Origin: a virus | Length of the DNA stretch: 64,000 nucleotides | Reading direction: 5' to 3' (one strand) | Virus record (IMG/VR): IMGVR_UViG_3300011113_000652 | Location: 1-64,000 of that record | Part shown: in pieces, positions 1-64,000 of the stretch | How the letters are laid out: every line of letters starts with the position of its first letter | Numbering within the stretch: the first letter of the stretch is position 1 | Notes under the pieces: model-generated | What the model saw: only the letters and a program-made list of their open reading frames with translations | Told to the model about the DNA's origin: nothing | Database searches by the model: none | Made by a program: the position numbers and the translations under genes

Positions 1-291
1 GAATTTATTAAAACCCTGGACTATCTCATACCCATCAGGGCCACAAGACAAAACGCACCAGTCAGTGACTACACCAATGTGATCAACGCACACGATCAAC
101 CCTTGCCTGAAGATCTCAGGCAGAAATATTTCAGCCATATGACTGCAGCGGATGTGCATGGATTCACGTTTGATCAGTGTTACGAATGGAGTATCGGTGA
201 TGCGGTCACTTGGGATCGCACACAACTGCACTGCACAGCCAGTGGCCCTACCGGTAAACTGTTTTTGACCATTTTCACTTTGCGTAAATAG
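1..291 (+). CDS. C-terminal part of a possible 2OG-Fe(II) oxygenase-like protein
   Basis: The frame is open from base 1 to a TAA at 289-291, so the gene starts upstream and only about 96 residues are visible. The end holds a G-D-A-V-T-W-D-R-x-x-L-H-C segment followed by a K-L-F-L-T-I-F-T strand. That resembles the last core strands of 2OG-Fe(II)/cupin-type oxygenases, where the distal His is followed by a basic residue. The proximal H-x-D motif would lie outside the window, so the assignment is tentative. Confidence 0.4.
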   Translation, partial: EFIKTLDYLIPIRATRQNAPVSDYTNVINAHDQPLPEDLRQKYFSHMTAADVHGFTFDQCYEWSIGDAVTWDRTQLHCTASGPTGKLFLTIFTLRK

Positions 292-320
292 CAACACAGC
301 GGTCTTGGCGTCACTCCCGC

Positions 321-349
321 TTTACAAACTCTGCCGCCTATGCTATAAT
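321..349 (+). promoter_or_regulatory. sigma70-type promoter upstream of queD
   Basis: TTTACA (321-326), a 17-nt spacer and a perfect TATAAT (344-349). Transcription would start near 356, just before the AGGAG (356-361) that serves the ATG at 368. It has the same architecture as nine other promoters in the window. Confidence 0.75.
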
Positions 350-367
350 CTAACATAGGAGAAATCG

Positions 368-817
368 ATGGCACGGTATTTTTCAACAAAACACTACGGA
401 CACAACATTGGTCTGTCAGCAGTATTCAGACAGCCCAATGCTGACCACAGTCACTGTCACTTGCTACATGGTTACAGTCTGGCGTTCACATTCACATTTG
501 GTTGTGACAGCCTAGACGATAAAAATTGGGCAGTGGACTTTGGCGGACTCAAAGAACTAAAAGCCTGGTTGGAAGATCATTTTGATCACAAGTTGGCCCT
601 GGATAAACGAGATCCACACTTGGCCAAGTTTGAAGAATTGGAAGAATTGGGACTGGTAGAGATTAGAATATTCAATGGAGTGGGTGCAGAGAAGTTTGCC
701 GAACACGCTTTCATGTTTGCTGATCAATTGATTCGAGAAAAGACCGATGGTCGTTGCTATTGCGTCAGGGTAGAATGTGCTGAACACGGTGCCAACAGTG
801 CCATCTACGAAGGATAA
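368..817 (+). CDS. queD: 6-carboxytetrahydropterin synthase-like protein (QueD/PTPS family)
   Basis: 149 aa. QueD converts dihydroneopterin triphosphate to 6-carboxytetrahydropterin, the second step to 7-deazaguanines (preQ0, queuosine, phage DNA modification). Seen: a cysteine in H-C-H-L-L-H-G-Y at residues 29-36, D-F-G-G-L-K near 60, an F-D-H-K-L segment, and a C-terminal V-R-V-E strand. By eye, two of the three usual zinc histidines are replaced: the first falls at F20 and the second His of HGH is Y36. I recall the same divergent form in marine myoviruses. The partner queE is at 8596. ATG 368 has AGGAG 7 nt upstream and a strong promoter. Confidence 0.85.
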   Translation: MARYFSTKHYGHNIGLSAVFRQPNADHSHCHLLHGYSLAFTFTFGCDSLDDKNWAVDFGGLKELKAWLEDHFDHKLALDKRDPHLAKFEELEELGLVEIRIFNGVGAEKFAEHAFMFADQLIREKTDGRCYCVRVECAEHGANSAIYEG

Positions 818-843
818 GATTTGTTTGCACCGTAAACGGCGTA

Positions 844-851
844 TATAAATA
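844..851 (+). promoter_or_regulatory. T4-like late promoter box TATAAATA
   Basis: A perfect match to the T4 late -10 element, 6 nt before the ATG of the next gene (857). Initiation at the usual distance would give an almost leaderless mRNA, so use of this copy is uncertain. Confidence 0.45.
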
Positions 852-856
852 TTGTC

Positions 857-2425
857 ATGAAAATACAATTACCCAATGAACTGATATGTTGTTTACCCAA
901 GGTCATTGATGATCCTGTGCGTATAGGTTGTGCCAGCGATGGTGGTTATATCATACCCCGAATGCTGTTGGACCACTGCGATGACCTGCTGAGTTGTGGG
1001 CTAGGAGAAAACTGGAGTTTTGATCGAGGCTGGCGAGAGCTCAAGCCCCAGGCCAAAATACACATGTATGATGGAACTGTGAACATCAACAACATGAAAG
1101 ATTACCTGCGTGCCCCTTACCAAGATTTTTTTTCCAACAAGGCCACACACTACGTAGAAAACATAGGTCCAGGATACACTGCATTCTCCACGGCCATCCA
1201 GCGTTTGGACAGCCGACGAGTCTTGCTCAAGATGGACATCGAAGGTGGTGAATTCCCACTCATTGATGAGATTTTGGCCAATCGAGAGATTTTTCCTGGC
1301 ATAGTGATTGAAATCCATTTTGCCAATTATCGCAGACAACAATTTGTCGACACAGTAAAAAAACTACAGACTGAATATGTGTTGGTGCATCTACACGGAA
1401 ACAACCACACTCCATTGAGCGCCGACGGCAGCTGTGACTGTTATGAATTTACTTTTTTACGACACGATCTCTGCACAAACTTTGCCAATCGTCCAGAGTT
1501 TTATCTGCCGGGCATAGATCTCAGCAATGTACCGGGCATAGATGACTATGAATTTTATTTTGAAAAACCCAGCAATGAATTTTCAATTGCGGTGTTGTTG
1601 CCCAGTCGAGGTCGCACCAACGAGTTGACAGCCAGCGTGACCAGCATCATAGAACGTGCCGACGACGCTTCTGACCTACAACTGGTGTTTGGGTTTGACA
1701 ACGATGATGAAACAGGATTGAACCATTTCACATCTGTGATACAGCCTTGGCTGGATGAGCGAGACATAGCCTACGAAGCTCGGGCCTTTGAAAGCATGGG
1801 CTACGAAGGGCTGAATCATTACTATAACTATCTGGCACAACAGGCTTCAGCTGACTGGTTGTTTGTCTGGAACGACGATGCTGTGATGGAAACACAGGGT
1901 TGGGATCAAGTTGTCAGAGCCCACGATGGCCAATTCAAAGTGCTCAAAGTGCATACTCACAACGAGCATCCCTACAGCATATTCCCCATAATGCCCGCAG
2001 CCTGGTATGAACAGCTAGGACAGTTGAGTCGTCATCAGATGATCGATGCCGAGATCAGCCAGATAGCCTACATGTTGGACATGATAGAGATCGTGGACAT
2101 TGACGTGACACACAATCAAGTGGAGTTGGTCCAGAACAACACAGAAGTTATCAAACCCAAGCACAGATTTGAAGGCAATCCCGAGGATGTTCAAGACTTC
2201 CATTATCCTCCAACCATAGAACAACGTCATGACGACTGTGATCGACTTTGCGCCTACATGAAAAGCCTGGGGCAGGATACCAGCTTTTGGCAAGGTGTCA
2301 AGGACAAAACTCGAGATCCATGGGAACGGCTCAAGGCCAATGACATCAATCATCACATGTTCCAATTTGACATGGCCTATGACGGCACCAACATAACAAG
2401 CATCACACAACCAGGCGAATCCTAA
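857..2425 (+). CDS. FkbM-like methyltransferase fused to a GT-A-like glycosyltransferase
   Basis: 522 aa with two domains. Residues ~1-225 resemble FkbM-type SAM methyltransferases: a G-C-A-S-D-G-G-Y start, L-S-C-G-L-G-E-N as SAM-binding loop, and the FkbM signature L-L-K-M-D-I-E-G-G-E-F. Residues ~243-522 begin A-V-L-L-P-S-R-G-R-T and contain W-L-F-V-W-N-D-D-A, a plausible metal/nucleotide-sugar DxD site. The second domain is clearly paralogous to the stand-alone gene at 3068. Probably attaches and methylates a sugar; the acceptor is unknown. ATG 857 is the first in-frame start. Confidence 0.7.
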   Translation: MKIQLPNELICCLPKVIDDPVRIGCASDGGYIIPRMLLDHCDDLLSCGLGENWSFDRGWRELKPQAKIHMYDGTVNINNMKDYLRAPYQDFFSNKATHYVENIGPGYTAFSTAIQRLDSRRVLLKMDIEGGEFPLIDEILANREIFPGIVIEIHFANYRRQQFVDTVKKLQTEYVLVHLHGNNHTPLSADGSCDCYEFTFLRHDLCTNFANRPEFYLPGIDLSNVPGIDDYEFYFEKPSNEFSIAVLLPSRGRTNELTASVTSIIERADDASDLQLVFGFDNDDETGLNHFTSVIQPWLDERDIAYEARAFESMGYEGLNHYYNYLAQQASADWLFVWNDDAVMETQGWDQVVRAHDGQFKVLKVHTHNEHPYSIFPIMPAAWYEQLGQLSRHQMIDAEISQIAYMLDMIEIVDIDVTHNQVELVQNNTEVIKPKHRFEGNPEDVQDFHYPPTIEQRHDDCDRLCAYMKSLGQDTSFWQGVKDKTRDPWERLKANDINHHMFQFDMAYDGTNITSITQPGES

Positions 2426-2433
2426 TCAACTGT

Positions 2434-3063
2434 ATGAAAATTTTCTTGACCGGGGGCAACAGTGGAATTGGTCGGGCCGTAAAACAGCTACTGGGCCGCC
2501 AAGGGCACGTGATTACAGCCCCCACGAGACAAGAATTTGATCTCGGTGATTTTGCCGCAATAGACCGTTTGGATCTAGCAGATTACGATGTGGTAGTGAA
2601 TTGTGCAGGCGCCAATGGCGGTGCATATCTGGGCTGGCACAATAATTCTTGGCAGAATCAAAGCAATCATGTGGCTGTGAATTTCACAGCGCCTTTGTTG
2701 TTGGCCAAACAATACACACGGCAAAGAACCACAGGACAATTCATCTACATAACCAGTACCAGTGCAGATGATCCCATCAGCTATACCATATTCATGGTAG
2801 GCTCCAAGATCGCCCTGCGCCAAAGCCTAAACGCCGTCAAGCGAGACTATCCTGGAATCTTGTTCACTGAGATCATTCCTGGAAAGACCCAGACCAACAT
2901 GTTGCAACAAAATTATCAAGGTACCCGCTCGGACCAAGACATAGCTGATGAATATGCACGTGGTCCTGTGCTGGATCCGGACCAGGTGGCTCATACCATT
3001 GCCCTGGCCATTGAATTAAAATTGGATCGCGTGGGCATATCTCCGCAAAAAATTAAAAACTAA
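2434..3063 (+). CDS. short-chain dehydrogenase/reductase with altered active site
   Basis: 209 aa. The N-terminal T-G-G-N-S-G-I-G is the NAD(P)-binding loop and V-N-C-A-G the structural NAG motif. In the catalytic stretch the usual Y-x-x-x-K reads M-V-G-S-K, so Tyr appears replaced by Met although the Ser pair (T-S-T-S) and Lys remain. It may therefore bind a nucleotide sugar without classic oxidoreduction, or use another tyrosine nearby (Y-T-I-F). The second SDR of this region (5555) has an intact Y-S-A-S-K. Sits between the two glycosyltransferase-domain genes. Confidence 0.75.
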   Translation: MKIFLTGGNSGIGRAVKQLLGRQGHVITAPTRQEFDLGDFAAIDRLDLADYDVVVNCAGANGGAYLGWHNNSWQNQSNHVAVNFTAPLLLAKQYTRQRTTGQFIYITSTSADDPISYTIFMVGSKIALRQSLNAVKRDYPGILFTEIIPGKTQTNMLQQNYQGTRSDQDIADEYARGPVLDPDQVAHTIALAIELKLDRVGISPQKIKN

Positions 3064-3067
3064 AACT

Positions 3068-3925
3068 ATGAAATCACGACAATATAACATAGCTGTACTA
3101 TTACCCACACACAAGCGCACAGATGCCTTGCGTCGCAGCCTGTTCAGCCTGATTGATCTGGCACATGATCTAGACTCTGTACAGTTTAGATTTGGCATTG
3201 ACAACAATGATGACATAGGTCTCAACTATTTTACTGACAACATACAACCAGAATTGGATGAACGAAACATAAACTATGAAGCCTTGGGATTTGAACCCTT
3301 GGGCTATGCTGGACTCAATCAATATTTCAACACGCTGGCTCGAGATGCCGATGCTGACTGGTTGTTTGTATGGTGTGATGACGCTATCATGCAAACACAA
3401 GATTGGGATCAGCGCATACGAGAATGCACCGGAGAGTTTCGATTGCTCAAGGTGCACACACACAACGAACATCCTTACAGCATATTTCCTATCTATCCTG
3501 CAGAATGGATCGAAACCCTGGGCTACGTCAGCCGGCACCAAATGGGCGATGCTGAAAGCAGCCAAATGGCCTATTGGTTGGATATAATGAAAATAATCGA
3601 AGTAGATGTCACGCACGATCGTGCTGACCTCACCGGCAACAACGAAGACGAAGCCTATCAAAAAAGAGAACTGCTGGAAGGTAATCCCAGCAATCCTCGA
3701 GATCTACACAATGAGTTTTTTGTAAAGCACAGATACATTGATGCTGAACGCCTGGCTGCATACATGAAATCTCGTGGCCTCAGCACACAATGGTGGGAAG
3801 ACACCAAGAGTGGAAAAATTCCCGCCATGAAACGACTCAAGGAAAATGACCCAAACAATCAGATAGTTTCTTTCACAAGAGTCACAGATGCCAATGGTCA
3901 GATCAGAATGGTGGCCATAAAATAA
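3068..3925 (+). CDS. glycosyltransferase-like protein, paralogue of the 857-2425 C-terminal domain
   Basis: 285 aa. Starts A-V-L-L-P-T-H-K-R-T and carries W-L-F-V-W-C-D-D-A near residue 102, the equivalent of a GT-A DxD motif. A conserved L-K-V-H-T-H-N-E-H-P-Y-S-I-F-P block is identical to the paralogue upstream. It looks like a duplication of that domain without the methyltransferase. The stop overlaps the next start (TAATG), indicating coupled translation. Donor and acceptor cannot be predicted. Confidence 0.65.
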   Translation: MKSRQYNIAVLLPTHKRTDALRRSLFSLIDLAHDLDSVQFRFGIDNNDDIGLNYFTDNIQPELDERNINYEALGFEPLGYAGLNQYFNTLARDADADWLFVWCDDAIMQTQDWDQRIRECTGEFRLLKVHTHNEHPYSIFPIYPAEWIETLGYVSRHQMGDAESSQMAYWLDIMKIIEVDVTHDRADLTGNNEDEAYQKRELLEGNPSNPRDLHNEFFVKHRYIDAERLAAYMKSRGLSTQWWEDTKSGKIPAMKRLKENDPNNQIVSFTRVTDANGQIRMVAIK

Positions 3926-5154
3926 TGACAAATATAACTACCAGCCAAGCGGTGACACGCTGTTTGATCAGCCGGCAACCAGTGGCAAAAATACTTGACT
4001 TTGGTCAGCATGCCTATGCAGACACGTTTATTGCTGAGAATCAACTCAATCTCAGCGAGCCGGTGTTTCCACTACAGGTCAATCTCAACGCCGACTCTGG
4101 CAGCATACAGTTGGGCTATGTGAGCCATGCCGAGGATCGTTACAGTCTCTACAGCTACAGCTACACTTCCAGCAACAGCCAGACAGCCAGAAATCACTGG
4201 GACGAATATGCCGCCACAGTCAAACAACGGTGTGCATCGATGAAATTTGCAGTTGAAATTGGCAGCAACGATGGTTATTTGATCAATCAATTCCGCGACA
4301 ACGAGATCAGAGCTATCGGCATTGATCCCAGCATGGACATGTGTCGTATTGCCAAAGAACGTGGCGTAGAAGTCATGCCAGCCATGTTCTGCGAACCTGT
4401 GGCCAAAGATCTGGCCAAGCGTGTGGGCGGTGCCAATGTTGTCATGGCCAACAATGTGTTCAATCATGCCAACGATCCTGTGAGTTTTGCTAGAGCCGTA
4501 TGTCAGTTGCTGGCCGATGATGGCTTGTTTGTGTTTGAAGTGCCTTATTGGCTCAGCATGATTGAGTCGGGTCGTTTCACTGACATGGTCTATCACGAAC
4601 ACCCCACATACTTTACCATCAAGATGGCCTGGAACACACTTAAGGCCGCGGGCTTAGAAATCACAGACTTTGATGTGGTCGACTATCATGGCGGCAGTCT
4701 GCGAGTGTTTGCTCGTCGTGACACAGGAGGTGCCATGCCGGTGCAGATAGAGGATGCCATAGCACGTGAAACGCAAGTGGGCTTGTTTGATCCGCGTTTT
4801 TATCAAGTTGTACAACGCAGATTTGAACAACAACGAGATCAATGGTTGCGCCAGTTCTATGAAATACGCCAGAACGAACCTGATGCTGTGTTCATAGGTG
4901 TAGGTGCTGCTGCCAAGGCCAATACCTGGCTGACCTGGCATGGTCTCAACAAAACACACTTGAAATACATAACTGATTCCAGCGCATTCAAACAAGGCAA
5001 ATACACTCCCTTGAGCAGGATACCTATCGCCGACGATGCTGTGTTTGCTCAATATGACAGACCTTATGCCATGATCCTGAGCTGGAACATTGGTGCAGGC
5101 CTCAAGCAAGCCATACTAAATATCAACCCCAACACAAGGTTTATCTCACAATGA
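3925..5154 (+). CDS. class I SAM-dependent methyltransferase, sugar C-methyltransferase type
   Basis: 409 aa, the size of NDP-sugar C-methyltransferases with an N-terminal zinc-like domain, a Rossmann methyltransferase core and a C-terminal domain. Seen: V-E-I-G-S-N-D-G-Y near residue 110 as SAM loop, I-G-I-D-P-S as the acidic strand-2 end, A-N-N-V-F-N-H-A-N-D as motif after strand 4, and I-G-V-G-A-A-A-K-A-N near 320, typical of the C-terminal domain. The paired CxxC motifs expected at the N-terminus are not evident, so zinc may not be bound. Overlaps both neighbours by 1-4 nt. Confidence 0.75.
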   Translation: MTNITTSQAVTRCLISRQPVAKILDFGQHAYADTFIAENQLNLSEPVFPLQVNLNADSGSIQLGYVSHAEDRYSLYSYSYTSSNSQTARNHWDEYAATVKQRCASMKFAVEIGSNDGYLINQFRDNEIRAIGIDPSMDMCRIAKERGVEVMPAMFCEPVAKDLAKRVGGANVVMANNVFNHANDPVSFARAVCQLLADDGLFVFEVPYWLSMIESGRFTDMVYHEHPTYFTIKMAWNTLKAAGLEITDFDVVDYHGGSLRVFARRDTGGAMPVQIEDAIARETQVGLFDPRFYQVVQRRFEQQRDQWLRQFYEIRQNEPDAVFIGVGAAAKANTWLTWHGLNKTHLKYITDSSAFKQGKYTPLSRIPIADDAVFAQYDRPYAMILSWNIGAGLKQAILNINPNTRFISQ

Positions 5155-5558
5155 AATACTACAACATAAACAAAAACATTGAAAAAGGTCTAGGACAACA
5201 CACCGACGATCGTGGCACCATCACAGACTTGTTTTATGCCCGCAACATGAATCATGGGTGTATCATTACCAACGCACCATTGGCAGTGCGAGGCAATCAC
5301 TATCACAAGTTGACCACACAGTATACCCTGGTGCTGAGTGGCACCCTAACCTACTATAGCAAACCTGTGGACAGTGATGAGCCTGCCCAAGCATTCATAG
5401 CTGGACACGGAGACATGATTATCAGCGAGCCCAACGAGATTCATGCCATGCGTACAGGAGAACACGGTTGTACCTTTTTGGCCTTTGCTGAGGGTCCGCG
5501 AGGCGGCGAAGATTATGAAAGCGATACCTACAGAGTTGACAGCATAGTTCGAGGATGA
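5151..5558 (+). CDS. WxcM/FdtA-like cupin, possible sugar ketoisomerase
   Basis: 135 aa single cupin domain. N-H-Y-H-K near residue 50 and a later N-E-I-H segment give the histidines of the double-stranded beta-helix. D-D-R-G-T-I-T-D near residue 20 is typical of sugar 3,4-ketoisomerase and capsule-type cupins. ATGA overlaps on both sides place it in the coupled sugar operon, suggesting it processes a keto-sugar nucleotide made by the neighbouring dehydrogenases. Confidence 0.7.
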   Translation: MKYYNINKNIEKGLGQHTDDRGTITDLFYARNMNHGCIITNAPLAVRGNHYHKLTTQYTLVLSGTLTYYSKPVDSDEPAQAFIAGHGDMIISEPNEIHAMRTGEHGCTFLAFAEGPRGGEDYESDTYRVDSIVRG

Positions 5559-6175
5559 AAAAACCCATAGCCTGCATATTTGGACACAAGGGCGGCATAG
5601 GTCGAGCCACCAAGGATGCCTTTTTGGCCCAAGGATATAGAATAATTCCTGTGCATCGAGAGGTGTTGGATCTCAACAGCAAAGATGCAGACAGCCTGAT
5701 AGATTCGTTGTTGACCAATGGTCAACCTGATGTGATTGTCAACGCAGCCGGAGTGTTTTACAATGGCTGGCAACAGGAACATCAAGAAACCATGAACGTA
5801 AATGTGGGCAGCAATTGGAGCATTTTAAGACATTACATGAACCCCGACAATCAAACAAAACCTACTAGAATAATCATGGTGGGTTCCAGCAGTCACAGCG
5901 GTGGTCGAAAATTATATCCCCTGTATTCGGCCAGCAAGGCTGCGGTATACAATCTGTGGCAAAGTGTCAGTCAAGCACTGGTAGATACCGACGTTGCAGT
6001 AGATTTGATAAACCCAGTCAGAACTTTGACTCGGATGAGCACAGGCGGTGGCAAGAAAATTGATCCCAATTTGGATTATTTGCAACCCGAACAGGTAGCA
6101 GAACGAATCATGCAGTTGGTAAATGAAAATCTACCCAGTAGATGTATAGAAATGACTTATGAGGACGTGAAATGA
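5555..6175 (+). CDS. short-chain dehydrogenase/reductase (intact active site)
   Basis: 206 aa. G-H-K-G-G-I-G-R near residue 9 is the dinucleotide-binding loop, V-N-A-A-G the NAG motif, V-G-S-S-S supplies the catalytic Ser and Y-S-A-S-K the catalytic Tyr/Lys. Probably reduces a keto-sugar or related carbonyl made by the operon. ATGA junctions on both sides. Confidence 0.8.
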   Translation: MKKPIACIFGHKGGIGRATKDAFLAQGYRIIPVHREVLDLNSKDADSLIDSLLTNGQPDVIVNAAGVFYNGWQQEHQETMNVNVGSNWSILRHYMNPDNQTKPTRIIMVGSSSHSGGRKLYPLYSASKAAVYNLWQSVSQALVDTDVAVDLINPVRTLTRMSTGGGKKIDPNLDYLQPEQVAERIMQLVNENLPSRCIEMTYEDVK

Positions 6176-6948
6176 AAATAGGAATTATTGGAAAAGGAAC
6201 AGTTGGATCAGCTGTGTTTGAAGGATTGGAATATCTTGGTCATACCATGAGTTTCTTTGATCCCAAGTACGCAGGATCTACAATTTTAGATGTGCTAGAC
6301 ACAGATGTGGTATTCATCAGTGTGCCCACCGATCAGGCCGCCAATGGCGACTGTGATACCAGTATCGTAGACAACGTGGTTGCCGAACTGGCCATCAACA
6401 ACTATCCGGGCCTGGTGTCGATCAAGAGCACAGTGATTCCTGGCACCACAGATCGACTGCAACAACTGTATCCCACATTGCGCATGAGCATGGTTCCGGA
6501 ATTCCTGCGGGCCAAGAGTGCATTGGCTGACTTTGTTTACAATCATGACTTGTTGGTAGTAGGTTGCTACAACCGAGAAGATGCTGACATTATAGTAGAA
6601 CTACACGGCAGTTTCCCACAACACGTGGCCAGAGTTACTCCTACCGAAGCCGAAGTTATCAAGTATTTCAACAACGTGCATCATGCCATGAGCGTGACCT
6701 TTGCCAACATTGCCTACGATGTGTGTGGCAAGCTGGGTGCCAACTACATGAATGTGTACAAGGCCATTGTCAAACGTGAATGTTTCAATCCAGCCTACTT
6801 GATGGCCAACAAAAACATGCGTGGCTATGGTGGACATTGCCTGCCCAAGGATACCAGTGCTTGGAACAACTTGATTAAAAATTTGGATCTGCCTTACAAC
6901 ATGATCCAAAGTGTAATAGACGACAACAAAAAGGTAAAATCTCAATGA
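6172..6948 (+). CDS. short UDP-glucose/GDP-mannose dehydrogenase family protein
   Basis: 258 aa against roughly 400-450 for the family. It has the NAD loop G-I-I-G-K-G-T-V-G, the S-T-V-I-P-G-T-T substrate loop, and the catalytic-cysteine motif G-Y-G-G-H-C-L-P-K-D near residue 220. It ends just after this motif, so the C-terminal UDP-binding domain is missing with no downstream remnant. It is a clean short form and not a frameshift. The ATGA overlap with the next gene supports a functional unit. A full-length homologue is at 9453. Confidence 0.8.
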   Translation: MKIGIIGKGTVGSAVFEGLEYLGHTMSFFDPKYAGSTILDVLDTDVVFISVPTDQAANGDCDTSIVDNVVAELAINNYPGLVSIKSTVIPGTTDRLQQLYPTLRMSMVPEFLRAKSALADFVYNHDLLVVGCYNREDADIIVELHGSFPQHVARVTPTEAEVIKYFNNVHHAMSVTFANIAYDVCGKLGANYMNVYKAIVKRECFNPAYLMANKNMRGYGGHCLPKDTSAWNNLIKNLDLPYNMIQSVIDDNKKVKSQ

Positions 6949-7847
6949 AAATATTGGTAACCGGTGCCAGCGGCCTCCTAGGCACAGAAATCTGCCGCCA
7001 ACTCAAACAAGAAGATGGGCATGAAGTCTGGGCCGTGGACAATCACAGTCGTAGTAAAACAGTGCCCATGTGTGATAGATTTTTTGAACTGGATCTAACC
7101 AATTCGGCCAGTTTTGCAAACATGCCCACAGATTTTGATTATATCTATCACTATGCAGCCATCAACGGCACCAAGAATTTCTATGAGCGGCCCAATGAAG
7201 TATTATGGACCAACATGGTCACCGACTTCAACATGTTTGAACTGGCGGCCCTGTGCGGCAAAAAACTACAAAAATTTGTGTATGCTTCCAGCAGTGAAGT
7301 GGTCAGCGATGATCCACAGACACCAGTCAAAGAAAATTTAGATGTCACCATCCGGGGCATCCATAACCCACGCTGGAGTTATAGATTGCCCAAGATTTGT
7401 GCAGAAAACTTTTTAAACAACTGCCAGTTTCCCTGGGTGATTTTCCGCTACTTCAATGTGTATGGAGACAACAGCAAGCCAGGACATTTTCTAGCAGATC
7501 AAATTGAAAAAATACGCAATGGTGTGTTTGAAGTGGTTGGCCCTGAAGAAACCCGCAGTTTCTGTCATGTGGAAGATGCGGTGCGTGCCACCATACACAT
7601 GAGCCGTGCTGTGGAAAACAGCTTGCTGAACATTGGCAACGACCGTGAAATCACCATCATGGAGGCAGCCCAAACCATTGCCAAGTGCATGGGACATACG
7701 GATCCAGTTTGGATGACCACGCCTGGCAAGGTCGGAAGCACGGCCACACGCAGACCCGATATCTCCAAACTAAAAAGTGTTTTGAAAGATTATCGTCCCA
7801 GGACTTTTGAGCAAGGTGTCCAAGAAATCATTGACAAAATGAAGTGA
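6945..7847 (+). CDS. NAD-dependent epimerase/dehydratase (extended SDR)
   Basis: 300 aa. N-terminal G-A-S-G-L-L-G-T-E NAD loop, Y-H-Y-A-A after strand 4, Y-A-S-S-S-E-V with the catalytic Ser, and a Y-R-L-P-K Tyr/Lys pair. R-Y-F-N-V-Y-G-D is the usual substrate-domain motif. Acts on a nucleotide-activated sugar, and is the last gene of the ATGA-coupled chain that begins at 3925. Confidence 0.85.
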   Translation: MKILVTGASGLLGTEICRQLKQEDGHEVWAVDNHSRSKTVPMCDRFFELDLTNSASFANMPTDFDYIYHYAAINGTKNFYERPNEVLWTNMVTDFNMFELAALCGKKLQKFVYASSSEVVSDDPQTPVKENLDVTIRGIHNPRWSYRLPKICAENFLNNCQFPWVIFRYFNVYGDNSKPGHFLADQIEKIRNGVFEVVGPEETRSFCHVEDAVRATIHMSRAVENSLLNIGNDREITIMEAAQTIAKCMGHTDPVWMTTPGKVGSTATRRPDISKLKSVLKDYRPRTFEQGVQEIIDKMK

Positions 7848-7859
7848 TTGCCGTATAAT
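7831..7859 (+). promoter_or_regulatory. sigma70-type promoter inside the end of the epimerase gene
   Basis: TTGACA (7831-7836), 17-nt spacer, TATAAT (7854-7859). Perfect consensus hexamers. The -35 lies in the epimerase coding region and transcription would begin right at the phosphoribosyltransferase start (7865), giving a very short leader. Confidence 0.75.
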
Positions 7860-7864
7860 AAAGT

Positions 7865-8401
7865 ATGAAAAAAATCTATCATACTTGGCAAGATGTTGAG
7901 CGTCAAGCACAGGAAATCCTGCGTCAAATTAATCTGGACCGATGGAGGCCCGACTATGTGGTTGGTCTCACCCGCGGTGGCTTGGTTCCGGCCAACTTAA
8001 TCAGCCAATATCTCGGTTGCAGGATGGAAACACTCAAAGTTAGTCTGCGTGACGATACTGAATGTGAAAGTAACTGTTGGATGGCCGAAGATGCATTTGG
8101 TTATGGCGGCGATGATGGTAGCCAAGCTGAATCACTGAAAAAAAATATCTTGATCGTGGATGACATCAACGATTCGGGTGCTACATTAAACTGGATACGC
8201 AATGATTGGATGAGCAGTTGTTTCAGCACCAGTCCAGTGTGGGATCACATCTGGGGTCACAATGTTCGTGTGGCAGTGCTGGTTGACAACGAATCAAGCA
8301 AGTCGGAAATTCCAGTCAGTTACAGTGCAGTTGATCTAAATAAAGCTGAAGAAGATTGTTGGATTGTTTTTCCTTGGGAAGATTGGTGGCAATCTAAATA
8401 A
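7865..8401 (+). CDS. type I phosphoribosyltransferase
   Basis: 178 aa. V-V-G-L-T-R-G-G-L near residue 33 and the PRPP-binding signature I-L-I-V-D-D-I-N-D-S-G-A-T near residue 96 identify a type I PRTase, closest in layout to xanthine/hypoxanthine-guanine enzymes. The flexible-loop region carries an acidic G-Y-G-G-D-D-G insertion. A role in purine or 7-deazapurine salvage would suit the nearby queE, but the base specificity is not visible. Confidence 0.85.
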   Translation: MKKIYHTWQDVERQAQEILRQINLDRWRPDYVVGLTRGGLVPANLISQYLGCRMETLKVSLRDDTECESNCWMAEDAFGYGGDDGSQAESLKKNILIVDDINDSGATLNWIRNDWMSSCFSTSPVWDHIWGHNVRVAVLVDNESSKSEIPVSYSAVDLNKAEEDCWIVFPWEDWWQSK

Positions 8402-8405
8402 GCAT

Positions 8406-8603
8406 ATGAAAATAAAATATCGTAAACCCACTTTAATAGAACAAATGACCGAAGCCATTGCAACGGCCAAACAACCCATAGACTATTTTGAGCTCTCGCA
8501 AACAGAATTTCAATCAGTGTTTAATAATTTGGATAAAACCAATTCCAAAAACACAGTCGCATATTCATACAAAGGTATCGCTATAAAGGTCGCAGATGAG
8601 TAA
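8406..8603 (+). CDS. small hypothetical protein
   Basis: 65 aa from ATG 8406; an upstream in-frame start at 8364 would overlap the previous gene by 38 nt. Overlaps queE by 8 nt. No motif recognised. The C-terminus T-V-A-Y-S-Y-K-G-I-A-I-K-V looks like a beta hairpin. Confidence 0.6.
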   Translation: MKIKYRKPTLIEQMTEAIATAKQPIDYFELSQTEFQSVFNNLDKTNSKNTVAYSYKGIAIKVADE

Positions 8604-9465
8604 AATAAAAGTTTCAGAAGTATTCTACAGCCTGCAAGGTGAAGGTCGCTTTGTGGGTGTTCCCAGTGTGTTCTTGAGAACCTATGGTTGCAACTTTACC
8701 TGTGCAGGATTTGGATGCAAGCCAGGCGAAAAGAGCACAGGTGCCGACGACGTGGCTGAAGTAGTGCATTTGTACAACCGATTTGAAGAACTGCCCTTGG
8801 TGGAAACCGGTTGTGACAGTTATGCGAGTTGGCATCCGGCATTCAAACACTTGAGCCCCACACAGACCACAGAAGAACTGGTAGAACGCATGTTGGCACT
8901 GACCCCCAACAACATGTGGCAACAGAACAATGGCAACGACGTGCATCTTGTGATCACTGGTGGCGAGCCTTTGCTGGGTTGGCAACGTGCCTATGCAGAC
9001 CTGCTCAGCCACGATCGTATGCGTGACTTAAAGAATATCACATTCGAGACCAATGGTACACAAAAATTACATGATGATTTTAAACAATATCTAATAGATA
9101 ATTTTTGGACCTATGGGTGTCAAGGTAAAGAAGTAACTTTCAGCGTCAGTGCCAAACTCAGTGCGAGTGGCGAGTCTTGGGAAGATGCTATCTGTCCTGA
9201 TATTGTAGCTGATTATCAGAGCTTTGGAAAAACCTATCTTAAATTTGTTGTGGAATCCGATGAGCACATTGAAGAAGCCATACGTGCCACAGATGCATAT
9301 CGTCGTGCAGGATTTCAGGGTGTAATTTACCTGATGCCACAGGGTGGTGTGGTTGAACCCTACGATAAAAATAAAAAACGCATAGCAGACATCTGTTGTG
9401 CGCAGGGCTGGAACTACAGTCCTAGATTGCATGTAGACTTATGGGGCAACGGATGGGGAAAATAA
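8596..9465 (+). CDS. queE: 7-carboxy-7-deazaguanine synthase (radical SAM)
   Basis: 289 aa. QueE turns 6-carboxytetrahydropterin into 7-carboxy-7-deazaguanine. The N-terminus V-F-Y-S-L-Q-G-E-G-R-F-V-G is diagnostic. C32 and C36 of C-N-F-T-C supply two cluster ligands. The third probably comes from C73 in G-C-D-S-Y-A-S-W, separated by a long insertion containing a further C41, in place of the usual CxxxCxxC. I-T-G-G-E-P-L is the SAM-binding GGEP motif and F-E-T-N-G-T follows. Works with QueD (368). No queC, folE or dpdA is in the window, so the final 7-deazaguanine product is unknown. Confidence 0.9.
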   Translation: MSKIKVSEVFYSLQGEGRFVGVPSVFLRTYGCNFTCAGFGCKPGEKSTGADDVAEVVHLYNRFEELPLVETGCDSYASWHPAFKHLSPTQTTEELVERMLALTPNNMWQQNNGNDVHLVITGGEPLLGWQRAYADLLSHDRMRDLKNITFETNGTQKLHDDFKQYLIDNFWTYGCQGKEVTFSVSAKLSASGESWEDAICPDIVADYQSFGKTYLKFVVESDEHIEEAIRATDAYRRAGFQGVIYLMPQGGVVEPYDKNKKRIADICCAQGWNYSPRLHVDLWGNGWGK

Positions 9466-10700
9466 AAGTTGGATTCGTTGGACTAGGCAAATTAGGCCTG
9501 GACTGTGCAGAAGTATTTGCAGAACATTATGAGGTTCGTGGATATGATCCGGCACCAAGAACCAGTGAGTCAATAAAAGTTTGCGATATACAAGAAGTTA
9601 TCCAGGATTCTGACTGGATATTTATTGCAGTCCCTACACCTCATGCTGAAGGGTATGATGGATCTATCCCGAGCAGTCACATGGAACCTCGAGATTTTGG
9701 ACGCGAAGCAGTGATAGATGCCATTACAAAAGTCAATCATTATGCAACTACAAGCAAAAAGGTTGTGTTGATCAGCACAGTGTTACCAGGTACCACAAGA
9801 AAACATTTTGTGACCAGTCTCAATAATCAACATCAGTTTTTGTATAATCCGTATTTGATTGCCATGGGTAGTGTAAAGTGGGACATGGTCAATCCAGAAA
9901 TGATCATGATTGGCACCGAGGACGGCAATCCCAATGCGCTGGCACAAGAACTTATTGATCTGTATCAACCTATGATGCAAAACAATCCCAGATACGAAAT
10001 AGGAACCTGGGATGAGTGTGAAGCTATCAAGATATTTTACAACACGTTTATCAGTGCCAAGGTTGGCCTGGCCAATATGATTCAGGACTTTGCCATGCGT
10101 ATAGGCAACATCAATGTGGATGTTGTGACCACGGCCTTGGCACGTAGTACCCAGCGTATCATGGGACCCAAGTATATGACCGCAGGCATGGGTGATGCAG
10201 GTGCTTGCCATCCTCGAGACAACATAGCCTTGCGTTGGTTGGCCGAAGAATATGACATCGGCTATGACATGTTTGACACAATCATGCAGGCCCGGGAACT
10301 GCAGGCCCGCAATCTTGCTCGATTCTTGATCGACCAGGCCAATCTCTACAATTTGCCCATAGTCATACATGGCAAGGCCTACAAACCCGATGTGCCATAC
10401 TGCATCGGTAGCTACTCAACTCTGGTAGGTTACTATGTTCGCGAACATGGCCTGCCTGTAGTTTACGTTGACCCCTTGGCCGATGATCGAGATCGTTGCT
10501 TGGATACCATAGATGGTCCAGCGGTATTTTTATGGGCACACAATCGCAAAATTACCTATGACTACACTGGTACACAGGAAGACACTAAACCCTACTGTGA
10601 GATACATCATGGCAGTGTGATCGTGGATCCTTGGCGCAGTGTACCCTTGGACTTGCCCGGAGTTACTGTCATGCATTTTGGTAATAGTCGACGCAAATGA
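9453..10700 (+). CDS. UDP-glucose/GDP-mannose dehydrogenase family, full length
   Basis: 415 aa from ATG 9453 (ATG 9441 is an alternative start; both overlap queE). V-G-F-V-G-L-G-K-L-G is the NAD loop, S-T-V-L-P-G-T-T the substrate loop, and G-D-A-G-A-C-H-P-R-D the catalytic-cysteine motif, with Arg in place of the family's usual Lys after the Pro. A complete C-terminal domain follows with G-K-A-Y-K-P-D. Likely oxidises a nucleotide hexose to the uronate or acts on a related nucleotide sugar. Confidence 0.85.
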   Translation: MGKIKVGFVGLGKLGLDCAEVFAEHYEVRGYDPAPRTSESIKVCDIQEVIQDSDWIFIAVPTPHAEGYDGSIPSSHMEPRDFGREAVIDAITKVNHYATTSKKVVLISTVLPGTTRKHFVTSLNNQHQFLYNPYLIAMGSVKWDMVNPEMIMIGTEDGNPNALAQELIDLYQPMMQNNPRYEIGTWDECEAIKIFYNTFISAKVGLANMIQDFAMRIGNINVDVVTTALARSTQRIMGPKYMTAGMGDAGACHPRDNIALRWLAEEYDIGYDMFDTIMQARELQARNLARFLIDQANLYNLPIVIHGKAYKPDVPYCIGSYSTLVGYYVREHGLPVVYVDPLADDRDRCLDTIDGPAVFLWAHNRKITYDYTGTQEDTKPYCEIHHGSVIVDPWRSVPLDLPGVTVMHFGNSRRK

Positions 10701-10933
10701 GTCCGATACCCGAACGCTTGGGCCGACCCAATGGATCATTTTATATAAATGCAGAGTGGACTTTGCGTCGGATCATATGGCCACAACGCTGTGAGATCAC
10801 CGGGCGTAAATTATGGCCAGGCACCCAGGCGTATTGTGGGCGTGTAGTCTGGCACGATGGGCCTGGCACCCCTGTAGTAGAATGCAAATGGCATGATCGC
10901 CAGGAACATTTAATGTGGCAACTTAAGGAGTAA
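10697..10933 (+). CDS. hypothetical protein, conserved-phage type
   Basis: 78 aa, ATGA overlap with the dehydrogenase. Rich in Trp (six), with C-E-I-T-G near residue 31 and C-K-W-H near the C-terminus that might bind metal. I do not recognise the family with confidence. Confidence 0.65.
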   Translation: MSPIPERLGRPNGSFYINAEWTLRRIIWPQRCEITGRKLWPGTQAYCGRVVWHDGPGTPVVECKWHDRQEHLMWQLKE

Positions 10934-10935
10934 TA

Positions 10936-11328
10936 ATGAAATTTTTTGACAAAATAAAAAAACGCTTTGGAAAAAAATCTGCCAAAGAAGCCGCACAACC
11001 TCGTGCGCCGCGGGTGGAGAAATCTGCCAAGGACCTGGCCACGGAACGTGGCGAACCTTATGTGGCCATGCTTGGCATGGAAGTAGATCCAGAAAATCTG
11101 CATCAAGGCAGTTTTGAACTGGACTGGAACGAAAAATTTGTGGCCAACTTGGTGCGTGCTGGATATCAGATGCGTCCCGATGACACTGACAACGACATTG
11201 TAGATCGCTGGTTCCAGGCCGTGTGCCGCAACGTGGTCTTAGAAACCTGGGAACAGGAACAGGCTATGAATCCAAACCGGGTGGTCAAAAGTCGTGATAT
11301 AGGTGATGGTAGATCCGAAGTGTCATGA
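10936..11328 (+). CDS. conserved T4-like phage protein of unknown function
   Basis: 130 aa, start ATG 10936 preceded by AAGGAG. Lys-rich N-terminus (residues 1-20), then a core K-S-A-K-D-L-A-T-E-R-G-E-P-Y-V, F-E-L-D-W-N and I-V-D-R-W-F-x-x-V-C-R-N-V. I remember very similar sequences in marine T4-like myoviruses, where the function is also unknown. Overlaps the next gene by 4 nt. Confidence 0.7.
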   Translation: MKFFDKIKKRFGKKSAKEAAQPRAPRVEKSAKDLATERGEPYVAMLGMEVDPENLHQGSFELDWNEKFVANLVRAGYQMRPDDTDNDIVDRWFQAVCRNVVLETWEQEQAMNPNRVVKSRDIGDGRSEVS

Positions 11329-11960
11329 TCTTGTATGTAAATGGCGACAGCAATAGTACCGGTGCCGAGACTGCTGATGTTACACAATCTTGGCCCAAAT
11401 TGTTGGCCAAGAAATTAAATCTGCGTTTGATCAATGAGGCCAAAAATGGCGGCAGTAATCCTAGGATTTTAAGAACCATTGACAATTTTATTGCACACTC
11501 AAATCACCGAGATATATTTGTGATCATTGGGTGGACCAGTTGGGAACGAGAAGAATGGCAGTTAGGTGCTGATTATTATGATGTCAATGCCGGAGGACAC
11601 GATGTCTTGCCAGTAGAACTAAAAGAAAAATACAAAATTTGGGTAACAACTCAAAATGAGAAAGCACGGCAGATCAAGAGTCAACTCACACACGACTATA
11701 TACACAAACTACATCGGCATTACAAAGAAAAAGGTATATCACATTTGTTTTTTAACGCACTCATGCCATTTTTACATTCAGGAAAACAGTATGACTGGCA
11801 CAAGAACTTTCTTGGACCATATGAAAATGATTTGAGTTATTATTGGTATTTGAAAAAAGCCGGGTACAACCCAACAGTTAATAATCACTACACCGAAACA
11901 GCACAATCAGTCTGGGCCGAAGTGTTGTACAATTATATTCAAGAAAATCAATTATTATGA
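11325..11960 (+). CDS. SGNH-hydrolase-like protein
   Basis: 211 aa. N-terminal V-N-G-D-S-N-S-T-G is the block I GDS motif with the nucleophile Ser, G-G-S-N gives the block II Gly, and I-I-G-W-T-S-W-E-R-E-E-W is the block III region. The catalytic C-terminal His may be in N-N-H-Y near residue 185. Members of this fold esterify or de-esterify glycans. It is the first of a tandem pair sharing the W-E-R-E-E-W signature with the next gene. Confidence 0.7.
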   Translation: MILYVNGDSNSTGAETADVTQSWPKLLAKKLNLRLINEAKNGGSNPRILRTIDNFIAHSNHRDIFVIIGWTSWEREEWQLGADYYDVNAGGHDVLPVELKEKYKIWVTTQNEKARQIKSQLTHDYIHKLHRHYKEKGISHLFFNALMPFLHSGKQYDWHKNFLGPYENDLSYYWYLKKAGYNPTVNNHYTETAQSVWAEVLYNYIQENQLL

Positions 11961-12658
11961 TTTTATATGTCAACGGCGACAGCCACACCGCAGCAGCCGA
12001 AGCTGTTAACTCCTGCGCATTTGCCGAAGACGATCCAGCACTGACACAATTAGGTAGGACCCCACATCCGGTTAATTTAGCAGTCAGCTGGGGTCGGTTG
12101 CTCAGCCTCACACTCAAGGCCGGATTCCACTGTGCGGCCGAAAGCGCCAGTTCAAATTCTCGTATTCTTCGAACCACTCGGGACTGGTTGCGTCAACAGC
12201 GCGGTCTCGACGATGTTCTGCTAATCATACAATGGAGCACCTGGGAGCGTGAAGAGTGGTTGTATGAAAAGACCTGGTATCAAGTGGGTGCCAGTGGCAC
12301 TGACAGTGTGCCCGCAGAGGCAGCAGAGAGATATCGCAACTATATAATGGGTGTAGATTGGCAACAAAAAACCCAAGAAGCACACCGTGAAATTTGGGAT
12401 TTTCATCTCGAGCTAGAACAACAAAATATCAAGCATGTTTTCTTCAATGGCAACAATGATTTTTCACAGATAACCGATCACCATGATTGGGGACACAATT
12501 ACATTGGTCCATACGATCCCAAACAAACCTATAATTCCATTATCAGGGCACAAGGTATTGACACAGTTGCGCCCAATTCATGGCATTTTGGCAAGGACGG
12601 GCATAGCTATTTTCACCGTTTTATGTTACAATATATTATTGCAAACAAATTCATCTAA
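11957..12658 (+). CDS. SGNH-hydrolase-like protein, tandem paralogue
   Basis: 233 aa, ATGA overlap with its paralogue. G-D-S-H-T block I, A-S-S-N-S-R-I-L block II, Q-W-S-T-W-E-R-E-E-W block III, and W-H-F-G-K-D-G-H near the C-terminus for the catalytic His. Extra residues after block I (about 20) distinguish it from the upstream copy. Tandem duplication followed by divergence is likely. Confidence 0.7.
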   Translation: MILYVNGDSHTAAAEAVNSCAFAEDDPALTQLGRTPHPVNLAVSWGRLLSLTLKAGFHCAAESASSNSRILRTTRDWLRQQRGLDDVLLIIQWSTWEREEWLYEKTWYQVGASGTDSVPAEAAERYRNYIMGVDWQQKTQEAHREIWDFHLELEQQNIKHVFFNGNNDFSQITDHHDWGHNYIGPYDPKQTYNSIIRAQGIDTVAPNSWHFGKDGHSYFHRFMLQYIIANKFI

Positions 12659-12667
12659 GGTGGTGCT

Positions 12668-13675
12668 ATGCGGTATGTGCTGATTGACACAGCAAACATG
12701 TTCTTCCGTGCTCGACACGGTGCTTTTAGAGCCAGTGATACCTGGGAAAAAGTGGGCTTTGCCCTGCACGTCACGCTGATGGCTGCCAACAAAATGGCCC
12801 GGCGCTTTGAAGCTGATCACATGGTGTTTGCCCTGGAAGGACGATCGTGGCGCAAGGACATGTACAAACCCTACAAAAATAACCGTGCCGTAGCCCGTCA
12901 AGCACTCACAGAGGCGGAAGTCGAAGAAGACAAAATGTTCTGGGAAACCTATGATGCTTTGACTAAATACTTGAGTGAGAAAACCAACTGTAGCGTGATT
13001 CGTTGTGCTACAGCCGAAGGCGACGACGTCATAGCTCGCTGGATCGCACTACATCCCCAAGACGAACATGTCATAGTCAGCAGTGACACTGACTTTGTTC
13101 AGTTGGTAGCACCCAACGTCAAACAGTACAACGGAATCACCGACGAGTTAATTACAGTAGAAGGAATCTTTGATGCCAAAGGCAAAGCGGTTATCGATAA
13201 GAAAACTAAAGAACCTAAGTCAACGCCGAACCCCCAATGGCTACTCTTTGAAAAGTGTATGCGAGGAGATAGCTCGGATAATGTCTTCTCAGCGTATCCC
13301 GGTGTCAGAACTAAGGGCACTAAGAACAAAGTTGGACTCCAGGAAGCGTTTGAAGACAAAGACAAAAAAGGTTACAACTGGAACAACATGATGTTGCAAC
13401 GCTGGATGGATCCAGATGGTGTGGAACATCGTGTGTTGGACGACTATGAACGCAACAGAACCTTGATCGATCTCACAGCTCAACCCGAAGACATCAAGGC
13501 CACTGTGGATGCGGCCATACGTGAACAGATCAGCCACAAGGATGTGGGCCAAGTGGGTGTGAGATTCATGCAGTTCTGTGGCAAATATGAACTAAACAAA
13601 TGTTCGGAATCAGCCGACAGCTTTGGTCGCTGGATGAATCAAACCTACAAAGGAGTATTGAATGCTAGTAGCTAA
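12668..13675 (+). CDS. rnh: RNase H / 5'-3' exonuclease (T4 rnh type)
   Basis: 335 aa, close to T4 RNase H (305 aa). In T4 this enzyme removes RNA primers from lagging-strand fragments. Seen: L-I-D-T-A-N-M-F near the N-terminus and A-E-G-D-D-V-I-A-R and S-S-D-T-D-F-V-Q-L mid-protein, which supply the metal-binding aspartates of the FEN/PIN fold. The helix-hairpin region follows with G-D-S-S-D-N. RBS AAGGTGG at 12657-12663. The best hallmark of T4-like replication in the window. Confidence 0.85.
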   Translation: MRYVLIDTANMFFRARHGAFRASDTWEKVGFALHVTLMAANKMARRFEADHMVFALEGRSWRKDMYKPYKNNRAVARQALTEAEVEEDKMFWETYDALTKYLSEKTNCSVIRCATAEGDDVIARWIALHPQDEHVIVSSDTDFVQLVAPNVKQYNGITDELITVEGIFDAKGKAVIDKKTKEPKSTPNPQWLLFEKCMRGDSSDNVFSAYPGVRTKGTKNKVGLQEAFEDKDKKGYNWNNMMLQRWMDPDGVEHRVLDDYERNRTLIDLTAQPEDIKATVDAAIREQISHKDVGQVGVRFMQFCGKYELNKCSESADSFGRWMNQTYKGVLNASS

Positions 13676-14126
13676 ACCCGTGATAGACAAACAGTTTTGG
13701 ATCTTGCAAGAAAACGATCGCAAGGTCGGCAATGTGGAAGCCTGTGCCGGAGGATATCAAGTTCGGCTCAACAATCAAGTGGCGCAATTTAAAACTATTA
13801 AGATGGCAGCTCAACGAATCAACATACAGTTTGAATCTGCTGTAAAATTATCCAAACCCAAATCCAACATGGACCAGGTGCATGGATATCCAGTCAGCGG
13901 TCGAGTTTACAATCCCATGTGGGATGTCACTCAGCAGTTGCCAGTGTATACCAAGACAGCCAAAAGCAAGAGTTGGTTTGCCGCTGGATGGTATCGTGTG
14001 CGCCGAGGTCGTACATGGACCACGATGTTGGCACCCAAGTTGATCATGCTACAACGATATGCACACGCAGGACCATTCTTGACCCAGGAGGCAGCCGATG
14101 ACCATGCACATACACAAATTCGTTGA
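13662..14126 (+). CDS. conserved T4-like phage hypothetical protein
   Basis: 154 aa overlapping rnh by 14 nt, with an AAGGAG before ATG 13662. Central V-H-G-Y-P-V, N-P-M-W-D-V, L-P-V-Y-T-K and A-A-G-W-Y segments match a family I remember next to RNase H in marine T4-like phages. Function unknown. Confidence 0.7.
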   Translation: MLVAKPVIDKQFWILQENDRKVGNVEACAGGYQVRLNNQVAQFKTIKMAAQRINIQFESAVKLSKPKSNMDQVHGYPVSGRVYNPMWDVTQQLPVYTKTAKSKSWFAAGWYRVRRGRTWTTMLAPKLIMLQRYAHAGPFLTQEAADDHAHTQIR

Positions 14127-14307
14127 TCGTGTGCGTGGACACGAAGCTCGTGGTGCCAGAGACTTTGTGATGACCATGAACGAAGCCCGAGATCTGCATG
14201 CCGACATCACGCGACTGCTGATCAGTCTACAAACACTGCAAGAACAGGCAACAAAAACCAACAACAACGAGGTGGTAGAGGTGGAAATGCAAGGCGGCCA
14301 GTTCTAA
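14098..14307 (+). CDS. small conserved phage protein
   Basis: 69 aa (ATG 14098; ATG 14104 also possible) overlapping the previous gene by 29 nt. F-V-D-R-V-R-G, then E-A-R-D-L-H-A-D-I-T-R-L-L as an amphipathic helix, ending in E-M-Q-G-G-Q-F. The same order (rnh, 154-aa protein, this one) is familiar from T4-like marine phages. Confidence 0.6.
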   Translation: MTMHIHKFVDRVRGHEARGARDFVMTMNEARDLHADITRLLISLQTLQEQATKTNNNEVVEVEMQGGQF

Positions 14308-14325
14308 AATATACCTATATTTTGC

Positions 14326-14333
14326 CATAAATA
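14326..14333 (+). promoter_or_regulatory. T4-like late promoter box (CATAAATA)
   Basis: One mismatch from TATAAATA, in a 43-nt intergenic gap, 17 nt before ATG 14351. A TAGGAG ribosome site lies between. Placement fits a late promoter better than the other near-matches. Confidence 0.5.
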
Positions 14334-14350
14334 AATGTAGGAGTTTATTG

Positions 14351-14638
14351 ATGAGCCGACCCAAACCCACAGTACTGATCGAAGTAACAAACAAGAGCAC
14401 CTACAAGACTGAGCAAGTGTTGGCCTCAGAAGGTGTATGGGCCGTGTTCTACGATTCGAAACCCATCAATCTCAAAACTTCCAATCTCTTGGTTCAGTAT
14501 CCTGGGCCCAAATACAAAAAAGTAAGTTTTTCAAATCCCGGTCATGCTAGAAATCTAGCCAAGAAACTCAACACACAATTCAAAACTGATCGGTTCACAG
14601 TGGTATTGCTTCGTGCCGGTGACCAGGTATATCCGTGA
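14351..14638 (+). CDS. small hypothetical protein
   Basis: 95 aa from ATG 14351 with TAGGAG 7 nt upstream (an in-frame TTG at 14348 is ignored). K-P-T-V-L-I-E-V-T opens a beta-rich protein, with N-P-G-H-A-R-N-L-A-K-K-L as a helix. Overlaps the next gene by 26 nt. Family not recognised. Confidence 0.65.
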   Translation: MSRPKPTVLIEVTNKSTYKTEQVLASEGVWAVFYDSKPINLKTSNLLVQYPGPKYKKVSFSNPGHARNLAKKLNTQFKTDRFTVVLLRAGDQVYP

Positions 14639-15011
14639 AGTGCGAGACAAAAGAAAACTCACCGAAGAACTGGTCAAGCAATTAGATCCAGACCTGGGCA
14701 TCACAGTCAAACGGGCCATGCACACCTGGTGGTTCAACATAAGAAAGAACGGTGGCATGAGATTGACTGGACCCGGTTACTCAGTGTTCACAGAACAATT
14801 GGATCTGGCACGCTATGAGTGGCCAATACAGGATCCACATCAATTCAATCAACATGTGATATTAGATCTGGATAGAAAAATGCAGATGCCCTACTATATT
14901 TCAGCCACCAAAGGCATACCCAAAAAGATTGTGTTTTTTGGCAGCCAGGAAGCTGTCATGGTCAATCTGTATGGCAACCTACAACAATTTCTTGACAACT
15001 ATCGCTCATGA
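14613..15011 (+). CDS. conserved T4-like phage hypothetical protein
   Basis: 132 aa starting at a GTG (14613; GTG 14619 is an alternative). W-W-F-N-I-R-K-N-G-G-M-R-L-T near residue 38 and K-I-V-F-F-G-S-Q-E-A-V-M near the C-terminus resemble a family I recall from marine T4-like phages. The function is unknown. Confidence 0.65.
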   Translation: MPVTRYIREVRDKRKLTEELVKQLDPDLGITVKRAMHTWWFNIRKNGGMRLTGPGYSVFTEQLDLARYEWPIQDPHQFNQHVILDLDRKMQMPYYISATKGIPKKIVFFGSQEAVMVNLYGNLQQFLDNYRS

Positions 15012-16096
15012 TTTTAATTTATACCGACAGTGAAGTCATTGACCGTGAATGGATCCCGTACCTGGGCCTTGACAACTTCACAATCACACACAGTCTGGCA
15101 GAATACTTTGCCAATCCTGCCACACACAAATTGGCATTTACAGCCCATAGGATGCATTTGAGCTATGATGACAACCCTCGGGTCTACGATAGTTTTGAAC
15201 ACAAGGTTCGGCAACTCGGTCAGCACAGTGACTTGGTATTTTGCATAGAAAGTGAACTACATAACTATCATTGGGCCATGTATGATCAGTGCCATGCCTC
15301 CAATGTTTATTGGTGCCAACCAGGTCTGGTCAATGATCGATCGGACATGGCTCCACACGTCATATTCTGGGGTGATTGGTTCAAGACCACAACCGCAGTG
15401 TACAAACACTTGCCTGACATACTGGCTGACCTGAAGCCCTTTGATGTCAAATCCCAAAGTTTTGATGCCTTGCTAGGAAGCCCTAAACCACACCGTGATT
15501 TTGTGGCCAAGGCTACTGAACACAACGAGCTTCACGATCAAATTACATTGACCTATGGTGGCGCCTGGAAAGACACAGAATTTTATGCCAAAGATTATTT
15601 TGTATGGGAACCCAACTGTGTGCCCCAACAAGACATAATAGGCACAGCTGATTGGGTTAGCTATCACGGACACCAATGTCATCTCAGCCAGGTCATACCC
15701 ATGCAAGTATACAACAACACTGCCTATACCATCATAGCCGAAACTGATTGCGACAACACCCTGAGTTTTTACAGTGAAAAAACCGCCAAGGCATTTATTG
15801 CCCGTAGACTGTTTGTGGCATTTTCAGGCTACAAGTTCCTGGCGAACTTGCATCAATTGGGGTTCCAAACTTTTGATAGCGTGATAGATGAAAGTTATGA
15901 TCTGGAACCTGATTTTGACACCCGCATGGTCCTGGCATTTGAACAGGTCAGGCGTTTGTGTCAATTACCTCAACAGGAAATTTTGACAAAGATTCAACCC
16001 ATAGTTGAACACAATCACAACTTGATCATGCACACGGATTGGACCCGATTGGCTGTGGATCAAATCCGGGCTAGGATCCATTCAAGGCTTGGCTGA
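15008..16096 (+). CDS. glycosyltransferase-like protein of the T-E-K-x-x-K family
   Basis: 362 aa. The C-terminal third has S-E-K-T-A-K-A-F-I followed by L-G-F-Q-T-F-D-S-V-I-D-E-S-Y-D, a block shared with five other proteins here (45487, 46583, 54646, 60164, 61312). The TEK-type motif resembles the nucleotide-sugar site of GT10-type fucosyltransferases, so a GT-B transferase is the best guess. ATGA overlap upstream. The 3' end overlaps the convergent SGNH gene by 26 nt. Confidence 0.55.
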   Translation: MILIYTDSEVIDREWIPYLGLDNFTITHSLAEYFANPATHKLAFTAHRMHLSYDDNPRVYDSFEHKVRQLGQHSDLVFCIESELHNYHWAMYDQCHASNVYWCQPGLVNDRSDMAPHVIFWGDWFKTTTAVYKHLPDILADLKPFDVKSQSFDALLGSPKPHRDFVAKATEHNELHDQITLTYGGAWKDTEFYAKDYFVWEPNCVPQQDIIGTADWVSYHGHQCHLSQVIPMQVYNNTAYTIIAETDCDNTLSFYSEKTAKAFIARRLFVAFSGYKFLANLHQLGFQTFDSVIDESYDLEPDFDTRMVLAFEQVRRLCQLPQQEILTKIQPIVEHNHNLIMHTDWTRLAVDQIRARIHSRLG

Positions 16097-16832
16097 CTAT
16101 GTGTGCCCAGGCCCGATTGGTTTCGGCTCCTGGATGGAATCGATCACCATTGTAATCATCAGCAGCCCGGGCCATTTCATAGATGCCATTGCGCTGTGTA
16201 TCGGTAAAAATCCATCGAGACCAGTCTATGCCACTGATCAGCGGCTTTAGTTCTGGATATTTCAGCACTCCAAAATCCCCGTTGGGACTGCAATGTTCTT
16301 GATCATGCCAGTAGTTCACATAACTCATGAAGTGATAGGATATGCCTTGGGCTTTGAGAAAATTCTGGGTTTTGACAATTTCTATAAGATTGTTGTGAGC
16401 CAGACTGAGATTTGAGCTAACACGATACATGGGCTTGAACAAGTCTGTGACATCCGAATTCAAGGTCCACGGACCAAGAAAACCGCCACTGAAAACATAG
16501 CCCAAGGTGTTAGGACATGACTCAACCCGTCGATAAAACCCATATCTATCAAACAGTGCATGCCAGCTGGGCTCGCTGATGTCAGTCAAAAAATCTAACC
16601 TGCTGACGCCAGACCACATGACCAGCACATGATCTGTTGTGCCAGGATTTTGTAACACGTGTCTGACCACACTGTTGGCTATGTACAGGTTGCCTGCTCC
16701 GGGTTCGGCTAGATTGGTAATTTCCAAGTCTGGGCGAAGTTGTTGTAATGGAGTGGGCCAACACACATTATTTGGACTGCCTGGATGTTCAGGCCAATGT
16801 GTAAAACTGCAACCGGATATTAACATGCGCAT
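16071..16832 (-). CDS. SGNH-hydrolase-like protein
   Basis: 253 aa, the only minus-strand gene in the first 43 kb. I-S-G-C-S-F-T-H block I (Cys in place of the usual Asp before Ser), N-L-A-E-P-G-A-G-N block II, V-M-W-S-G-V-S-R block III, and D-R-F-H-P-G as the C-terminal Asp/His pair. An AATAAATA box on the minus strand (16840-16847) precedes its start. Overlaps the end of the 15008 gene. Confidence 0.7.
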   Translation of the reverse strand: MRMLISGCSFTHWPEHPGSPNNVCWPTPLQQLRPDLEITNLAEPGAGNLYIANSVVRHVLQNPGTTDHVLVMWSGVSRLDFLTDISEPSWHALFDRYGFYRRVESCPNTLGYVFSGGFLGPWTLNSDVTDLFKPMYRVSSNLSLAHNNLIEIVKTQNFLKAQGISYHFMSYVNYWHDQEHCSPNGDFGVLKYPELKPLISGIDWSRWIFTDTQRNGIYEMARAADDYNGDRFHPGAETNRAWAHIVSQALNGS

Positions 16833-16839
16833 GGTGAGA

Positions 16840-16847
16840 TATTTATT
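16840..16847 (-). promoter_or_regulatory. T4-like late promoter box (AATAAATA, minus strand)
   Basis: One mismatch from TATAAATA, 7 nt before the ATG of the minus-strand SGNH gene. It partly overlaps the -35 of the divergent plus-strand promoter at 16846. Confidence 0.4.
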
Positions 16848-16874
16848 GACAAAATTAGAGCATGATGTTAAACT
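16846..16874 (+). promoter_or_regulatory. promoter upstream of tRNA(CAT)
   Basis: TTGACA (16846-16851), 17-nt spacer, TAAACT (16869-16874), 8 nt before the tRNA. The TAAACTGTA variant recurs before the phosphoesterase gene at 22421. Confidence 0.6.
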
Positions 16875-16882
16875 GTAAATCA

Positions 16883-16957
16883 GGGCCTTTAGCTTAATGG
16901 TAAAGCAATCGACTCATAATCGATGGAGTGAAAGTTCAATTCTTTCAAGGCCCACCA
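16883..16957 (+). tRNA. tRNA with anticodon CAT (elongator Met or Ile2)
   Basis: Complete cloverleaf with encoded CCA: acceptor GGGCCTT/AAGGCCC, anticodon stem ATCGA/TCGAT with loop CTCATAA, T stem GAAAG/CTTTC. The 1:72 pair is G:C, so it is not an initiator. It could read AUG, or AUA if the anticodon C is lysidinylated by host TilS; sequence alone does not settle this. Confidence 0.9.
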
Positions 16958-16973
16958 ACTAAATATCTGCACC

Positions 16974-17147
16974 ATGGAACAACACAAAAAATCTCCAGTA
17001 AACAGCTACTACTACTCTGAAGACGAGTGGAACCGGCTGGGTTGTGGCCCGTTGCCACCCGAGCGTGATCGTGCCCGGCAACTAGAAAATGTAGCAGCAA
17101 AAGGCAATCCCAAGATTGACGGTAAAAACATAAAAGGTTACAATTAA
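16974..17147 (+). CDS. small hypothetical protein
   Basis: 57 aa starting 16 nt after the tRNA. Contains N-S-Y-Y-Y-S-E-D-E-W and a charged middle, no membrane segment. It heads a run of five tiny ORFs with 1-38 nt spacing or short overlaps. Supported by position and tight packing with the next ORF (stop TAA, then C, then ATG). Confidence 0.55.
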   Translation: MEQHKKSPVNSYYYSEDEWNRLGCGPLPPERDRARQLENVAAKGNPKIDGKNIKGYN

Positions 17148-17148
17148 C

Positions 17149-17232
17149 ATGTGGTTGATATTTTTTGCATTCATGGCCATAGTTATTTGTTATGGTATCA
17201 TGTGGATCAACGAACATCAGGACGAACAATGA
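17149..17232 (+). CDS. 27-aa single-pass membrane microprotein
   Basis: Begins 1 nt after the previous stop and overlaps the next start. One hydrophobic helix from W2 to about W19, then an acidic tail ending E-H-Q-D-E-Q. Tiny membrane proteins of this kind are common in large phages. Function unknown. Confidence 0.5.
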   Translation: MWLIFFAFMAIVICYGIMWINEHQDEQ

Positions 17233-17321
17233 ACATATTAAAAAACATTCCCTGGGCGACCATTGGGGCCCTGGCAGTATTTGTGGCCATGGGCATTGTG
17301 GCTCACTTGTTTGGTAAATGA
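17229..17321 (+). CDS. 30-aa single-pass membrane microprotein
   Basis: ATGA overlap with the preceding microprotein. Basic N-terminus (K5), then a hydrophobic helix W-A-T-I-G-A-L-A-V-F-V-A-M-G, ending F-G-K. Likely inner membrane with the N-terminus inside by the positive-inside rule. Confidence 0.5.
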   Translation: MNILKNIPWATIGALAVFVAMGIVAHLFGK

Positions 17322-17322
17322 A

Positions 17323-17391
17323 ATGGAACAAGATTACGGTTTCGCCATCGGTGTAGTTGTAGTAGCTATTGTGTTTTTGTTGGTTTTATAG
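17323..17391 (+). CDS. 22-aa membrane microprotein
   Basis: Starts 1 nt after the previous stop. Acidic start E-Q-D-Y followed by an uninterrupted hydrophobic stretch (G-V-V-V-V-A-I-V-F-L). Very short, accepted only because of the regular spacing of the series. Confidence 0.4.
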   Translation: MEQDYGFAIGVVVVAIVFLLVL

Positions 17392-17429
17392 TTTCCAATT
17401 TTGACCAAAATTGGTGGTAGGACGGCTCT

Positions 17430-17537
17430 ATGAATAAAATACAAGTTTTTACTTTAAGCACAGGACTCGTGGTCATGTGGCTCTTATACCGCTTCAGTCT
17501 GGAGGTATGGTGCTGGGCCTATGGAGTATTGTATTAG
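17430..17537 (+). CDS. 35-aa membrane microprotein
   Basis: ATG 17430; a GGTAGGA (17415-17421) lies upstream. Hydrophobic T-G-L-V-V-M-W-L-L-Y then aromatic V-W-C-W-A-Y. Last of the tiny-ORF series; its stop abuts the ssrA promoter. Confidence 0.45.
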   Translation: MNKIQVFTLSTGLVVMWLLYRFSLEVWCWAYGVLY

Positions 17538-17538
17538 G

Positions 17539-17567
17539 TTGACCAATAAATAACATTAAGTTATAAT
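17539..17567 (+). promoter_or_regulatory. sigma70-type promoter of ssrA
   Basis: TTGACC (17539-17544), 17-nt spacer, TATAAT (17562-17567). Expected start is about 17574, at the beginning of the tmRNA acceptor piece. Confidence 0.75.
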
Positions 17568-17573
17568 TTAAGA

Positions 17574-17830
17574 ATTGTTGTACATCCTTCCAAGTGAAGG
17601 CACTGTGGACCCGGGTTCGACCCCCGGATGCTCCACCTAAGTGTATAAGGTATATTTAGGTGGGGCATTATTTGGATTCGACATGGTGAGCTAGTGCGGA
17701 CGGCAACACAGTAGGCGATGACTGTAAATCAAGCAACTTTATTAAATGCAAACGCATCTAATGACGAGGTTTTTGCCTTAGCGGCATGATCTCCGGGGCA
17801 ACTATGCCTTGTCACCCAAACTAGTCTAAA
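17574..17830 (+). ncRNA. ssrA: circularly permuted (two-piece) tmRNA
   Basis: tmRNA with SmpB rescues stalled ribosomes. The 3' acceptor piece comes first: T stem CCGGG/CCCGG (17611-17627) and acceptor strand ATGCTCC (17628-17634) followed by ACC, with the final A not encoded. After a 24-nt intervening loop the 5' strand GGGGCAT (17662-17668) pairs with it over all 7 bp, followed by the universal G-G-A-T-T-C-G-A-C. The tag frame runs from resume codon GCA 17748 to TGA 17787-17789 and encodes ANASNDEVFALAA, ending in the ALAA degradation signal. Permuted order is known from alpha-/betaproteobacteria and cyanobacteria. The exact 5' and 3' ends are estimated. Confidence 0.9.
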
Positions 17831-17854
17831 AAGCCTGAGAAATCAGGCTTTTTT
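17831..17854 (+). terminator. intrinsic terminator of ssrA
   Basis: AAGCCTGA, a short GAAA loop and TCAGGCTT (8 bp) followed by a T run. Ends the tmRNA transcript. Confidence 0.85.
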
Positions 17855-17931
17855 GTTGGCCGCTAAGTAAAAACCACTAAATAAAGAGTTGGGTGATCGC
17901 CCAGCATTCTTTTAAAAGGAAAATCTCAAGC

Positions 17932-18672
17932 ATGAAAAAATTATTAATCGCATTAGCCTTGTCCGCTGGCTTTGTTGCCTCGGCTCAAGCTCAACTCACT
18001 GGCAATTTAGGTTTGACCAGCGACTACCGTTTCCGCGGTGTTAGCCAAACCCAAAATGCTCCTGCAGTTCAGGGCGGCATCGACTATGCACACAAGAGTG
18101 GTTTCTATGTTGGTAACTGGAACAGCTCGGTCTCTAGCCAAGTCTACACCAATGGTGCAGGCTTAGAAAGCGATCTCTATGCTGGTTACAAGAAAGAAAT
18201 CGTCAAGGGCATCACCGTTGACGTTGGTAGCTACAATTATTTCTATCCACGTGCAACCACTTCAGCAAAGACTGGTTCAAACTTTGACACCTACGAAGGC
18301 TACATCGGCCTAGGTTACAAAGACATCATCTCTGCCAAGTATAGCAGAACCTTAGGCGATGGCTACTTCGGTACAGCAAATGCCCAAGGCACAACCTATA
18401 TGCAAGCAGATGGTAAATTACCAGTTCCTGTGATCAAGAATCTGGCTGTTGTGGCACACTATGGTCGCACCAATGTGGCCAACAGCACAGCATATGATTA
18501 CAATGACATCAATGCTGGTTTTGTTTACAGTCTACCAAAGTCACTTGACTTGAGCGTGAAGTATTTTACCAATACTGGCACAACAAGAACTTTTGAAACT
18601 GCAAACACTGTGAGCGGTCAAAAGCTCTATAAGAATGCAGTGGTAGTGGGCTTGACAAAAACTTTTAATTAA
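17932..18672 (+). CDS. TorF-family (Gcw_chp) putative outer-membrane porin
   Basis: 246 aa from ATG 17932, chosen because a signal peptide begins there (M-K-K-L-L-I-A-L-A-L-S-A-G, cleavage after A-Q-A) and AAAAGGA precedes it. The mature start L-T-G-N-L-G-L-T-S-D-Y-R-F-R-G-V-S-Q is the signature of the TorF/Gcw_chp family of betaproteobacterial outer-membrane beta-barrels. Alternating strands fill the rest and the protein ends in Phe-Asn, with aromatic-rich last strands. It stands alone between two intrinsic terminators. An A-C-T-A-A-A-T-A box at 17876-17883 may be its late promoter. Probably acquired from a host. Confidence 0.85.
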   Translation: MKKLLIALALSAGFVASAQAQLTGNLGLTSDYRFRGVSQTQNAPAVQGGIDYAHKSGFYVGNWNSSVSSQVYTNGAGLESDLYAGYKKEIVKGITVDVGSYNYFYPRATTSAKTGSNFDTYEGYIGLGYKDIISAKYSRTLGDGYFGTANAQGTTYMQADGKLPVPVIKNLAVVAHYGRTNVANSTAYDYNDINAGFVYSLPKSLDLSVKYFTNTGTTRTFETANTVSGQKLYKNAVVVGLTKTFN

Positions 18673-18690
18673 TTTTTAAAAGTGATCCAA

Positions 18691-18715
18691 AAAAGGGCCT
18701 CCGGGCCCTTTTTTG
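18691..18715 (+). terminator. intrinsic terminator of the porin gene
   Basis: AAAAGGGCC, a TCC loop, GGGCCCTTTT and a T run, 18 nt after the porin stop. Isolates the porin as a single-gene unit. Confidence 0.85.
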
Positions 18716-18731
18716 TTCGCTAAGTATTTGC

Positions 18732-19577
18732 ATGATCGACATTGTCACTGTGGTATTTGATGAGGAGTTGCCTGTGTTGCGAGTGCAGGCACAGAGCATT
18801 GATCTTTTTTGCGAAGATCTCGGAATCAAAAATATCTATGTCATTGTCAATGACCAAGACAGTTTGGTACAGCAAATTGATACAGCATGGTGGGGCCAAT
18901 TCCAGGATCGAGTACGGATCTTGCCCAGATCCATGTTCAGCACCGACTACGTGGCGAATGGTTGGGTCAGCCAACAGGTGCTGAAGTTATTAGGTGCTGC
19001 TTTGAGCCACAATCATTGGAGCATGATCCTGGATGCAAAGACCTTGATCACCGATCGCATGTCAGCTGAAATGTTTGTGATCACGGACTGTCGGTCAACT
19101 CTGGGACGGTTTCCAATTCAGCCAGTATTTGAACCTGCAGCAAAGATTGCCGGTGATTTATTTGATATCAAGCTAGATCATGTGATTGCACCAGCTGGTG
19201 TACCATTCTTCTTTCATAACTTGACAGTGCGACAAATGATAGCAGAGATAGAAAATCGTACCGGACAGCATTTTCCTGAATGGTTCCAACAGCAAGGCAT
19301 GTTGACTGAATTCGTTTTGTATTCTGGATTCGTGCAATACAAGTACCAAACTCTCAACAGCATGTATCTTGGAACCAATACACAAAGATTATGCAACAAC
19401 GTCTGTCACAGTGAAGTAGACTTGGTTGATACAAAACTCAACTCGGTGCTTGACCAAAGATCAACGACCATGGGTGTGCATAGAAATGCCTGGTCGCGAT
19501 TGACATCGATACAACAACAGGCCTATGTGACCTATTTAGAGTCGCTGGGACTTGACCGAGCCGGCACGTTGCTATGA
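18732..19577 (+). CDS. DUF6492-like putative glycosyltransferase
   Basis: 281 aa. I-D-I-V-T-V-V-F-D at the start, V-S-Q-Q-V-L-K-L-L-G-A mid-domain and I-L-D-A-K-T-L near residue 102, where D-A-K stands at the DxD-like position. This pattern matches the DUF6492 group of predicted nucleotide-sugar transferases as I remember it. It heads a coupled trio with a LmbE-type deacetylase and an SGNH protein, which suits synthesis and trimming of one glycan. Confidence 0.6.
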   Translation: MIDIVTVVFDEELPVLRVQAQSIDLFCEDLGIKNIYVIVNDQDSLVQQIDTAWWGQFQDRVRILPRSMFSTDYVANGWVSQQVLKLLGAALSHNHWSMILDAKTLITDRMSAEMFVITDCRSTLGRFPIQPVFEPAAKIAGDLFDIKLDHVIAPAGVPFFFHNLTVRQMIAEIENRTGQHFPEWFQQQGMLTEFVLYSGFVQYKYQTLNSMYLGTNTQRLCNNVCHSEVDLVDTKLNSVLDQRSTTMGVHRNAWSRLTSIQQQAYVTYLESLGLDRAGTLL

Positions 19578-20080
19578 AGGCCATGGTCATGGTGGCACAC
19601 CCAGATGATTGTGTGATATTTGCCTACAGTTTCATACACAATCGGCCAGAATATTCCTGGACCATATGTTATCTAACCTATCGTGCCACGGACCCGCGTG
19701 GGCATGAATTGGCACAGTTTTGGCAACGCAGAAACATCTCTACCAAATTTTTAGGCTATCGAGATGATTGGCACGACATAGAAAACAAAAAAATCAGTTT
19801 TGATGAACAATCGGCCAGGTACGATATTCAGCAGGCCATGGCCGATCAGGATCTAGTGTTGACACACAATGAACATGGTGATTATGGTCACCTACATCAT
19901 GTGTTTGTACATGAATCCACAAAAAATCATCCGCATCGTGTAACTTTTGCTGGACCAGGACAAGGTACTATTAAATATGTTTTACCCTCAAATGCTTACA
20001 GCTTGGACGAATTACCTTTGCATCGTGACGTGGTGGAATCTTTCCATCCCAAAATCCACGTGAACGAATACACATTATGA
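19574..20080 (+). CDS. PIG-L/LmbE-family deacetylase
   Basis: 168 aa, ATGA overlap with the preceding gene. A-H-P-D-D near residue 8 is the zinc and catalytic motif, and H-G-D-Y-G-H-L-H-H supplies the distal zinc histidine. Shorter than typical members (220-270 aa), missing part of the C-terminal region. Family members remove acetyl groups from GlcNAc-type sugars, giving a free amine. Confidence 0.8.
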   Translation: MKAMVMVAHPDDCVIFAYSFIHNRPEYSWTICYLTYRATDPRGHELAQFWQRRNISTKFLGYRDDWHDIENKKISFDEQSARYDIQQAMADQDLVLTHNEHGDYGHLHHVFVHESTKNHPHRVTFAGPGQGTIKYVLPSNAYSLDELPLHRDVVESFHPKIHVNEYTL

Positions 20081-20913
20081 AAAAGAAATTAATGATAGCC
20101 GGGTGTAGTTTTAGTGCAACTTGCGTGACTCCAGACGGTACCAGCTGGAGTGAACAACTGGCCAACATGTTGGATTGGGATCTTGTAAACCTGGCCCGGC
20201 AAGGTTGCTCCAATGGTGGTGTGAGATTGCAGATCGAAGAGATACGCAGGCAACGTCCGGATTTTGCCATAATCACACCCACCTTCTGGGATCGCATGGA
20301 GATCCCAGCACGAGCAGCTCCATATGATTGGAGTCAGTCATCTGGTGGTTGGAGCCCTGCTTTGCAACAACATTTGCAGGATAGGAATGTGGAAAACGGC
20401 TATGATCGAAGTGCTGGCATTAACAATGTCAACTATGGCAACAACAATTACAGGATGATCTGTGAAACTATTTTTAGCATGACCGAAAACTATGATCATC
20501 CTTATAGATCTGGAAAAATAGACAAAATCACGCAACAGGCATTGAAATATTACATCGACAGCCTGTATGACAGCAACTGGAAAAAACAACAGGACGAGTG
20601 GATAATCAAAGAAGGTATCCTGCAACTGTATTTTGATGGAATACCGTTCATAGTCAGCCCAGATTTGTTGTGGCCGTTTGATCCCGAAGATAGCGAACAG
20701 TGGAGTCGGATTTTTCCTTCAATCTTGCCGGACCGGTATGTGCTACAAGACTGCGCAGAAAGTGTTTTGTCTATAAGTGGAAGCTACCCATTTCAAGGCA
20801 ACGATCCTGGTTATCATATGAATGTACAAGGACAAACCGTGGTGGCCAACAATCTTTTGGCCAGGATGCAACGAGATTTTGGAATACACCCAACACCGGT
20901 TGACACAGTATAA
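20077..20913 (+). CDS. SGNH-hydrolase-like protein
   Basis: 278 aa, ATGA overlap upstream. I-A-G-C-S-F-S block I, N-L-A-R-Q-G-C-S-N-G-G block II, T-P-T-F-W-D-R block III and G-Y-H-M-N-V near the C-terminus for the catalytic His. The Cys before Ser in block I is shared with the genes at 16071 and 33237, forming a G-C-S subgroup. Confidence 0.7.
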   Translation: MKKKLMIAGCSFSATCVTPDGTSWSEQLANMLDWDLVNLARQGCSNGGVRLQIEEIRRQRPDFAIITPTFWDRMEIPARAAPYDWSQSSGGWSPALQQHLQDRNVENGYDRSAGINNVNYGNNNYRMICETIFSMTENYDHPYRSGKIDKITQQALKYYIDSLYDSNWKKQQDEWIIKEGILQLYFDGIPFIVSPDLLWPFDPEDSEQWSRIFPSILPDRYVLQDCAESVLSISGSYPFQGNDPGYHMNVQGQTVVANNLLARMQRDFGIHPTPVDTV

Positions 20914-20928
20914 ATAAACCTATATAAT
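20900..20928 (+). promoter_or_regulatory. overlapping early-type and late-type promoters
   Basis: TTGACA (20900-20905), 17-nt spacer, TATAAT (20923-20928). The spacer contains a perfect TATAAATA (20909-20916). It could be read by host sigma70 early and by a T4-like late sigma later. Start expected near 20935. Confidence 0.7.
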
Positions 20929-20934
20929 ACTATT

Positions 20935-21096
20935 ATGTTGAATCGCAAAGTGATCTATCTTGTGCCACAACCCAATTTCTTAGGGAGTGCAAATCTATGG
21001 CTCATTTGTGAGGATAAAATTCAGGGTAGCGAATAGCGTTATTTTAAACTGCATATTCAAACCCTGGAACTAACAACTCCGGGGTTTTTTATTTTA
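20935..21096 (+). ncRNA. candidate small RNA with intrinsic terminator
   Basis: The unit runs from the promoter start to a 9-bp hairpin (AACCCTGGA/TCCGGGGTT, 21058-21087) followed by a T-rich tail, about 155 nt. It could also encode a leaderless 33-aa peptide (ATG 20935 to TAG 21036), which I do not recognise. The stop-to-terminator distance is short, so either reading is possible. Confidence 0.45.
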
Positions 21097-21111
21097 TAGA
21101 AAAAGGAAAAG

Positions 21112-21285
21112 ATGTCGATTGATTATACAAAATTAAACGATCAGATTGTGAAACAGGCTTGGGACTACCACACAGCTTTTTTGAACGAAGCACAGGTTCG
21201 CAAGCTGTTCCAGAACAAGATCGATCGTGCGGCCGCTATGATCCGGGCGCAGGAACAATTTAAGCGATTGAATCAAGAAGATTAA
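21112..21285 (+). CDS. small alpha-helical hypothetical protein
   Basis: 57 aa, start ATG 21112 behind AAAAAGGAAAA. Predominantly helical, charged and Ala/Gln-rich with no Cys, Gly or Pro (L-F-Q-N-K-I-D-R-A-A-A-M-I-R-A). It stands alone after the candidate sRNA terminator. Function unknown. Confidence 0.65.
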   Translation: MSIDYTKLNDQIVKQAWDYHTAFLNEAQVRKLFQNKIDRAAAMIRAQEQFKRLNQED

Positions 21286-21414
21286 TCGCTAAAGTGGTTA
21301 CAGGCAACGAGGGCCTGTGTCGCACTATAACCGACACAAACGGGCGGACTATCGGATGAAACTCCTTTTGTGGGGCGAAAAATGATAGCGTGTTTTACAA
21401 ACTGTAAATATGAC
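21286..21414 (+). other. structured non-coding leader
   Basis: 129 nt with no convincing ORF before the SGNH gene. It holds a hairpin ACAGGC/GCCTGT (21300-21318) enclosed by GGTTA/TAACC, then a G-rich stretch, and is closed at a distance by CGCTA/TAGCG. It could be a 5' UTR structure or a small RNA. No known riboswitch class was matched. Confidence 0.3.
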
Positions 21415-22191
21415 ATGACACAAAAATTCATATGGTGTGGAAGCAGTTGGGAAACCGGTGACGAACTTGAGTCACAGATATCCAAAAACCAGGTATGCCA
21501 ACATGTATATCCAAGTTTGGTCAGTGCATGGTTTGCTGTTGAATGTGTAAACGTCAGCGAGAATCATAGTGCTATACCGCAATTGATTTGGCAACTAAAG
21601 TCAATAGAAAATCAAATCTGTTCCGGTGACACAGTGTTTTTTTCCTTGCCGCCACCGCATTGGAGCATGTCGGTCGACCATACAGGTGCTGTAAACAGAA
21701 TTGGCCCTAATTTCCACTGTGATCCACGTGTCCATGCCAACAGTCAGCACTGGTATCGCTATTTCGATAACAAATATCAAAGAGCCTGGCAAAATGATAT
21801 CAGTATAGAATTTTTATCCAATTGGTGTCAGGTGCGTGGAGTGCATTGTTATTTTTATTCACAGGTCAATCACTATTATTCCATATATCTAAACGCAACT
21901 GTGAGTTGGCTACTGCCGCCATCGACATGCCTGGCGGAATTATTAGTTCCTGTCATTGACAACACGTTTTTCGAAATAGTAAACTCCGACCGTAGTTGGT
22001 TAACCGAATCGCAATGGCAAACACAAAAACCACTGATAGAAAAATACATTGCCCCCTGTTACTCCCATCCCAATTTGGCCGGGCACAAAAAAATTGCCAA
22101 AGAATTCATACGTTTGTTGTCTAAAAACTATAAATCAAAAGAACAATCGCGGGATAGAGAAACGGCATCTCGAGAGTCTCATAAGCTCTAG
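21415..22191 (+). CDS. SGNH-hydrolase-like protein overlapping a tRNA gene
   Basis: 258 aa from ATG 21415, aligned with the start of its paralogue at 62349-63071. W-C-G-S-S-W-E-T-G-D-E-L-E block I, L-P-P-P-H-W block III, and Y-S-H-P-N-L-A-G-H-K at the C-terminus with the catalytic His. The last ~14 codons run into the downstream tRNA and have no counterpart in the paralogue, so the natural end has probably drifted into the tRNA. Confidence 0.7.
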   Translation: MTQKFIWCGSSWETGDELESQISKNQVCQHVYPSLVSAWFAVECVNVSENHSAIPQLIWQLKSIENQICSGDTVFFSLPPPHWSMSVDHTGAVNRIGPNFHCDPRVHANSQHWYRYFDNKYQRAWQNDISIEFLSNWCQVRGVHCYFYSQVNHYYSIYLNATVSWLLPPSTCLAELLVPVIDNTFFEIVNSDRSWLTESQWQTQKPLIEKYIAPCYSHPNLAGHKKIAKEFIRLLSKNYKSKEQSRDRETASRESHKL

Positions 22192-22221
22192 TTCCTGGTT
22201 CGATTCCAGGTCCCGCAACCA
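22148..22221 (+). tRNA. initiator-like tRNA-fMet (CAT)
   Basis: 74 nt with encoded CCA. The acceptor stem has a C1 x A72 mismatch above six pairs, and the D stem has A11:T24; both are hallmarks of bacterial initiator tRNA. Anticodon loop CTCATAA. The three G:C pairs usual at the base of the anticodon stem are absent (AGAGT/GCTCT). T stem CCTGG/CCAGG. The 5' 44 nt are inside the SGNH reading frame. Confidence 0.85.
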
Positions 22222-22237
22222 ATTATGATCTAGCTGT

Positions 22238-22315
22238 AGTGAGGTGGCAGAGTGGCCCAATGCAAGGGACTGCAAATCCCTAAAGCCGTGAGTTCGAATC
22301 TCACCCTCACTTCCA
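22238..22315 (+). tRNA. tRNA-Cys (GCA)
   Basis: Acceptor AGTGAGG/CCTCACT, anticodon stem AGGGA/TCCCT with loop CTGCAAA, T stem GTGAG/CTCAC, discriminator T (standard for Cys) and encoded CCA. Confidence 0.88.
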
Positions 22316-22321
22316 AGTTTG

Positions 22322-22395
22322 GTCGGTCTGGTATAATGGCATTACAGCGGTCTCCAAAACCGTTAATTGGGGTTCGATTCCCTAGACCGGCGCCA
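22322..22395 (+). tRNA. tRNA-Trp (CCA)
   Basis: Acceptor GTCGGTC/GACCGGC with one wobble pair, anticodon loop CTCCAAA, discriminator G (standard for Trp) and encoded CCA. Only 6 nt after tRNA-Cys, so probably co-transcribed. Confidence 0.88.
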
Positions 22396-22397
22396 AA

Positions 22398-22426
22398 TTG
22401 ACCAGAAATGGACAATGTATTAAACT
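22398..22426 (+). promoter_or_regulatory. promoter of the phosphoesterase gene
   Basis: TTGACC (22398-22403), 17-nt spacer, TAAACT (22421-22426), then GTA. Same -10 variant as at 16869. Confidence 0.55.
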
Positions 22427-22456
22427 GTAGTATCAACTCAAAGAAAGGAGGCACGT

Positions 22457-23059
22457 ATGCCAGCAGTATTTTTAGTATCGGACACGCACTTTGGTCACGC
22501 TGGTGTATGTCGCTTTGTCCGTAACGATGGTGTGACAAAATTGCGTCCGTGGACTGATCCTGACGAAATGGATGAAGCCATGGTCAAAGCCTGGAATGAA
22601 CGGGTCCGGCCCACAGACAAGGTCTATCACTTGGGTGATGTTGTGATCAACCGCAAGAGTTTACCTATCATGAATAGACTCAATGGCGACAAGGTTCTTA
22701 TCCGTGGTAATCACGATATCTTCAAGGATGAGGACTACACACCTTACTTTCGTAGCCTGCGTGGATACCATGTGATGAACGGTATGATTTTGAGTCACAT
22801 TCCTGTTCATGCCGAAAGCCTGGGCCGTTTTGGTGTCAACATACACGGACACTTGCATGCCAACCGGGTAAAGCGGGCCCGTGGCGTTGACGCCCGCACA
22901 GGAGAAGTTTTGTACAGCGATGAAAATGATGTGCGTTATCACTGTGTTTGTGTGGAGCAAACCGATTTTGCACCCATCCTGTTTGAAGATGTGATCAAGC
23001 GCATCACAGCAGAAGGTGGCAAAATTGGTTTACAAAACGGCAACGGTACCATACTATAA
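22457..23059 (+). CDS. calcineurin-like metallophosphoesterase
   Basis: 200 aa, with an exceptionally strong AAAGGAGG 5 nt before ATG 22457. S-D-T-H-F-G-H (metal motif I), G-D-V-V mid-region, R-G-N-H-D (motif III), S-H-I-P-V-H and I-H-G-H-L-H (C-terminal metal histidines). A complete small phosphoesterase of the phage type; substrate unknown. Confidence 0.85.
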   Translation: MPAVFLVSDTHFGHAGVCRFVRNDGVTKLRPWTDPDEMDEAMVKAWNERVRPTDKVYHLGDVVINRKSLPIMNRLNGDKVLIRGNHDIFKDEDYTPYFRSLRGYHVMNGMILSHIPVHAESLGRFGVNIHGHLHANRVKRARGVDARTGEVLYSDENDVRYHCVCVEQTDFAPILFEDVIKRITAEGGKIGLQNGNGTIL

Positions 23060-23062
23060 ATA
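23055..23062 (+). promoter_or_regulatory. T4-like late promoter box TATAAATA
   Basis: Perfect match overlapping the stop codon of the phosphoesterase gene, 39 nt before ATG 23102. Best-placed late promoter in the window. Confidence 0.6.
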
Positions 23063-23101
23063 TTCCTACCTTGCCTGTATGCCACCAATTGGAGATTGCC
23101 G

Positions 23102-24088
23102 ATGCGAATTCTAGACCAAAATTTTGAAGGCGTGAAAGAGTTAGATCATGCTATTGCCAAAGATTTAGCACAGTATTTTGATTTTGACTTTGTAACAAAA
23201 AATATCAATGACTACCAACTTTGGTTTAATAATCTGAAAAAAATAGCGTTTCAAAATTTGGGTCTGGCTCATTCTGTGTTGCATAATCAAACTGCACATA
23301 ATTGTGTGGAAATTGCATTCAATGAAACTGCACTACCGGAATTTGATCGTTCCTACAGTCAGAACATTGCTGGGCACAGCTTTCTGACTTTGTCTTCGAA
23401 ATCCAAACACGATTCGATCAAATTCGATGGTAAACAATTGTCTGGAACAAAATATTGGATATCAAATGCCAAGGCAGCAGATTTTGTGGTGATGGCCTGT
23501 TTAAATTCTATCAGTAAAGTAAAAAAAATACACTACATTTTTATTGATCTAAAACTTGTAGAGCACAAAATCACCGGCGACGAATATCAACCACTTGGTA
23601 TGAATGTGGCAACTCCTTTCAATCTTGAACTAGATATTGACGTTCCAGAGCACTGGATTATTACCAATGATCACAATCGTGACGACTTTTACCTGGCATC
23701 ATATTTTCATAACTATGGTTTAATCTGCAATTATATTTCCTGCGCAAAAAAATTGTTGGCATTATGCAGGTCTCAAAATTATGATGTTGGTTATGAATTA
23801 GACAAACTAGAACTCAATTTAAAAATTTCAGAAACTTTGTTTGAACAAAGCATTGAAAAACTGTTTGATAAAAATACCAAGACAAAATTTTACTTTTTCA
23901 ACAATCAATATCAATTTGCAAGGAAAAATTTAATAGATGTCACAAAATTTTTTATTGAACTCGGTAGTTCATCCTTGTTGGATTCTAAATCACCTGCATC
24001 GCAGGTGGTGCGAGACAGTTTAATGATGACCTCACATTTGGTAAATCTTTACAATCACATGAATAATGCCATTACAAGATTTTTCTGA
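23102..24088 (+). CDS. acyl-CoA dehydrogenase-like flavoprotein
   Basis: 328 aa from ATG 23102 (GGAG 7 nt upstream; the in-frame TTG 23096 is rejected). F-D-G-K-Q-L-S-G-T-K-Y-W-I-S-N-A-K-A-A-D is the beta-domain signature of acyl-CoA dehydrogenases (G-T-K-x-W-I-T-N), and E-L-G-S-S-S-L-L followed by V-V-R-D-S matches the C-terminal helix bundle. Shorter than bacterial enzymes (~380 aa); no catalytic Glu is obvious at the usual place. AT-rich with many Asn/Lys, unlike its neighbours. It could act as an oxidase or N-hydroxylase, as some family members do. Confidence 0.65.
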   Translation: MRILDQNFEGVKELDHAIAKDLAQYFDFDFVTKNINDYQLWFNNLKKIAFQNLGLAHSVLHNQTAHNCVEIAFNETALPEFDRSYSQNIAGHSFLTLSSKSKHDSIKFDGKQLSGTKYWISNAKAADFVVMACLNSISKVKKIHYIFIDLKLVEHKITGDEYQPLGMNVATPFNLELDIDVPEHWIITNDHNRDDFYLASYFHNYGLICNYISCAKKLLALCRSQNYDVGYELDKLELNLKISETLFEQSIEKLFDKNTKTKFYFFNNQYQFARKNLIDVTKFFIELGSSSLLDSKSPASQVVRDSLMMTSHLVNLYNHMNNAITRFF

Positions 24089-24133
24089 GCAAAGTAGTCC
24101 ACATATCCACCTTTCAAATCGAACCGGTTATAT

Positions 24134-24210
24134 ACCCCGGTGGCGCAACTGGTAGACGCACTCTCCTCAGAAGGGAGCTGTTGAAGGTTCGAATCCTTCC
24201 CGGGGCACCA
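24134..24210 (+). tRNA. tRNA-Leu-like (CAG) with a short variable arm
   Basis: D arm T-G-G-C-G-C...T-G-G-T-A-G-A-C-G-C is typical of bacterial tRNA-Leu and the anticodon loop CTCAGAA reads CUG. Yet the variable region is only 5 nt (CTGTT) and not the long class II arm, and the acceptor stem has an A x C mismatch at 1:72. CCA is encoded and the T stem GAAGG/CCTTC is intact. Confidence 0.8.
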
Positions 24211-24239
24211 TTGACATCAGCAGTATTTTGTAGTATAAT
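24211..24239 (+). promoter_or_regulatory. sigma70-type promoter of the rpoZ-like gene
   Basis: TTGACA (24211-24216), 17-nt spacer, TATAAT (24234-24239), beginning immediately after the tRNA CCA. Perfect hexamers suggest early, strong expression. Confidence 0.8.
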
Positions 24240-24260
24240 TGTTGTTTACAAGGAGAAATC

Positions 24261-24482
24261 ATGAGTGTAAGAATCGAAAGTCGTAGTGGCGAAATTGATA
24301 CCGAACGCTGTGTTGAACATGCCGGGGGTCGTTATGACCTTGTGATTGCTGCTGCACAACGCTTGAGAGAAATGAAGCGCCGTGCCCGCGAAACCAACTC
24401 CTGGGTCACACCCATTGATGCACTTAAAGAGGTACAGAGTGGAACTTTTAACATGACTGATTATTTGGTAAAGGTAAAATAA
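24261..24482 (+). CDS. rpoZ: RNA polymerase omega subunit-like protein
   Basis: 73 aa. R-C-V-E-H-A-G-G-R-Y-D-L-V-I-A-A-A-Q-R-L-R matches the core helix of bacterial RpoZ (x-x-N-R-F-D-L-V-L-L-A-A-x-R-A-R), followed by a T-P-I-D-A-L-K-E-V-Q-S-G segment like the A-L-R-E-I-x-x-G of omega. Somewhat shorter than E. coli RpoZ (91 aa). It could bind host RNA polymerase beta' and replace omega. AAGGAG 5 nt before ATG. The assignment is by motif only. Confidence 0.65.
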   Translation: MSVRIESRSGEIDTERCVEHAGGRYDLVIAAAQRLREMKRRARETNSWVTPIDALKEVQSGTFNMTDYLVKVK

Positions 24483-24484
24483 AC

Positions 24485-24643
24485 ATGGCAAAACATCAAA
24501 GTGCAGGTGAACTAAGCAGAACTATCGCTGGCCAGTGGACCAAGACCGAAAAGCGTTCAGCGGCCAGTAGAAGCATCACAGAAGCCAACAAGAAGGCACA
24601 CCAGATACAAAAAAAATTCGCTCAACAGCAAAGCATGAAATAG
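24485..24643 (+). CDS. small basic hypothetical protein
   Basis: 52 aa, start ATG 2 nt after the RpoZ-like stop, so coupled to it. Lys/Gln/Ser-rich helix (N-K-K-A-H-Q-I-Q-K-K-F-A-Q-Q-Q). Could be a nucleic-acid or RNA-polymerase-binding peptide; no family recognised. Confidence 0.55.
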   Translation: MAKHQSAGELSRTIAGQWTKTEKRSAASRSITEANKKAHQIQKKFAQQQSMK

Positions 24644-24652
24644 ATTCAACAT

Positions 24653-24727
24653 GCACCGTTCGTCTATCGGTTAGGACACCCGCCTTTCACGCAGGTAAGA
24701 GCGGTTCGATTCCGCTACGGTGTACCA
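24653..24727 (+). tRNA. tRNA-Glu (TTC)
   Basis: Acceptor GCACCGT/ACGGTGT (G:T at 1:72), anticodon loop CTTTCAC with TTC, T stem GCGGT/TCCGC with the usual T-T-C-G-A loop, encoded CCA. One mismatch in the anticodon stem (CCCGC/GCAGG). Confidence 0.85.
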
Positions 24728-24784
24728 AATATTTTGTAGAGTAGTCACGCAAAATAAGTAAGCATATCAATCAGGATCACAAAC

Positions 24785-24997
24785 ATGGCAAAATCTCTAC
24801 AGCGTAAAAAACCTGGCTACACCCGAAGTGGCGAAGTCAAGATCGTAAGTCTCAGTGTCAAACAACTCACTGAGTTGAAAGAAAAAACACAGGCCAAAAA
24901 GAAGCAAGCAAGAATACAACGCAGGATCAATCTGCTGGAAAGTCGACCCGGATATACTGAGCCGGTGAGCACAGCAACAGAAGTAGCAACAGAGTAA
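24785..24997 (+). CDS. small basic coiled-coil hypothetical protein
   Basis: 70 aa. Central region L-T-E-L-K-E-K-T-Q-A-K-K-K-Q-A-R-I-Q-R-R is highly basic and helical, and P-G-Y-T occurs twice (residues 10-13 and near 55). No recognised family; basic character suggests nucleic-acid binding. Confidence 0.55.
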   Translation: MAKSLQRKKPGYTRSGEVKIVSLSVKQLTELKEKTQAKKKQARIQRRINLLESRPGYTEPVSTATEVATE

Positions 24998-25005
24998 TTT
25001 TCTGG

Positions 25006-25076
25006 GCCCTTTTAATATAATGGTAATATGCTAGATTTGTAATCTTGACATGGGAGTTCGATTCTCTCAAAGGGCA
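25006..25076 (+). tRNA. tRNA-Thr (TGT), CCA not encoded
   Basis: Acceptor GCCCTTT/AAAGGGC, anticodon loop TTTGTAA, T stem GGGAG/CTCTC with a wobble. Anticodon stem CTAGA/TCTTG contains a T x T mismatch. Unlike the other tRNAs here, CCA is not in the DNA. Confidence 0.8.
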
Positions 25077-25096
25077 TACTATTCCAAGGACACATA

Positions 25097-25261
25097 ATGA
25101 GCAAAATGAGCGATTTATTAAAACAGGCATTGGCCAAAAAACAAGGCACAACGCACATCGAAGGTGATGACGCACCTCAAGTAGAACGTAAAACTGCCAA
25201 ACAGCGAGCACCTGTGATTGGCAAAAAACCACCTACACGAAGTGCTGGTCGTGGTCGCTGA
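25097..25261 (+). CDS. small basic hypothetical protein
   Basis: 54 aa; start ATG 25097 after CCAAGGA. N-terminal helix M-S-D-L-L-K-Q-A-L-A-K-K, then a Pro/Arg-rich tail ending R-S-A-G-R-G-R, typical of an RNA- or DNA-binding tail. Its stop is 3 nt before the PP-loop gene. Confidence 0.5.
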   Translation: MSKMSDLLKQALAKKQGTTHIEGDDAPQVERKTAKQRAPVIGKKPPTRSAGRGR

Positions 25262-25264
25262 ACA

Positions 25265-26440
25265 ATGATAAGCCTTGAACAAAACACCAAACTTGGCTTT
25301 TACACAGTGGGTGATAAGGTATTTTACAGCAAGCCACAGGCCTTGATCGAAGCCACACTCACTGGACATCATCCTCATTGGAATTTCAATCGGGAGATTT
25401 TCCTTAAGGAACCGTGGCAACAAGAACCTTTAGCATCCCTGAGAGATTTATATCGTATACGAGCACAGCAGTTGCGAGAAAAGTATGATTACATACGGCT
25501 GGAATGCAGTGGTGGAGCAGACAGTACCACCACTCTTTATAGTTTTTTATTGAATGGGATCCATATTGATGAAATTATATTCAGATATCCCAAACAGGGC
25601 GAACACGGAATCACTCCTAACGCAAATAATACCAAACCAGAAAACACATTAAGCGAATGGGAGTATGCTGCCAAACCCTTGCTAAAATGGGTGAGCCAAA
25701 ACTATCCCAAAGTGCGTGTCACCTTTCATGATTACAGTGACAACATTCTTAAATTTAAAAACGACGAAAGTTGGACTGATGTTGCCAAAGATTATCTACA
25801 TCCAGAACACACGTTCAAGCATGATCCTCTTGCCACCAGCGATCAAATTAATTTAGCCGAGTCGGGCAAGCGTATATGTGTGCTATATGGCATAGACAAA
25901 CCAAAAATTTGCATACGCGATGGCCGATGGTATTTTTATTTCTTAGATCTGCAGGCAAATCATGCCAACACCAATGTTGGGCACTTTACAAATATTACTA
26001 CCGAATATTTCTTTTGGTCGCCTGATCTCCCAGAACTGCTGAGAAAACAAGTACATGTTATACGTAACTGGTTTATGCAACCTATGAATCGTCATTTACA
26101 GTTTTTGATCCGATGGCCCAATCACTCCGTAGCTCAACGTACCACCTATGAAAGTTTGACCAAGCCATTGATCTATCCTGATTATGATCCTACGACCTGG
26201 CAAACCAGCAAACCCACCAACAATTTTTATGCCGAAATGGGGTATTGGTTTTATAAAAATTTCCAAGACAGCAGATTTTACAAGGTTTGGGAAGCTGGCA
26301 TCGATCACATGGTAAACAAAATAGATCCAAAATATTTTACCTACGAATTGGGCAGACCAGTGGGATTCGTCGGATTCTTTGATGAATTTTATGAAATCGG
26401 TTCCAGTGATTTTGTCAATAACGATATCGCATATCAATAG
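25265..26440 (+). CDS. PP-loop (N-type ATP pyrophosphatase) protein
   Basis: 391 aa. L-E-C-S-G-G-A-D-S-T-T near residue 80 is the PP-loop that binds ATP in asparagine synthetase, GMP synthetase and QueC-type enzymes, which adenylate a carbonyl or carboxylate for amide or nitrile formation. The N-terminus has F-Y-S-K-P-Q-A-L and a W-N-F-N element shared with the paralogue at 29487. No glutaminase domain or QueC zinc cysteines are visible, so ammonia or an amine would be the acceptor. Its stop is 7 nt before an exported TctC protein. Confidence 0.65.
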   Translation: MISLEQNTKLGFYTVGDKVFYSKPQALIEATLTGHHPHWNFNREIFLKEPWQQEPLASLRDLYRIRAQQLREKYDYIRLECSGGADSTTTLYSFLLNGIHIDEIIFRYPKQGEHGITPNANNTKPENTLSEWEYAAKPLLKWVSQNYPKVRVTFHDYSDNILKFKNDESWTDVAKDYLHPEHTFKHDPLATSDQINLAESGKRICVLYGIDKPKICIRDGRWYFYFLDLQANHANTNVGHFTNITTEYFFWSPDLPELLRKQVHVIRNWFMQPMNRHLQFLIRWPNHSVAQRTTYESLTKPLIYPDYDPTTWQTSKPTNNFYAEMGYWFYKNFQDSRFYKVWEAGIDHMVNKIDPKYFTYELGRPVGFVGFFDEFYEIGSSDFVNNDIAYQ

Positions 26441-26447
26441 GAGCACT

Positions 26448-27344
26448 ATGAAAAAACTTTTAGGAATTCTGTTTGTGATGTTGGTCTCTACTGCACAGGC
26501 ACGAGAAACCGTGACCCTTGTCTATCCCTGGGGAATGGGTGATCCCATGGCCAACTACAGTCGTACTTTGATAGAAGTAGCCAACAAACAGCAAGACAAA
26601 TATATCTTTGTCTTAGAAAATCGCCCTGGCGCAGGAGGAACCATTGCAGCCAAACATGTACAAACCAATTCCAATTCTATCTTGGCAGCCAGCACTGCTT
26701 TTTTTGTGCGGCCAAATTTTTATCCTGATGCTAGTCACGACATCAATCAATTCCGTGTATTAATGACTCAATGTACGGTGCCCATGGTTATTAGCAGCAA
26801 TCAATATCGTTCCTGGAATGATATTCCTAGAGATACTCCACTTCTCACTGGAGTCAGTGGTATAGGTGCCACTACACACCTCATTGCCTTGCAGATAAAA
26901 CAAAAATATCCTAGTCTGACTGTGGTACCTTATAAAAGCACACAAGAAAGCACACTGGACTTGGTCGGGGCCCGAATAAATCTTAACGTGGGATTTCCTC
27001 AAGAAGTTGCACAATGGATTTCAACCGGTAAAGCACATGGACTAGGAGTAACAGGAACTCGCCCGATCAACAATATACCAACTATGAGTAGTCTTGGTTA
27101 TCAACACATGGATAGCATGGGTAATGGACACAGTCTTATAGTAAATCTACAGGTATCACAAGCTAAATTTCAAGAATGGCGACGTATTTTTCTAAAGGCT
27201 GCACAGCACTACTCGGTTAGACAAAGTTATGAACTTGACCACTGTGTGCCAATGGATTTTGATATGAAGCAAACTAACAGCTGGTATACCCAGCAAACTA
27301 CATTCTGGAAAGAACAATCAAAATCAGTGCAACTTGATAAATGA
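26448..27344 (+). CDS. TctC-family periplasmic binding protein
   Basis: 298 aa from ATG 26448 (AGGAG upstream; the long in-frame extension overlaps the previous gene). Signal peptide M-K-K-L-L-G-I-L-F-V-M-L-V, cleavage after A-Q-A. V-Y-P-W-G-M-G-D near the start replaces the family's V-P-F-x-x-G-G, and E-N-R-P-G-A-G-G-T is the TctC/Bug signature. Such proteins bind carboxylates in the periplasm and hand them to TctAB. No TctA or TctB is in the window. Confidence 0.8.
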   Translation: MKKLLGILFVMLVSTAQARETVTLVYPWGMGDPMANYSRTLIEVANKQQDKYIFVLENRPGAGGTIAAKHVQTNSNSILAASTAFFVRPNFYPDASHDINQFRVLMTQCTVPMVISSNQYRSWNDIPRDTPLLTGVSGIGATTHLIALQIKQKYPSLTVVPYKSTQESTLDLVGARINLNVGFPQEVAQWISTGKAHGLGVTGTRPINNIPTMSSLGYQHMDSMGNGHSLIVNLQVSQAKFQEWRRIFLKAAQHYSVRQSYELDHCVPMDFDMKQTNSWYTQQTTFWKEQSKSVQLDK

Positions 27345-27352
27345 TATAAATA
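27345..27352 (+). promoter_or_regulatory. T4-like late promoter box TATAAATA
   Basis: Perfect match immediately after the TctC stop codon, 135 nt before the DctP-like gene. Transcription from here would include the structured leader. Confidence 0.6.
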
Positions 27353-27357
27353 AATCA

Positions 27358-27487
27358 GCAGCGCCAACAGGGGTTGACGCCGGATTCAATGACGCTTAGA
27401 GTCAAACTCTTTTACTAATGTGTGACATTAGAACGCCTACCGTAGCGATAAAATCGCAAGCACCAGATATAAAAATAGGAAATACAA
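27358..27487 (+). promoter_or_regulatory. structured 5' leader of the DctP-like gene
   Basis: 130 non-coding nt with three hairpins: GCGcCAAC/GTTGaCGC (one mismatch, from 27360), CTAATGT/ACATTAG (27416-27432) and GCGAT/ATCGC (27445-27457). A TAGGAAA ribosome site follows. Matches no riboswitch class I can name. Confidence 0.45.
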
Positions 27488-28441
27488 ATGACTAAAACTA
27501 CTAAAATCCGTTGGGTGATCGCTCACGAGCCGTTGAGCTTGTTTATTCGTGCTGCTAAAGATTTTGAGCGCGAAGTAAATGCCCAACAAAGCACGCATAA
27601 GTTAGAGATTGAAATTATGACTTTGAGTGAATACAGCGAACGCCATAACAACGGTGTTGTTGTTACCAAACACGATTTGTTAGACTTAATGGATAACAAT
27701 AAAATTGAAATGAGTCAAATGTATACTACATGGCTTGCTGAACATTATAGTAATGACATGCATGTGTTGGATATGCCTTTCTTGTTTGAAGATCATGATC
27801 ATGCCAGCCGTGTGTTGGAAGGTCCAGTTGGCGAATATCTGTTGGGCAGCATCAAAGAAAAGTCCAATATCCGTGGTCTGGCATTTACATACTCGGGCGG
27901 TTTCCGTTGCATCTTGAGTTCAAAACAAATCCATACATTGGCTGACTTTGCTGGCGCACCAATTCGTTCCAACAAAAACCCAATGGCCATGGAAACATTC
28001 CGTGCTATCGGTGCAGAACCAGTGGCAATGGAATTGGAAGAAATCAATCAGGCCACTGAATCTGGACTTGTAGTTGGTGGTGAAACTGCTTATCCAAGGA
28101 TTTATCCATTGGAACAAGACAAGTATCACAGTACGATTGTTGACAGCGAACACAGTTTGTTCTTGACATCCGTGATTATTACTGACACATTTTGGAACAG
28201 CCTTGATGCCGAACTACAACAAGTGATTAAAACTGCCGCTGTTAAAGCCGGTCGTAGTGAGCGTGTCGAGTCAATTATCGACGGTGAACAGGCCAAAGAG
28301 CGTTTTGTCAGCGAAGGCAAAGAAGTTGTGCGTCTTAGCACACAAGATCAAAAAGAATTTCGCCAACGCACTGCTGTAGTATATGACAAATTTAAAGATT
28401 TTTTCAGTCCAGGGCTAGTGGACCAAATTCAAAAAGGTTGA
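27488..28441 (+). CDS. DctP-like TRAP solute-binding protein without signal peptide
   Basis: 317 aa. Family features: L-D-M-P-F-L-F-E-D-H-D-H-A, V-L-E-G-P-V-G-E-Y-L-L near residue 112, G-L-A-F-T-Y-S-G-G-F-R, and A-P-I-R-S-N-K with the Arg expected to bind a substrate carboxylate. The N-terminus M-T-K-T-T-K-I-R-W-V-I-A-H starts directly at mature strand 1 and no signal peptide is possible, so the protein should stay in the cytoplasm. Codons differ from neighbours (more CGT, GGT, GTT, GAA), as in highly expressed genes. It has its own leader and terminator-like hairpin. Confidence 0.8.
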   Translation: MTKTTKIRWVIAHEPLSLFIRAAKDFEREVNAQQSTHKLEIEIMTLSEYSERHNNGVVVTKHDLLDLMDNNKIEMSQMYTTWLAEHYSNDMHVLDMPFLFEDHDHASRVLEGPVGEYLLGSIKEKSNIRGLAFTYSGGFRCILSSKQIHTLADFAGAPIRSNKNPMAMETFRAIGAEPVAMELEEINQATESGLVVGGETAYPRIYPLEQDKYHSTIVDSEHSLFLTSVIITDTFWNSLDAELQQVIKTAAVKAGRSERVESIIDGEQAKERFVSEGKEVVRLSTQDQKEFRQRTAVVYDKFKDFFSPGLVDQIQKG

Positions 28442-28449
28442 ACAAAGCA

Positions 28450-28480
28450 TAGCGAATGAATCTTTAAGATTCATTCGCTA
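28450..28480 (+). terminator. 13-bp perfect hairpin after the DctP-like gene
   Basis: TAGCGAATGAATC and its exact complement separated by TTTAA, followed by a T-rich stretch. Acts as a terminator or 3'-end stabiliser and closes the DctP unit. Confidence 0.65.
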
Positions 28481-28551
28481 TTGTCTGTATTTTTAAGTCA
28501 GTATCTCAAATCAAATTGTTGTAGTCTTGTTATTCTAAGAAAGGTTTACCC

Positions 28552-29487
28552 ATGAAAAAACTCATTATGGTATTCGTGGCGGCCATTTTGTGCTTGTGTG
28601 GTAACATGGCCATCGCGAATGTCACAATCATTGTGCCCTTTTCCGTCGGCGGAAATGTTGACTTATGGTCCAGACAATTGGCCAGCTTTTCAGACAAACA
28701 TCATAATACGCGAACCATAATCCAAAATCGTTCAGGAGCAGGCGGACTGATAGGCTACAATGCTTACCTGACATTACCGCCGGATGTAACATCCTTAATC
28801 GGCGTGGGGCCAGGTATAATGCTGTTCGAACCTATGCGCACCAAAGAAATTGACCCGTTGCGGGACTTGACTATAATTTCTCCTTTTCTGGCCAGTCCTG
28901 AGGTCATGGCAATCAACACAAAAACCAGCAAAGTCAAAACCATGAAGGAATTATTTGGGCCTACCAACAACAGGTTGAGCATAACCATTGGTGTGGGCGG
29001 CACAGCACATGAATTTTTTGCACGTTGGATGCAAAAGTATACCACACATGAGTTGATCATAGTTCCTTTCAAAGGCAGCGGCGACGTGAAAACTGCACTG
29101 TTGGGTGGACACATAGATATCATGCTGGATAATCTGGGTATCGTAGTTACCAACATAGGCAAAGACATTGAGATATTGGCATTAGGATCAGCTCCAACCG
29201 ATTCTAGATTCAATCAGTATCCGTTGATGCATGATTGGCTGGATGGGTTTATTTTTTACAACTGGTCAGCTCTGGCAGTAAACAGCAAGTTAGAGAAGAC
29301 ACAAATCCAAGAACTTAGAAAAAAATATTCACAACATGTTTTTTCAAAAGATTTTCAACGACAGGCACACGAACAAGGAATGGCAGTAATGTCTGTGCTA
29401 GATGGAACGTTTGAAGCTCAAATAAAAAAACAAGCCCATCAATGGCGCATGATAAATGATCAATTGAAGATTTTAAAAGCAAACTGA
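28552..29487 (+). CDS. TctC-family periplasmic binding protein (second copy)
   Basis: 311 aa. Signal peptide M-K-K-L-I-M-V-F-V-A-A-I-L with cleavage near A-I-A-N. The mature protein opens V-T-I-I-V-P-F-S-V-G-G-N-V-D, the canonical TctC motif, followed by Q-N-R-S-G-A-G-G-L. Closer to the family consensus than the copy at 26448. RBS AAAGG upstream. Its stop (TGATG) overlaps the start of the second PP-loop gene, tying binding protein and PP-loop enzyme together. Confidence 0.8.
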   Translation: MKKLIMVFVAAILCLCGNMAIANVTIIVPFSVGGNVDLWSRQLASFSDKHHNTRTIIQNRSGAGGLIGYNAYLTLPPDVTSLIGVGPGIMLFEPMRTKEIDPLRDLTIISPFLASPEVMAINTKTSKVKTMKELFGPTNNRLSITIGVGGTAHEFFARWMQKYTTHELIIVPFKGSGDVKTALLGGHIDIMLDNLGIVVTNIGKDIEILALGSAPTDSRFNQYPLMHDWLDGFIFYNWSALAVNSKLEKTQIQELRKKYSQHVFSKDFQRQAHEQGMAVMSVLDGTFEAQIKKQAHQWRMINDQLKILKAN

Positions 29488-30662
29488 TGTATAACATATT
29501 TGACTTTGACAGATATGGTTATTATCTTTCATCCGATAAAAAAAAGTTTTACAACAAACTAGAATGTATTTTATACTGTAAGGCGCATGGTTTTGATTTT
29601 TCTTGGTGTTTCAATAACAACTACTTTGATCTGATAAACTGGTCGATCGAACCAAAATCTAGCATACAAGATTTATATGCACAACGAGCGCAAGAACTCA
29701 GGAACAAATACGATTATCTTGTCCTGCATCTCAGTGGTGGACATGACAGTGGAAATATCCTGCAGACCTTTGCTGTTAACGATATCAAACTGGATGAAGT
29801 AATTACACGTGGGCCGTTTTCTGACAGCATCCAGGATCCTACAATTAGATCTGCGGAAAATACCTATGCTGAGATTGGCCTTGCTGCAGTTCCTGCTGCA
29901 AAAATTTTCAAAGAACAATATCAACCTGATCTAAAAATTACCATAGTAGAGACCAAACAATTAGCCGTTAATATCATGAGAGATAACCCCGCCTGGTTTG
30001 AAGGATACAACGACTTAGATCCTGGCATGTTTTTACGTGCGACTCCAAATTATTTGGATCAAAGATATACCAAGATGGTGGATCAAGGAAAGACCGTGGC
30101 ACATATCACAGGCATGGAAAAACCAAGATTTTTTCGCCGAGGAAACAGCCTGCACCTGATATTTGATGATGAATCATTGAATCGACACAATCCGTTACGC
30201 AACGACAATAGCAACTATAATTTTATTGAACATTTTTATTGGGCGCCGTCAGCTGGCGAACTACTGTGCAAACAAGGGCACCTGGTGTTAAAAGCATTAA
30301 ATTGTTTGCAAAACGGTAAATCGCATGCAGACAAACTCTTAACCGATTGGGGCAGTCGCAACATTCAAGATTGGATAGCATCTGTAATTTACCCTAAGAA
30401 ATTTTTGCCGCACTGGGATTGTCAAAAAGCCAGTCATGGTTTTATAAGAGACTGGGACAGTTGGTTTTATCGTGACGAAAATGCTGATTTTTTGAGGGCC
30501 TGGCAACAAGGCATGCAATATCTAAACTCAGTGGTGCCAGTCGGCCATATGAAAAAAAACAACATGTATCTTGGTGGTTTTAAACCAAAATTTTCTATTG
30601 ACAGATACCTTGGCGAAATCTGTGCTACTTCTAGCCCGTACCAACAAGTCAGCATGCACTAA
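29487..30662 (+). CDS. PP-loop (N-type ATP pyrophosphatase) protein, second copy
   Basis: 391 aa, the same length as its paralogue at 25265. L-H-L-S-G-G-H-D-S-G-N near residue 79 is the PP-loop; S-I-Q-D-L-Y-A-Q-R-A-Q-E-L-R-N-K-Y-D-Y just before it is nearly shared with the other copy (L-Y-R-I-R-A-Q-Q-L-R-E-K-Y-D-Y). The two are otherwise quite diverged, suggesting different substrates. One-nt overlap with the TctC stop. Confidence 0.65.
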   Translation: MYNIFDFDRYGYYLSSDKKKFYNKLECILYCKAHGFDFSWCFNNNYFDLINWSIEPKSSIQDLYAQRAQELRNKYDYLVLHLSGGHDSGNILQTFAVNDIKLDEVITRGPFSDSIQDPTIRSAENTYAEIGLAAVPAAKIFKEQYQPDLKITIVETKQLAVNIMRDNPAWFEGYNDLDPGMFLRATPNYLDQRYTKMVDQGKTVAHITGMEKPRFFRRGNSLHLIFDDESLNRHNPLRNDNSNYNFIEHFYWAPSAGELLCKQGHLVLKALNCLQNGKSHADKLLTDWGSRNIQDWIASVIYPKKFLPHWDCQKASHGFIRDWDSWFYRDENADFLRAWQQGMQYLNSVVPVGHMKKNNMYLGGFKPKFSIDRYLGEICATSSPYQQVSMH

Positions 30663-30679
30663 CATCTGATAATTTCCGG

Positions 30680-30708
30680 TTGACCTTTAAATCTACACAT
30701 TGTATAAT
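30680..30708 (+). promoter_or_regulatory. sigma70-type promoter of the MoxR gene
   Basis: TTGACC (30680-30685), 17-nt spacer, TATAAT (30703-30708). Leader of about 46 nt with AAAGGA before ATG 30762. Confidence 0.8.
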
Positions 30709-30761
30709 AGTCGTATAGTAGTTAATTTCAACCTGTAGTAAGTACGTAAAAGGACACAGCC

Positions 30762-31847
30762 ATGTCAGAAACAAGAACAGTCACTTCGGTGCAGGCTCGC
30801 AAGAGTCTGCTCAAAGCCTTTGCAAAAAAACGCCCACTTTTTTTGTGGGGTCCTCCCGGTATCGGTAAATCGGAATTGGTAGCCGATATTGCCCAGGAAC
30901 TTGGTGGCCACATGATCGACCTCCGACTTGGTCAGATGGAGCCCACTGATATCCGTGGTATTCCGTTTTACAACAAAGATTCAGGCAAAATGGACTGGGC
31001 CGAGCCAGTGGATTTGCCAACTGCGGAGTTTGCCAGTCAGTATCCTATCGTAGTCCTGTTCTTGGACGAGATGAATTCGGCAGCCCCGAGTGTTCAAGCC
31101 GCGGCATATCAGTTGATCCTGAATCGCCGTTGTGGCAAATACTTCTTGCCTGACAATGTGGTCATGGTGGCTGCAGGTAATCGTGAAAGCGACAAAGGTG
31201 TTACATATAGAATGCCCACACCCTTGGCCAATCGTTTCATACACCAAGAAATGCGTGTGGACTTTGCGAGTTATCAAGAGTGGGCAGTCAACAACAACAT
31301 CCACAAGGACGTGGTAGGTTACTTGAGTTTCGCCAAGCAGGACTTGTATGACTTTGATCCCAAATCAGCCAGCCGTGCCTTTGCAACACCAAGGTCGTGG
31401 ACATTCGTAAGCCAATTGCTTGAAGATGAAGATGGTGATGATGACACTATCATGAACTTGATCGCAGGCACGGTGGGCGAAGGTCTTGCTGTGAAATTCA
31501 TGGCACACCGCAAGGTTGCTGGACGCATGCCCCGGCCTGAAGACATCTTGAGTGGCAAAGAGAAAGATCTCAATGTCAAAGAAGTCAGTGCCATGTACAG
31601 CCTGGTCATCAGCATGTGCTACGAGCTCAAGGGTGCAATTGAAAAAAAGGTGCCAGACAAGCAGTTCCATGAAATGGCCGACCACTTCTTCAAATACATG
31701 ATGCAAAACTTTGAGACTGAATTGGTTGTTATGGGTGCTAGAATTGCTCTTACCACCTACAACTTACCGTTCCAGCCTACCAAGTTGAAAAACTTTGATG
31801 AGTTCCACAACCGCTTCGGTAAGTATATTTTGCAAGCTTCGGCCTAG
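30762..31847 (+). CDS. MoxR-type AAA+ ATPase
   Basis: 361 aa. G-P-P-G-I-G-K-S near residue 27 (Walker A), F-L-D-E-M-N (Walker B), A-A-G-N-R-E as sensor 1, and L-A-N-R-F as the arginine-finger region. MoxR ATPases act as chaperones with a VWA partner; the obvious one is at 37297, 5.4 kb downstream with the same promoter type. I recall this pair from T4-like marine phages, where its job is unknown. Confidence 0.85.
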   Translation: MSETRTVTSVQARKSLLKAFAKKRPLFLWGPPGIGKSELVADIAQELGGHMIDLRLGQMEPTDIRGIPFYNKDSGKMDWAEPVDLPTAEFASQYPIVVLFLDEMNSAAPSVQAAAYQLILNRRCGKYFLPDNVVMVAAGNRESDKGVTYRMPTPLANRFIHQEMRVDFASYQEWAVNNNIHKDVVGYLSFAKQDLYDFDPKSASRAFATPRSWTFVSQLLEDEDGDDDTIMNLIAGTVGEGLAVKFMAHRKVAGRMPRPEDILSGKEKDLNVKEVSAMYSLVISMCYELKGAIEKKVPDKQFHEMADHFFKYMMQNFETELVVMGARIALTTYNLPFQPTKLKNFDEFHNRFGKYILQASA

Positions 31848-31857
31848 AAATAGGCCC

Positions 31858-31900
31858 GGAAGGCTGTGGTCATCACAGGCTGTGTCCATCACAGCCTTCC
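31858..31900 (+). terminator. hairpin after the MoxR gene
   Basis: GGAAGGCTGTG and CACAGCCTTCC form an 11-bp stem around a 21-nt loop, followed by ATCTTTATT. The T run is imperfect. Confidence 0.6.
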
Positions 31901-31917
31901 ATCTTTATTGACATAAT

Positions 31918-32262
31918 ATGAACTATACCGTTACTCGTTTGGATCGTAGATACGCTTACTGGGAAGAATTCAACTACATGGTTGAGTTCCATAAAAATCG
32001 TGAGTGGGGCATGGGCACAGGTGTGTTGGACTTTGATCAAGCTAGAAAATGGTTCAACGAAACCTATGGTTGGAGCCAGGAAGTGGACACTCGCAGAGAA
32101 ATGATCGCCAGCAAGGTGCGCATGAACATAGATATCCACGATTTCAGTTACCTCAACACTGACTGGGCCTGGAGTTGTAGATATCAAGAATACAGGATCT
32201 ATGTGAGTGACCCAGCCCTGACCATGTTCCGACTAAGGTGGAGTCAAAATACAAATGAATAA
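31918..32262 (+). CDS. short protein of the F-x-L-R-W family
   Basis: 114 aa. Ends V-S-D-P-A-L-T-M-F-R-L-R-W-S, the motif shared with seven other short ORFs between here and 40834. A W-A-W-S-C-R-Y strand precedes it. I recall such endings in small proteins of marine T4-like phages. Overlaps the next gene by 8 nt. Function unknown. Confidence 0.65.
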   Translation: MNYTVTRLDRRYAYWEEFNYMVEFHKNREWGMGTGVLDFDQARKWFNETYGWSQEVDTRREMIASKVRMNIDIHDFSYLNTDWAWSCRYQEYRIYVSDPALTMFRLRWSQNTNE

Positions 32263-33025
32263 AGACAAAGATATTACCTTAATAGTCGGGGATAGTTGGG
32301 GATGTGGTGAATGGGAATGTTTAGAAGATATCAGACAACAAACTAAAACATCTCATGGAGGCCTTGCACAATTCTTACAAGAATCAAATGTCAGAGCTAT
32401 AAATTTTTCAAAACCTGGCGGAACTAACTTAGAAAGCTCGTCTAGACTAGAAAATTTTCTTATTGAATCTAATGGATTTCGATCTCGAGTAAACAAAATA
32501 TTTGTTTTTCAAACTGAATGGCAAAGAGATTGTTATTCAACCGGAACACAATTTTTCCAAGAATGCCAACAACTTAACTTTGATTATGATAAAATAAAAA
32601 GCGCAATAATTTCACGATTTTATTACCAATTAAGTTCTATCAGCCAAGACACAAACATTCCAATTTATGTTATAGGTGGTTGTGGTGATGCCTTATGGCT
32701 AGATAGGTTCGAACATGAATATCCAGGCGTCCAGATAGTATGTCAAAGTTTGGTAAACTTATGCTTGGAAAACGATCATAGAATACCTAACCCTGTATTT
32801 TCAAGTTGGAGTCCAACCACAGAACAACTTGTAAAATTTTACAAACAGCACATGAATCAAGAAAGTTTGAACAAACTGTTTGATGATATAGATTTAGCAA
32901 CAGTGAGAAGAAAAAAATGGAATGAACTATACCGTAAAGGCCTTTTTTGTGAAGATCGGATACATCCAAATCGACATGCCTTTAAATTTTTATTTGACTT
33001 TTTAGGCAACAATCAACTTTTATGA
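32255..33025 (+). CDS. SGNH-hydrolase-like protein
   Basis: 256 aa, AT-rich compared with its neighbours. L-I-V-G-D-S-W-G-C-G-E-W block I, F-S-K-P-G-G-T-N block II, and E-D-R-I-H-P-N with the C-terminal Asp/His pair. Overlaps on both sides. Probably a glycan esterase or acyltransferase. Confidence 0.7.
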   Translation: MNKDKDITLIVGDSWGCGEWECLEDIRQQTKTSHGGLAQFLQESNVRAINFSKPGGTNLESSSRLENFLIESNGFRSRVNKIFVFQTEWQRDCYSTGTQFFQECQQLNFDYDKIKSAIISRFYYQLSSISQDTNIPIYVIGGCGDALWLDRFEHEYPGVQIVCQSLVNLCLENDHRIPNPVFSSWSPTTEQLVKFYKQHMNQESLNKLFDDIDLATVRRKKWNELYRKGLFCEDRIHPNRHAFKFLFDFLGNNQLL

Positions 33026-33240
33026 GATTACCAGATCCTGAATGGCCTTATATATGTTATACTGGCCACCCTTGGCCAGAAGTGTGTGATTGGTGTAAGG
33101 CAAACATCGGTGAGTTTGATCAGGAGTGGTACAAACTGGGCGAAGACATTGCCGCTCAAAGCATATATACAGACTACAAGAGCACCTACATGTTCCGAGA
33201 TGAGCGACATGCGGTGTTATTTCGATTGAGGTGGACATGA
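33022..33240 (+). CDS. short protein of the F-x-L-R-W family
   Basis: 72 aa, ATGA overlap with the SGNH gene. Ends F-R-D-E-R-H-A-V-L-F-R-L-R-W-T, a clear example of the family motif. Starts M-R-L-P-D-P-E-W-P. Unknown function. Confidence 0.65.
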   Translation: MRLPDPEWPYICYTGHPWPEVCDWCKANIGEFDQEWYKLGEDIAAQSIYTDYKSTYMFRDERHAVLFRLRWT

Positions 33241-34076
33241 CAAAAAAAATCATATTTGCTGGTTGCAGCTACACAGCCGGGAATGGATGGGCACAACTTT
33301 CACCAGATGAAAGTATAAAAATCGAAGTAAAAGACAGCCCACACTTATGGGTCAATCTAGTCCAGAAAAATATTGAAATTTTCAAAGAATTAGAACTGAT
33401 CAATGTTGGAAGAGGCGGAGCCAGTAACACAGATATATTTACAAATGCCATGCGAGCTATGGGTGAACACCAAAATAGTATAGATACGTTGGTTTGCCAA
33501 TGGACCAGTGTGCCACGCTACAACTGGAATGTGGGATTTGAACTTTGGGACACCAGCGAAGACATTCCAACACCGGTTAGCAGAAATCGCAAATACGGTG
33601 TAAATCTTAATCGCGGCGATCATTGGACTAGAGAATACATCGATGATCTAACCAACAAACTGCGTGTGATGCATCATTTGCACTGGGAAATACTAAAAGT
33701 AGTAGATTATTCAAATATTATACAAAAACTTGCTGTCAAAATTGGCATCAATCGTGTTTATTTTGTCAACGGATTGTGCCCGTGGGATAAAGATTATTTT
33801 GTAAGATTACAAAATGTTCTACCTGAAAACTTTACAGAATTTACCAAAACAGAGATTTTGAATATCAAAACGAGAGATGATGAAGACATATATGCCCTAT
33901 ATAATCTGGCTCATGATCATTATCAGGAAAAAGGCGGAATAGATACGAACTCCTGGATCAATCTCTATCAAAGTTTTCGTAGAATGACAACTGATTACAA
34001 TTATGATAAGTTACATCCTGGAATAGAAAGCAATCTTATGTTTTGTAAAATTTTCCAGGAAAAATTACAACAATGA
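33237..34076 (+). CDS. SGNH-hydrolase-like protein (G-C-S subgroup)
   Basis: 279 aa from ATG 33237, which overlaps the previous stop as ATGA (an in-frame GTG at 33231 is rejected). F-A-G-C-S-Y-T-A-G block I, N-V-G-R-G-G-A-S-N block II, Q-W-T-S-V-P-R block III, and Y-D-K-L-H-P-G with the catalytic Asp/His. Closest by motif to the genes at 16071 and 20077. Confidence 0.75.
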   Translation: MTKKIIFAGCSYTAGNGWAQLSPDESIKIEVKDSPHLWVNLVQKNIEIFKELELINVGRGGASNTDIFTNAMRAMGEHQNSIDTLVCQWTSVPRYNWNVGFELWDTSEDIPTPVSRNRKYGVNLNRGDHWTREYIDDLTNKLRVMHHLHWEILKVVDYSNIIQKLAVKIGINRVYFVNGLCPWDKDYFVRLQNVLPENFTEFTKTEILNIKTRDDEDIYALYNLAHDHYQEKGGIDTNSWINLYQSFRRMTTDYNYDKLHPGIESNLMFCKIFQEKLQQ

Positions 34077-34285
34077 TAAAATTGCTGGTCCAGAACGCTC
34101 AGCAGGCCCTGGAATTCAAACAGCAGGTGCTGGATGCTGGTTTGGTGTTGCATGAAGATTTTTCGTGGGAATATAGACCAGATCCCTATGATGGTTATGA
34201 TGACTCATCACATGCACATCCTGAGGTCAGATTCATATTCCGTGATCCTGTGCAGGAAACATTTTTTAGGATGAAGTTTGAATGA
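34073..34285 (+). CDS. short protein related to the F-x-L-R-W family
   Basis: 70 aa, ATGA overlaps on both sides. Ends V-R-F-I-F-R-D-P-V-Q-E-T-F-F-R-M-K-F-E, a degenerate form of the family motif. Unknown function. Confidence 0.6.
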   Translation: MIKLLVQNAQQALEFKQQVLDAGLVLHEDFSWEYRPDPYDGYDDSSHAHPEVRFIFRDPVQETFFRMKFE

Positions 34286-34554
34286 TTAAGTTCAACACAT
34301 GGCCTCCTCCGGAGTCTTGGACCGAAGTAGTTGTTACCTGGAAGACCATGTTGGCCAATGCCGACTATAATCCAAATCTTATCTTGGATTGGATAGAAAA
34401 AACTCCCGGAGGACGATATCATTTGCATGGGTGGGAAGACTTCCAACGTTATCCGCGACATGGAATTGAGATTGGTGGTGTTGATGGTTTTGCTTTTAGA
34501 TTTGAAAATGAGAAAGATGCTGTGTTGTTCAAATTGCGTTGGGGAATTTCGTGA
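34282..34554 (+). CDS. short protein of the F-x-L-R-W family
   Basis: 90 aa, ATGA overlap with the previous member. Ends F-R-F-E-N-E-K-D-A-V-L-F-K-L-R-W-G. W-P-P-P-E-S-W near the N-terminus. Unknown function. Confidence 0.65.
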   Translation: MIKFNTWPPPESWTEVVVTWKTMLANADYNPNLILDWIEKTPGGRYHLHGWEDFQRYPRHGIEIGGVDGFAFRFENEKDAVLFKLRWGIS

Positions 34555-34841
34555 ATTATTACTACGAACTAGACGAACGCACACAAAAAGCCAACCTGGA
34601 ACAGTGGCACCTATGGTGCATGCCCAACTGCTCACCTGCCGAAGGTGGCAGGATGTGTTTTAAAACACACGATGACTTCATGTCCAACAGTCGCAGGGTT
34701 TGGTTGGAAAATGCCAATGGAGTTTACTTGGTCAAACCGCACTGGGGTATATACAGAGGTCGTGTGGATGATCGTGAGTTTACCATGATCAAACTGCGTG
34801 CTCGAACTATCAAATGGTGGGAAGATGAATCTCAAAGTTAA
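34551..34841 (+). CDS. short protein related to the F-x-L-R-W family
   Basis: 96 aa from GTG 34551, which overlaps the previous stop as GTGA. D-D-R-E-F-T-M-I-K-L-R is the family-like motif, followed by an extra A-R-T-I-K-W-W-E tail. Overlaps the halogenase start by 17 nt. Confidence 0.55.
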   Translation: MNYYYELDERTQKANLEQWHLWCMPNCSPAEGGRMCFKTHDDFMSNSRRVWLENANGVYLVKPHWGIYRGRVDDREFTMIKLRARTIKWWEDESQS

Positions 34842-36408
34842 AAAAATTATTGTACTAGGTGGAGGAACTGCTGGCTGGCTCAGTGCTGGATTTCTTAGTA
34901 GCCAACTTCCTGGCATAGAAGTGGTAGTTATTGCCAGCGATCGAGAACCCATCATTGGTGTAGGAGAGTCCACGGTTCCACAGTTCCGAAGTCACATGGA
35001 AAAAATGGGTGTCTCGGAAGATGCCTGGATGCGTGCCAGTGGAAGCAGTTTTAAATATGGTGTTCAGTTCAATAATTGGCGCACTGGTTCAGACACTCGC
35101 TGGCACGGCTTTGGTGATTTTGTCACAGAAAAAATTCTTAAACGCAGTATCAACGAATATGGCAAGCGACGCAGTGTGGCCAAGGATGATTCTGTGCTTG
35201 TAGCTGACTACTGGATTGAAATGCTCAAATCTGGTATGATTTCGGAAGACGAATACTACAAATATGCTTCGGACTCTTATTGGTTGATCAACAATAACCG
35301 TGCTCATAGAGATTTAAGTGGACATCAATACATGAGTCGCGTGCCAGGATATTCCTATCACATGAATGCCTGGAAAGTAGGGCAGGCCATAAAAGATCTT
35401 GTGGCCATGCCCAACGGGGTCAAATACATTGAAGGGCATATCGCCGAAGTCAAGTTCAATGACAACGAAGAAGTGGTTGGATTGATTGACAGCAGTGGAC
35501 AAACACACACGGCAGACTTATACATAGATTGCACTGGTTTCAAAAGACTGTTGATCGGTCCTACTACAAAATGGATATCTTTAAAAGATCGGTTGCCGTG
35601 TGATAGGGTCATCGGTGGTCGCGTTTACTACGACAACGATCAAGAAAAATTTTGTTTTCCCTACACCCGAGCCACTGCTTTAAAATACGGCTGGAGTTGG
35701 TGCATAGCCTTGAGGGATGACATGGGATCTGGCTATGTGTATGATTCCAGGTTTGTGACAGATGAACAGGCCGAAGAAGAATTTAGAGAACATTGGGCCA
35801 AGCAAGGCAAAGAGGTTGATATCAAAGTCCGTCTAAAAATCAACAACGGCATCATGGACAAGTCAGCCCACAGAAATGTTGTAGCCTGTGGACTAGCAGC
35901 CAATTTTCTTGAACCCCTGGAAGCCACGTCTATAAGTTTCACAACACTTATAAATGAACTGGTGGTAGCTGTGTTGAAAAAACACGACTATCATTGGGAC
36001 TACAGACATGTAGAAGTAATCAGCAGACTCATGCATAGAGAAATAAAATACACTGGTGATTTTTTGTATGCACACTATTCGCTTACACAAAGGACTGACA
36101 CAGAATTTTGGAAATCTGTGGGTAAAAATCGCCAAGATGCCATAGACATGTGTCATGGTTGGTTTGGTCTACACCACAGTGATATCTATCGCAGAGAAAA
36201 AGATTTTGATCATACTAGATACAACAAGTATGATTGGGCGCAGATGATCACTAGTATGCGTATATTTGCAGATTGCCCTACACGCAAGATCGATCCTGAC
36301 CTTTTGCCCAGGGCAAAAATGTTTTACGATTACAATGATCAAATGAGCAAAGATGTGTTGCGCTTAGTGCCCACTCACTGGCAACTGTTGCAACACATAA
36401 ATCGATGA
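34825..36408 (+). CDS. flavin-dependent tryptophan halogenase-like protein
   Basis: 527 aa from ATG 34825, the normal size for the family. L-G-G-G-T-A-G-W is the FAD loop; G-V-G-E-S-T is present; S-S-F-K-Y-G-V-Q-F-N-N-W contains the Lys expected to guide hypohalous acid. The W-x-W-x-I-P signature reads W-S-W-C-I-A, with Pro replaced. E-P-L-E-A-T-S near residue 365 is typical. Related genes occur in marine T4-like phages. Substrate unknown; neither a flavin reductase nor an indole pathway is nearby. Confidence 0.85.
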   Translation: MNLKVKKIIVLGGGTAGWLSAGFLSSQLPGIEVVVIASDREPIIGVGESTVPQFRSHMEKMGVSEDAWMRASGSSFKYGVQFNNWRTGSDTRWHGFGDFVTEKILKRSINEYGKRRSVAKDDSVLVADYWIEMLKSGMISEDEYYKYASDSYWLINNNRAHRDLSGHQYMSRVPGYSYHMNAWKVGQAIKDLVAMPNGVKYIEGHIAEVKFNDNEEVVGLIDSSGQTHTADLYIDCTGFKRLLIGPTTKWISLKDRLPCDRVIGGRVYYDNDQEKFCFPYTRATALKYGWSWCIALRDDMGSGYVYDSRFVTDEQAEEEFREHWAKQGKEVDIKVRLKINNGIMDKSAHRNVVACGLAANFLEPLEATSISFTTLINELVVAVLKKHDYHWDYRHVEVISRLMHREIKYTGDFLYAHYSLTQRTDTEFWKSVGKNRQDAIDMCHGWFGLHHSDIYRREKDFDHTRYNKYDWAQMITSMRIFADCPTRKIDPDLLPRAKMFYDYNDQMSKDVLRLVPTHWQLLQHINR

Positions 36409-36438
36409 CAAAAAACGATCCTATCAAATGGTGACCGG

Positions 36439-36714
36439 GTGAGTAAAGACGAATACTATGCCAACACGGCCGCAAGACTGGACACTATCATAGGTGGTGA
36501 TACCAGCCATTATCAAAGATTGATCCGAGTCAAAGCCGAATACGATGACCTGGCTAAAGCAGTGCCAGTAGGGCAGGGATTCCTGACCTTTTATGACTAT
36601 GTGAAAGAATACTACGGAGTCAAACTCATGTTCGAAGGCGATGATTTAAAACTGGCCTACACTGTGATAGACGACAAAAAGTACACTGTGTTTCTGTTGA
36701 AGTTCAATAAATGA
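36439..36714 (+). CDS. short protein related to the F-x-L-R-W family
   Basis: 91 aa from GTG 36439. Ends D-D-K-K-Y-T-V-F-L-L-K-F-N-K, a divergent version of the family ending. Contains T-F-Y-D-Y-V-K-E-Y-Y-G-V. ATGA overlap with the next gene. Confidence 0.55.
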   Translation: MSKDEYYANTAARLDTIIGGDTSHYQRLIRVKAEYDDLAKAVPVGQGFLTFYDYVKEYYGVKLMFEGDDLKLAYTVIDDKKYTVFLLKFNK

Positions 36715-36920
36715 TCAACTGGGCTTACATTGTGGCTAGATTGGTTGGCGCCATTGGATCATGGATAGAAGCCAGCAACTTACGCAATCGTTGTTTCAAA
36801 ATGGCCGAGGAAGCAGAAATCATGATGACGGCCTTGGAGGACATAGAACGCATGAGTAGCGAACCCAGGATCAAACAGTATGCTCGCAGAGCCATAGACA
36901 CCGTGCGAGGATTGCCATGA
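36711..36920 (+). CDS. small helical hypothetical protein
   Basis: 69 aa. Amphipathic N-terminus (W-A-Y-I-V-A-R-L-V-G-A-I-G) then a charged helix with E-E-A-E-I-M-M-T-A-L-E-D-I-E-R. ATGA overlaps both neighbours. No recognised family. Confidence 0.6.
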   Translation: MINWAYIVARLVGAIGSWIEASNLRNRCFKMAEEAEIMMTALEDIERMSSEPRIKQYARRAIDTVRGLP

Positions 36921-37249
36921 AAGTAACTATCAAACCTGGCCTTATTATATTCCATGATCCCAAGGATTGGGAACCTATACAACATCGTCTTGGAGTTAAC
37001 CATGGAACACGTGTGTTGATCAGTTATGTCTGCAAGCGAGAGTTAGGATTCACTGTGCGCAGGCACAAGGCCTGGGTGCCCTGGAGTGAAAAATACAGCG
37101 ATGACGAAAATGAGTTTCTTTCCAGCATTGGTCGAGATTTGTCTGGTCGTTACACCCATCAGATGGAAATACACCTGGATTTCTACGATCAAGTCCAACA
37201 GACGTGGTTTGTGCTAAAATACCTTAACAATGCCCAGGTTGACCAATAA
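36917..37249 (+). CDS. short protein related to the F-x-L-R-W family
   Basis: 110 aa. Ends Y-D-Q-V-Q-Q-T-W-F-V-L-K-Y-L, like a weak family member with a six-residue tail. ATGA overlap upstream; its 3' end contains the -35 of the next promoter. Confidence 0.55.
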   Translation: MKVTIKPGLIIFHDPKDWEPIQHRLGVNHGTRVLISYVCKRELGFTVRRHKAWVPWSEKYSDDENEFLSSIGRDLSGRYTHQMEIHLDFYDQVQQTWFVLKYLNNAQVDQ

Positions 37250-37267
37250 ATCCGTTTTTGCTATAAT
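37239..37267 (+). promoter_or_regulatory. sigma70-type promoter of the VWA/metallopeptidase gene
   Basis: TTGACC (37239-37244), 17-nt spacer, TATAAT (37262-37267). Near-copy of the MoxR promoter (TTGACC-N17-TATAAT), which fits co-expression. Confidence 0.8.
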
Positions 37268-37296
37268 ATTATATACAGTCAGATAATAGGAGCAGT

Positions 37297-38589
37297 ATGA
37301 GCACAGCCAGCACTACACAGAACAAAAAAGAGTCCGACAAGTTCAAGGATCTGATTGGCCCTATGGATCCCAAACTGGATCGTGAGGTGCGTGAAAAGCT
37401 GATCACAGCCCGTGTGGGCCTGTTGCTCCGTGCCAGCTTCTTTGGTAATCTTGCAACACGCCTTAAGTTGGTAAACGCTGACGAATGGTGCAGTACCGCA
37501 GCCACAGATGGTCGTCATTTCTATTACAATAGCCGATTCATTGACATGCTCCGACCCAAAGAGATTGAGTTCTTGTTTGGGCATGAGGTCTTGCATTGTG
37601 TGTACGATCACTTTGGTCGCAGAGGTGATCGTGATCCCATGTTGTTCAACGTGGCCAATGATTATGCTGTCAACGGCGACTTGAAAAAACATCGTGTGGG
37701 CGAGTTCATTACTTCAGTACCATGCTTGTATGATTCAAAATATGAAGGCAAGAGTTCAGAAGAGATCTACGATGATCTCTACGAAAACGCTGAAAAGATC
37801 AACCTGTCAGATCTCGTAGACAAACTCTTGGACGATCACCTGGATGGCGAAGGCGACAGCGATAGTGATGACGATGGTGACGAAAAAGATGGCAAAGGTA
37901 AAAAGCCCAAACTTAGTGCAGAAGAGCGCCAAAAGATCAAGGACGAGATCAAAGAAGCAGTCCTATCAGCGGCCGCGGCATCGGATGGCGCCGGTAACTT
38001 GCCTGCAGGTGTCAAGCGTCTTATCCAAGACATGACTGCACCCAAGATGAACTGGCGTGAACTGCTTCGCATGCAGTTGGAAAGTACCATCAAGTCAGAC
38101 TTTACCTGGATGCGTGCCAGCCGACGTGGCTGGCACATGGACGCTGTCATGCCCGGTATGAAGAATGACGAGCTGATCGATATTGCCATAGGTATTGATG
38201 CATCGGGTAGCATTGACGAGCGCATGCTTCGAGACTTCTTGGCAGAAACCCAGGGCATCATGGACCAGTTCCAGAGCTACAAGATCCATATCTTTACCTT
38301 TGATACACGAGTGTATAATCCAGCACAATATAACAGTGATAACCTGGACACCATCTGCGATTATGAAGTCAAGGGTGGCGGTGGCACAGACTTTGATGCT
38401 ATCTACAACTATTTGAAAGAAGAACAGATCGAGCCCAAGCGCCTGGTTGTGTTCACAGACGGTTACCCATTTGGAAGTTGGGGTGATGAAAACTATGCTG
38501 ACACGGTATGGATCATACACGGTAATACTACCGTGGTTCCACCCTGGGGTCAGTATGCTTACTATGAAAAGGAAACAGCACATGCTTGA
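37297..38589 (+). CDS. DUF2201-like metallopeptidase with VWA domain
   Basis: 430 aa. N-terminal half has F-L-F-G-H-E-V-L-H-C-V-Y-D-H, an HExxH zinc motif near residue 93. A very acidic Asp/Ser linker (~185-200) is followed by a Lys-rich helix. The C-terminal VWA domain has I-D-A-S-G-S (MIDAS) near residue 293 and F-T-D-G-Y near 389. Partner of the MoxR ATPase at 30762. This combination is recurrent in bacteria and phages; the client is unknown. Confidence 0.85.
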   Translation: MSTASTTQNKKESDKFKDLIGPMDPKLDREVREKLITARVGLLLRASFFGNLATRLKLVNADEWCSTAATDGRHFYYNSRFIDMLRPKEIEFLFGHEVLHCVYDHFGRRGDRDPMLFNVANDYAVNGDLKKHRVGEFITSVPCLYDSKYEGKSSEEIYDDLYENAEKINLSDLVDKLLDDHLDGEGDSDSDDDGDEKDGKGKKPKLSAEERQKIKDEIKEAVLSAAAASDGAGNLPAGVKRLIQDMTAPKMNWRELLRMQLESTIKSDFTWMRASRRGWHMDAVMPGMKNDELIDIAIGIDASGSIDERMLRDFLAETQGIMDQFQSYKIHIFTFDTRVYNPAQYNSDNLDTICDYEVKGGGGTDFDAIYNYLKEEQIEPKRLVVFTDGYPFGSWGDENYADTVWIIHGNTTVVPPWGQYAYYEKETAHA

Positions 38590-38752
38590 ACGTTTTAGAC
38601 ATTGGTATTTGGCCAACGCAGTAGAAATAACCTGGTTCATCATTGGAGCCATGATCATGAGTGGCCTGATCTACTTTGGTCAGGAGCAGTACGTAAATGC
38701 GGTACTTTGCTGGTTCGTGGCTGCGGCCAACTACTGGTTCCGCAACAAATAA
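38582..38752 (+). CDS. small membrane protein conserved in T4-like phages
   Basis: 56 aa from ATG 38582 (8-nt overlap with the VWA gene). F-R-H-W-Y then two hydrophobic stretches, W-F-I-I-G-A-M-I-M-S-G-L-I-Y and V-L-C-W-F-V-A-A-A, ending in a basic R-N-K. I recall similar small membrane proteins in marine myoviruses. Confidence 0.65.
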   Translation: MLERFRHWYLANAVEITWFIIGAMIMSGLIYFGQEQYVNAVLCWFVAAANYWFRNK

Positions 38753-38770
38753 GCCCGTCAGTTTAACCAA

Positions 38771-38796
38771 AACACCCCAGAATGGGGTGTTTTTTT
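38771..38796 (+). terminator. intrinsic terminator
   Basis: AACACCCC, loop AGAAT, GGGGTGTT (8 bp) and a run of T. Ends the VWA/membrane protein transcript. Confidence 0.88.
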
Positions 38797-38841
38797 ACGG
38801 CAAAAATAAAGTCGTGTGTGATCTCAATCGTAAATATCTGC

Positions 38842-39060
38842 ATGGACAATACACAAATCACAATCGCAGATCTCGATATGATCAAAAACATCATTGACTT
38901 GGCCAGCACACGTGGCGCTTTCCGTGCCGCTGAAATGAAACAAGTAGGCGAAGTATATGACAAGCTCACGGCATTTCTTGCCGCAGTAGTAGCACAGGCC
39001 CAGGCTCAAGAACCTCAAGATCAAGAACCAGCCAATACCAGCGAATCCAAAGGAGAATAA
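38842..39060 (+). CDS. small conserved phage protein
   Basis: 72 aa from ATG 38842 (an upstream in-frame start lies within the terminator and is rejected). I-I-D-L-A-S-T-R-G-A-F-R-A-A-E and V-G-E-V-Y-D-K-L match a family I remember from T4-like cyanophages. Gln/Glu/Pro-rich tail. One nt before the next gene. Confidence 0.7.
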   Translation: MDNTQITIADLDMIKNIIDLASTRGAFRAAEMKQVGEVYDKLTAFLAAVVAQAQAQEPQDQEPANTSESKGE

Positions 39061-39061
39061 C

Positions 39062-39787
39062 ATGGCATTTATGAAACACGTAGGCAAACACGGAGATCGC
39101 AAGATCTGCATCCTGTTCCGTCAGGTACCAGGAGAAGATCACATGGCCTTGGTCATATATCCAGAAACCCTACCCGCTCACTGGCAACAGGCTGTTCAGA
39201 CTGTGGTCGAAAGCGAGATAGCACAACAGGCCGAAGAGTTGGCCGATGCCTTGCATCGCAATTTCTTGCCCGATGGTCGCCCCATACTTGAAACTCTACA
39301 TCAAGAGCGCATGATCAAGAAAGTACGCACCAGTGACATCATTGTTACTCCCACAGCACAGAGTAAAATTCGCTTGGATGAACTCAACAAAATGCTCAAC
39401 GAAATGAAGCTGGGCGAAGCAGCCATCAAGAAAATGGCCGACAACGATGCCAGTCGTGGCATGGTTGCTCCAGAAGTGAAAAGAAAAGCCGAAGCCGAAT
39501 ACAAGGCCAGCCAGGCACAACCCACACAGGCCGCACCCAAATTCCAAGCACCGCAGGATGGCGCACTCAGCGATCGCGACATAGCCGCCAACATGGTGTT
39601 CCAGGCCAAGAAGATGGAAATTGAAGCCAAGCAAATGATCGCCGAAGCTGCCCGCATGAAGAAAGATGCACAACGCATGGATCCCAATGTGGTGGCCAAA
39701 GAAGCTACTGCTCCTGTTGCTAAAGCTGATACCAGCAAGCGCGGCCGTCCCTCCAAGACCAAGGCGGTGGCGGATGCAACCCAATGA
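39062..39787 (+). CDS. conserved T4-like phage protein with AT-hook-like tail
   Basis: 241 aa. N-terminus M-K-H-V-G-K-H-G-D-R-K, then V-P-G-E-D-H-M-A-L-V-I-Y-P-E and D-G-R-P-I-L-E-T-L-H, all matching a protein I recall in marine T4-like phages. The C-terminal half is Ala/Lys/Gln-rich, probably coiled coil, ending in K-R-G-R-P-S-K-T-K, a classic AT-hook core. It may bind AT-rich DNA. Preceded by AAAGGAG. Confidence 0.7.
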   Translation: MAFMKHVGKHGDRKICILFRQVPGEDHMALVIYPETLPAHWQQAVQTVVESEIAQQAEELADALHRNFLPDGRPILETLHQERMIKKVRTSDIIVTPTAQSKIRLDELNKMLNEMKLGEAAIKKMADNDASRGMVAPEVKRKAEAEYKASQAQPTQAAPKFQAPQDGALSDRDIAANMVFQAKKMEIEAKQMIAEAARMKKDAQRMDPNVVAKEATAPVAKADTSKRGRPSKTKAVADATQ

Positions 39788-40076
39788 TGATTTTATCACA
39801 CAATGGGAACACATAATTGCAGATGTGAACAAAACAGATGTTCCTCTTGAATGCATCAAAAAGGTTGTTATAAAACTAGCAGGCGGTCGGCAAAAAACCA
39901 TAAATTTACATTCTCTGTTGCGGCAAGGTCTGCAACTGGAGGAGATCGAAACCATGCTCACAAGATATTTTCAAGAGCATGATCACGAAATCCGTGATGT
40001 AGACTTTGTGGTGGATATTTCGGCTGTGGCTGATCTCGTGCAACCTGAAACCGACAAACTGCTGGGCAACCTCTAG
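39774..40076 (+). CDS. conserved T4-like phage hypothetical protein
   Basis: 100 aa from ATG 39774, overlapping the AT-hook gene by 14 nt. C-I-K-K-V-V-I-K-L, I-N-L-H-S-L-L-R-Q-G-L and V-D-F-V-V-D-I-S-A-V-A-D are familiar from T4-like marine phages, in the same order after the 39062 protein. Function unknown. Confidence 0.65.
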   Translation: MQPNDDFITQWEHIIADVNKTDVPLECIKKVVIKLAGGRQKTINLHSLLRQGLQLEEIETMLTRYFQEHDHEIRDVDFVVDISAVADLVQPETDKLLGNL

Positions 40077-40087
40077 ACCGACATCTC

Positions 40088-40116
40088 TTGCAGATGGCAA
40101 TGTTTTCTGCTATAAT
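40088..40116 (+). promoter_or_regulatory. sigma70-type promoter of the nucleotidyltransferase operon
   Basis: TTGCAG (40088-40093), 17-nt spacer, TATAAT (40111-40116). Likely drives the chain from 40139 to 43902. AAGGAG follows before ATG 40139. Confidence 0.7.
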
Positions 40117-40138
40117 ATAAAACACGCAAGGAGAATTT

Positions 40139-40597
40139 ATGTTAGTGTTACCAGACCATATAGTAGGCAAACCGGTGGGATTTACCTGTAGCACATTTGA
40201 TTTACTACATGCCGGTCATATCCTGATGCTGGCCGAAGCCAAAAGCATCTGTGATTATCTCATAGTGGGAGTGCAGAGTGATCCAACCATAGATCGGCCT
40301 GATGTCAAAAACAAACCTGTGCAAAGCATCGTTGAACGTTATGTGCAACTCAGTGCTGTAAAATTCATTGACGAAATTATTGTTTATGACACCGAAAAAG
40401 ATCTAGAAGATCTACTGATGTTCTTGCCTATAACTATACGCATCATTGGTGAAGAATATCGAGACAAGACATTCACTGGCAAGAATATCTGTGAGGATCG
40501 TGGCGTAAAGATATTCTACAACAGCCGTACACATAGATTCAGCTCTAGTGAACTGCGTCAAAGAACCTACCAGAGCGAACTCAGCAAGAAAAAATAA
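40139..40597 (+). CDS. cytidylyltransferase-like nucleotidyltransferase
   Basis: 152 aa. F-T-C-S-T-F-D-L-L-H-A-G-H (HxGH nucleotide site) near residue 16 and R-T-H-R-F-S-S-S-E-L near residue 133, in place of the usual R-T-x-G-I-S-T-T. Like glycerol-3-phosphate cytidylyltransferase or ADP-heptose synthase; activates a phosphorylated alcohol or sugar. Heads the amino-/guanidino-sugar cassette, so it may supply the activated precursor. Confidence 0.8.
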   Translation: MLVLPDHIVGKPVGFTCSTFDLLHAGHILMLAEAKSICDYLIVGVQSDPTIDRPDVKNKPVQSIVERYVQLSAVKFIDEIIVYDTEKDLEDLLMFLPITIRIIGEEYRDKTFTGKNICEDRGVKIFYNSRTHRFSSSELRQRTYQSELSKKK

Positions 40598-40834
40598 GTG
40601 GTCAAGATTGACTTCCACTCCTTTGGCATGGGCGATGTCGAAGATCCCGAACTGTATGCGGCCTTGCCCTTGGGCGAATTCATGGAAACAGAAAAAGGTC
40701 AATGGATCCGAGCCAACTGTCGAGATCCACAGTATATCATACGTGCAGATCCACACTCATATGGTACTAGAGTGATCGTTTATGGTGAAGTTGAAGAACC
40801 TGCAGCCACCGAATACTTTTTAAAATGGGCATGA
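40598..40834 (+). CDS. short protein related to the F-x-L-R-W family
   Basis: 78 aa from GTG 40598, directly after the previous stop. Ends V-E-E-P-A-A-T-E-Y-F-L-K-W-A, a divergent family ending. F-H-S-F-G-M-G-D-V-E-D at the start. Function unknown. Confidence 0.6.
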   Translation: MVKIDFHSFGMGDVEDPELYAALPLGEFMETEKGQWIRANCRDPQYIIRADPHSYGTRVIVYGEVEEPAATEYFLKWA

Positions 40835-40835
40835 T

Positions 40836-41810
40836 ATGAAAATACTAGTAACCGGAGGTCTGGGATTCATAGGACACAATGTGGTGTCGCGTCTGGAAGC
40901 ACAAGGACATGATGTTGTTATAGCAGATACACAAAGCACATACAACATAGTGCCCGAGTCTGAAATAGCCTACTTGATGGCAGAGCGCCGAGAAAAAATA
41001 CGCACAGACCGGATCTACAGCATAGACATGGTGGATCGTGCTGGTATCCACTGGCTGATTCGTCAGCATAGACCCGATACTGTCGTGCACCTGGCCAGCT
41101 TTCCCAGACAAAAAGTGGTCAATGCCGATGCACCAACTGGCAGCCGAGTCATGAGCGAAGGTCTACTGAACCTGCTGGAGGCCGCAGTGGCCAACTCGGT
41201 GGGCAGATTTGTGTATGCCAGCAGCAGCATGATCTACGGTGACTTCCACGGCACAGGTCCCAACGGCATAGATGAATCTCATGCGTGCCGGCCCTTGGGT
41301 CAGTATGGCATCATGAAGCTGGCCGGAGAGTGGTTGGTCAGAGACTACACAGTACGCACCGGAATGGCACATACCATTGTACGGCCCAGTGCAGTGTATG
41401 GACCCTTGGATGTGGAGGATCGTGTGATCAGCCAGTTTCTTATCCGGGCCATGCGCGGTCAAGAAATACAGGTGCGCGGTGCCGATGAACTATTAGATTT
41501 TACCTATGTGGGCGACACTGCCGATGGAATTGTGGCCGCCGCACAGAGCCCCAACGCCGAAAATAAAACCTACAATATCACACGTGGCCATAGCAGGACC
41601 TTGCTGGAAGCAGCACAGATAGCAGTAAACTTGGCACAACGTGGCACCATACGGATCCTGGATCCTGATGCGGCTTTTCCCAGCCGAGGTCAGTTAAATA
41701 TCTCAGCGGCACAACGAGATTTTAATTTTGAACCAGGTGTAGACATAGAACAAGGATTCAGAGTCTATTACACCTGGTTAAGTCAGTCTAATTACTTTGG
41801 TATAAAATGA
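40836..41810 (+). CDS. NAD-dependent epimerase/dehydratase
   Basis: 324 aa. T-G-G-L-G-F-I-G NAD loop, V-V-H-L-A-S, Y-A-S-S-S-M-I-Y-G with the catalytic Ser, Y-G-I-M-K Tyr/Lys, and V-R-P-S-A-V-Y-G-P. Full-length extended SDR acting on a nucleotide sugar. ATGA overlap with the amidinotransferase. Confidence 0.88.
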   Translation: MKILVTGGLGFIGHNVVSRLEAQGHDVVIADTQSTYNIVPESEIAYLMAERREKIRTDRIYSIDMVDRAGIHWLIRQHRPDTVVHLASFPRQKVVNADAPTGSRVMSEGLLNLLEAAVANSVGRFVYASSSMIYGDFHGTGPNGIDESHACRPLGQYGIMKLAGEWLVRDYTVRTGMAHTIVRPSAVYGPLDVEDRVISQFLIRAMRGQEIQVRGADELLDFTYVGDTADGIVAAAQSPNAENKTYNITRGHSRTLLEAAQIAVNLAQRGTIRILDPDAAFPSRGQLNISAAQRDFNFEPGVDIEQGFRVYYTWLSQSNYFGIK

Positions 41811-42823
41811 TAAATTCTAACTTTGGTTTTACTTCCTTAAAAGAAATTTGGTTGGGTGACTGTTACCCAGAGTCATACTATGATCATTTACCAAATGAAA
41901 TTGCTGATCCTTTCAGACAAATAACGCAGTGGACCAAAGAAGATACTGGCCGTTTGCAGAGATTTTTAGAAAGTTATGGCATTACTGTACGGAGACCTCA
42001 ATTCACAAAAATAGAAAACTATCTTGACAGTCGCGATAATTTGGTTAAACCACCTATTACACCTAGAGATCATTACTTGGTGCTAGGAAACACCTTATAT
42101 TCATTACACAATCAACTTAAAAATGATCCTTGGCTACACTGGTTAGAATACTATCGCACGCAGAAATACGACGTACAAGAACCCAAAGATCAACCAATTA
42201 ACTGTGTATGCCCACCATCTGTGGTTCGCATAGGAAGAGATCTATTCATTGATAAAGGAGCACACGAACACATGTGGGGATTTGTCTGTCAATGGATGGT
42301 AGGAGCAGCAAATGAATATCGAGTAAACATTTGTGACACAACTGGACACAGCGATAGTGTGTTTTGTCCAGTAATGCCAGGAGTAATTGTGACCTCACAT
42401 TACAAAACTGATTATTCTCAAAGTTTCCCTGACTGGGAAATTTTTCATCTACCAAAGAATCTACACAATTTTAACAATCCAAAAGACTGGTCGACATATG
42501 ACAGCAAAATAGATTCAAATAAAGCATTTTCGGATCATATAATAAAAAATGCCAGTAATTGGGTTGGCACGTTCAGTGAAACAGTAGCTGAAGTTAATAT
42601 GTTGGTAATCGATGAAAAAAATATTGTTGCTATGAAAGATTATCCTCCGTTGACAGAATGGCTTTATCAACGTGGTATTACCGTACATTTTTTTGATTTT
42701 AAAACGAGAAGTTTCTGGGATGGAGGCTGGCACTGTCTTACTTTAGACATTCACAGGCAAGATCACAAACTTGATTTGTTTCCCGATCGAGGCGATAACG
42801 GTGTATATTGGAGATTGAAGTGA
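41807..42823 (+). CDS. glycine/inosamine-type amidinotransferase
   Basis: 338 aa. K-P-P-I-T-P-R-D near residue 82 is the family's P-R-D motif, G-H-S-D-S-V-F contains the catalytic His/Asp, and G-G-W-H-C-L-T-L-D near residue 307 has the catalytic Cys of the G-G-x-x-C-x-T motif. Moves an amidino group from arginine to an amine, as in creatine or streptomycin pathways (StrB1). Coupled to an epimerase before and a DegT aminotransferase after, so an amino-sugar or aminocyclitol acceptor is likely. AT-rich. Confidence 0.85.
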   Translation: MINSNFGFTSLKEIWLGDCYPESYYDHLPNEIADPFRQITQWTKEDTGRLQRFLESYGITVRRPQFTKIENYLDSRDNLVKPPITPRDHYLVLGNTLYSLHNQLKNDPWLHWLEYYRTQKYDVQEPKDQPINCVCPPSVVRIGRDLFIDKGAHEHMWGFVCQWMVGAANEYRVNICDTTGHSDSVFCPVMPGVIVTSHYKTDYSQSFPDWEIFHLPKNLHNFNNPKDWSTYDSKIDSNKAFSDHIIKNASNWVGTFSETVAEVNMLVIDEKNIVAMKDYPPLTEWLYQRGITVHFFDFKTRSFWDGGWHCLTLDIHRQDHKLDLFPDRGDNGVYWRLK

Positions 42824-43902
42824 CCGGATCATTGACTATTTCATTTACTGGTCTAAAAAAACAGTATAACAACTTACGCACTGAAATCTTAGATGTCACT
42901 GATATAGTGTTGCGTAGCGGTCATCTTATGGACGGCAACCATACCGCTGAGTTTGAAAGCTGGTTGGCCAAGAAAAATGGTGTCAAGTATGCGGCCACCT
43001 GTCATAGTGGTACACATGCTTTAGAAATCATTGCCGAATACTATGCGTCGCAAAAGTTTTGGCCCAATCCTCCTAGAGTGCTGGTTCCGGCCATGACCTA
43101 TCCAGCCACAATCAATGCTTTCATGCGTGTGGGCTGGGACGTGGTCATAGTTGACACTGACTACCACGGCATCTTGGATCTGCGCAAGATAGATCGTGCT
43201 ATGAGTGTACAGGCCATAGTAGCAGTAGGCCTGTATGGGCATGCGCTGAACAAACATGAGTGGCTCAACAACAATGCTGCCGTGATTATTGAAGATGCCG
43301 CACAACATTGGCTTAGTTATGGTTGTAGAAGAATTGCAAATGCTGCTGCTATAAGTTTTGATCCCATGAAGAACTTGAACAACTACGGCAACGGTGGCGC
43401 CATTGTCACAGACGATGTAAACCTGTTAGAGTATGCCCGTAGTTCTCGTAACAATGGCAAACCCACACACATAGACACCGGATCAAACAGCCGTATGAGC
43501 GAGGTTGATTGTGCGCAGATGTTGGTCAAGACCGGTCACATTGACACCTGGCAGGCTCGTAGAGCCAAGATCAGTGCTTACTGGATGCAACGTCTCAAAG
43601 GCACTGCGGTACGTAGTTTGATAGATGAAGGCAATTATCAACATCATGCCTATCACAAGTTTGTGATCGAAGTTGGTAATCGTGATATACTACAACGTAA
43701 TTTGGCCTTGCATGGCATTGAAACACGCATACACTATCGTGAACCCTTGCACGAGCTACCAGCCTATCAGCACTTGCCAGGACCCGACGTACTAAGTGCG
43801 GCATCGGCCATGGCACGTAGAGTGCTGACCTTGCCCTTGTACCCTGAACTGACTGATTTAGAAGTTGAATATATTGTGGATCAAGTGTTGGATAACATCT
43901 AA
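42820..43902 (+). CDS. DegT/DnrJ/EryC1/StrS-family aminotransferase
   Basis: 360 aa from GTG 42820, which overlaps the previous stop as GTGA and has GGAG 6 nt upstream. C-H-S-G-T-H-A-L near residue 58 (PLP phosphate site), E-D-A-A-Q near 165 and S-F-D-P-M-K-N-L with the PLP Lys, followed by G-N-G-G-A-I-V-T. Family members aminate keto-sugars or scyllo-inosose. It would create the amine that the amidinotransferase modifies. Overlaps the convergent 539-aa-ORF gene by 4 nt. Confidence 0.88.
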   Translation: MTGSLTISFTGLKKQYNNLRTEILDVTDIVLRSGHLMDGNHTAEFESWLAKKNGVKYAATCHSGTHALEIIAEYYASQKFWPNPPRVLVPAMTYPATINAFMRVGWDVVIVDTDYHGILDLRKIDRAMSVQAIVAVGLYGHALNKHEWLNNNAAVIIEDAAQHWLSYGCRRIANAAAISFDPMKNLNNYGNGGAIVTDDVNLLEYARSSRNNGKPTHIDTGSNSRMSEVDCAQMLVKTGHIDTWQARRAKISAYWMQRLKGTAVRSLIDEGNYQHHAYHKFVIEVGNRDILQRNLALHGIETRIHYREPLHELPAYQHLPGPDVLSAASAMARRVLTLPLYPELTDLEVEYIVDQVLDNI

Positions 43903-45488
43903 TCTGCCACAAGATTTCTTTTCAACAAAGCATACGAAGCCAACCAGGCCCAGTCGTAGCTCTTGCGCAGTTCTACTATATCTCCGTTGACCGCATCGTA
44001 GTATTCCACAGCGTCTTGGGCACCTTTCATGCTCCAGGTCCCATCGGAGTCATCCGATTCGAGCCAACGATAAAGTCTAAACTCACTTTCAACATCGATG
44101 TTGCCTTTTAACTTCAAGCATTCGCGAAAAGCAGTGCGCCAGGCCATCCAAGGTGTATGGGCATATTCAGCAGTACCAGACAGTATGGGCACAACTTCGT
44201 GAGCACTATCTAGTGTAAAGTCTAGACCTTGACCGGCATTGTCCAACACTAATTTTTTATTGTATGCAATCATAGCCTGATGCCCATAAGTCAATCCTGT
44301 GATGGAATTGTGCGCATGGAATATATAGTGCTTGGGCTTCTGCAATCTGTCAGGTTGCCATGACCAATCAAAGTCCGGATTCACACGCAGTTTGGCAAAT
44401 ACAGCAAAGAACCAAGGGGTGGTGCTGAGTCGGGCCGCGGCATGATAAGCTGCCACACGTCCAATGACGCCTCGGCTGACCACCACACGATTGTCTCGAC
44501 TGGCTGTTGCTGAGGATAGGGCACGTAGGTTATCTAGGGCGTTGGGCTCACCGTTTTCAATGAACACGATATCCAAAGGCTCTTCACTACCATGACGCCA
44601 GGTCTTGTCAATGTGGGGATAATCATATACTTGCTGATGCATGTAATTTTTTGTTTCCCTTGGTACTATCACAACACTGGCCCCAGGTGTTAGTGGAACC
44701 ACAGTCTTGGTCTGTTCTCGCCACAGGCTGACCGTAGGCTCAAAGCCTGTGGCTCCACCGGTGCTGAACATGACCAATGGAGTCCTAAACTCGTGCTCAC
44801 GTATGGCTACCACATGTGTGTCATGCTCATGTTCTACCACGGGCACGGGCCATCTCGGCACACTTATATCCTCAACAAAATGCAAGGTATCAAACCATTC
44901 CAGCAGTTTTATGTTTTTGCTTTTTTCTAAAAAACTAGGCACATGCACATAGAATGTGTCTCCAAACTTTTGTGTGCCACTTGCAAACACATGTAACATG
45001 TCGGTCTGCCACTCATTGGGATGCCAGGTAAAGTCAAACATGGTGTAGTCACAAACACTGCTGACTACCCAAACATATTCATGATCAACTTTGGCCAACA
45101 CTCTGCGCAGGGTACCTAGATAGTCGCTGATGTATCTGGTGCTCATCTCACAAGGCACTGTGATGCCGGTTCCGTGATCGATACCTATGACAGGTACAGA
45201 ACTTTTTCTTGGCAACACCACATGTTTGCGATTGACCTCTGCACCACCCAATTTTGGTACAAGATACGTGCCGCCGTTGTCTTGATGTTGGCTGGGCCAA
45301 GCATGTGTCTGATCAGCTTCCCAGGGCACCGGTTCCCAAAGAAAATCATGTGTGCTATAGTCAGTTAAATAGTTCGTCCACCAAAAATACCTTGTTCTCG
45401 AAAGTTGCCGTGCATGTTCAACAGATTCCGCTGCCTGTTCATGGGCAAATAGATTTGGTTTTGTTCCAGAATAAAAAACGTCAAACAT
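43899..45488 (-). CDS. glycosyltransferase-like protein with internal repeats
   Basis: 529 aa from ATG 45488 (an earlier in-frame start at 45518 exists). Two tandem modules at residues ~20-95 and ~130-215 both contain a Y-S/T-x-x-D-F-x-W-x-P element. The C-terminal half has L-D-I-V-F-I-E-N-G-E-P-N-A-L-D-N followed by A-A-Y-H-A-A-A and T-T-P-W-F-F. That pattern is familiar from large predicted transferases with D-E-P-N-A motifs. Its start codon overlaps the divergent gene's start. Confidence 0.5.
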   Translation of the reverse strand: MFDVFYSGTKPNLFAHEQAAESVEHARQLSRTRYFWWTNYLTDYSTHDFLWEPVPWEADQTHAWPSQHQDNGGTYLVPKLGGAEVNRKHVVLPRKSSVPVIGIDHGTGITVPCEMSTRYISDYLGTLRRVLAKVDHEYVWVVSSVCDYTMFDFTWHPNEWQTDMLHVFASGTQKFGDTFYVHVPSFLEKSKNIKLLEWFDTLHFVEDISVPRWPVPVVEHEHDTHVVAIREHEFRTPLVMFSTGGATGFEPTVSLWREQTKTVVPLTPGASVVIVPRETKNYMHQQVYDYPHIDKTWRHGSEEPLDIVFIENGEPNALDNLRALSSATASRDNRVVVSRGVIGRVAAYHAAARLSTTPWFFAVFAKLRVNPDFDWSWQPDRLQKPKHYIFHAHNSITGLTYGHQAMIAYNKKLVLDNAGQGLDFTLDSAHEVVPILSGTAEYAHTPWMAWRTAFRECLKLKGNIDVESEFRLYRWLESDDSDGTWSMKGAQDAVEYYDAVNGDIVELRKSYDWAWLASYALLKRNLVAD

Positions 45489-46590
45489 GATTAGAATAGA
45501 TGAAATATATAATAACACATTTTGGCCATGGTTGCAACAGAATCGGCCAGGTACAAGATTGTTTTTCTGTGATCCATTTGGTCATACTGATCCAGAACAT
45601 CTATTTAATCTAAGCAATCCAACAGCCAAAGAAACCAACTATGTGTTCATGCATGATCAAGAACCGGCGGATGCTGGCCTATTTGATGCTTTGTTCCAAG
45701 ATGTTCTAAGAAGAAATACCGATGTATGGTGGCCCAACAAACCCAATCCTTTTGGACATGTTATAGTCAGCGAACAAGGTGAACAGGTTGAACAGTTGTG
45801 TGCAAAATATGAATGGACTGCTCATTATTATTTTTATCATGGCTGGGCTTGTTTGGATTGGTTTCGAGGGTACGATCGAACATTTTTAATTCCTCGGGCT
45901 CAAGATCGGTGTCCTACAAAAACTTTTATGAGTCCTAACAGGATTGTAGGGGGGCAACGTGATCACAGGGTGTTGTTTCTTTATCACGTATTCAAACAAG
46001 GACTACAAAATAATCATATATCAGCACCAAGAATATGCCAATTTGAACATGTGGATATCAGTAGTATAGCACTAAAGTATACCAACGTATACCAGGATAT
46101 AACCGAAGTATTCGGTGCAGCCGAGTTGCCAAGATTATTTGCCGGGGAAGATACCCAGGAAATGCATAGTTATCAACTAGGTAACTTTGTAGAATCTGCG
46201 GATAGCTTGGTATATGTGCCCACAGAAACCGTATACTTTGGTCGCAGAACTCACCTCACAGAAAAAACATTCAAGGCCATAGTTCTAGAAATGCCATTTG
46301 TGTTAGTGGCACCTGCTCACAGCCTTGAATACCTGCGCAAGTATGGATTCCGAACATTTGATTCGGTGTTTGATGAAAGTTATGATTTGGAAACCAATGA
46401 TATTCGCAGAATAGAACGTGTAACACAATTATTAAAAGATCTAGACAATCTAAGCATGCATGAACGCCAACAAATCCACCAAGCATGTTTACCCATTGTC
46501 CAACACAATTACAATCATTTTTATGGTGGTGACTTTGCGAATATACTTTGGAAAGAAATGACTAGCATGCTCAGGGGGTTATGTGTTTAA
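45487..46590 (+). CDS. glycosyltransferase-like protein of the T-E-K-x-x-K family
   Basis: 367 aa. Near the C-terminus L-T-E-K-T-F-K-A-I-V then Y-G-F-R-T-F-D-S-V-F-D-E-S-Y-D. The N-terminal half contains F-M-H-D-Q-E-P-A and V-S-E-Q-G, plausible GT-B acceptor-domain elements. Head-to-head with the previous gene, and overlapping the next paralogue by 8 nt. Confidence 0.6.
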   Translation: MIRIDEIYNNTFWPWLQQNRPGTRLFFCDPFGHTDPEHLFNLSNPTAKETNYVFMHDQEPADAGLFDALFQDVLRRNTDVWWPNKPNPFGHVIVSEQGEQVEQLCAKYEWTAHYYFYHGWACLDWFRGYDRTFLIPRAQDRCPTKTFMSPNRIVGGQRDHRVLFLYHVFKQGLQNNHISAPRICQFEHVDISSIALKYTNVYQDITEVFGAAELPRLFAGEDTQEMHSYQLGNFVESADSLVYVPTETVYFGRRTHLTEKTFKAIVLEMPFVLVAPAHSLEYLRKYGFRTFDSVFDESYDLETNDIRRIERVTQLLKDLDNLSMHERQQIHQACLPIVQHNYNHFYGGDFANILWKEMTSMLRGLCV

Positions 46591-47776
46591 ATTTGTATTT
46601 GATAAGCGTAACCATGACAGACCCTATCCAAATCTAGCACCCATGATGGACAACCCACACCAAAGTTATCATGGCATGGGCGACGAACATCCTTTTATAG
46701 TTCCGTGCCGGCTCTTGTATTATGCTAAAGACCACGGATATCCTTGCCAAATTTCTTATTTGGATGAACCCATACCCGATCAGGCCTGGTACCCGGTGGG
46801 GCTGGGATTTTTCCATTTTGAAATAGATTACTTTGGCATGATGTCAGAACATGTAAAAGATCTTTTGCGTTCACGAGCCTTGCGAGCATTGTTTTATTAT
46901 CATGAAGGGGACAGCCCATATCACGAAAAATCCAGACTGGATCAACTTTGTCGCCAACATAATTTACCAATGGATTGTTATAAATTTGTCAGTGGTAATA
47001 CTGCTGCTGATCAAATTCCAGGTTTCTGTTGGTTTCCAGACCATGAACTGTTCTATTGGCGTAACAGTGTCAAATGGAATGATCGCAGCATGCCCGGCGT
47101 CAGTTATCATAACAGGCCCAGGACTCGAAGATATACTGCACTCAATCGTATACACAAGTGGTGGAGAGCCACCATTATGACCGAGCTAAAGCAACAAGGT
47201 ATCCTGGACAACAGCCACTGGAGTTACAACAACATAGATCAAAATGATCAATGGCATGACAATCCCATTGAATTGTGGAGATTTGATAATTTGGAACAAC
47301 GTCTTAAAGATTTTGTAGATCAAAGTCCATACACCTGTGACCATTTAGATTCCGTTGGACACAACAGCCATTGGTTGTTTGTGCCCGAACACTTTGACGA
47401 TTCATATTGTAATTTGGTATTGGAAACCTTGTATGATGCCGAACAAAGCGGTGGCGCCTTTATAACTGAAAAAATATTCAAACCCATTAGACACGCACAA
47501 CCATTTGTGGTATTTGGCACTGCGAATACCCTGGTGACCTTGCGCAATCTTGGGTATCAAACATTTGATACTCTATTAGATAATTCTTATGACAGCGAAA
47601 TCAATAATACTACTCGTTTTATAAAAACCTTAAATACAATCAAACAGATGAATCAGACCAGTTTACATGAATTTTATGTCAGTTGTAAAGATCAACTGTT
47701 ACACAACCAAGAATTATTTTTAGCATCAAAATATCCAAGATTACAAATGCTTGCCCAAAAACTCAATCATGATTAA
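46583..47776 (+). CDS. glycosyltransferase-like protein of the T-E-K-x-x-K family
   Basis: 397 aa from GTG 46583, behind a good AGGGGG. I-T-E-K-I-F-K-P-I-R-H-A-Q-P-F-V-V-F-G then L-G-Y-Q-T-F-D-T-L-L-D-N-S-Y-D. F-Y-Y-H-E-G-D-S-P corresponds to the D-Q-E-P region of the upstream paralogue. Acceptor unknown. Confidence 0.6.
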   Translation: MFKFVFDKRNHDRPYPNLAPMMDNPHQSYHGMGDEHPFIVPCRLLYYAKDHGYPCQISYLDEPIPDQAWYPVGLGFFHFEIDYFGMMSEHVKDLLRSRALRALFYYHEGDSPYHEKSRLDQLCRQHNLPMDCYKFVSGNTAADQIPGFCWFPDHELFYWRNSVKWNDRSMPGVSYHNRPRTRRYTALNRIHKWWRATIMTELKQQGILDNSHWSYNNIDQNDQWHDNPIELWRFDNLEQRLKDFVDQSPYTCDHLDSVGHNSHWLFVPEHFDDSYCNLVLETLYDAEQSGGAFITEKIFKPIRHAQPFVVFGTANTLVTLRNLGYQTFDTLLDNSYDSEINNTTRFIKTLNTIKQMNQTSLHEFYVSCKDQLLHNQELFLASKYPRLQMLAQKLNHD

Positions 47777-48800
47777 CAGCTACACCTCCTGGCAACCACT
47801 TGAAGCAGTCATAGTTGGACGTGCTTATAGTCCTGATTATTTTGATTTTTTGGAGAACACACAGGTCAGGAATCAATTACAGCAAATCCTGGCAGAGACT
47901 GCCGAGGATTTAGATAACTTGCAACACATCATAGAACAGTATGGAGCCAAAGTTTATAGACCTGATTTGCCCGATAAACAAGATTTTATAATAAATCAAA
48001 TCAATAATCAAGTTCCCTTGCCACCGCTGACTCCACGAGATTGGCAAATAACACTGGGCCAAAAACTTTTGAGAATCATTGCTCACCATGGACTGAATAA
48101 TATCTGCAATAATTTTCCTGATCAAATAATAAATCCTCACTATCAACCCAAGAATCGTTATCACTGGGATCCCAATTGCATACTCAATGGTGCATCAGCC
48201 AGTTGCATTGTGCGTGTAGGGCGAGACATATTCTTTGACAATTCAGACATGTTACGACCAGAACAAAGTCGCTGGATAGTTGACAATGTTTTGGGACCAG
48301 AATATCGCATACACGAAGCTGTTACTGATGGACATGGCGATGCTGTGTTTGCCATATTGAAACCAGGTGTGATACTTTCTAGCAAACACGATCAAAATCT
48401 AAATTTTGAAAAAGATTTTCCAGGCTGGCAAGTGCTACGTGTCATGGACTCCAGCATAGATGCAGCCATGACCGCAGGCAAGTTTCGTCATGAAAATGGT
48501 CCGCAGGCTTGGTATGTTCAAGGGCAAACACCTACACCAGAGTTTACTGAGTACGTTGACACTTACTTGAACGAATGGACCGGCTTTGTGGCCGAAACAG
48601 TGTTTGATGTCAACTGCTTGGTCCTGGATGAAGAGAATGTGATATTTGGTGCCTACAACAAGAATGTTTTTGATTTCTGCGAGAAAAACAGAATCAATCC
48701 TATCATTTCAGAACTGCGCCACAGCTATTTTTGGGATGGTGGCATCAGTTGTTGCACTCAGGATCTCAGACGTCGCGGCGGTCTTGAGACTTATCTATAA
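47769..48800 (+). CDS. amidinotransferase, second copy
   Basis: 343 aa from ATG 47769 (8-nt overlap upstream). L-P-P-L-T-P-R-D motif, D-G-H-G-D-A-V-F with catalytic His/Asp, and G-G-I-S-C-C-T-Q-D with the catalytic Cys. Diverged from the copy at 41807, so probably acts on a different amine. Its 3' end overlaps the convergent minus-strand gene by 6 nt. Confidence 0.85.
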   Translation: MINSYTSWQPLEAVIVGRAYSPDYFDFLENTQVRNQLQQILAETAEDLDNLQHIIEQYGAKVYRPDLPDKQDFIINQINNQVPLPPLTPRDWQITLGQKLLRIIAHHGLNNICNNFPDQIINPHYQPKNRYHWDPNCILNGASASCIVRVGRDIFFDNSDMLRPEQSRWIVDNVLGPEYRIHEAVTDGHGDAVFAILKPGVILSSKHDQNLNFEKDFPGWQVLRVMDSSIDAAMTAGKFRHENGPQAWYVQGQTPTPEFTEYVDTYLNEWTGFVAETVFDVNCLVLDEENVIFGAYNKNVFDFCEKNRINPIISELRHSYFWDGGISCCTQDLRRRGGLETYL

Positions 48801-49487
48801 TAAATCAAAACGTTCAAGAGTATATGAAACAAAATAATCATTTTGAGTTTGTACAAAGTCTATATATCTATCAAACTGTGTGTTGATGTCCATGGGTAAA
48901 AATTTTTCTGTATTCAGCACTATTGCATGACACCAGGACAACCAGGCCAAGTTGGTGCAGTCTCCTAGTATACGTTGGCCACAACAGGTTTTTTTGAAAT
49001 TTTCAATGGCAACAAGAGTTTTGTGATCATTGGGATGATAATCCACCTTGCAATTGTCAAGTAAAAAATATAATTTTTGTACAAAATCTTCTGGACTGGT
49101 CACCAACAGATCCGCGTTTAACACCATGGGTTTGATATATTCATTTAAAAACTCATCGCTGTTGATCCTCCATTTGGCATCATTGCTAAGGTCAAAAAAT
49201 TGATCAACCCTGTCTCGATTTTTCCACAGTGATTTCCAAAGTTTTTCATAGCCATTGCAAAAGGCAACAAACTGTGAACGCCTGCTGCAAAAACAACCCA
49301 AAAAAGTTCTGTTCTGGCCAAACTCAAAAGTGTGCCTGGTGATTATTGATTCACCGTGTGGGTATTGATCTGAGTTGTGATAATTTAAATCGGGTTTTTC
49401 TAAATTAAATTTGGCAGTTTGCAAAGAATATATCAAGTTTGCAAGCCAGTTAGCACCTTGCCCCTGTGGACAGGTTATCACATACAT
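48795..49487 (-). CDS. sulfotransferase-like protein (tentative)
   Basis: 230 aa. Starts I-T-C-P-Q-G-Q-G-A-N-W-L-A-N-L-I, a loop that looks like the 5'-phosphosulfate site of sulfotransferases (P-x-x-G-x-x-W-L). Conserved with the protein at 56863, including a C-terminal L-A-W-L-S-W-C-H-A block. Other P-loop folds are possible. Final gene of the long minus-strand operon. Confidence 0.4.
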   Translation of the reverse strand: MYVITCPQGQGANWLANLIYSLQTAKFNLEKPDLNYHNSDQYPHGESIITRHTFEFGQNRTFLGCFCSRRSQFVAFCNGYEKLWKSLWKNRDRVDQFFDLSNDAKWRINSDEFLNEYIKPMVLNADLLVTSPEDFVQKLYFLLDNCKVDYHPNDHKTLVAIENFKKTCCGQRILGDCTNLAWLSWCHAIVLNTEKFLPMDINTQFDRYIDFVQTQNDYFVSYTLERFDLL

Positions 49488-49489
49488 GG

Positions 49490-49591
49490 TCAGCAGGATA
49501 CTTTACAAAAATCACAACCATATATCTCTAGCGGCACATCAGACAATTCTGCTCCAAATGTGTAACTATCTCCAATGGTTAATATGGTCAT
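49490..49591 (-). pseudogene. N-terminal remnant of an SGNH hydrolase, or micro-ORF
   Basis: 33 codons starting M-T-I-L-T-I-G-D-S-Y-T-F-G-A-E-L, an unmistakable SGNH block I with nucleophile Ser, then ending at a TGA 2 nt before the next gene's start. No block II, III or His follows in any frame before the neighbour. A minus-strand AATAAATA (49597-49604) lies just upstream. Either a decayed ninth SGNH gene or a retained short peptide. Confidence 0.6.
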
Positions 49592-49596
49592 GATCG

Positions 49597-49604
49597 TATT
49601 TATT
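49597..49604 (-). promoter_or_regulatory. T4-like late promoter box (AATAAATA, minus strand)
   Basis: One mismatch from TATAAATA in the only sizeable gap of the minus-strand operon (49592-49650), 5 nt before the SGNH remnant start. Confidence 0.4.
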
Positions 49605-49650
49605 TTACAATTAACAGTGTCTAAGAAAAAACTTGAAACATGCTTGTAAA

Positions 49651-50781
49651 TTAAAATATCAAAGATGGCCAGAGTTGCGCAAAGGTATGTTTTTGTTTTA
49701 GGATAGTTTCTTGCTTCAGATGAAATTCGGCTGGAGTTACGGTACTTGGCGATTCTGTATAGTCCAGTCTTTGTTGATATTGTTTCAGTGTGTCTAGGCT
49801 TAGATTATGGTAACCGCTCCATTTATCAATCACAGTAGCAATTTCTTGTTGAGCCAGTTTCCGCAAATGCAATGGCAGACGTTTGACATCTAGTTCGTAA
49901 GGATTAGTGAGTTCGCACCAAAATATATCCAGGTCATTTTGTTCACAGAATTCATAGTATTCAACCAAATCAAATGCACAGTAAATTGAATAAGCCGGAT
50001 GAGCAACAGGCCTGATGCCATGTGACTTGACCAAATCAATGTTGTGCAAAAACAGCGACCAGTCACAGCCGGCACGAACATATTCAAATTTGTCACGTTG
50101 CACGTTGTCGAAACTGATCAGCCAACTGACATTGGGCCAATTTTTCAGTTCTTGATAAACAGGATTTCGAGATAAATCCACAGCCAAATTGGTTGTAATC
50201 ATAACATTCACTTGTTGTGGATCAAGTTGTTGCAAAAACTCTGGCAGGCTTTTTTGCAACAAAGGTTCACCGCCTCCTAGGCTGATACCTTTAAGGGTAT
50301 CTTTGTGTTCCTGTGCTAGTTCGATTAGATGAACATGATCATTTTTGATTATCTGTATTGGCTTGTTCAATGCAGCCTGCCAGGCTGTGCTGGTTTGAGG
50401 ATTACAATAGGTGCAAGTTAAATTGCACAAACTACTCCAATTCACAGTAAGATCCGTTAGTTGGAAATAATTGATGTCACGGTCAATGCTATCTGCAACT
50501 TGGTCACCCATGGTCATCATCATCCTGGCACTTGAGCCAGTCTGAGCTTCATTTGTTTTGCAGTTGGTACACAATGGGTGCCATTGACCTGCTGCTATGG
50601 TTTCTTTGAGACCGAGATGTTCTGGACCATTGATAATTTCTTGTATTGTTTTTTGATTCACGTTGCCCAGTTTTAGATCATCTACATGACTGTTAAGACA
50701 AGGCAACACACGACCAGATTGATCAATGTTCAATGAGGTCCACGGACATGGGCAAAATGTTGGGCTTTGAGATATCAGCAT
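49651..50781 (-). CDS. radical SAM protein, twitch-type
   Basis: 376 aa. C-N-L-T-C-T-Y-C near residue 119 holds the SAM [4Fe-4S] cysteines, and L-G-G-G-E-P-L follows. Before it, F-C-P-C-P-W and L-P-C-L-N-S, with C-T-N-C about 45 residues further on, suggest an auxiliary cluster domain. First strand of the barrel L-T-V-N-W-S-S-L. Such proteins recur in marine phages; reaction unknown. Confidence 0.8.
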   Translation of the reverse strand: MLISQSPTFCPCPWTSLNIDQSGRVLPCLNSHVDDLKLGNVNQKTIQEIINGPEHLGLKETIAAGQWHPLCTNCKTNEAQTGSSARMMMTMGDQVADSIDRDINYFQLTDLTVNWSSLCNLTCTYCNPQTSTAWQAALNKPIQIIKNDHVHLIELAQEHKDTLKGISLGGGEPLLQKSLPEFLQQLDPQQVNVMITTNLAVDLSRNPVYQELKNWPNVSWLISFDNVQRDKFEYVRAGCDWSLFLHNIDLVKSHGIRPVAHPAYSIYCAFDLVEYYEFCEQNDLDIFWCELTNPYELDVKRLPLHLRKLAQQEIATVIDKWSGYHNLSLDTLKQYQQRLDYTESPSTVTPAEFHLKQETILKQKHTFAQLWPSLIF

Positions 50782-50784
50782 GGT

Positions 50785-52251
50785 CTAAGACAGCACTTTG
50801 ATTTTGTAGAGTTTTTCAAATCTATCAGCGTCAGCACGATCGTTGACCATGGGTTCGCCGCGTATGTTCAAACTGGTGTTCAACAACATAGGGCAACCTG
50901 TGGCCGTATACCAGGCCTCTAAGAGCGATCTAATGCCTGAGCCGTCAGCCTCAACAGTCTGTACTCGGCTAGTGTCGTCCACATGACAGATAGCAGGGTA
51001 TAAGTCAGGACTGCGACAAGTTGCGACTGACTGCATATAAGGACTACAACTCCAACCCCGGGGCATATCAAAAAGTTCATGCACATGCTCTGCCAGGATA
51101 ACCGGTGCAAACGGTCTAAACTTTTGCCTACGTTTGATCTCATTGACTTGGTCCTTTATATCTGATCCTCGGGGATCGGCAAGGAGACTTCGATTTCCAA
51201 GGGCTCGAGGTCCAAATTCTGCTCGACCACTAGCGACACCGACGATTCTATCACTTTGTAAATGATCAACGAGGGCGCGAACAGGATATTCTCCTGGGAT
51301 TTCATGGCCAAGGTACGCATCTGTCCAGCGTAGACGTCTTCCGTGGGCCAATGCGGCAGCACCAAGGCTGTTGCCAGCATCGCCAGGGCAAGGCATGATC
51401 CAAATGTTTTCAAAATATTCACCGAGTTTTCTATTTGCAAGACAGTTCAAAGCCACGCCGCCCTGATAGACTAGATTTGAGCTCCAGTCTAACTCCCGGG
51501 CACGACGCATAACACTATATATCAGTTCTTCTGCTAAAACTTGTGCAGATGCCGCAATATCTTCATTGTGGGCCAACCACAGCCACGCAGGATCAATGCC
51601 CACATGCAGGTTATCTTCCAGCAGGGTACGACACTCTTCCACATATAGCGGCTGACCATAGGCACTCATGCCCATGGTAATGTATTCTTCGTCTAGCGGG
51701 TGTAGGCCAATGCGCTGAGTAACGGCACTATAAAACAGCCCAATGCTCCGGGGATAAGTTTGGCTCCAAAGTTTCTTATACCTTGCTTGACCTTGCGGAT
51801 CATATTTTGCTCCCCAGATTGAAATGGTATCAAACTCACCTATGGCATCTATGACCACACAGGTGGCACGATCATAGGCACTGGTTTGAAAACCTGCTGC
51901 CGCATGGCACAGGTGATGACTGTAAGTTTTTATTTGTCTGGGCGGATGTTGCAACCAGTCTCCCAGTTGATTTCGTAGCACTTGATTGACAGTGATGTTT
52001 GACCAATCTATGCCCTGACCACTCACAAAATTACGTGCTTGTTTTAACCAAGGGCGCTCGTAATAAGCAATGGTATCTATAGGGTATTCGCAGAACTCAT
52101 TTAACATGCTGAAATGAATATCAGCATCGTTTTTGTTTTTTGAATATCGTTCGCTATGACCAGCAAACACAATTTCACCGTCGCTGCGTAACAGCGTGGC
52201 GGCCGCATCATGAAATCCGGCACTGAGTCCCAGTATATACTGATGCTTCAT
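50785..52251 (-). CDS. NodU/CmcH-family carbamoyltransferase
   Basis: 488 aa. L-G-L-S-A-G-F-H-D-A-A-A near the N-terminus is the YrdC/Kae1-like ATP site; Y-S-H-H-L-C-H-A-A-A contains the metal histidines and D-E-E-Y-I-T-M-G-M-S-A-Y-G is typical. C-terminal domain with G-R-A-E-F-G-P-R-A-L-G-N-R-S and L-N-T-S-L-N. Transfers a carbamoyl group from carbamoyl phosphate to a hydroxyl, as in Nod factors, cephamycin and tobramycin. Slightly shorter than bacterial members (~560 aa). Confidence 0.9.
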   Translation of the reverse strand: MKHQYILGLSAGFHDAAATLLRSDGEIVFAGHSERYSKNKNDADIHFSMLNEFCEYPIDTIAYYERPWLKQARNFVSGQGIDWSNITVNQVLRNQLGDWLQHPPRQIKTYSHHLCHAAAGFQTSAYDRATCVVIDAIGEFDTISIWGAKYDPQGQARYKKLWSQTYPRSIGLFYSAVTQRIGLHPLDEEYITMGMSAYGQPLYVEECRTLLEDNLHVGIDPAWLWLAHNEDIAASAQVLAEELIYSVMRRARELDWSSNLVYQGGVALNCLANRKLGEYFENIWIMPCPGDAGNSLGAAALAHGRRLRWTDAYLGHEIPGEYPVRALVDHLQSDRIVGVASGRAEFGPRALGNRSLLADPRGSDIKDQVNEIKRRQKFRPFAPVILAEHVHELFDMPRGWSCSPYMQSVATCRSPDLYPAICHVDDTSRVQTVEADGSGIRSLLEAWYTATGCPMLLNTSLNIRGEPMVNDRADADRFEKLYKIKVLS

Positions 52252-52349
52252 TTATAGATAAAAGGATCCCGCTTGCGAAGTTCTTTCAACTTTTTACGAT
52301 ATCTTATTTCCAATTTGACGCGATTGATTATGTTTTTTATCCAAGACAT
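52248..52349 (-). CDS. 33-aa basic peptide coupled to both neighbours
   Basis: Begins 13 nt inside the end of the preceding gene and its TGA overlaps the carbamoyltransferase ATG. M-S-W-I-K-N-I-I-N-R-V-K-L-E is an amphipathic helix, then R-Y-R-K-K-L-K-E-L-R-K-R and a D-P-F-I-Y-K end. I remember similar D-P-F-I-Y endings in small proteins of marine phages. Translational coupling on both sides argues that it is real. Confidence 0.65.
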   Translation of the reverse strand: MSWIKNIINRVKLEIRYRKKLKELRKRDPFIYK

Positions 52350-53392
52350 TTGATTTGTTTCTCCATGTAGTCAGGGTCACTCCAAGTGTATTCATACCCG
52401 GCACTGGCCGAGCTGGTGCGTACGGCATGAACATCAAGGTGTGTATTTAATTGGTTCCAGATCTGTCGGTAATCTTCTGTGCCAAAGCTGCGGATCAAAT
52501 CCACTTGGCCTACTTGTGGATGACCAATGGTAAGACTTTTATCTTCAGGATCAATGCTGTTGACTATTAACCATTCACGAAACTCCTTTAGCTGTTTGAT
52601 CTGCCAGGGGAATGTGCCGGGATTATTGGCCCACTCTATGTCAAAGTCGCCGGCAGCTTCAGTTTGTGCTTTTAGACTAGACGTGGTCAATTCATCTATC
52701 CTGCTGTCACGTCCTTCGTCCTGGAACACTTCCCAGTGATGTTTGCCTACCGCTTTATTCACACCCACATACACTCCGCCTAGGCTACGGTTGATGGTTT
52801 CTACGCCAAACAGTTCGTAATCTTCTGAATCCAACACAAACCTTGGAGCTGATAGCCAGCACATGAGTTGGCTGGGTCTTTGCCATTCAGGTGCTGTGTT
52901 TTTTTTGCGCCACGATAACTGCCAGCTTTCAAATTCGTGACACAGTAGATTTAATTGTCTGATGTGCCAGCGTGTTGCATTGTCGGCACGCCAGTAATAA
53001 TCACTGATGTGTCCGCTGCCACCTTGCAAGTCTTCAAAGTATCTGTGCAGTTGATTGAAATGATTGCGATTGATTCCGCCCTGATCATCCACACTGTTGG
53101 ACATGTCAAAATGATCGTCGATGCGATATCCTATGCTTGACTGGTTGATAGCTTGTATGCTGAGATTTATTTGTTCCAATAGATAAGGGCCATTTCTAGG
53201 ACCGTCGGCAAATCCAAAAAAACAATAGTTCTTTTCCAGGTGATAGTTTTGTGACAACAAATTATTCAATGCCAGCAACCATTTACGACTGAGACTGTTG
53301 TCATATACGTTGATATACACACGCAGTATGTCTTGTGCGTTACCCAAATCTACTTCAACAACATCAAGTAGCAATTGCTTGGTACCAGTCAT
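52337..53392 (-). CDS. conserved phage hypothetical protein
   Basis: 351 aa from ATG 53392 (a longer frame to 53443 overlaps the upstream gene by 80 nt). F-F-G-F-A-D-G-P-R-N near residue 55, H-E-F-E-S-W mid-protein, F-D-I-E-W-A and a C-terminal I-G-H-P-Q-V-G-Q-V-D-L-I-R-S-F-G-T followed by L-N-T-H-L-D. I recall this family from marine phages near radical-SAM genes. Function unknown. Confidence 0.6.
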   Translation of the reverse strand: MTGTKQLLLDVVEVDLGNAQDILRVYINVYDNSLSRKWLLALNNLLSQNYHLEKNYCFFGFADGPRNGPYLLEQINLSIQAINQSSIGYRIDDHFDMSNSVDDQGGINRNHFNQLHRYFEDLQGGSGHISDYYWRADNATRWHIRQLNLLCHEFESWQLSWRKKNTAPEWQRPSQLMCWLSAPRFVLDSEDYELFGVETINRSLGGVYVGVNKAVGKHHWEVFQDEGRDSRIDELTTSSLKAQTEAAGDFDIEWANNPGTFPWQIKQLKEFREWLIVNSIDPEDKSLTIGHPQVGQVDLIRSFGTEDYRQIWNQLNTHLDVHAVRTSSASAGYEYTWSDPDYMEKQIKCLG

Positions 53393-54653
53393 ATATGTCT
53401 TTATTGGATTGTAATATATTGGCCATGGTATAACTATCACCACGTATTTGTTCTAATTTTAACACACGACGCTTGCCTTTCGCAAGTTCCTCTTGACAAG
53501 TATCTGGCCATTGTTCTGCAAAAGTAGGGCGTGATTTTAATTTCAACAACACATCTTGTAGGGCACTATCTGGCAAGTTAGGTACCAGACTGTCTACAGT
53601 AGCATCTAGCAACTGTCTTGGCAGGGACAGGGGACTCATTATGATGTCAGGTGTGAAACTGAATACAACTTTGGCCAGGATGTCCACATCCAGATCGTTG
53701 GCTAGACGTTGTATATTCTCAACTTCAAACAAGCCAGGCAAGGTCAAGGTAAAATCAATGCGCATTTGTCTGCGATGACGAGCCTGTTTGAGCCCTTGTT
53801 CAAAATTTATCCTCCAGGCCCCATAGTCCAATCCGGTCCGGATGTATTCTCCTGTGGCGCCTGTTCCATCGAGGCTGGCGCAGATTTGCCAATCACGTAG
53901 ATGTGCCAGCACATCACGATAAAGATTAACACCGCGGTAATCCACACGGCTAAGGTTAGTATTGTATCTTGCATAAACACCGGGTCCATCTCCTAGTTCA
54001 ATTATCCTGCGCATATAGCGCCAGTGTTGTTCATACATGAGTGGTTCACCGCCTACCCAGTATACTTCTTCTACTCTGTGTTGTTCAACCGCTTCGGCAA
54101 ACTCTGCTTCGATCTGCGTGTCTTGAAATTTGCTGATCTGTTCACGCACTTCGGGTCGCATCCAGTTGTTTTTGGAGTTGGTAAAATCAATCATGTTGTG
54201 TTGCCGCTGTTCAGTTTCCCAACTACTGCTCAACATGTCGCCACACATGCGGCATTTAAAATTACATAAATTGCTAAATCTATAATCCCAACTCACAGGA
54301 CGTACTTTGGTGAAGCCATTTTCGTCAGTGGCACGCATACATTCTTCATACTTGTGGTCAAACAATCTATTGAAATAATCACGATACACATCTGTGTTCA
54401 ACAGTTTTTTATTGCATACCTCACACTCGGGCAGAGTTTCTCCACGCATCATTCTCAATCGCACACTGCGCATGTGAGGGCTATTCCAATGTTCATCCAG
54501 ACTCATTGGTTGGTAAACACCTGTGCCAGTTGCTGTATCTATGTACTGTTCAAAGTTTTGCGCAGGTTCACGGCTGGCACAACACATGCGCCGTTCGGTC
54601 TGTGGACTGAGATAGGTGTGTGTCCATGGTGCCATGCACAAGGTCTCAGACAT
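53364..54653 (-). CDS. radical SAM protein, twitch-type
   Basis: 429 aa from ATG 54653 with GGAG 7 nt upstream. C-N-F-K-C-R-M-C-G radical-SAM motif near residue 130, W-V-G-G-E-P-L-M, and N-terminal C-M-A-P-W and C-C-A-S plus C-E-V-C cysteines for an auxiliary cluster. Same architecture as 55611 and 57588. Substrate unknown. Confidence 0.82.
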   Translation of the reverse strand: MSETLCMAPWTHTYLSPQTERRMCCASREPAQNFEQYIDTATGTGVYQPMSLDEHWNSPHMRSVRLRMMRGETLPECEVCNKKLLNTDVYRDYFNRLFDHKYEECMRATDENGFTKVRPVSWDYRFSNLCNFKCRMCGDMLSSSWETEQRQHNMIDFTNSKNNWMRPEVREQISKFQDTQIEAEFAEAVEQHRVEEVYWVGGEPLMYEQHWRYMRRIIELGDGPGVYARYNTNLSRVDYRGVNLYRDVLAHLRDWQICASLDGTGATGEYIRTGLDYGAWRINFEQGLKQARHRRQMRIDFTLTLPGLFEVENIQRLANDLDVDILAKVVFSFTPDIIMSPLSLPRQLLDATVDSLVPNLPDSALQDVLLKLKSRPTFAEQWPDTCQEELAKGKRRVLKLEQIRGDSYTMANILQSNKDIYDWYQAIAT

Positions 54654-55602
54654 TTGCAAACTCCAGTATTGGATATACTATTTCTTGGATAATTCGATTT
54701 TCTACTAATTCATAATTAAAAAAATGATTATGATTATGCTCAATTCTTTCTATTGTTGTGTTATCATATTTGTTAGGTACAGAATTAGCAACATTATTTT
54801 TTATAATTGTCAAGCGTTGTAGAGGATCTTCACACAAATCATAGCTTTCGTCGAACAGATTGTTAAATGTCGCAAATCCCAACAAATGTAGCCGTTGCAA
54901 AACTCCAACTTGGCCGTACACTACAAAAGGATGATAAAAAGCCAGTGGTTTAAATATTTTTTCAGTTAACTTTACAGTTGCTCCTGCAGTCAAATTGATT
55001 GAACTTTCAACTACTACACTAAAAAAAGTATCATCATACCAGGCTGGATTAAAATATCGTTGGAAATTACTTGAACGAATTTCTAAGTCGTGTGGCAAAT
55101 CGTCGGGCAGGTATATACCATTTTCTACATAACTGTAAATCATATTCGGCAAATATGCCGATAGTGCATTGATTACTTGGTCTTTTTCGGGGCTACGCAA
55201 TCGGATAGGCATAAATGCTAACTTTTTATATGTTTTCTTGGGGCGATAAGAATCATAGCCCAAATACTTGTACCACATACTTTCGTTGTACCAAAACCAA
55301 TTTTTATTAATTAAAAATAAACTCTGATCGTCGAATGGCCGACAAAAATCCCATAAACAGTCATATACTATTCTAACTCCTTGATCACGCAATTGACAAT
55401 GCCAAGTAGCATTATCAAACGGGTTAACTACACACAGACAAGTGTCAGGATTGTATGTATCATCAGGGTCGTAAAATACAACATTGAAATAACGACTAAA
55501 AAGTTCTTTAGTGTAATTGGCAAAAAACGACGACGGATAGCTCTTGTCAACGATTAAGGTAATTTTGTGCATAGACGATGAAGTAGAGTTTTCTTTGTTC
55601 AT
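54646..55602 (-). CDS. glycosyltransferase-like protein of the T-E-K-x-x-K family
   Basis: 318 aa (ATG 55602; ATG 55572 is an alternative). L-T-E-K-I-F-K-P-L-A-F-Y-H-P-F-V-V-Y-G then L-G-F-A-T-F-N-N-L-F-D-E-S-Y-D. AT-rich. Overlaps the downstream radical-SAM gene by 8 nt, so a coordinated role is likely. Confidence 0.6.
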   Translation of the reverse strand: MNKENSTSSSMHKITLIVDKSYPSSFFANYTKELFSRYFNVVFYDPDDTYNPDTCLCVVNPFDNATWHCQLRDQGVRIVYDCLWDFCRPFDDQSLFLINKNWFWYNESMWYKYLGYDSYRPKKTYKKLAFMPIRLRSPEKDQVINALSAYLPNMIYSYVENGIYLPDDLPHDLEIRSSNFQRYFNPAWYDDTFFSVVVESSINLTAGATVKLTEKIFKPLAFYHPFVVYGQVGVLQRLHLLGFATFNNLFDESYDLCEDPLQRLTIIKNNVANSVPNKYDNTTIERIEHNHNHFFNYELVENRIIQEIVYPILEFANV

Positions 55603-55610
55603 TTTTATCG

Positions 55611-56861
55611 TTATAAAAACTTAATGACCGGTTCAACAATCTCTTTGGACAGAGTTTCATAATCTAAGATTTCTGCTAATTCTGGTGCTACCGATTTTAA
55701 ATCTTGTTGCCGACGTTGATCAAGTTTTCGTATTTCTTGTCGCATGCGAGATCCATCTGTGCTTACACCACGTCGCATGAAGTTTATTATATTGTCAAAT
55801 TCTCGCTGTGTTCTGGCTGGCACCAGGGCCGATCCAAGATGTGCGGCGATTGCGATTTTTGACGATTCCGGCAGACTGCGTATGCTGAAATATTCTCGGT
55901 CATGCATGATATTCCAGTAGACAAAATCAAAATCTTGTTGATCAATCCACTCAGCAACCTGATCAAGATACAACACATTAAAAACATTCACGGTGCAACA
56001 CACCTGCAGGCTCATGTTCAACAATCGCTCACGCATGGCACGAAATCGTTCAATGTTGTCACACACTTGACTCCATACAGCATTGGTGCGTTGATATTCG
56101 AATCTGGCGCCCACATCATCAATGCTGAATGCCACTTCCACATGTCGGAAGTATTGCCAAATCTCTTCGGCCTGCTCGGGATATTGGGTGCCGTTGGTGT
56201 TGTAATGTATTTCCACTTGATGGGCTATGCCTCGATCCACTATAGCTTGTAACATGTCAAAGTGTTCTTGGATCATGAATGGCTCGCCGCCGGTAAATTC
56301 AATATAACGAACTTCTCCTATGACTGAATCTAATTCGTTCCAAAATCTTTCACTGTTGCGTGGCCATGCCCCGTCTTTCAACATTTGATAATGGAAACTT
56401 GTTTTGCGATCCTTGTTGGGGCCTAGATTGGTCAACTCTTCAGTGGCAAATGTTGAGCTGGACCAGGAACCGCAGATCCTGCACTTGAGATTACAGATAT
56501 TGCCCAGTTTGAGATCCAGGAACATCAAAGGTTTTGCATCTGCAGTCCAATGATCTGATATGCCCATGTGCTTGAGTCGATCCAAAGTGTGCATGCGTTT
56601 GCTGGTGCGTCCGGCCGATTCTTCCTGCCAGCATCTGCGACAGGTTTTGGGTTGTTGGCCATCTAAAAATTCCTGGCGCAATTGACGCATGTGATGGGAA
56701 TTGCGTATGACATCAAAGCTGTGTGTGTCCAAGCGGCACTTGTTACCCGAATCATCTACGATTTCATCATCGGCCAGGCAACAAGGTCTTACAGTGCCAA
56801 TGGGCGATGTTTCCAGGCTGACCCAAGGCAAAACACAGAACTGATCATGTGGTATATTCAT
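55611..56861 (-). CDS. radical SAM protein, twitch-type
   Basis: 416 aa. N-terminal F-C-V-L-P-W and R-P-C-C-L-A, then C-R-R-C-W near residue 76, and the radical-SAM C-N-L-K-C-R-I-C-G near 123; F-T-G-G-E-P-F. Paralogue of the 53364 and 57588 proteins. Confidence 0.82.
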   Translation of the reverse strand: MNIPHDQFCVLPWVSLETSPIGTVRPCCLADDEIVDDSGNKCRLDTHSFDVIRNSHHMRQLRQEFLDGQQPKTCRRCWQEESAGRTSKRMHTLDRLKHMGISDHWTADAKPLMFLDLKLGNICNLKCRICGSWSSSTFATEELTNLGPNKDRKTSFHYQMLKDGAWPRNSERFWNELDSVIGEVRYIEFTGGEPFMIQEHFDMLQAIVDRGIAHQVEIHYNTNGTQYPEQAEEIWQYFRHVEVAFSIDDVGARFEYQRTNAVWSQVCDNIERFRAMRERLLNMSLQVCCTVNVFNVLYLDQVAEWIDQQDFDFVYWNIMHDREYFSIRSLPESSKIAIAAHLGSALVPARTQREFDNIINFMRRGVSTDGSRMRQEIRKLDQRRQQDLKSVAPELAEILDYETLSKEIVEPVIKFL

Positions 56862-56862
56862 G

Positions 56863-57591
56863 TTATCTGGTTACCATTGGTAGTGTTCTTGCTAGTACCC
56901 CTGCCGAAACTGGCTCTACAATTTTACAAATAGCATCCACTGTGGCGTCTGTAGGAATTGTGGCAGGTAAAGGTTGATTGTTGATTAAAATGTGTGCATG
57001 ACACCAAGCAAGCCATAACAAACTATTAAAATTATTTAAATGTTTCGATGGATCCGGGCACGTAGACTTATAATATTCTATGCTAGAGTGACAGTAACTT
57101 CTATCACGAGTGTATTTAATACTGCATCTATCTAATACAGAAAATAAGCGATCAATGAATTGATCTGGATCTTCTATTAGTAATTTATAATCAAGCTCTC
57201 CTGGGTGCTCCCAAGTTTTTTGCCATAGTGTATCTGTTAATATGTACACTGCACTGTTGGTTAAAGTGTAAAATTGGTCAATTATTGATTGGTCTGACAA
57301 ATTTAATATACGATATCTTACTTTTACTGCATCGTTGATAAATTGATTAAACCAGCAAGGGGATGAAAATTTTATTAAATTGTCGCCTTTGCATGATTCA
57401 TCAAATGTGGCAGTTTTTCCATCTACTAAATTAAATAAATGACTTTGCAAAAAATTGGCGGACGTGGGTTGGCCATCAAACACCACATCTACATCAGGCA
57501 GGTCAAATTGACTGGTCTCTAATCTCCATATTAAATTATTCAACCAATAACCGCCGGATCCACGTGGATAACAAATAATATTGCGTTTCAC
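56863..57591 (-). CDS. sulfotransferase-like protein (tentative), second copy
   Basis: 242 aa from GTG 57591, which overlaps the upstream stop as GTGA and has AGGAG in front. I-I-C-Y-P-R-G-S-G-G-Y-W-L-N-N-L-I is the nucleotide-loop candidate, and L-L-W-L-A-W-C-H-A-H the block shared with 48795. AT-rich. Stop lies 1 nt before the next start. Confidence 0.42.
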   Translation of the reverse strand: MKRNIICYPRGSGGYWLNNLIWRLETSQFDLPDVDVVFDGQPTSANFLQSHLFNLVDGKTATFDESCKGDNLIKFSSPCWFNQFINDAVKVRYRILNLSDQSIIDQFYTLTNSAVYILTDTLWQKTWEHPGELDYKLLIEDPDQFIDRLFSVLDRCSIKYTRDRSYCHSSIEYYKSTCPDPSKHLNNFNSLLWLAWCHAHILINNQPLPATIPTDATVDAICKIVEPVSAGVLARTLPMVTR

Positions 57592-58844
57592 TGTAGGTCT
57601 CCTAATTCTGGTATAGTTTTTAACACATGTTCGTTGCGTATGGCATCGAGTTCTAGTGTTTTTTTCCAAAATTTAGGCAACATCGCTGTGTTGTCAGTGG
57701 CCATCATAAAATTAACAGCACTTTCAAAGCCCACCGTGGCACGTTGTAAGGGATCCTGGGGACGCAACCATTCTATGTGTTCTTGGAATCGAACACGCAA
57801 TCGTTGTTTGTATTTGATAGGGGCAATATCAATTCGTAAATATGCAGGATCTTGTAGGATGTTTACACTTAAATCTTGAGCACCGATGAATCCACGATCG
57901 ATCCAGTTGCGGTGAAAGTCTGGCAGATGCCAGGCATTCATGATACTAAGTGTAGGACTGATGTAAAAATCAACATTGGGACATGTTTCCATCATTTCAA
58001 TCCGATTGCGTTCTATAGTATCCCAGTCAGTGCCTTTTCTGATATACTCTGCACGCGGACCCATGGCATCTAAACTGGCGCCAACAGCCACTGATTTAAA
58101 TTTCTTCCAGTAATCAAACACCGTGCGATCTTTTAGTTTCACATGTGTAAAGTTTGTGTTGTAGATCAGGCGCACATCAAAACGCCCTCGGCGTTCCAGT
58201 TCGTCTAGGATGTTGTAGTGTTCCTCCATCATGAGTGGCTCGCCGCCGGCAAAGTAAATTTGTTCTACATAATCCAAGTGTGGAATCAACTGTTCCCACA
58301 TGTCGGTCTCAGTACGTCCGGCGTAGTTTAATGCCTTGTTGCGATCTTTCCAGTCATCTCCAGCTAGTTTGGCTTGATCTTTGTACCAGCTACTACTAAA
58401 AATATGTCCGCAACTACGGCAACTTAGATTACATAGATTACTGAAGCGTATGTCCCAGTAGCTCATTTGAAATTTATCATCGTCGATACGTTTGACGTGA
58501 TGACCGTGGTGCTTGTTGGCACTTTTACGTCCTGAAAAGAAGCCAGACTCTTCCTGTTCATAGCAACGTCCGCATGCAGGATTAGGGCGTTCGTTTAGCA
58601 TGTCCTTGCGTAGTTCACGCATGGGTGCATCACGATAAATGTCTTCTAGGGGTTTAAAACGAGTATTACCTACCGGATAGGCCATTTCGGCATGACAGCA
58701 GGGATACGCTTCGCCTGTGGGGTAAGCGTGTAAGTGTATCCAGGGATAAATGCAAAAGGTCTTTGAGTCTTTCAACAAAAACTCTTCACGTTCGGTGAGT
58801 TCAACAGGACGTACCAGATCGGTACTATTATATTTGTATGTCAT
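57588..58844 (-). CDS. radical SAM protein, twitch-type
   Basis: 418 aa. F-C-I-Y-P-W and Y-P-C-C-H-A at the N-terminus, C-G-R-C-Y near 90, radical-SAM C-N-L-S-C-R-S-C-G near 138, and F-A-G-G-E-P-L-M. Overlaps the upstream radical-SAM gene by 17 nt. Confidence 0.82.
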   Translation of the reverse strand: MTYKYNSTDLVRPVELTEREEFLLKDSKTFCIYPWIHLHAYPTGEAYPCCHAEMAYPVGNTRFKPLEDIYRDAPMRELRKDMLNERPNPACGRCYEQEESGFFSGRKSANKHHGHHVKRIDDDKFQMSYWDIRFSNLCNLSCRSCGHIFSSSWYKDQAKLAGDDWKDRNKALNYAGRTETDMWEQLIPHLDYVEQIYFAGGEPLMMEEHYNILDELERRGRFDVRLIYNTNFTHVKLKDRTVFDYWKKFKSVAVGASLDAMGPRAEYIRKGTDWDTIERNRIEMMETCPNVDFYISPTLSIMNAWHLPDFHRNWIDRGFIGAQDLSVNILQDPAYLRIDIAPIKYKQRLRVRFQEHIEWLRPQDPLQRATVGFESAVNFMMATDNTAMLPKFWKKTLELDAIRNEHVLKTIPELGDLQ

Positions 58845-60171
58845 TGTACCAGTTGGTCAAGTTAGGAAATGCCGCTGTGAAGTTTTTGCCACGGCGCTGA
58901 TCATACTGCTGATAAAACTGTCGAAAATCATTGTGTAATTTTGGCATTTCAAATGTGTCAGAATGTGGCGTTTTGACCACATCTAGATAATCGATCAACC
59001 GTTGCATGTGATTGATTTCGTGTTCGTGCATGAGTGGACTATCTTGATTAAGTTGTAGCCAGGATTCAAGATTGTTTTTGTATTGTGTGCGGATGTTATC
59101 TGGCAACACTAGGGCACTTTGAAAACTAGGAAAACGCAGTATGTTTAGTGTAAAGTTTACACGTTCGCGACCATAAACCTGTTTGAGTCGTATCAACTGA
59201 TTCAACAAATCCGGCAAGCTGTCCAGGCACAAGGCATTGATAGTGGCCATACAATGCACAGCTTTGATACTGTCGTGTTCTAATAGTTCTTGTACATTGT
59301 GCATCCATAGATCATAATCAAGACCGTCACGAATGTATTCAGCTTGACTGTCCGTGCTTTCCATACTAGTATAAATTTCTAAATGTGGAATATCTCTTAC
59401 TCGTTCGATAAAATCTAACAAACGTAATCGATCCATCCCTAGATTTGAGTTTATAGCCAGGCGTGTTTGACTGCGCCCTTTGTTGGCTTTGAACCAGTCA
59501 ATCAACCGCCACAGTTCACCGCTCATGGTAGGCTCGCCACCAGTGATCCTTAACTCTTGCAGAGTTTTATGCAGATCCGTTTCCCACCAAGAAAAAAAGG
59601 CATTCACATAAGGATTAGACTCACCAAACCGGTATAGCTGGGAGCTGGCGTGTTCGTGTGTGAAATGATTACGACCATCACTGACCAGTCCTTGGTAAGA
59701 GCCATTGTTTTTGATATCTCGGGCCCAGGTCGTAGAGAAAGCAGGATTACAATAACTGCAAGCAAACTGGCACGTACGATCAAAGGCTATCTCAAGAGTA
59801 CGTAGATTCACGTCTTCTCGTGCCGGAGTGGCAAATGCCTGGTCCAAAGCCTCTAAGGGATAAATTCTGCTCTTGTACACACGATCGCTGACAGCGTCAA
59901 CCCCCATGTCTTCAATTTTCCAGCAGTATTCACAGCCCTGTGGTCGTTCACCTGCTTGCATCATAGCGCGATCTTGTTTTTTCTGTGCGGTGTTGTGTAT
60001 GGCACTGGGATTGGTTGCAATGGCTTCTCGGTCAATGGCATGTGCCGGAGGATGATGACAACTTGTGGTCTGGCCTGAGCCCAACCATATGGTAGCATTG
60101 TACCATTTGGCCGCGCAGAAGCTGGCACTTTTAGTGTCTAGGGCCTGCTGTCGAAATTCTAAATCATTCAT
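58828..60171 (-). CDS. radical SAM protein, twitch-type
   Basis: 447 aa. F-C-A-A-K-W and S-C-H-H at the N-terminus (Cys-His-His in place of the C-C found in its paralogues), C-E-Y-C-W near 80, radical-SAM C-Q-F-A-C-S-Y-C near 135, and I-T-G-G-E-P-T. More diverged than the 53364/55611/57588 group. Confidence 0.8.
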   Translation of the reverse strand: MNDLEFRQQALDTKSASFCAAKWYNATIWLGSGQTTSCHHPPAHAIDREAIATNPSAIHNTAQKKQDRAMMQAGERPQGCEYCWKIEDMGVDAVSDRVYKSRIYPLEALDQAFATPAREDVNLRTLEIAFDRTCQFACSYCNPAFSTTWARDIKNNGSYQGLVSDGRNHFTHEHASSQLYRFGESNPYVNAFFSWWETDLHKTLQELRITGGEPTMSGELWRLIDWFKANKGRSQTRLAINSNLGMDRLRLLDFIERVRDIPHLEIYTSMESTDSQAEYIRDGLDYDLWMHNVQELLEHDSIKAVHCMATINALCLDSLPDLLNQLIRLKQVYGRERVNFTLNILRFPSFQSALVLPDNIRTQYKNNLESWLQLNQDSPLMHEHEINHMQRLIDYLDVVKTPHSDTFEMPKLHNDFRQFYQQYDQRRGKNFTAAFPNLTNWYNDIQI

Positions 60172-61315
60172 AGAAACAGTGTTGTTTTAAAAATTGAAAA
60201 AAGCGCTGGGGAAAATCACGTCTGACTTGGTCACGCATGACAGCCAAGTGTTGTTGGTTGTATTTACAAGTATTATAGCATGCTTTGAGAAAACTTGCAA
60301 GGTCTTGGCGGCATAGATCTTCCACTACCAGTGCTATGCGTTCAATACGATCTTGACTGTTTTCAATACTGTCAAAACTTTCATCTATCAAGTGACCAAA
60401 GGTCTGGAATCCCATATTCTTGAGATCTCGGTAATAGCCTTGATTGGCCACTGCTATCCAAGGATGAGACATGGCCATGGGTTTCCAGATTTTTTCGGTC
60501 CTGAAACTGTAAGGATAATCAAACACAGTTTCGGTGACCAGGCTGAAGTAGGTGTCAATGTAGGCTTCGGGATTAAGGTAAATCTCGCCCCATTCGTCGT
60601 TGAACAATTCATATTTGACAAATTGCCGGTCAGATTCAAGGTCGTTGACACGATCTCTGTAGGCAACATATTCATATTGGGCCGGCAATAGTTTTATGTG
60701 GTGTGGTTGTCCTATCAAATCTAGATCATTGTGTTCCAGCACAATGTCTTTGGAATAGCCCACTGTCAAGTCCAACCAACTCCAAAGACTTTGATCCAGC
60801 AGACCAGATAATCTAAATCTTTCCATGAGATATTTTCTATGGGTTCGGGTGCGGCCGTTTAGAAAAAGAAACCGGTAGGGTTTGTGGGTCTTGTCATGGA
60901 TTTCTTGTGATCTTGACATGGCCAGCAAGTTTTCTTCATAATCGTGTACCTTAGGTAAGAAACTATCATACAACAAATAAGTCCACGATGGATCCATGTC
61001 GCCGCCACCTATCAATAACATGCGTTTTTGCTTGACCAAATCTGCACAATTATGCACCGTTTCACAGTGGCTGGCCAAGGTCTGCGATCCTTCTGCAGGA
61101 TTACACAAGATTACTTTGATCACATTGTTTTCTACCAAGTCTCTGATACGATGTTTATGAAAATTGAACTGTGCCCTGCCTATCAAATATACAGCTCCAG
61201 GTTGTATTTCATGTTTGCCAAAGTCGTAGAACTCTTCGTCTGCCCAGGGTTTGAGTAGATCGTAAACCTCCCCAAAAACATCGATTATAAATTTAGATTT
61301 GCTAATCATTGTCAT
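60164..61315 (-). CDS. glycosyltransferase-like protein of the T-E-K-x-x-K family
   Basis: 383 aa. R-T-E-K-I-W-K-P-M-A-M-S-H-P-W-I then M-G-F-Q-T-F-G-H-L-I-D-E-S-F-D. L-L-I-G-G-G-D and L-F-L-N-G-R-T-R-T-H-R-K in the N-terminal half resemble a GT-B linker. ATGA overlap with the upstream paralogue and 8-nt overlap downstream. Confidence 0.6.
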   Translation of the reverse strand: MTMISKSKFIIDVFGEVYDLLKPWADEEFYDFGKHEIQPGAVYLIGRAQFNFHKHRIRDLVENNVIKVILCNPAEGSQTLASHCETVHNCADLVKQKRMLLIGGGDMDPSWTYLLYDSFLPKVHDYEENLLAMSRSQEIHDKTHKPYRFLFLNGRTRTHRKYLMERFRLSGLLDQSLWSWLDLTVGYSKDIVLEHNDLDLIGQPHHIKLLPAQYEYVAYRDRVNDLESDRQFVKYELFNDEWGEIYLNPEAYIDTYFSLVTETVFDYPYSFRTEKIWKPMAMSHPWIAVANQGYYRDLKNMGFQTFGHLIDESFDSIENSQDRIERIALVVEDLCRQDLASFLKACYNTCKYNQQHLAVMRDQVRRDFPQRFFQFLKQHCFYE

Positions 61316-62352
61316 TCAAATATATGATTAATTAGATATTCTTGTTCGTTGGCAAATTCAAAAAATCTATCTCGATTATGCATTAGATCTGGCAACATTT
61401 GATTATACAATTCTAAAATATCATTTTTTGACAAAGTGGTGAGGTATCGAATTGCTTCACACAACGATTCGTGAACTCGGTGCTCGTCTGTAAAATCAAT
61501 CCCGTCAAAGTATCGATTAAATGTTTTAAATCCGTTGTGTTCTAACCATTGGTAAGTTCTTACGTTACCATTGATCAAAAACGGTCTCAATCCTATAATA
61601 GGTTTAAATTGGGTTTCAGAAACAAAAATGTCATCCCATACATTAAATTCTGTAGCACCAATTATATATAAAAAATGATGTTGCCAATAATCCATACGAT
61701 GCAGTGTTAACACGTCGTGCGGTATTTCAAATTCGTCCGGGCCGGTAAACCAATGATTGTCTTTTTTATAATTTTCAATTTTTTCGCCGATTGAAAAAAA
61801 TAAGTTGTTGTCAGGGTCCTTGTCGTAAATTACATTAGGTTTTCCTAAAGTTACTATTCCATATTTTTTTAAATCTTTAGCAATTAACTGTTTGATAAAG
61901 TTAACTCTGTGTTCTCTGGGTTTGCGATTGTAATTAATAAAAATATATTCTGGGTCCACTAACTTTAGTTCATCATCTGTGTAAGTTTGGAAATGTTTTT
62001 TTAATACAGGCGCAAAAAAATTAAAATGATGTTCAGTATCAAAGTTTCCAATTTTGTACACTGTTGGATTGCCTAGGCTAGCAACAATACTGTTGATTTG
62101 TTCGGGGTTAATCATAGCCGGGTCAACTGTGGATAACAAAAAGAGGTTATCAAACTTTTGTCCTACAAGTGCAAGATATTTTGAATATTCTCCATTGTTG
62201 AATTGTGGTCCAAACCAAGTTAAATTTATCAGCAGATTGGTACGGTCTTTGAATTTAGTTTCTATTTGCTGTCTAAGGGTATCTATACAATTATTCTCAT
62301 ATCTGGTCCAGAGATAATCATCTGGAAATGTAGTACCCAGGTAAACAATCAT
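61312..62352 (-). CDS. glycosyltransferase-like protein, divergent T-E-K-x-x-K family
   Basis: 346 aa. V-S-E-T-Q-F-K-P-I-I-G-L-R-P-F and H-N-G-F-K-T-F-N-R-Y-F-D are the family block in diverged form (Lys after Glu is Thr). F-I-N-Y-N-R-K-P-R-E-H-R matches the N-G-R-T-R-T-H-R-K segment of 60164. Strongly AT-rich. ATGA overlaps on both sides. Confidence 0.55.
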   Translation of the reverse strand: MIVYLGTTFPDDYLWTRYENNCIDTLRQQIETKFKDRTNLLINLTWFGPQFNNGEYSKYLALVGQKFDNLFLLSTVDPAMINPEQINSIVASLGNPTVYKIGNFDTEHHFNFFAPVLKKHFQTYTDDELKLVDPEYIFINYNRKPREHRVNFIKQLIAKDLKKYGIVTLGKPNVIYDKDPDNNLFFSIGEKIENYKKDNHWFTGPDEFEIPHDVLTLHRMDYWQHHFLYIIGATEFNVWDDIFVSETQFKPIIGLRPFLINGNVRTYQWLEHNGFKTFNRYFDGIDFTDEHRVHESLCEAIRYLTTLSKNDILELYNQMLPDLMHNRDRFFEFANEQEYLINHIFE

Positions 62353-63071
62353 AAATTACCTTCTATCAGACCAATGAGTTTTTTTGAGATATAGATGTGT
62401 CCTTCTACATTGGGATGAGCATAGCCAGGCCTGATATATTTTTCTAGTGTTGCTTTTTGTTTCTGCCAGTCAATGTCTGTTAAGATTGGAACATCATCAG
62501 TTATTACTGATCCGCCGTCGTTGTCAATGTTATTCAGCATGAATTGAGCAATGCATCGATTGCGCGGCACAAGCCAGGATGATGCAGGAACTATATCCAT
62601 AACAGAATCCTCCAGGGCAGTGAATAAATTTAAAAAATAAGCCTTGATTCCTAGTTGCGTAGCCCATAGATATAACAAATTTACAGTACGATCATAATTA
62701 TAAATTCGTTGTCTGGGATTATCAAAATATTTGTACCATTCTTGAACATGTGGGTGAACATTTGCGCTACCATTTTTGCTAGGCGAAATTTGCAATATTT
62801 CATCATTCTCATTTAATAAACCAGTGCGGTGAGGAGCACTTAAACAAAAAAACACAATATCATCTGCCGTTAACTGATTGACAATATTAAAAAATCGATA
62901 AGGTATTTCATCTGGCCCAGATCCAGATACTCCTAAATTTATACATTCTGCAGAAAAATGTTGACTGATCAAAGTTGGAAAAACATACAGATGTCGGTCT
63001 CGGAGAGGAACAGTTAATTCAAGTTCGTCTCCTACTACCCAACTATCCCCAAACCAATAAAATTTTTTCAT
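62349..63071 (-). CDS. SGNH-hydrolase-like protein
   Basis: 240 aa from ATG 63071, which overlaps the upstream stop as ATGA. W-F-G-D-S-W-V-V-G-D-E-L-E block I, G-V-S-G-S-G-P-D-E block II, C-L-S-A-P-H-R block III, and Y-A-H-P-N-V-E-G-H with the catalytic His. Clear paralogue of 21415-22191 in a distant part of the window. Confidence 0.75.
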   Translation of the reverse strand: MKKFYWFGDSWVVGDELELTVPLRDRHLYVFPTLISQHFSAECINLGVSGSGPDEIPYRFFNIVNQLTADDIVFFCLSAPHRTGLLNENDEILQISPSKNGSANVHPHVQEWYKYFDNPRQRIYNYDRTVNLLYLWATQLGIKAYFLNLFTALEDSVMDIVPASSWLVPRNRCIAQFMLNNIDNDGGSVITDDVPILTDIDWQKQKATLEKYIRPGYAHPNVEGHIYISKKLIGLIEGNL

Positions 63072-63964
63072 TTTGTAATTCCTAACATATCTGGATTTAC
63101 CTCGGCCACAAGGTTCCACACTTTTTGATTGTTCCACGGGGTGTGGCAATGTGCATCATTACAAGATTTGCATAAAGTTTCTTGTGAAAATCCCAATTGA
63201 TTGTTTAGCTTGTGTATTTTTTGTATTTCTCTGCCATTGAGTATTTCATCGTAGGATTGCGTCAACAAATTACCAAGTCGATGTTTTAGTCCATAGTCCA
63301 TACAACAAAGTATTACATCGCCGTTGGGCAACAATATATTGGCATGATAATCTTTGTTTCTTGTACATTCAACTATGAATTCGTATTGTGGCGGCGCATT
63401 AACTGGCTGACTGTTTATGTTTTCAATGCGCAAATTGTTAGCTCTGGTATGCAAATACCAGTTACTGGGCACAATTTTTGTTTCTATAGCCGGATCAATT
63501 TTAGATTCAGAATCCATAGTCATATAATTTACATTTCCAAGACGAGAAATACAATTAAACGTATATTCAAAATCTTTGCTGTATCTAAACCCAATCATGT
63601 TTTTATTTTGATCAGGCAAATGCACCCAAAAATCTTTGATCTGCAATTTGTATTGTTCTAATAATGTAATCAACCGATCGCACTGTGTGGGATTTATGTT
63701 GTACAAGGTAGTGTAGATACCGACCTCAAACCCTTGTTGCAAAGATAATTCTAAAAAATCATTACATAGATTGTTAGCCCATGGCTCGGTATATCCAGCA
63801 AACACTATACGTACATCCTTAGGTAGTTTGGATAACGCAGTAACAAATGTGTCTAGAGACATTTTTTTTATAGGATCTGTGTAGGCTTGTCTTAACTTGT
63901 CTTGCGGACAAAAAGTACACATCAACGGGCATCCAATTTGTGTAGTTATCTCTAGGGTGTTCAT
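63068..63964 (-). CDS. radical SAM protein with SPASM-like C-terminal cysteines
   Basis: 298 aa from ATG 63964 (GGAG 6 nt upstream). C-P-L-M-C-T-F-C-P-Q near residue 12 is the radical-SAM motif at the very N-terminus. The C-terminal third has D-V-I-L-C-C-M-D and C-K-S-C-N-D-A-H-C, a SPASM/twitch cluster. The order differs from the other five, whose extra cysteines come first. AT-rich. First visible gene of the minus-strand operon, which continues past the window. Confidence 0.82.
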   Translation of the reverse strand: MNTLEITTQIGCPLMCTFCPQDKLRQAYTDPIKKMSLDTFVTALSKLPKDVRIVFAGYTEPWANNLCNDFLELSLQQGFEVGIYTTLYNINPTQCDRLITLLEQYKLQIKDFWVHLPDQNKNMIGFRYSKDFEYTFNCISRLGNVNYMTMDSESKIDPAIETKIVPSNWYLHTRANNLRIENINSQPVNAPPQYEFIVECTRNKDYHANILLPNGDVILCCMDYGLKHRLGNLLTQSYDEILNGREIQKIHKLNNQLGFSQETLCKSCNDAHCHTPWNNQKVWNLVAEVNPDMLGITK

Positions 63965-64000
63965 TGTTGACTCCAATATTTACAATCATTCCACCAGGCT

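Follow-up and report, generated by a model that had tools for sequence, protein, structure and literature searches.

Genes for PP-loop synthetase-like proteins linked to carboxylate-type solute-binding proteins in uncultured tailed phages

Auxiliary genes for nutrient uptake in phages are mostly single genes, pstS being an example. Among the closest described cases is the pstS of cyanophages, which encodes a periplasmic binding protein that serves uptake by the host (PMC6359870). It differs from the locus described here in that it is a single gene concerned with phosphate, with no linked synthetase and no cytosolic binding protein. A TTT permease gene, tctA, has also been reported from a SUP05 viral contig, as a domain hit only and with no description of a module of TctC, PP-loop and DctP genes (PMC4164917). 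In the open-licence papers that we searched there was no description of the gene set discussed below, which agrees with the statement in the first-pass annotation that no named phage system is known to have this layout.

The DNA concerned is positions 1 to 64,000 of the 70,905-bp IMG/VR record IMGVR_UViG_3300011113_000652, and we refer to this 64,000-nucleotide stretch as the window. IMG/VR contigs are assemblies without isolates. The MoxR ATPase and the exonuclease of the record have their closest counterparts in the PA5oct/Paride group of jumbo phages (51% identity for the first and 53% for the second), so that the record is most probably part of the genome of a jumbo myovirus. There is no terminase gene in the piece of the record seen, but terminase is encoded in module-bearing relatives of 315-374 kb, and the module thus belongs to genuine tailed phages. 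The window also encodes one tmRNA, seven tRNAs, a protein with a PTPS/QueD domain (368-817) and a QueE-like radical SAM protein (8596-9465).

The five genes of interest, which we call PP1, TctC1, DctP, TctC2 and PP2, lie on the plus strand in that order, and ORF and Pfam analysis bears out the positions first given for them. PP1 (25265..26440), supported by the ORF call and the family alignment, encodes an AsnB-type PP-loop synthetase-like protein of 391 aa with the loop SGGADS. TctC1 (26448..27344) encodes a predicted exported solute-binding protein of the tripartite tricarboxylate type (PF03401 41.1 bits, cut-off 27), with a signal peptide, MKKLLGILFVMLVSTAQA, read from the sequence. The mechanical ORF start for TctC1 is TTG 26379, but the gene starts at the ATG at 26448, 7 nt past PP1, which has GGAG upstream and is followed by the signal peptide. 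DctP (27488..28441; phrog_31178) encodes a TRAP-type solute-binding protein without a signal peptide (PF03480 158.1 bits, cut-off 23.4). TctC2 (28552..29487) encodes a second TctC-type protein predicted to be exported (PF03401 55.7 bits; signal peptide MKKLIMVFVAAILCLCGNMAIA), and PP2 (29487..30662) a second AsnB-type PP-loop synthetase-like protein, in this case with the loop SGGHDS and assigned by AlphaFold2 modelling and fold comparison. The presence of three solute-binding proteins from two families thus holds, as does the one-base overlap of TctC2 and PP2, the TctC2 stop codon being at 29485-29487 and the PP2 ATG at 29487.

A 15-bp perfect hairpin downstream of DctP (28449..28481, strand not assigned; fold z-score -3.0) is probably a bidirectional terminator, and with this strong hairpin the run reads as a pair PP1-TctC1, a single DctP gene and a pair TctC2-PP2. 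Upstream of DctP there is a weak match to a T4-type late promoter, TATAAATA (27345..27352, plus strand), which is not significant window-wide, as there are 4 matches in the window where 2.05 are expected and 16 of 100 shuffles reach 4. RNA folding of the intergenic stretch between TctC1 and DctP is ordinary (z -0.73). Elsewhere in the window there is a gene on the plus strand for an outer-membrane porin of the TorF family (17893..18672, with the likely ATG at 17932; PF09694 164.7 bits; TIGR02001 153.3 bits, above cut-off). The same porin family is found close to the module in further phage loci, and the TorF protein is a possible partner of the module.

The adjacency of the genes is conserved in many relatives, so that the proposal stands up to the first of the two refuting checks named in the first-pass annotation. 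In a close relative of 76,792 bp both pairs are kept but are 13 kb apart, with TctC2-PP2 at one site (PP2 85% identical, with the same overlap) and PP1-TctC1-DctP at another. IMG/VR was scanned with each of the three families, and adjacency was counted for each scan separately after clustering at 80% identity. The PP scan gave 71 loci, and a PP gene is directly beside a TctC or DctP gene in 32 of 48 clusters. The DctP scan gave 493 confirmed relatives, and among the best 80 of these DctP is directly beside PP or TctC in 16 of 21 clusters. For TctC there were 99 relatives, the best 80 of which were examined, and TctC is directly beside PP or DctP in 41 of 56 clusters. Non-redundant pairs occur in both orders (37 PP>TctC and 24 TctC>PP), many with gaps of -36 to +15 bp, and overlaps of 1-4 bp are frequent. 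The distances among PP proteins correlate with those among their TctC partners (r 0.50, reached in 0 of 5000 permutations), a correlation to which shared phage ancestry can contribute, and in a nearest-partner comparison the nearest neighbour is shared in 12 of 61 pairs. Many of the marine DctP genes appeared at first to be solitary, but with an iterated profile most prove to have a PP-loop gene of a more divergent kind as neighbour. The proteins concerned have AsnB-like WSGGIDST...GExGDxIFG motifs and match the PP family of the window by profile comparison (E 9e-10).

The gene set is thus found again and again in uncultured phages of fresh and marine waters, many of which are jumbo phages. 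It does not consist of a single fixed block of five genes but of two PP/TctC pairs and a separately movable DctP gene. There are also several DctP and PP copies that stand alone, which counts against the preferred reading given below.

PP1 and PP2 have no meaningful match to any Pfam, PHROG or NCBIfam model. The two are paralogues (28% identity, E 5e-37), as had been proposed, but their equal length is a coincidence, since relatives differ in length. PP1 has an orthologue in phage G001 that is 57% identical. An AlphaFold2 model of PP2, built from a 41-sequence alignment, has pLDDT 86.5 and pTM 0.89 and shows a PP-loop ATP-pyrophosphatase fold, in keeping with the first-pass assignment, which thereby passes the second of the refuting checks named there. 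In a Foldseek search with this model the top matches are beta-lactam and carbapenam synthetases (E 2e-4). Comparison by VIA gives human AsnS (Z 12.3), E. coli AsnB (12.2) and beta-lactam synthetase (11.6) ahead of NadE (8.7) and LarE (8.2); 283 residues are aligned with human AsnS at an rmsd of 5.4, the alignment starting at residue 1 of the model. With AsnB and the beta-lactam and carbapenam synthetases the PP proteins share the SGGxDS loop and the fold of the synthetase domain (Z 12.3 to 9.6), and also the helix before the loop and a GxxxD-type motif. The loop or a one-letter variant of it is present in 176 of 178 distinct family members, a few having SGGADG. AsnB-type enzymes have an N-terminal Ntn glutaminase domain with the catalytic Cys directly after Met, whereas the PP family has neither: there is a median of only 88 residues ahead of the loop, and none of the 178 members starts with Met-Cys. 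PP1 and PP2 do not match PF00733 above the gathering score, and among 16 marine relatives two match it at all, the best with E 0.0088. Profile searches of PDB sequences found nothing, and the link to the synthetases came through fold comparison only. A genome scan with one PP pattern detected no relatives in 84,980 cellular species, and there is none among the cultured phages of INPHARED. The PP2 model is thus of an AsnB/beta-lactam-synthetase-type PP-loop domain without glutaminase, and by membership it is not an asparagine synthetase.

The two kinds of binding protein differ in predicted location. With signal peptides judged by a hydropathy measure and by eye, an export signal is found in 121 of 124 viral TctCs and in none of 96 viral DctPs, and the window DctP begins right at the first strand of the mature protein, MKTIRWVLAHEP.... 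TctC is thus predicted to be exported and DctP, lacking a signal peptide, to be cytosolic, so that the two should not share a compartment. The cultured phages in INPHARED gave only poor matches to either.

Like the receptors of TctABC transporters, the TctC proteins of the window are above the Pfam cut-off and have signal peptides, and TctC2 has a relative in the PDB (7ndr, E 1.4e-22). They differ in being linked to PP-loop enzymes and in that the window record has no TctA; TctB was seen only as a fragment, in one phage. TctC1 lacks the usual PGGxxD loop and the TctC sequences are highly diverse. DctP, as in TRAP receptors, has the PF03480 domain and retains the classical ligand arginine, R160. 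Its NCBIfam scores are 128.5 for NF037995 (cut-off 50) and 117.7 for TIGR00787, which is below the 175 of that model. The phage proteins differ from TRAP receptors in having no signal peptide, in having GES or GET in place of the usual GEN motif, and in an extra invariant arginine, R204; H13, E14, R160, R204 and H222 are invariant across marine and freshwater phages. In one subclade DctP is encoded by two half-genes, split exactly before K(I/L)RTNRNP. The split comes back at one position in the protein although the junctions vary, some having ATGA overlaps, some 13-bp overlaps and others short gaps, and we therefore take it to be genuine and not a frameshift or sequencing error. The DctM subunit expected in a TRAP system was not found in 22 phage records.

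The first-pass annotation had noted that there are no TRAP or TTT membrane subunits. This is so for the 70,905-bp record, a fragment, which has neither TctA nor DctM (no TctA is present in the records G000 and G001, which are fragments); it is not so for the family, as several relatives encode TctA. Of 20 large relatives 3 have it, as do L009 and L055. TctA adjoins the PP, TctC or DctP genes in L009 (PP-DctP-TctA-TctC), L055 (TctA-PP), G011 (L298; PP-TctA-TctC-DctP-MHS symporter) and G012 (L299; Porin_4-TctA-TctC-PP-dioxygenase-SDR-dioxygenase), and is a few kb away in G007. In L298 and L299 the TctC-like proteins are divergent, being recognised by our own family profile only and not by Pfam. 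The MHS symporter of G011 is of the H+/metabolite type, and the L058 group has the run Porin_4-TctC-PP. The dioxygenase partner has about 200 aa, with an invariant HxD...H...R (H100, D102, H171, R180), and in phages its gene frequently shares a single base with TctC. It models as a 2OG dioxygenase with the double-stranded beta-helix fold, closest to proline 3-hydroxylase (Z 11.2) and then HalA/BesD (about 10), that is to hydroxylases and halogenases of free amino acids.

The nearest exported DctP proteins are those of Bdellovibrionota (Bacteriovorax and relatives; 35-45% identity). DctPs without a signal, 60-64% identical to that of the window, are encoded in four bacterial contigs (L159, L160, L162 and L171), of which L159 and L171 are chromosomal as judged by flagellin and housekeeping neighbours. 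In all four the order is an oxalate/formate-antiporter-type MFS protein, a dioxygenase-family protein and DctP. That a predicted carboxylate carrier and a putative 2OG oxygenase both accompany this cytosolic DctP is the best independent hint of the role of DctP.

From the gene linkage, the predicted compartments and folds and the import components in relatives, we put forward, at about even odds, that these genes make up a module with which the phage, during infection, takes up a small carboxylate and converts it, by capture, import, buffering and amidation. TctC would catch the carboxylate in the host periplasm and pass it to a TTT permease, which for the window phage would be the host's own, as far as the record is sequenced, and in some relatives a phage TctA. 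The cytosolic DctP would bind the acid once imported, or something derived from it, and act as buffer or carrier. The PP protein would adenylate the carboxylate with ATP and join it to an amine or ammonia, its own glutaminase domain being absent, and in some phages the dioxygenase may then hydroxylate or otherwise oxidise the product. A phage with several PP/TctC pairs, divergent from one another, may use them for different acids. A shared carboxylate ligand, as originally suggested, is thus the best available explanation, with the qualification that DctP and TctC would meet it in different compartments. The TctA, MHS symporter and porin genes in relatives and the chromosomal antiporter operon make uptake together with conversion more likely than sensing alone. 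The diversity of TctC and the missing PGGxxD loop weigh against capture and amidation, as does the absence of a permease from the window, where import would rest on a putative host partner.

The pathways for clavams and carbapenems pair a synthetase with a 2OG oxygenase, and the enzyme pairing of the module resembles theirs, although we make no claim of a beta-lactam product. A more specific form of the proposal, which we offer tentatively, is a phage biosynthetic pathway with a dedicated uptake route of pore, receptor and permease and with DctP as intracellular carrier, in which the acid would be amidated and then oxidised by the 2OG enzyme to a phage-specific small molecule, be it a nutrient conjugate, a signal, an antimetabolite or a modification of virion or DNA.

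It could instead be that TctC simply lifts uptake of organic acids by the host for carbon and energy, much as cyanophage PstS does for phosphate, with PP there for a separate purpose, for example the chemistry of surface glycans or of cofactors. Phage binding proteins without full transporters are known from cyanophage pstS (PMC6359870), a PstS gene is found near the module in G007, and TctA and porins occur with TctC. We nevertheless think it rather unlikely, as no other gene accompanies TctC as constantly as PP does, whichever of the two comes first and with ORFs that overlap, and a boost to uptake leaves unexplained why marine phages that have no TctC link a cytosolic DctP to PP.

The lack of any signal peptide in the viral DctPs would also suit a cytosolic sponge or sensor for a carboxylate signal or metabolite, concerned for example with counter-defence or the timing of infection, with PP modifying the same ligand. 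The strong conservation of DctP, including its five invariant residues, suggests one specific ligand, and in the window it has its own putative terminator. However, the importers that co-occur with it (TctA, the MHS symporter and the bacterial oxalate/formate antiporter) point to metabolism, no defence genes were seen beside DctP, and we consider such a role improbable.

It is very doubtful that the PP proteins are QueC-like members of a 7-deazaguanine pathway, for although the window has QueD-like and QueE-like genes and PP gives weak QueC matches, PF06508 scores 11.9 bits where its cut-off requires 22, the AsnB-type fold extends across residues 1-364, and nothing ties TctC or DctP to deazaguanines. 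That the genes are chance neighbours in a jumbo-phage cargo hot spot, as the variable cargo of the region and the differing positions of the pairs in related phages might suggest, is hardly credible and is largely refuted by the adjacency counts and the gene-order and distance data, since the genes adjoin independently in two orders and in phages of both the sea and fresh water, their ends often overlap by 1-4 bp, and the pair remains together when moved.

With regard to the preferred reading, uptake and conversion of a carboxylate, the core proteins are soluble, of about 300-430 aa and expressible, and ligand and reaction are thus directly testable. The signal-less and sometimes split DctP looks to be a clear example of a transport receptor that has become an intracellular protein. 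Organic acids are a main carbon source for bacteria in water and sediment. The predicted components make up a recurring multi-gene kit that would extend across the outer membrane, periplasm, inner membrane and cytosol and end in a predicted ATP-dependent synthetase, and if the reading is true these phages reroute organic acids into a specific product.

Phage DctP genes split into two half-genes are found at L008:7359-8307, L046:7335-8287, L094:5001-5960, L100:3964-5981, L233:4992-5994, L238:5038-5990, L245:2884-3859 and L282:5041-5990. The phage break point is constant at the protein level, lying before K(I/L)RTNRNP, and the junctions vary between loci. Judged by sequence, the split phage DctP is a natural binding protein in two pieces.

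Bacterial contigs from Bacteriovorax and gammaproteobacterial MAGs (L159, L160, L162 and L171) carry an operon for an oxalate/formate-antiporter-type MFS protein, a 2OG-dioxygenase-family protein and a signal-less DctP. A family of 2OG-dioxygenase-fold proteins of about 200 aa (L299:8144-8728, L299:9336-9923, L012:8120-8755 and L082:6939-7574) is found repeatedly in the PP/TctC/DctP module, and the members tested had no Pfam or NCBIfam match and one marginal PHROG match. One jumbo phage has TctA and PP-TctC-DctP and, a few kb away from these genes, a PstS gene (L297:6458-7459, minus strand).

Upstream of the module in the window are an acyl-CoA-dehydrogenase-like protein (23096-24088; weak PF02770 match) and a tmRNA gene (17546-17880; tag ANASNDEVFALAA) with the TorF porin gene immediately downstream. 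Elsewhere there is a phage-borne protein of the flavin-dependent tryptophan-halogenase family (34798-36408; PF04820, 303 bits), and two related proteins (41807-42823 and 47751-48800) that by eye resemble the amidinotransferase/deiminase family, with no Pfam match at E 0.001. A long minus-strand run (49654-63976) of radical-SAM-like proteins, a carbamoyltransferase (50788-52251, minus strand) and proteins of about 300-380 aa with a glycosyltransferase look resembles a gene island for glycans or small molecules. No QueC was found above the cut-off in the phage record, and the QueD (PTPS)-like (368-817) and QueE-like (8596-9465) genes hint that this phage may have 7-deazaguanine chemistry.

Follow-up and report, generated by a model that had tools for sequence, protein, structure and literature searches.

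Organization of the locus

The cassette analysed here comes from a large freshwater T4-like phage, and the window, that is, the whole 64,000-nucleotide stretch under analysis, lies within a 70,905-bp virus record. A DNA-level search performed with positions 1–25000 and 41807–48800 retrieved no close sequenced phage. All ORFs named in a first-pass annotation of this DNA were recovered in place, and its description of a co-directional cytidylyltransferase, epimerase, amidinotransferase and DegT aminotransferase at 40139–43902, on the + strand, was confirmed for both ORFs and families. The genes considered are the following:

40139..40597, + strand: g055, cytidylyl/nucleotidyltransferase of the HxGH family, an optional partner (PF01467, 4.9e-13)
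40598..40834, + strand: g056, short ORF separating g055 from the SDR, conserved upstream of g057 in many relatives (32–86% identity)
40836..41810, + strand: g057, SDR nucleotide-sugar epimerase-type enzyme (PF01370, 1.3e-46)
41807..42823, + strand: g058, amidinotransferase 1, an optional insert between the SDR and DegT (AGAT/SxtG by phmmer against the PDB; AF2 and Foldseek)
42820..43902, + strand: g059, DegT/DnrJ/EryC1/StrS PLP sugar aminotransferase (PF01041, 2.6e-59)
43899..45518, − strand: g060, conserved protein, fixed neighbour of DegT and g061 (78/80 g061 loci, the other two being cut at a contig edge)
45487..46590, + strand: g061, glycosyltransferase of GT-B fold (AF2 pLDDT 87.9; Foldseek)
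46583..47776, + strand: g062, g061 paralogue of the GT-B family, sometimes absent (iterated profile family GT61)
47769..48800, + strand: g063, amidinotransferase 2, the conserved one of the locus (phmmer against the PDB, AGAT 56.5 bits, StrB1 41)
49651..50781, − strand: g065, SPASM/twitch radical SAM protein (NF033640, 197 bits, above cut-off)
50785..52251, − strand: g066, NodU/CmcH-type carbamoyltransferase, a recurrent partner (PF16861, 1.6e-48; PF02543)

The overlaps reported for the last three cassette genes were both read in the sequence: the TGA of the SDR and the ATG of g058 share ATGA (41807–41810), and the TGA of g058 and the GTG of DegT share GTGA (42820–42823). In relatives devoid of g058, the DegT start codon is an ATG that aligns with this GTG. 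The second amidinotransferase announced at 47769 was likewise found, as g063. The carbamoyltransferase and radical SAM genes said to follow are present but lie on the opposite strand; g066 also matched phrog_1601 (2.1e-90), and the radical SAM array starts with g065 and proceeds through g068, g070–g072 and beyond, according to Pfam matches. A PADLOC search for antiphage defence returned weak viperin-like radical SAM matches and nothing else.

Sugar enzymes and glycosyltransferases

The catalytic residues of the SDR, DegT and the cytidylyltransferase were invariant among orthologues at ~48–93% identity. In g057 orthologues, the GxxGxxG, SSSMxYG and YxxxK motifs were preserved, and SSSM[IV]YG occurred in 21/21 SDR sequences, which characterizes epimerase-type enzymes. 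The TDE catalytic motif of NDP-hexose 4,6-dehydratases was absent from all 21, so that only the epimerase half of the previous epimerase/dehydratase assignment was retained. The best PDB matches of g059 were 7b0d, DesV and QdtB, with WbpE lower in the list; it presents both the family profile and the PLP lysine, K188 (counting from the TTG at 42808), which was invariant in 52 sequences. The only DegT gene has both amidinotransferases no more than four genes away (permutation P=0.01 here and P=0.02 in the relative G001, two values that are not independent owing to the shared ancestry of the genomes).

The g055 protein preserves HxGH and SS in all seven sequences compared. Its best PDB match was the ethanolamine-phosphate cytidylyltransferase 3elb (66 bits), followed by 1coz, and it scored 80 bits against TIGR02199, under the cut-off; its substrate, among ethanolamine-P, glycerol-3-P and heptose-1-P, may be called at the family level only. 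This gene is close to g058 also in L002/L012, L004, L008 and L011, but the cassettes of L003 and L013 lack it as a neighbour, and therefore it was discarded as a core member. It appears to be an optional gene not consistently linked to the cassette, and its former inclusion there was abandoned.

Every Foldseek match of g061 at E≤0.001 was a GT-B glycosyltransferase (SenB at 4.5e-5, OtsA/Tps1), while TarM and FucT came among the weaker ones; g060 had no match in Pfam, PHROG or NCBIfam. The glycan context proposed earlier was thus upheld by the GT-B glycosyltransferases, the carbamoyltransferase and UGD.

Two divergent amidinotransferases

No model in Pfam, NCBIfam or PHROGs named g058 or g063, phrog_25854 being a family without assigned function. 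By means of phmmer against the PDB, both retrieved AGAT, SxtG, HsvA and StrB1, and the matches of a profile of their branch were limited to these same four. The AF2 model of g058 (pLDDT 82.9) had SxtG, StrB1, HsvA and AGAT in Foldseek ranks 1–7, with DDAH from rank 8 (2e-10) and ADI lower still, and PF02274, the profile named ADI, matched nowhere in the record. From sequence and structural model, g058 and g063 are predicted to belong to the AGAT/SxtG/HsvA/StrB1 fold family and not to the deiminases, a placement that was tested and not found, as the initial amidinotransferase call had implied.

Both proteins share with these four enzymes the pentein transferase fold, the catalytic Cys and His and the two guanidinium-binding Asps, at 17–18% identity over the model. 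In g058, D88, H181, D183 and C310 are kept, and across the branch conservation reached 131/131 for C407, 134/134 for H303 and D305, and 131/134 for D170. Otherwise, the branch differs from the AGAT family by an FWDGG motif preceding the Cys, by its mainly viral distribution (5 loci in 84,980 cellular genomes in a pattern-limited scan) and by loss of the His-orienting Asp. As judged by sequence alignment, the equivalent of AGAT D254 is C135 in g058, Cys/Asn/His/Ser in g058-type proteins and Ser in g063 itself and in 69/69 of its orthologues. Consequently, arginine:amine transfer is not certain: AGAT/StrB1 membership stands at the fold level, with arginine as a putative donor and no claim of identical chemistry. 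The catalytic triad expected at the outset was therefore recovered for its Cys and His only.

Of the four PDB relatives, StrB1 ranked last or next to last, and AGAT outscored it for g063 (56.5 vs 41 bits) and g058 (33 vs 21 bits), ruling out membership of the StrB1 subfamily; a quick tree, built without StrB1 and AGAT, served for the main clades only. The streptomycin-type StrB1 logic first attributed to these enzymes did not hold, as they fall outside the StrB1 clade and lack the triad Asp.

A conserved kernel with exchangeable members

The comparison of ~100 loci revealed a conserved kernel composed of DegT, g060, one or more GT-B glycosyltransferases, g063 and a carbamoyltransferase. DegT preceded g060 in 66/70 loci where the sequence extended far enough to tell, a g063-type amidinotransferase was present in 72/76 untruncated loci, and the carbamoyltransferase came after g063 in most relatives. 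Orthologues of g063 were found in 9/9 large phage genomes (75–79%). In turn, g058 was inserted between the epimerase and DegT in four lineages only (the window, L002/L012, L003 and L013). The first-pass emphasis on the amidinotransferase of 40139–43902 thus concerned a real gene, but this comparison makes g063 the conserved enzyme, and g058 was rejected as the core one. Synteny among these relatives is inherited and hence not independent evidence.

The enzyme that accompanies DegT varies among an SDR, a Gfo/Idh/MocA protein (L122), another SDR (L123, L152) and radical SAM proteins (L109, L154), which looks like an interchangeable sugar slot. The kernel includes no fixed methyltransferase, and creatine synthesis by GATM/GAMT, a pathway discussed for ocean viruses (PMC11360552), was rejected on this ground. 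Among the nine large relatives, no PF00483 sugar-1-phosphate nucleotidylyltransferase and no PF07994 inositol-1-phosphate synthase of the streptomycin-type pathway were found; the host could provide a cyclitol source. Nothing favours the cyclitol reading offered previously, and such a product is unsupported.

In G001, the block r103–r131 directly abuts the structural genes r132–r135 on the same strand, and sheath, tube, baseplate and portal genes are present, establishing a tail-adjacent location in a T4-like genome; this placement was read in G001, the window record being too short to display it. The arrangement resembles the glycosyltransferase-rich hypervariable LPS-type region of T4-like pelagimyophages, where rfaE, UGD and radical SAM genes also lie by the tail fibres, and whose authors proposed host O-chain modification; the available part of that account mentions no amidinotransferase or guanidino sugar (PMC7029224).

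Independent pairing in other phages

A canonical amidinotransferase of the StrB1 subfamily (210 bits to StrB1 vs 127 to AGAT) was found in other phages. A short DegT was located within three genes of it in 67/79 loci, or 20/26 non-redundant ones, and within six genes in 25/26, often together with UGD, GT-B and carbamoyltransferase genes. The enzyme of L019/L265, separate from those of the window, has StrB1 as its nearest characterized member; the subfamily also occurs in 8/9 large genomes with the g063 kernel, and the cultured Synechococcus phage S-SCSM2R harbors the same StrB1-type set. Accordingly, the aminotransferase–amidinotransferase linkage initially noticed recurs at an independent locus. 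These phages share this pair with streptomycin StsC/StrB1, whereas the window locus combines enzymes of another clade with GT-B and nucleotide-sugar genes.

Proposed function and alternative explanations

Considering the amidinotransferase fold and residues, the g063–DegT–GT-B linkage with its varying DegT partner, the GT-B fold of g061, the independent StrB1-type/DegT pairing and the tail-adjacent block of G001, it is somewhat probable that the locus makes a guanidinylated, cationic amino sugar and attaches it to a phage-encoded glycan. Upon the observed enzyme families, active-site conservation and conserved linkage, we infer the activity, acceptor, step order, product and final location of the guanidino sugar as follows. 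A host nucleotide sugar would be altered by g057, or by another oxidoreductase in relatives; the keto sugar would be transaminated by g059 to an amino sugar; the amidino group of arginine would be transferred by g063, here also by the inserted g058, to the same or a related amine; g061/g062 would place the sugar on the glycan; and g066 may carbamoylate it. The glycan most likely belongs to the tail or virion, or else is a polymer on the infected-cell surface. The epimerase motif of g057 seems to count against this model by leaving the keto-sugar supply for DegT unexplained, as does the lack of PF00483 in the nine relatives. Moreover, in other phages the neighbours of FWDGG-type amidinotransferases are DUF6614, radical SAM or QueD genes, with no DegT, so that a sugar substrate need not apply to all members.

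It is unlikely, though the strongest of the alternatives, that the substrate is a small non-sugar amine (an amino acid, a polyamine or ethanolamine phosphate) and that DegT and the glycosyltransferases are near by virtue of a shared cargo region. Characterized relatives use glycine, lysine, polyamines or a saxitoxin precursor, the AmtA product being homoarginine (PMC4887976); the ethanolamine-phosphate match of g055 and the joint presence of g055 and g058 without DegT or SDR in L004, L008 and L011 point the same way. Against it, g063 keeps DegT and GT-B across most loci while other genes swap, and a second, distinct subfamily pairs with DegT independently. The substitutions at the D254 equivalent would suit divergent penteins in which transferase activity has given way to arginine hydrolysis or binding, which we regard as quite improbable: the Cys, the His and the two Asps that bind guanidinium are retained, the nearest structures are transferases, with deiminases and DDAH next at far weaker E-values, and the Ser fixed in all g063-type proteins suggests function rather than decay.

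Attachment of a guanidino group to phage DNA or to a 7-deazaguanine base is still less probable. The window does encode QueD (368–817) and a QueE-like protein (8596–9465), and QueD lies shortly downstream (L039, L042, L044, L062) or QueE shortly upstream (L004, L007, L011) of the amidinotransferase elsewhere. Nevertheless, the nine large relatives have no PF01702 tRNA-guanine transglycosylase and no PF00303 thymidylate-synthase-type base hydroxymethylase, QueC matches are marginal and in G001 land on a NadE-like gene, and several GT-B paralogues, the carbamoyltransferase and DegT better suit glycans. A peptide or protein modification by the radical SAM/SPASM array and the amidinotransferase, with the sugar genes as bystanders, is highly improbable, even though similar modules exist in Campylobacter phages (PMC2853527), marine contigs and two Bdellovibrionia MAG contigs. 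An unsystematic look recognized no precursor peptide, the radical SAM genes of the window run on the opposite strand, and relatives vary the slot beside DegT yet keep the glycosyltransferases.

Implications for phage biology

Phage amidinotransferases themselves were already known: in the distantly T4-like genomes of the Campylobacter phages CP220/CPt10, one is surrounded by radical SAM and NDP-sugar transferase genes, very distant in sequence and without an annotated DegT alongside, and the authors suggested a metabolic advantage rather than a sugar (PMC2853527). What appears to be new is the link to amino-sugar synthesis in phages, and the literature searched held no description of a guanidino sugar for any virus. 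We tentatively propose, at somewhat less than even chances, that two amidinotransferase subfamilies, one StrB1-like and the other of the Ser/Cys-for-Asp FWDGG type, occur in many large aquatic phages, each coupled to DegT and producing guanidino sugars displayed by virions or at the surface of infected cells. If true, this would add a new kind of sugar to those made by viruses, through an enzyme pairing that recurs in unrelated phages, and would give a role to phage genes so far listed as glycine amidinotransferase without one. The pairing with DegT provides one testable prediction over many phages, with a StrB1-type version available in cultured S-SCSM2R. A cationic guanidino sugar on the virion or infected cell could affect adsorption, prevent superinfection or withstand enzymes of the host or of phages.

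Cassette organization

The virus record is 70,905 bp long, of which the window covers 64 kb, and the first-pass annotation was right in observing a cassette at 40139-43902, which comprises four plus-strand genes:

g055, within 40139-43902, plus strand, CTP_transf_like protein
g057, within 40139-43902, plus strand, NAD epimerase-family SDR
g058, within 40139-43902, plus strand, no family name from Pfam/NCBIfam
g059, within 40139-43902, plus strand, DegT/DnrJ/EryC1/StrS aminotransferase

The SDR stop overlaps the g058 start (ATGA, 41807-41810), and the g058 stop overlaps the GTG start of DegT (GTGA, 42820-42823). A second g058-like gene, g063, begins at 47769; the carbamoyltransferase and radical SAM genes reported to follow it are present, but on the opposite strand. 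The minus strand carries a SPASM/twitch radical SAM array (g065, g068, g070-g072, g075 and g076) at 49651-63976, continuing to 65370 of the record; proteins of this kind turn up repeatedly alongside amidinotransferases, both in other phages and on two Bdellovibrionia MAG contigs.

Identity of the amidinotransferases and their partners

Neither g058 nor g063 had a match in Pfam or NCBIfam. Against PDB sequences, g063 matched AGAT (56.5 bits), StrB1 (41 bits), HsvA and SxtG, and g058 matched AGAT, SxtG and HsvA at E values of about 1e-6 to 1e-7 and StrB1 at 0.002; a profile built from 16 phage relatives retrieved these four enzymes as its sole PDB matches. The AlphaFold2 model of g058 (pLDDT 82.9, pTM 0.87) gave SxtG, StrB1, HsvA and AGAT as its first seven Foldseek matches, followed by DDAH and deiminases. 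When 134 distinct amidinotransferases were aligned, including six canonical ones, the catalytic Cys was found in all 131 sequences having a residue at that position, the His and D305 (AGAT numbering) in 134/134, and D170 was almost invariant (131/134). The AGAT catalytic triad has been defined previously (PMC3684758). At the D254 position, Asp occurred in the six canonical enzymes only, being replaced by Ser in 69/69 g063-type proteins and by Cys, Asn, His or Ser in g058-type proteins. On this evidence, g058 and g063 are penteins of the transferase family in which a single active-site residue is atypical. When 84,980 bacterial and archaeal genomes were scanned for the conserved motifs of this branch, only five loci were returned; the search required the exact motif, so more distant cellular relatives would escape it.

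As for the partner enzymes, the PLP Lys of DegT was kept in 52/52 sequences, and its nearest solved structures were sugar aminotransferases such as DesV and QdtB, plus 7b0d, deposited as glutamine–scyllo-inositol transaminase. The SDR g057 kept the cofactor and YxxxK motifs of its family, but carries SSSM[IV]YG rather than the dehydratase TDE. The g061 model (pLDDT 87.9) matched GT-B glycosyltransferases. The g055 protein kept HxGH and had ethanolamine-P cytidylyltransferase as its top PDB match.

Conserved kernel and variable slot

Viral-contig scans using g058, g059, g061 and g063 yielded 165 loci on metagenomic contigs, some of 300-364 kb, many of which are repeat samplings of a population already represented. 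DegT lay upstream of g060, a conserved opposite-strand gene preceding g061, in 66 of the 70 g061 loci with sequence visible there, the other four having space for one gene only, which was not DegT. Of the 76 untruncated loci, 72 had a g063-type amidinotransferase after the GT-B genes, the exceptions being L100, L105, L139 and L162; a g063 orthologue was present in 9/9 large genomes tested (75-79% identity).

Only the window, L002/L012, L003 and L013 had g058 placed between SDR and DegT. The two genes directly adjoin and overlap in other relatives, as in L163-L167, which lack g058 there and whose DegT is 91-93% identical to that of the window. In L004-L011 the g058 homologue is located elsewhere, close to QueE, UGD or g055, without DegT or a g057-type SDR nearby. 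The SDR itself is also replaced, by a Gfo/Idh/MocA oxidoreductase (PF01408) in L122 and an apparently similar gene in L119, by a different SDR in L123 and L152, and by a radical SAM gene in L109 and L154. This arrangement looks like an interchangeable sugar-synthesis slot adjoining a fixed DegT–g060–GT-B–g063 kernel.

StrB1-type pairing in other phages

Another type of amidinotransferase, present in L018-L021 and further contigs, has D254, H303, D305 and C407 in 84/84 sequences and overlaps or adjoins a short DegT-like gene (about 195 aa). With 210 bits to StrB1 versus 127 to AGAT, this enzyme is clearly assignable by sequence to the StrB1 subfamily. DegT lay within three genes in 67/79 such loci; after removal of near-identical sequences, it was within three genes in 20/26 and within six in 25/26. 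UGD, GT-B, a 2OG-Fe oxygenase-like gene and a carbamoyltransferase recurred there. The cultured cyanophage S-SCSM2R carries this gene set; there DegT bears the annotation 3-amino-5-hydroxybenzoic acid synthase, and the amidinotransferase is labelled inosamine amidinotransferase. A StrB1-type gene also occurred in eight of nine large genomes having the g063 kernel (226.8 bits to StrB1 in L265), mostly beside the 2OG-Fe-like gene, with UGD too in two; no DegT was seen in the short stretches around it. Since the StrB1-type enzymes form a clade apart from g058 and g063, the pairing of aminotransferase with amidinotransferase is observed for two different enzymes.

Genomic setting and putative host

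The 197-kb relative G001 is T4-like, with baseplate wedge, portal, sheath and tube genes. Its cluster version directly abuts same-strand genes r132-r135, one of which weakly matches virion-structural and tail-fibre entries; the r135 product is 4,817 aa long. This setting resembles the tail-adjacent region of pelagimyophages, where rfaE and UGD occur along with glycosyltransferase and radical SAM genes (PMC7029224).

The window encodes seven tRNAs, a betaproteobacterial-type tmRNA at 17525-17854 (RF01850, 129.8 bits; ARAGORN tag ANASNDEVFALAA) and TctC- and DctP-type solute-binding proteins at 26379-28441; the tmRNA and these proteins together suggest a betaproteobacterial host.

Also present are QueD-type (PF01242, 368-817) and QueE-like (8596-9465) genes, but the relatives tested showed neither a clear QueC nor a transglycosylase; in L039, L042, L044 and L062, QueD has an amidinotransferase nearby. 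Other genes encode several GDSL/SGNH-like paralogues that carry a GDS-like motif close to their N termini (11325-12658, 16071-16832 and 20077-20913), one matching DUF6071, a Gcw_chp protein (PF09694, 17893-18672) and a tryptophan-halogenase-like flavoprotein (phrog_2928, 4e-97; 34798-36408). L044 carries, at 9173-11609, a DUF6614 protein, an amidinotransferase, a protein of about 152 aa and a weakly ATE_C-like protein, and the small trio recurs without the amidinotransferase at 149.9-151.2 kb of G001.

Predicted product

Interchangeable radical SAM clusters with a putative glycine amidinotransferase were reported in 2010 for Campylobacter phages CP220 and CPt10 (PMC2853527), and a creatine pathway was discussed in an ocean-virus survey (PMC11360552). 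No report of a phage-made guanidino sugar was found in the open literature, which is weak evidence of absence. The guanidino-sugar chemistry proposed in the first-pass annotation is plausible, but the cassette is centred on DegT and g063 rather than on g058; the labels "cyclitol" and "StrB1", drawn from StsC/StrB1 logic, poorly fit the window's own enzymes, the latter with respect to g058 and g063. On balance, we lean slightly towards a locus whose product would be a glycan bearing a guanidinylated amino sugar.
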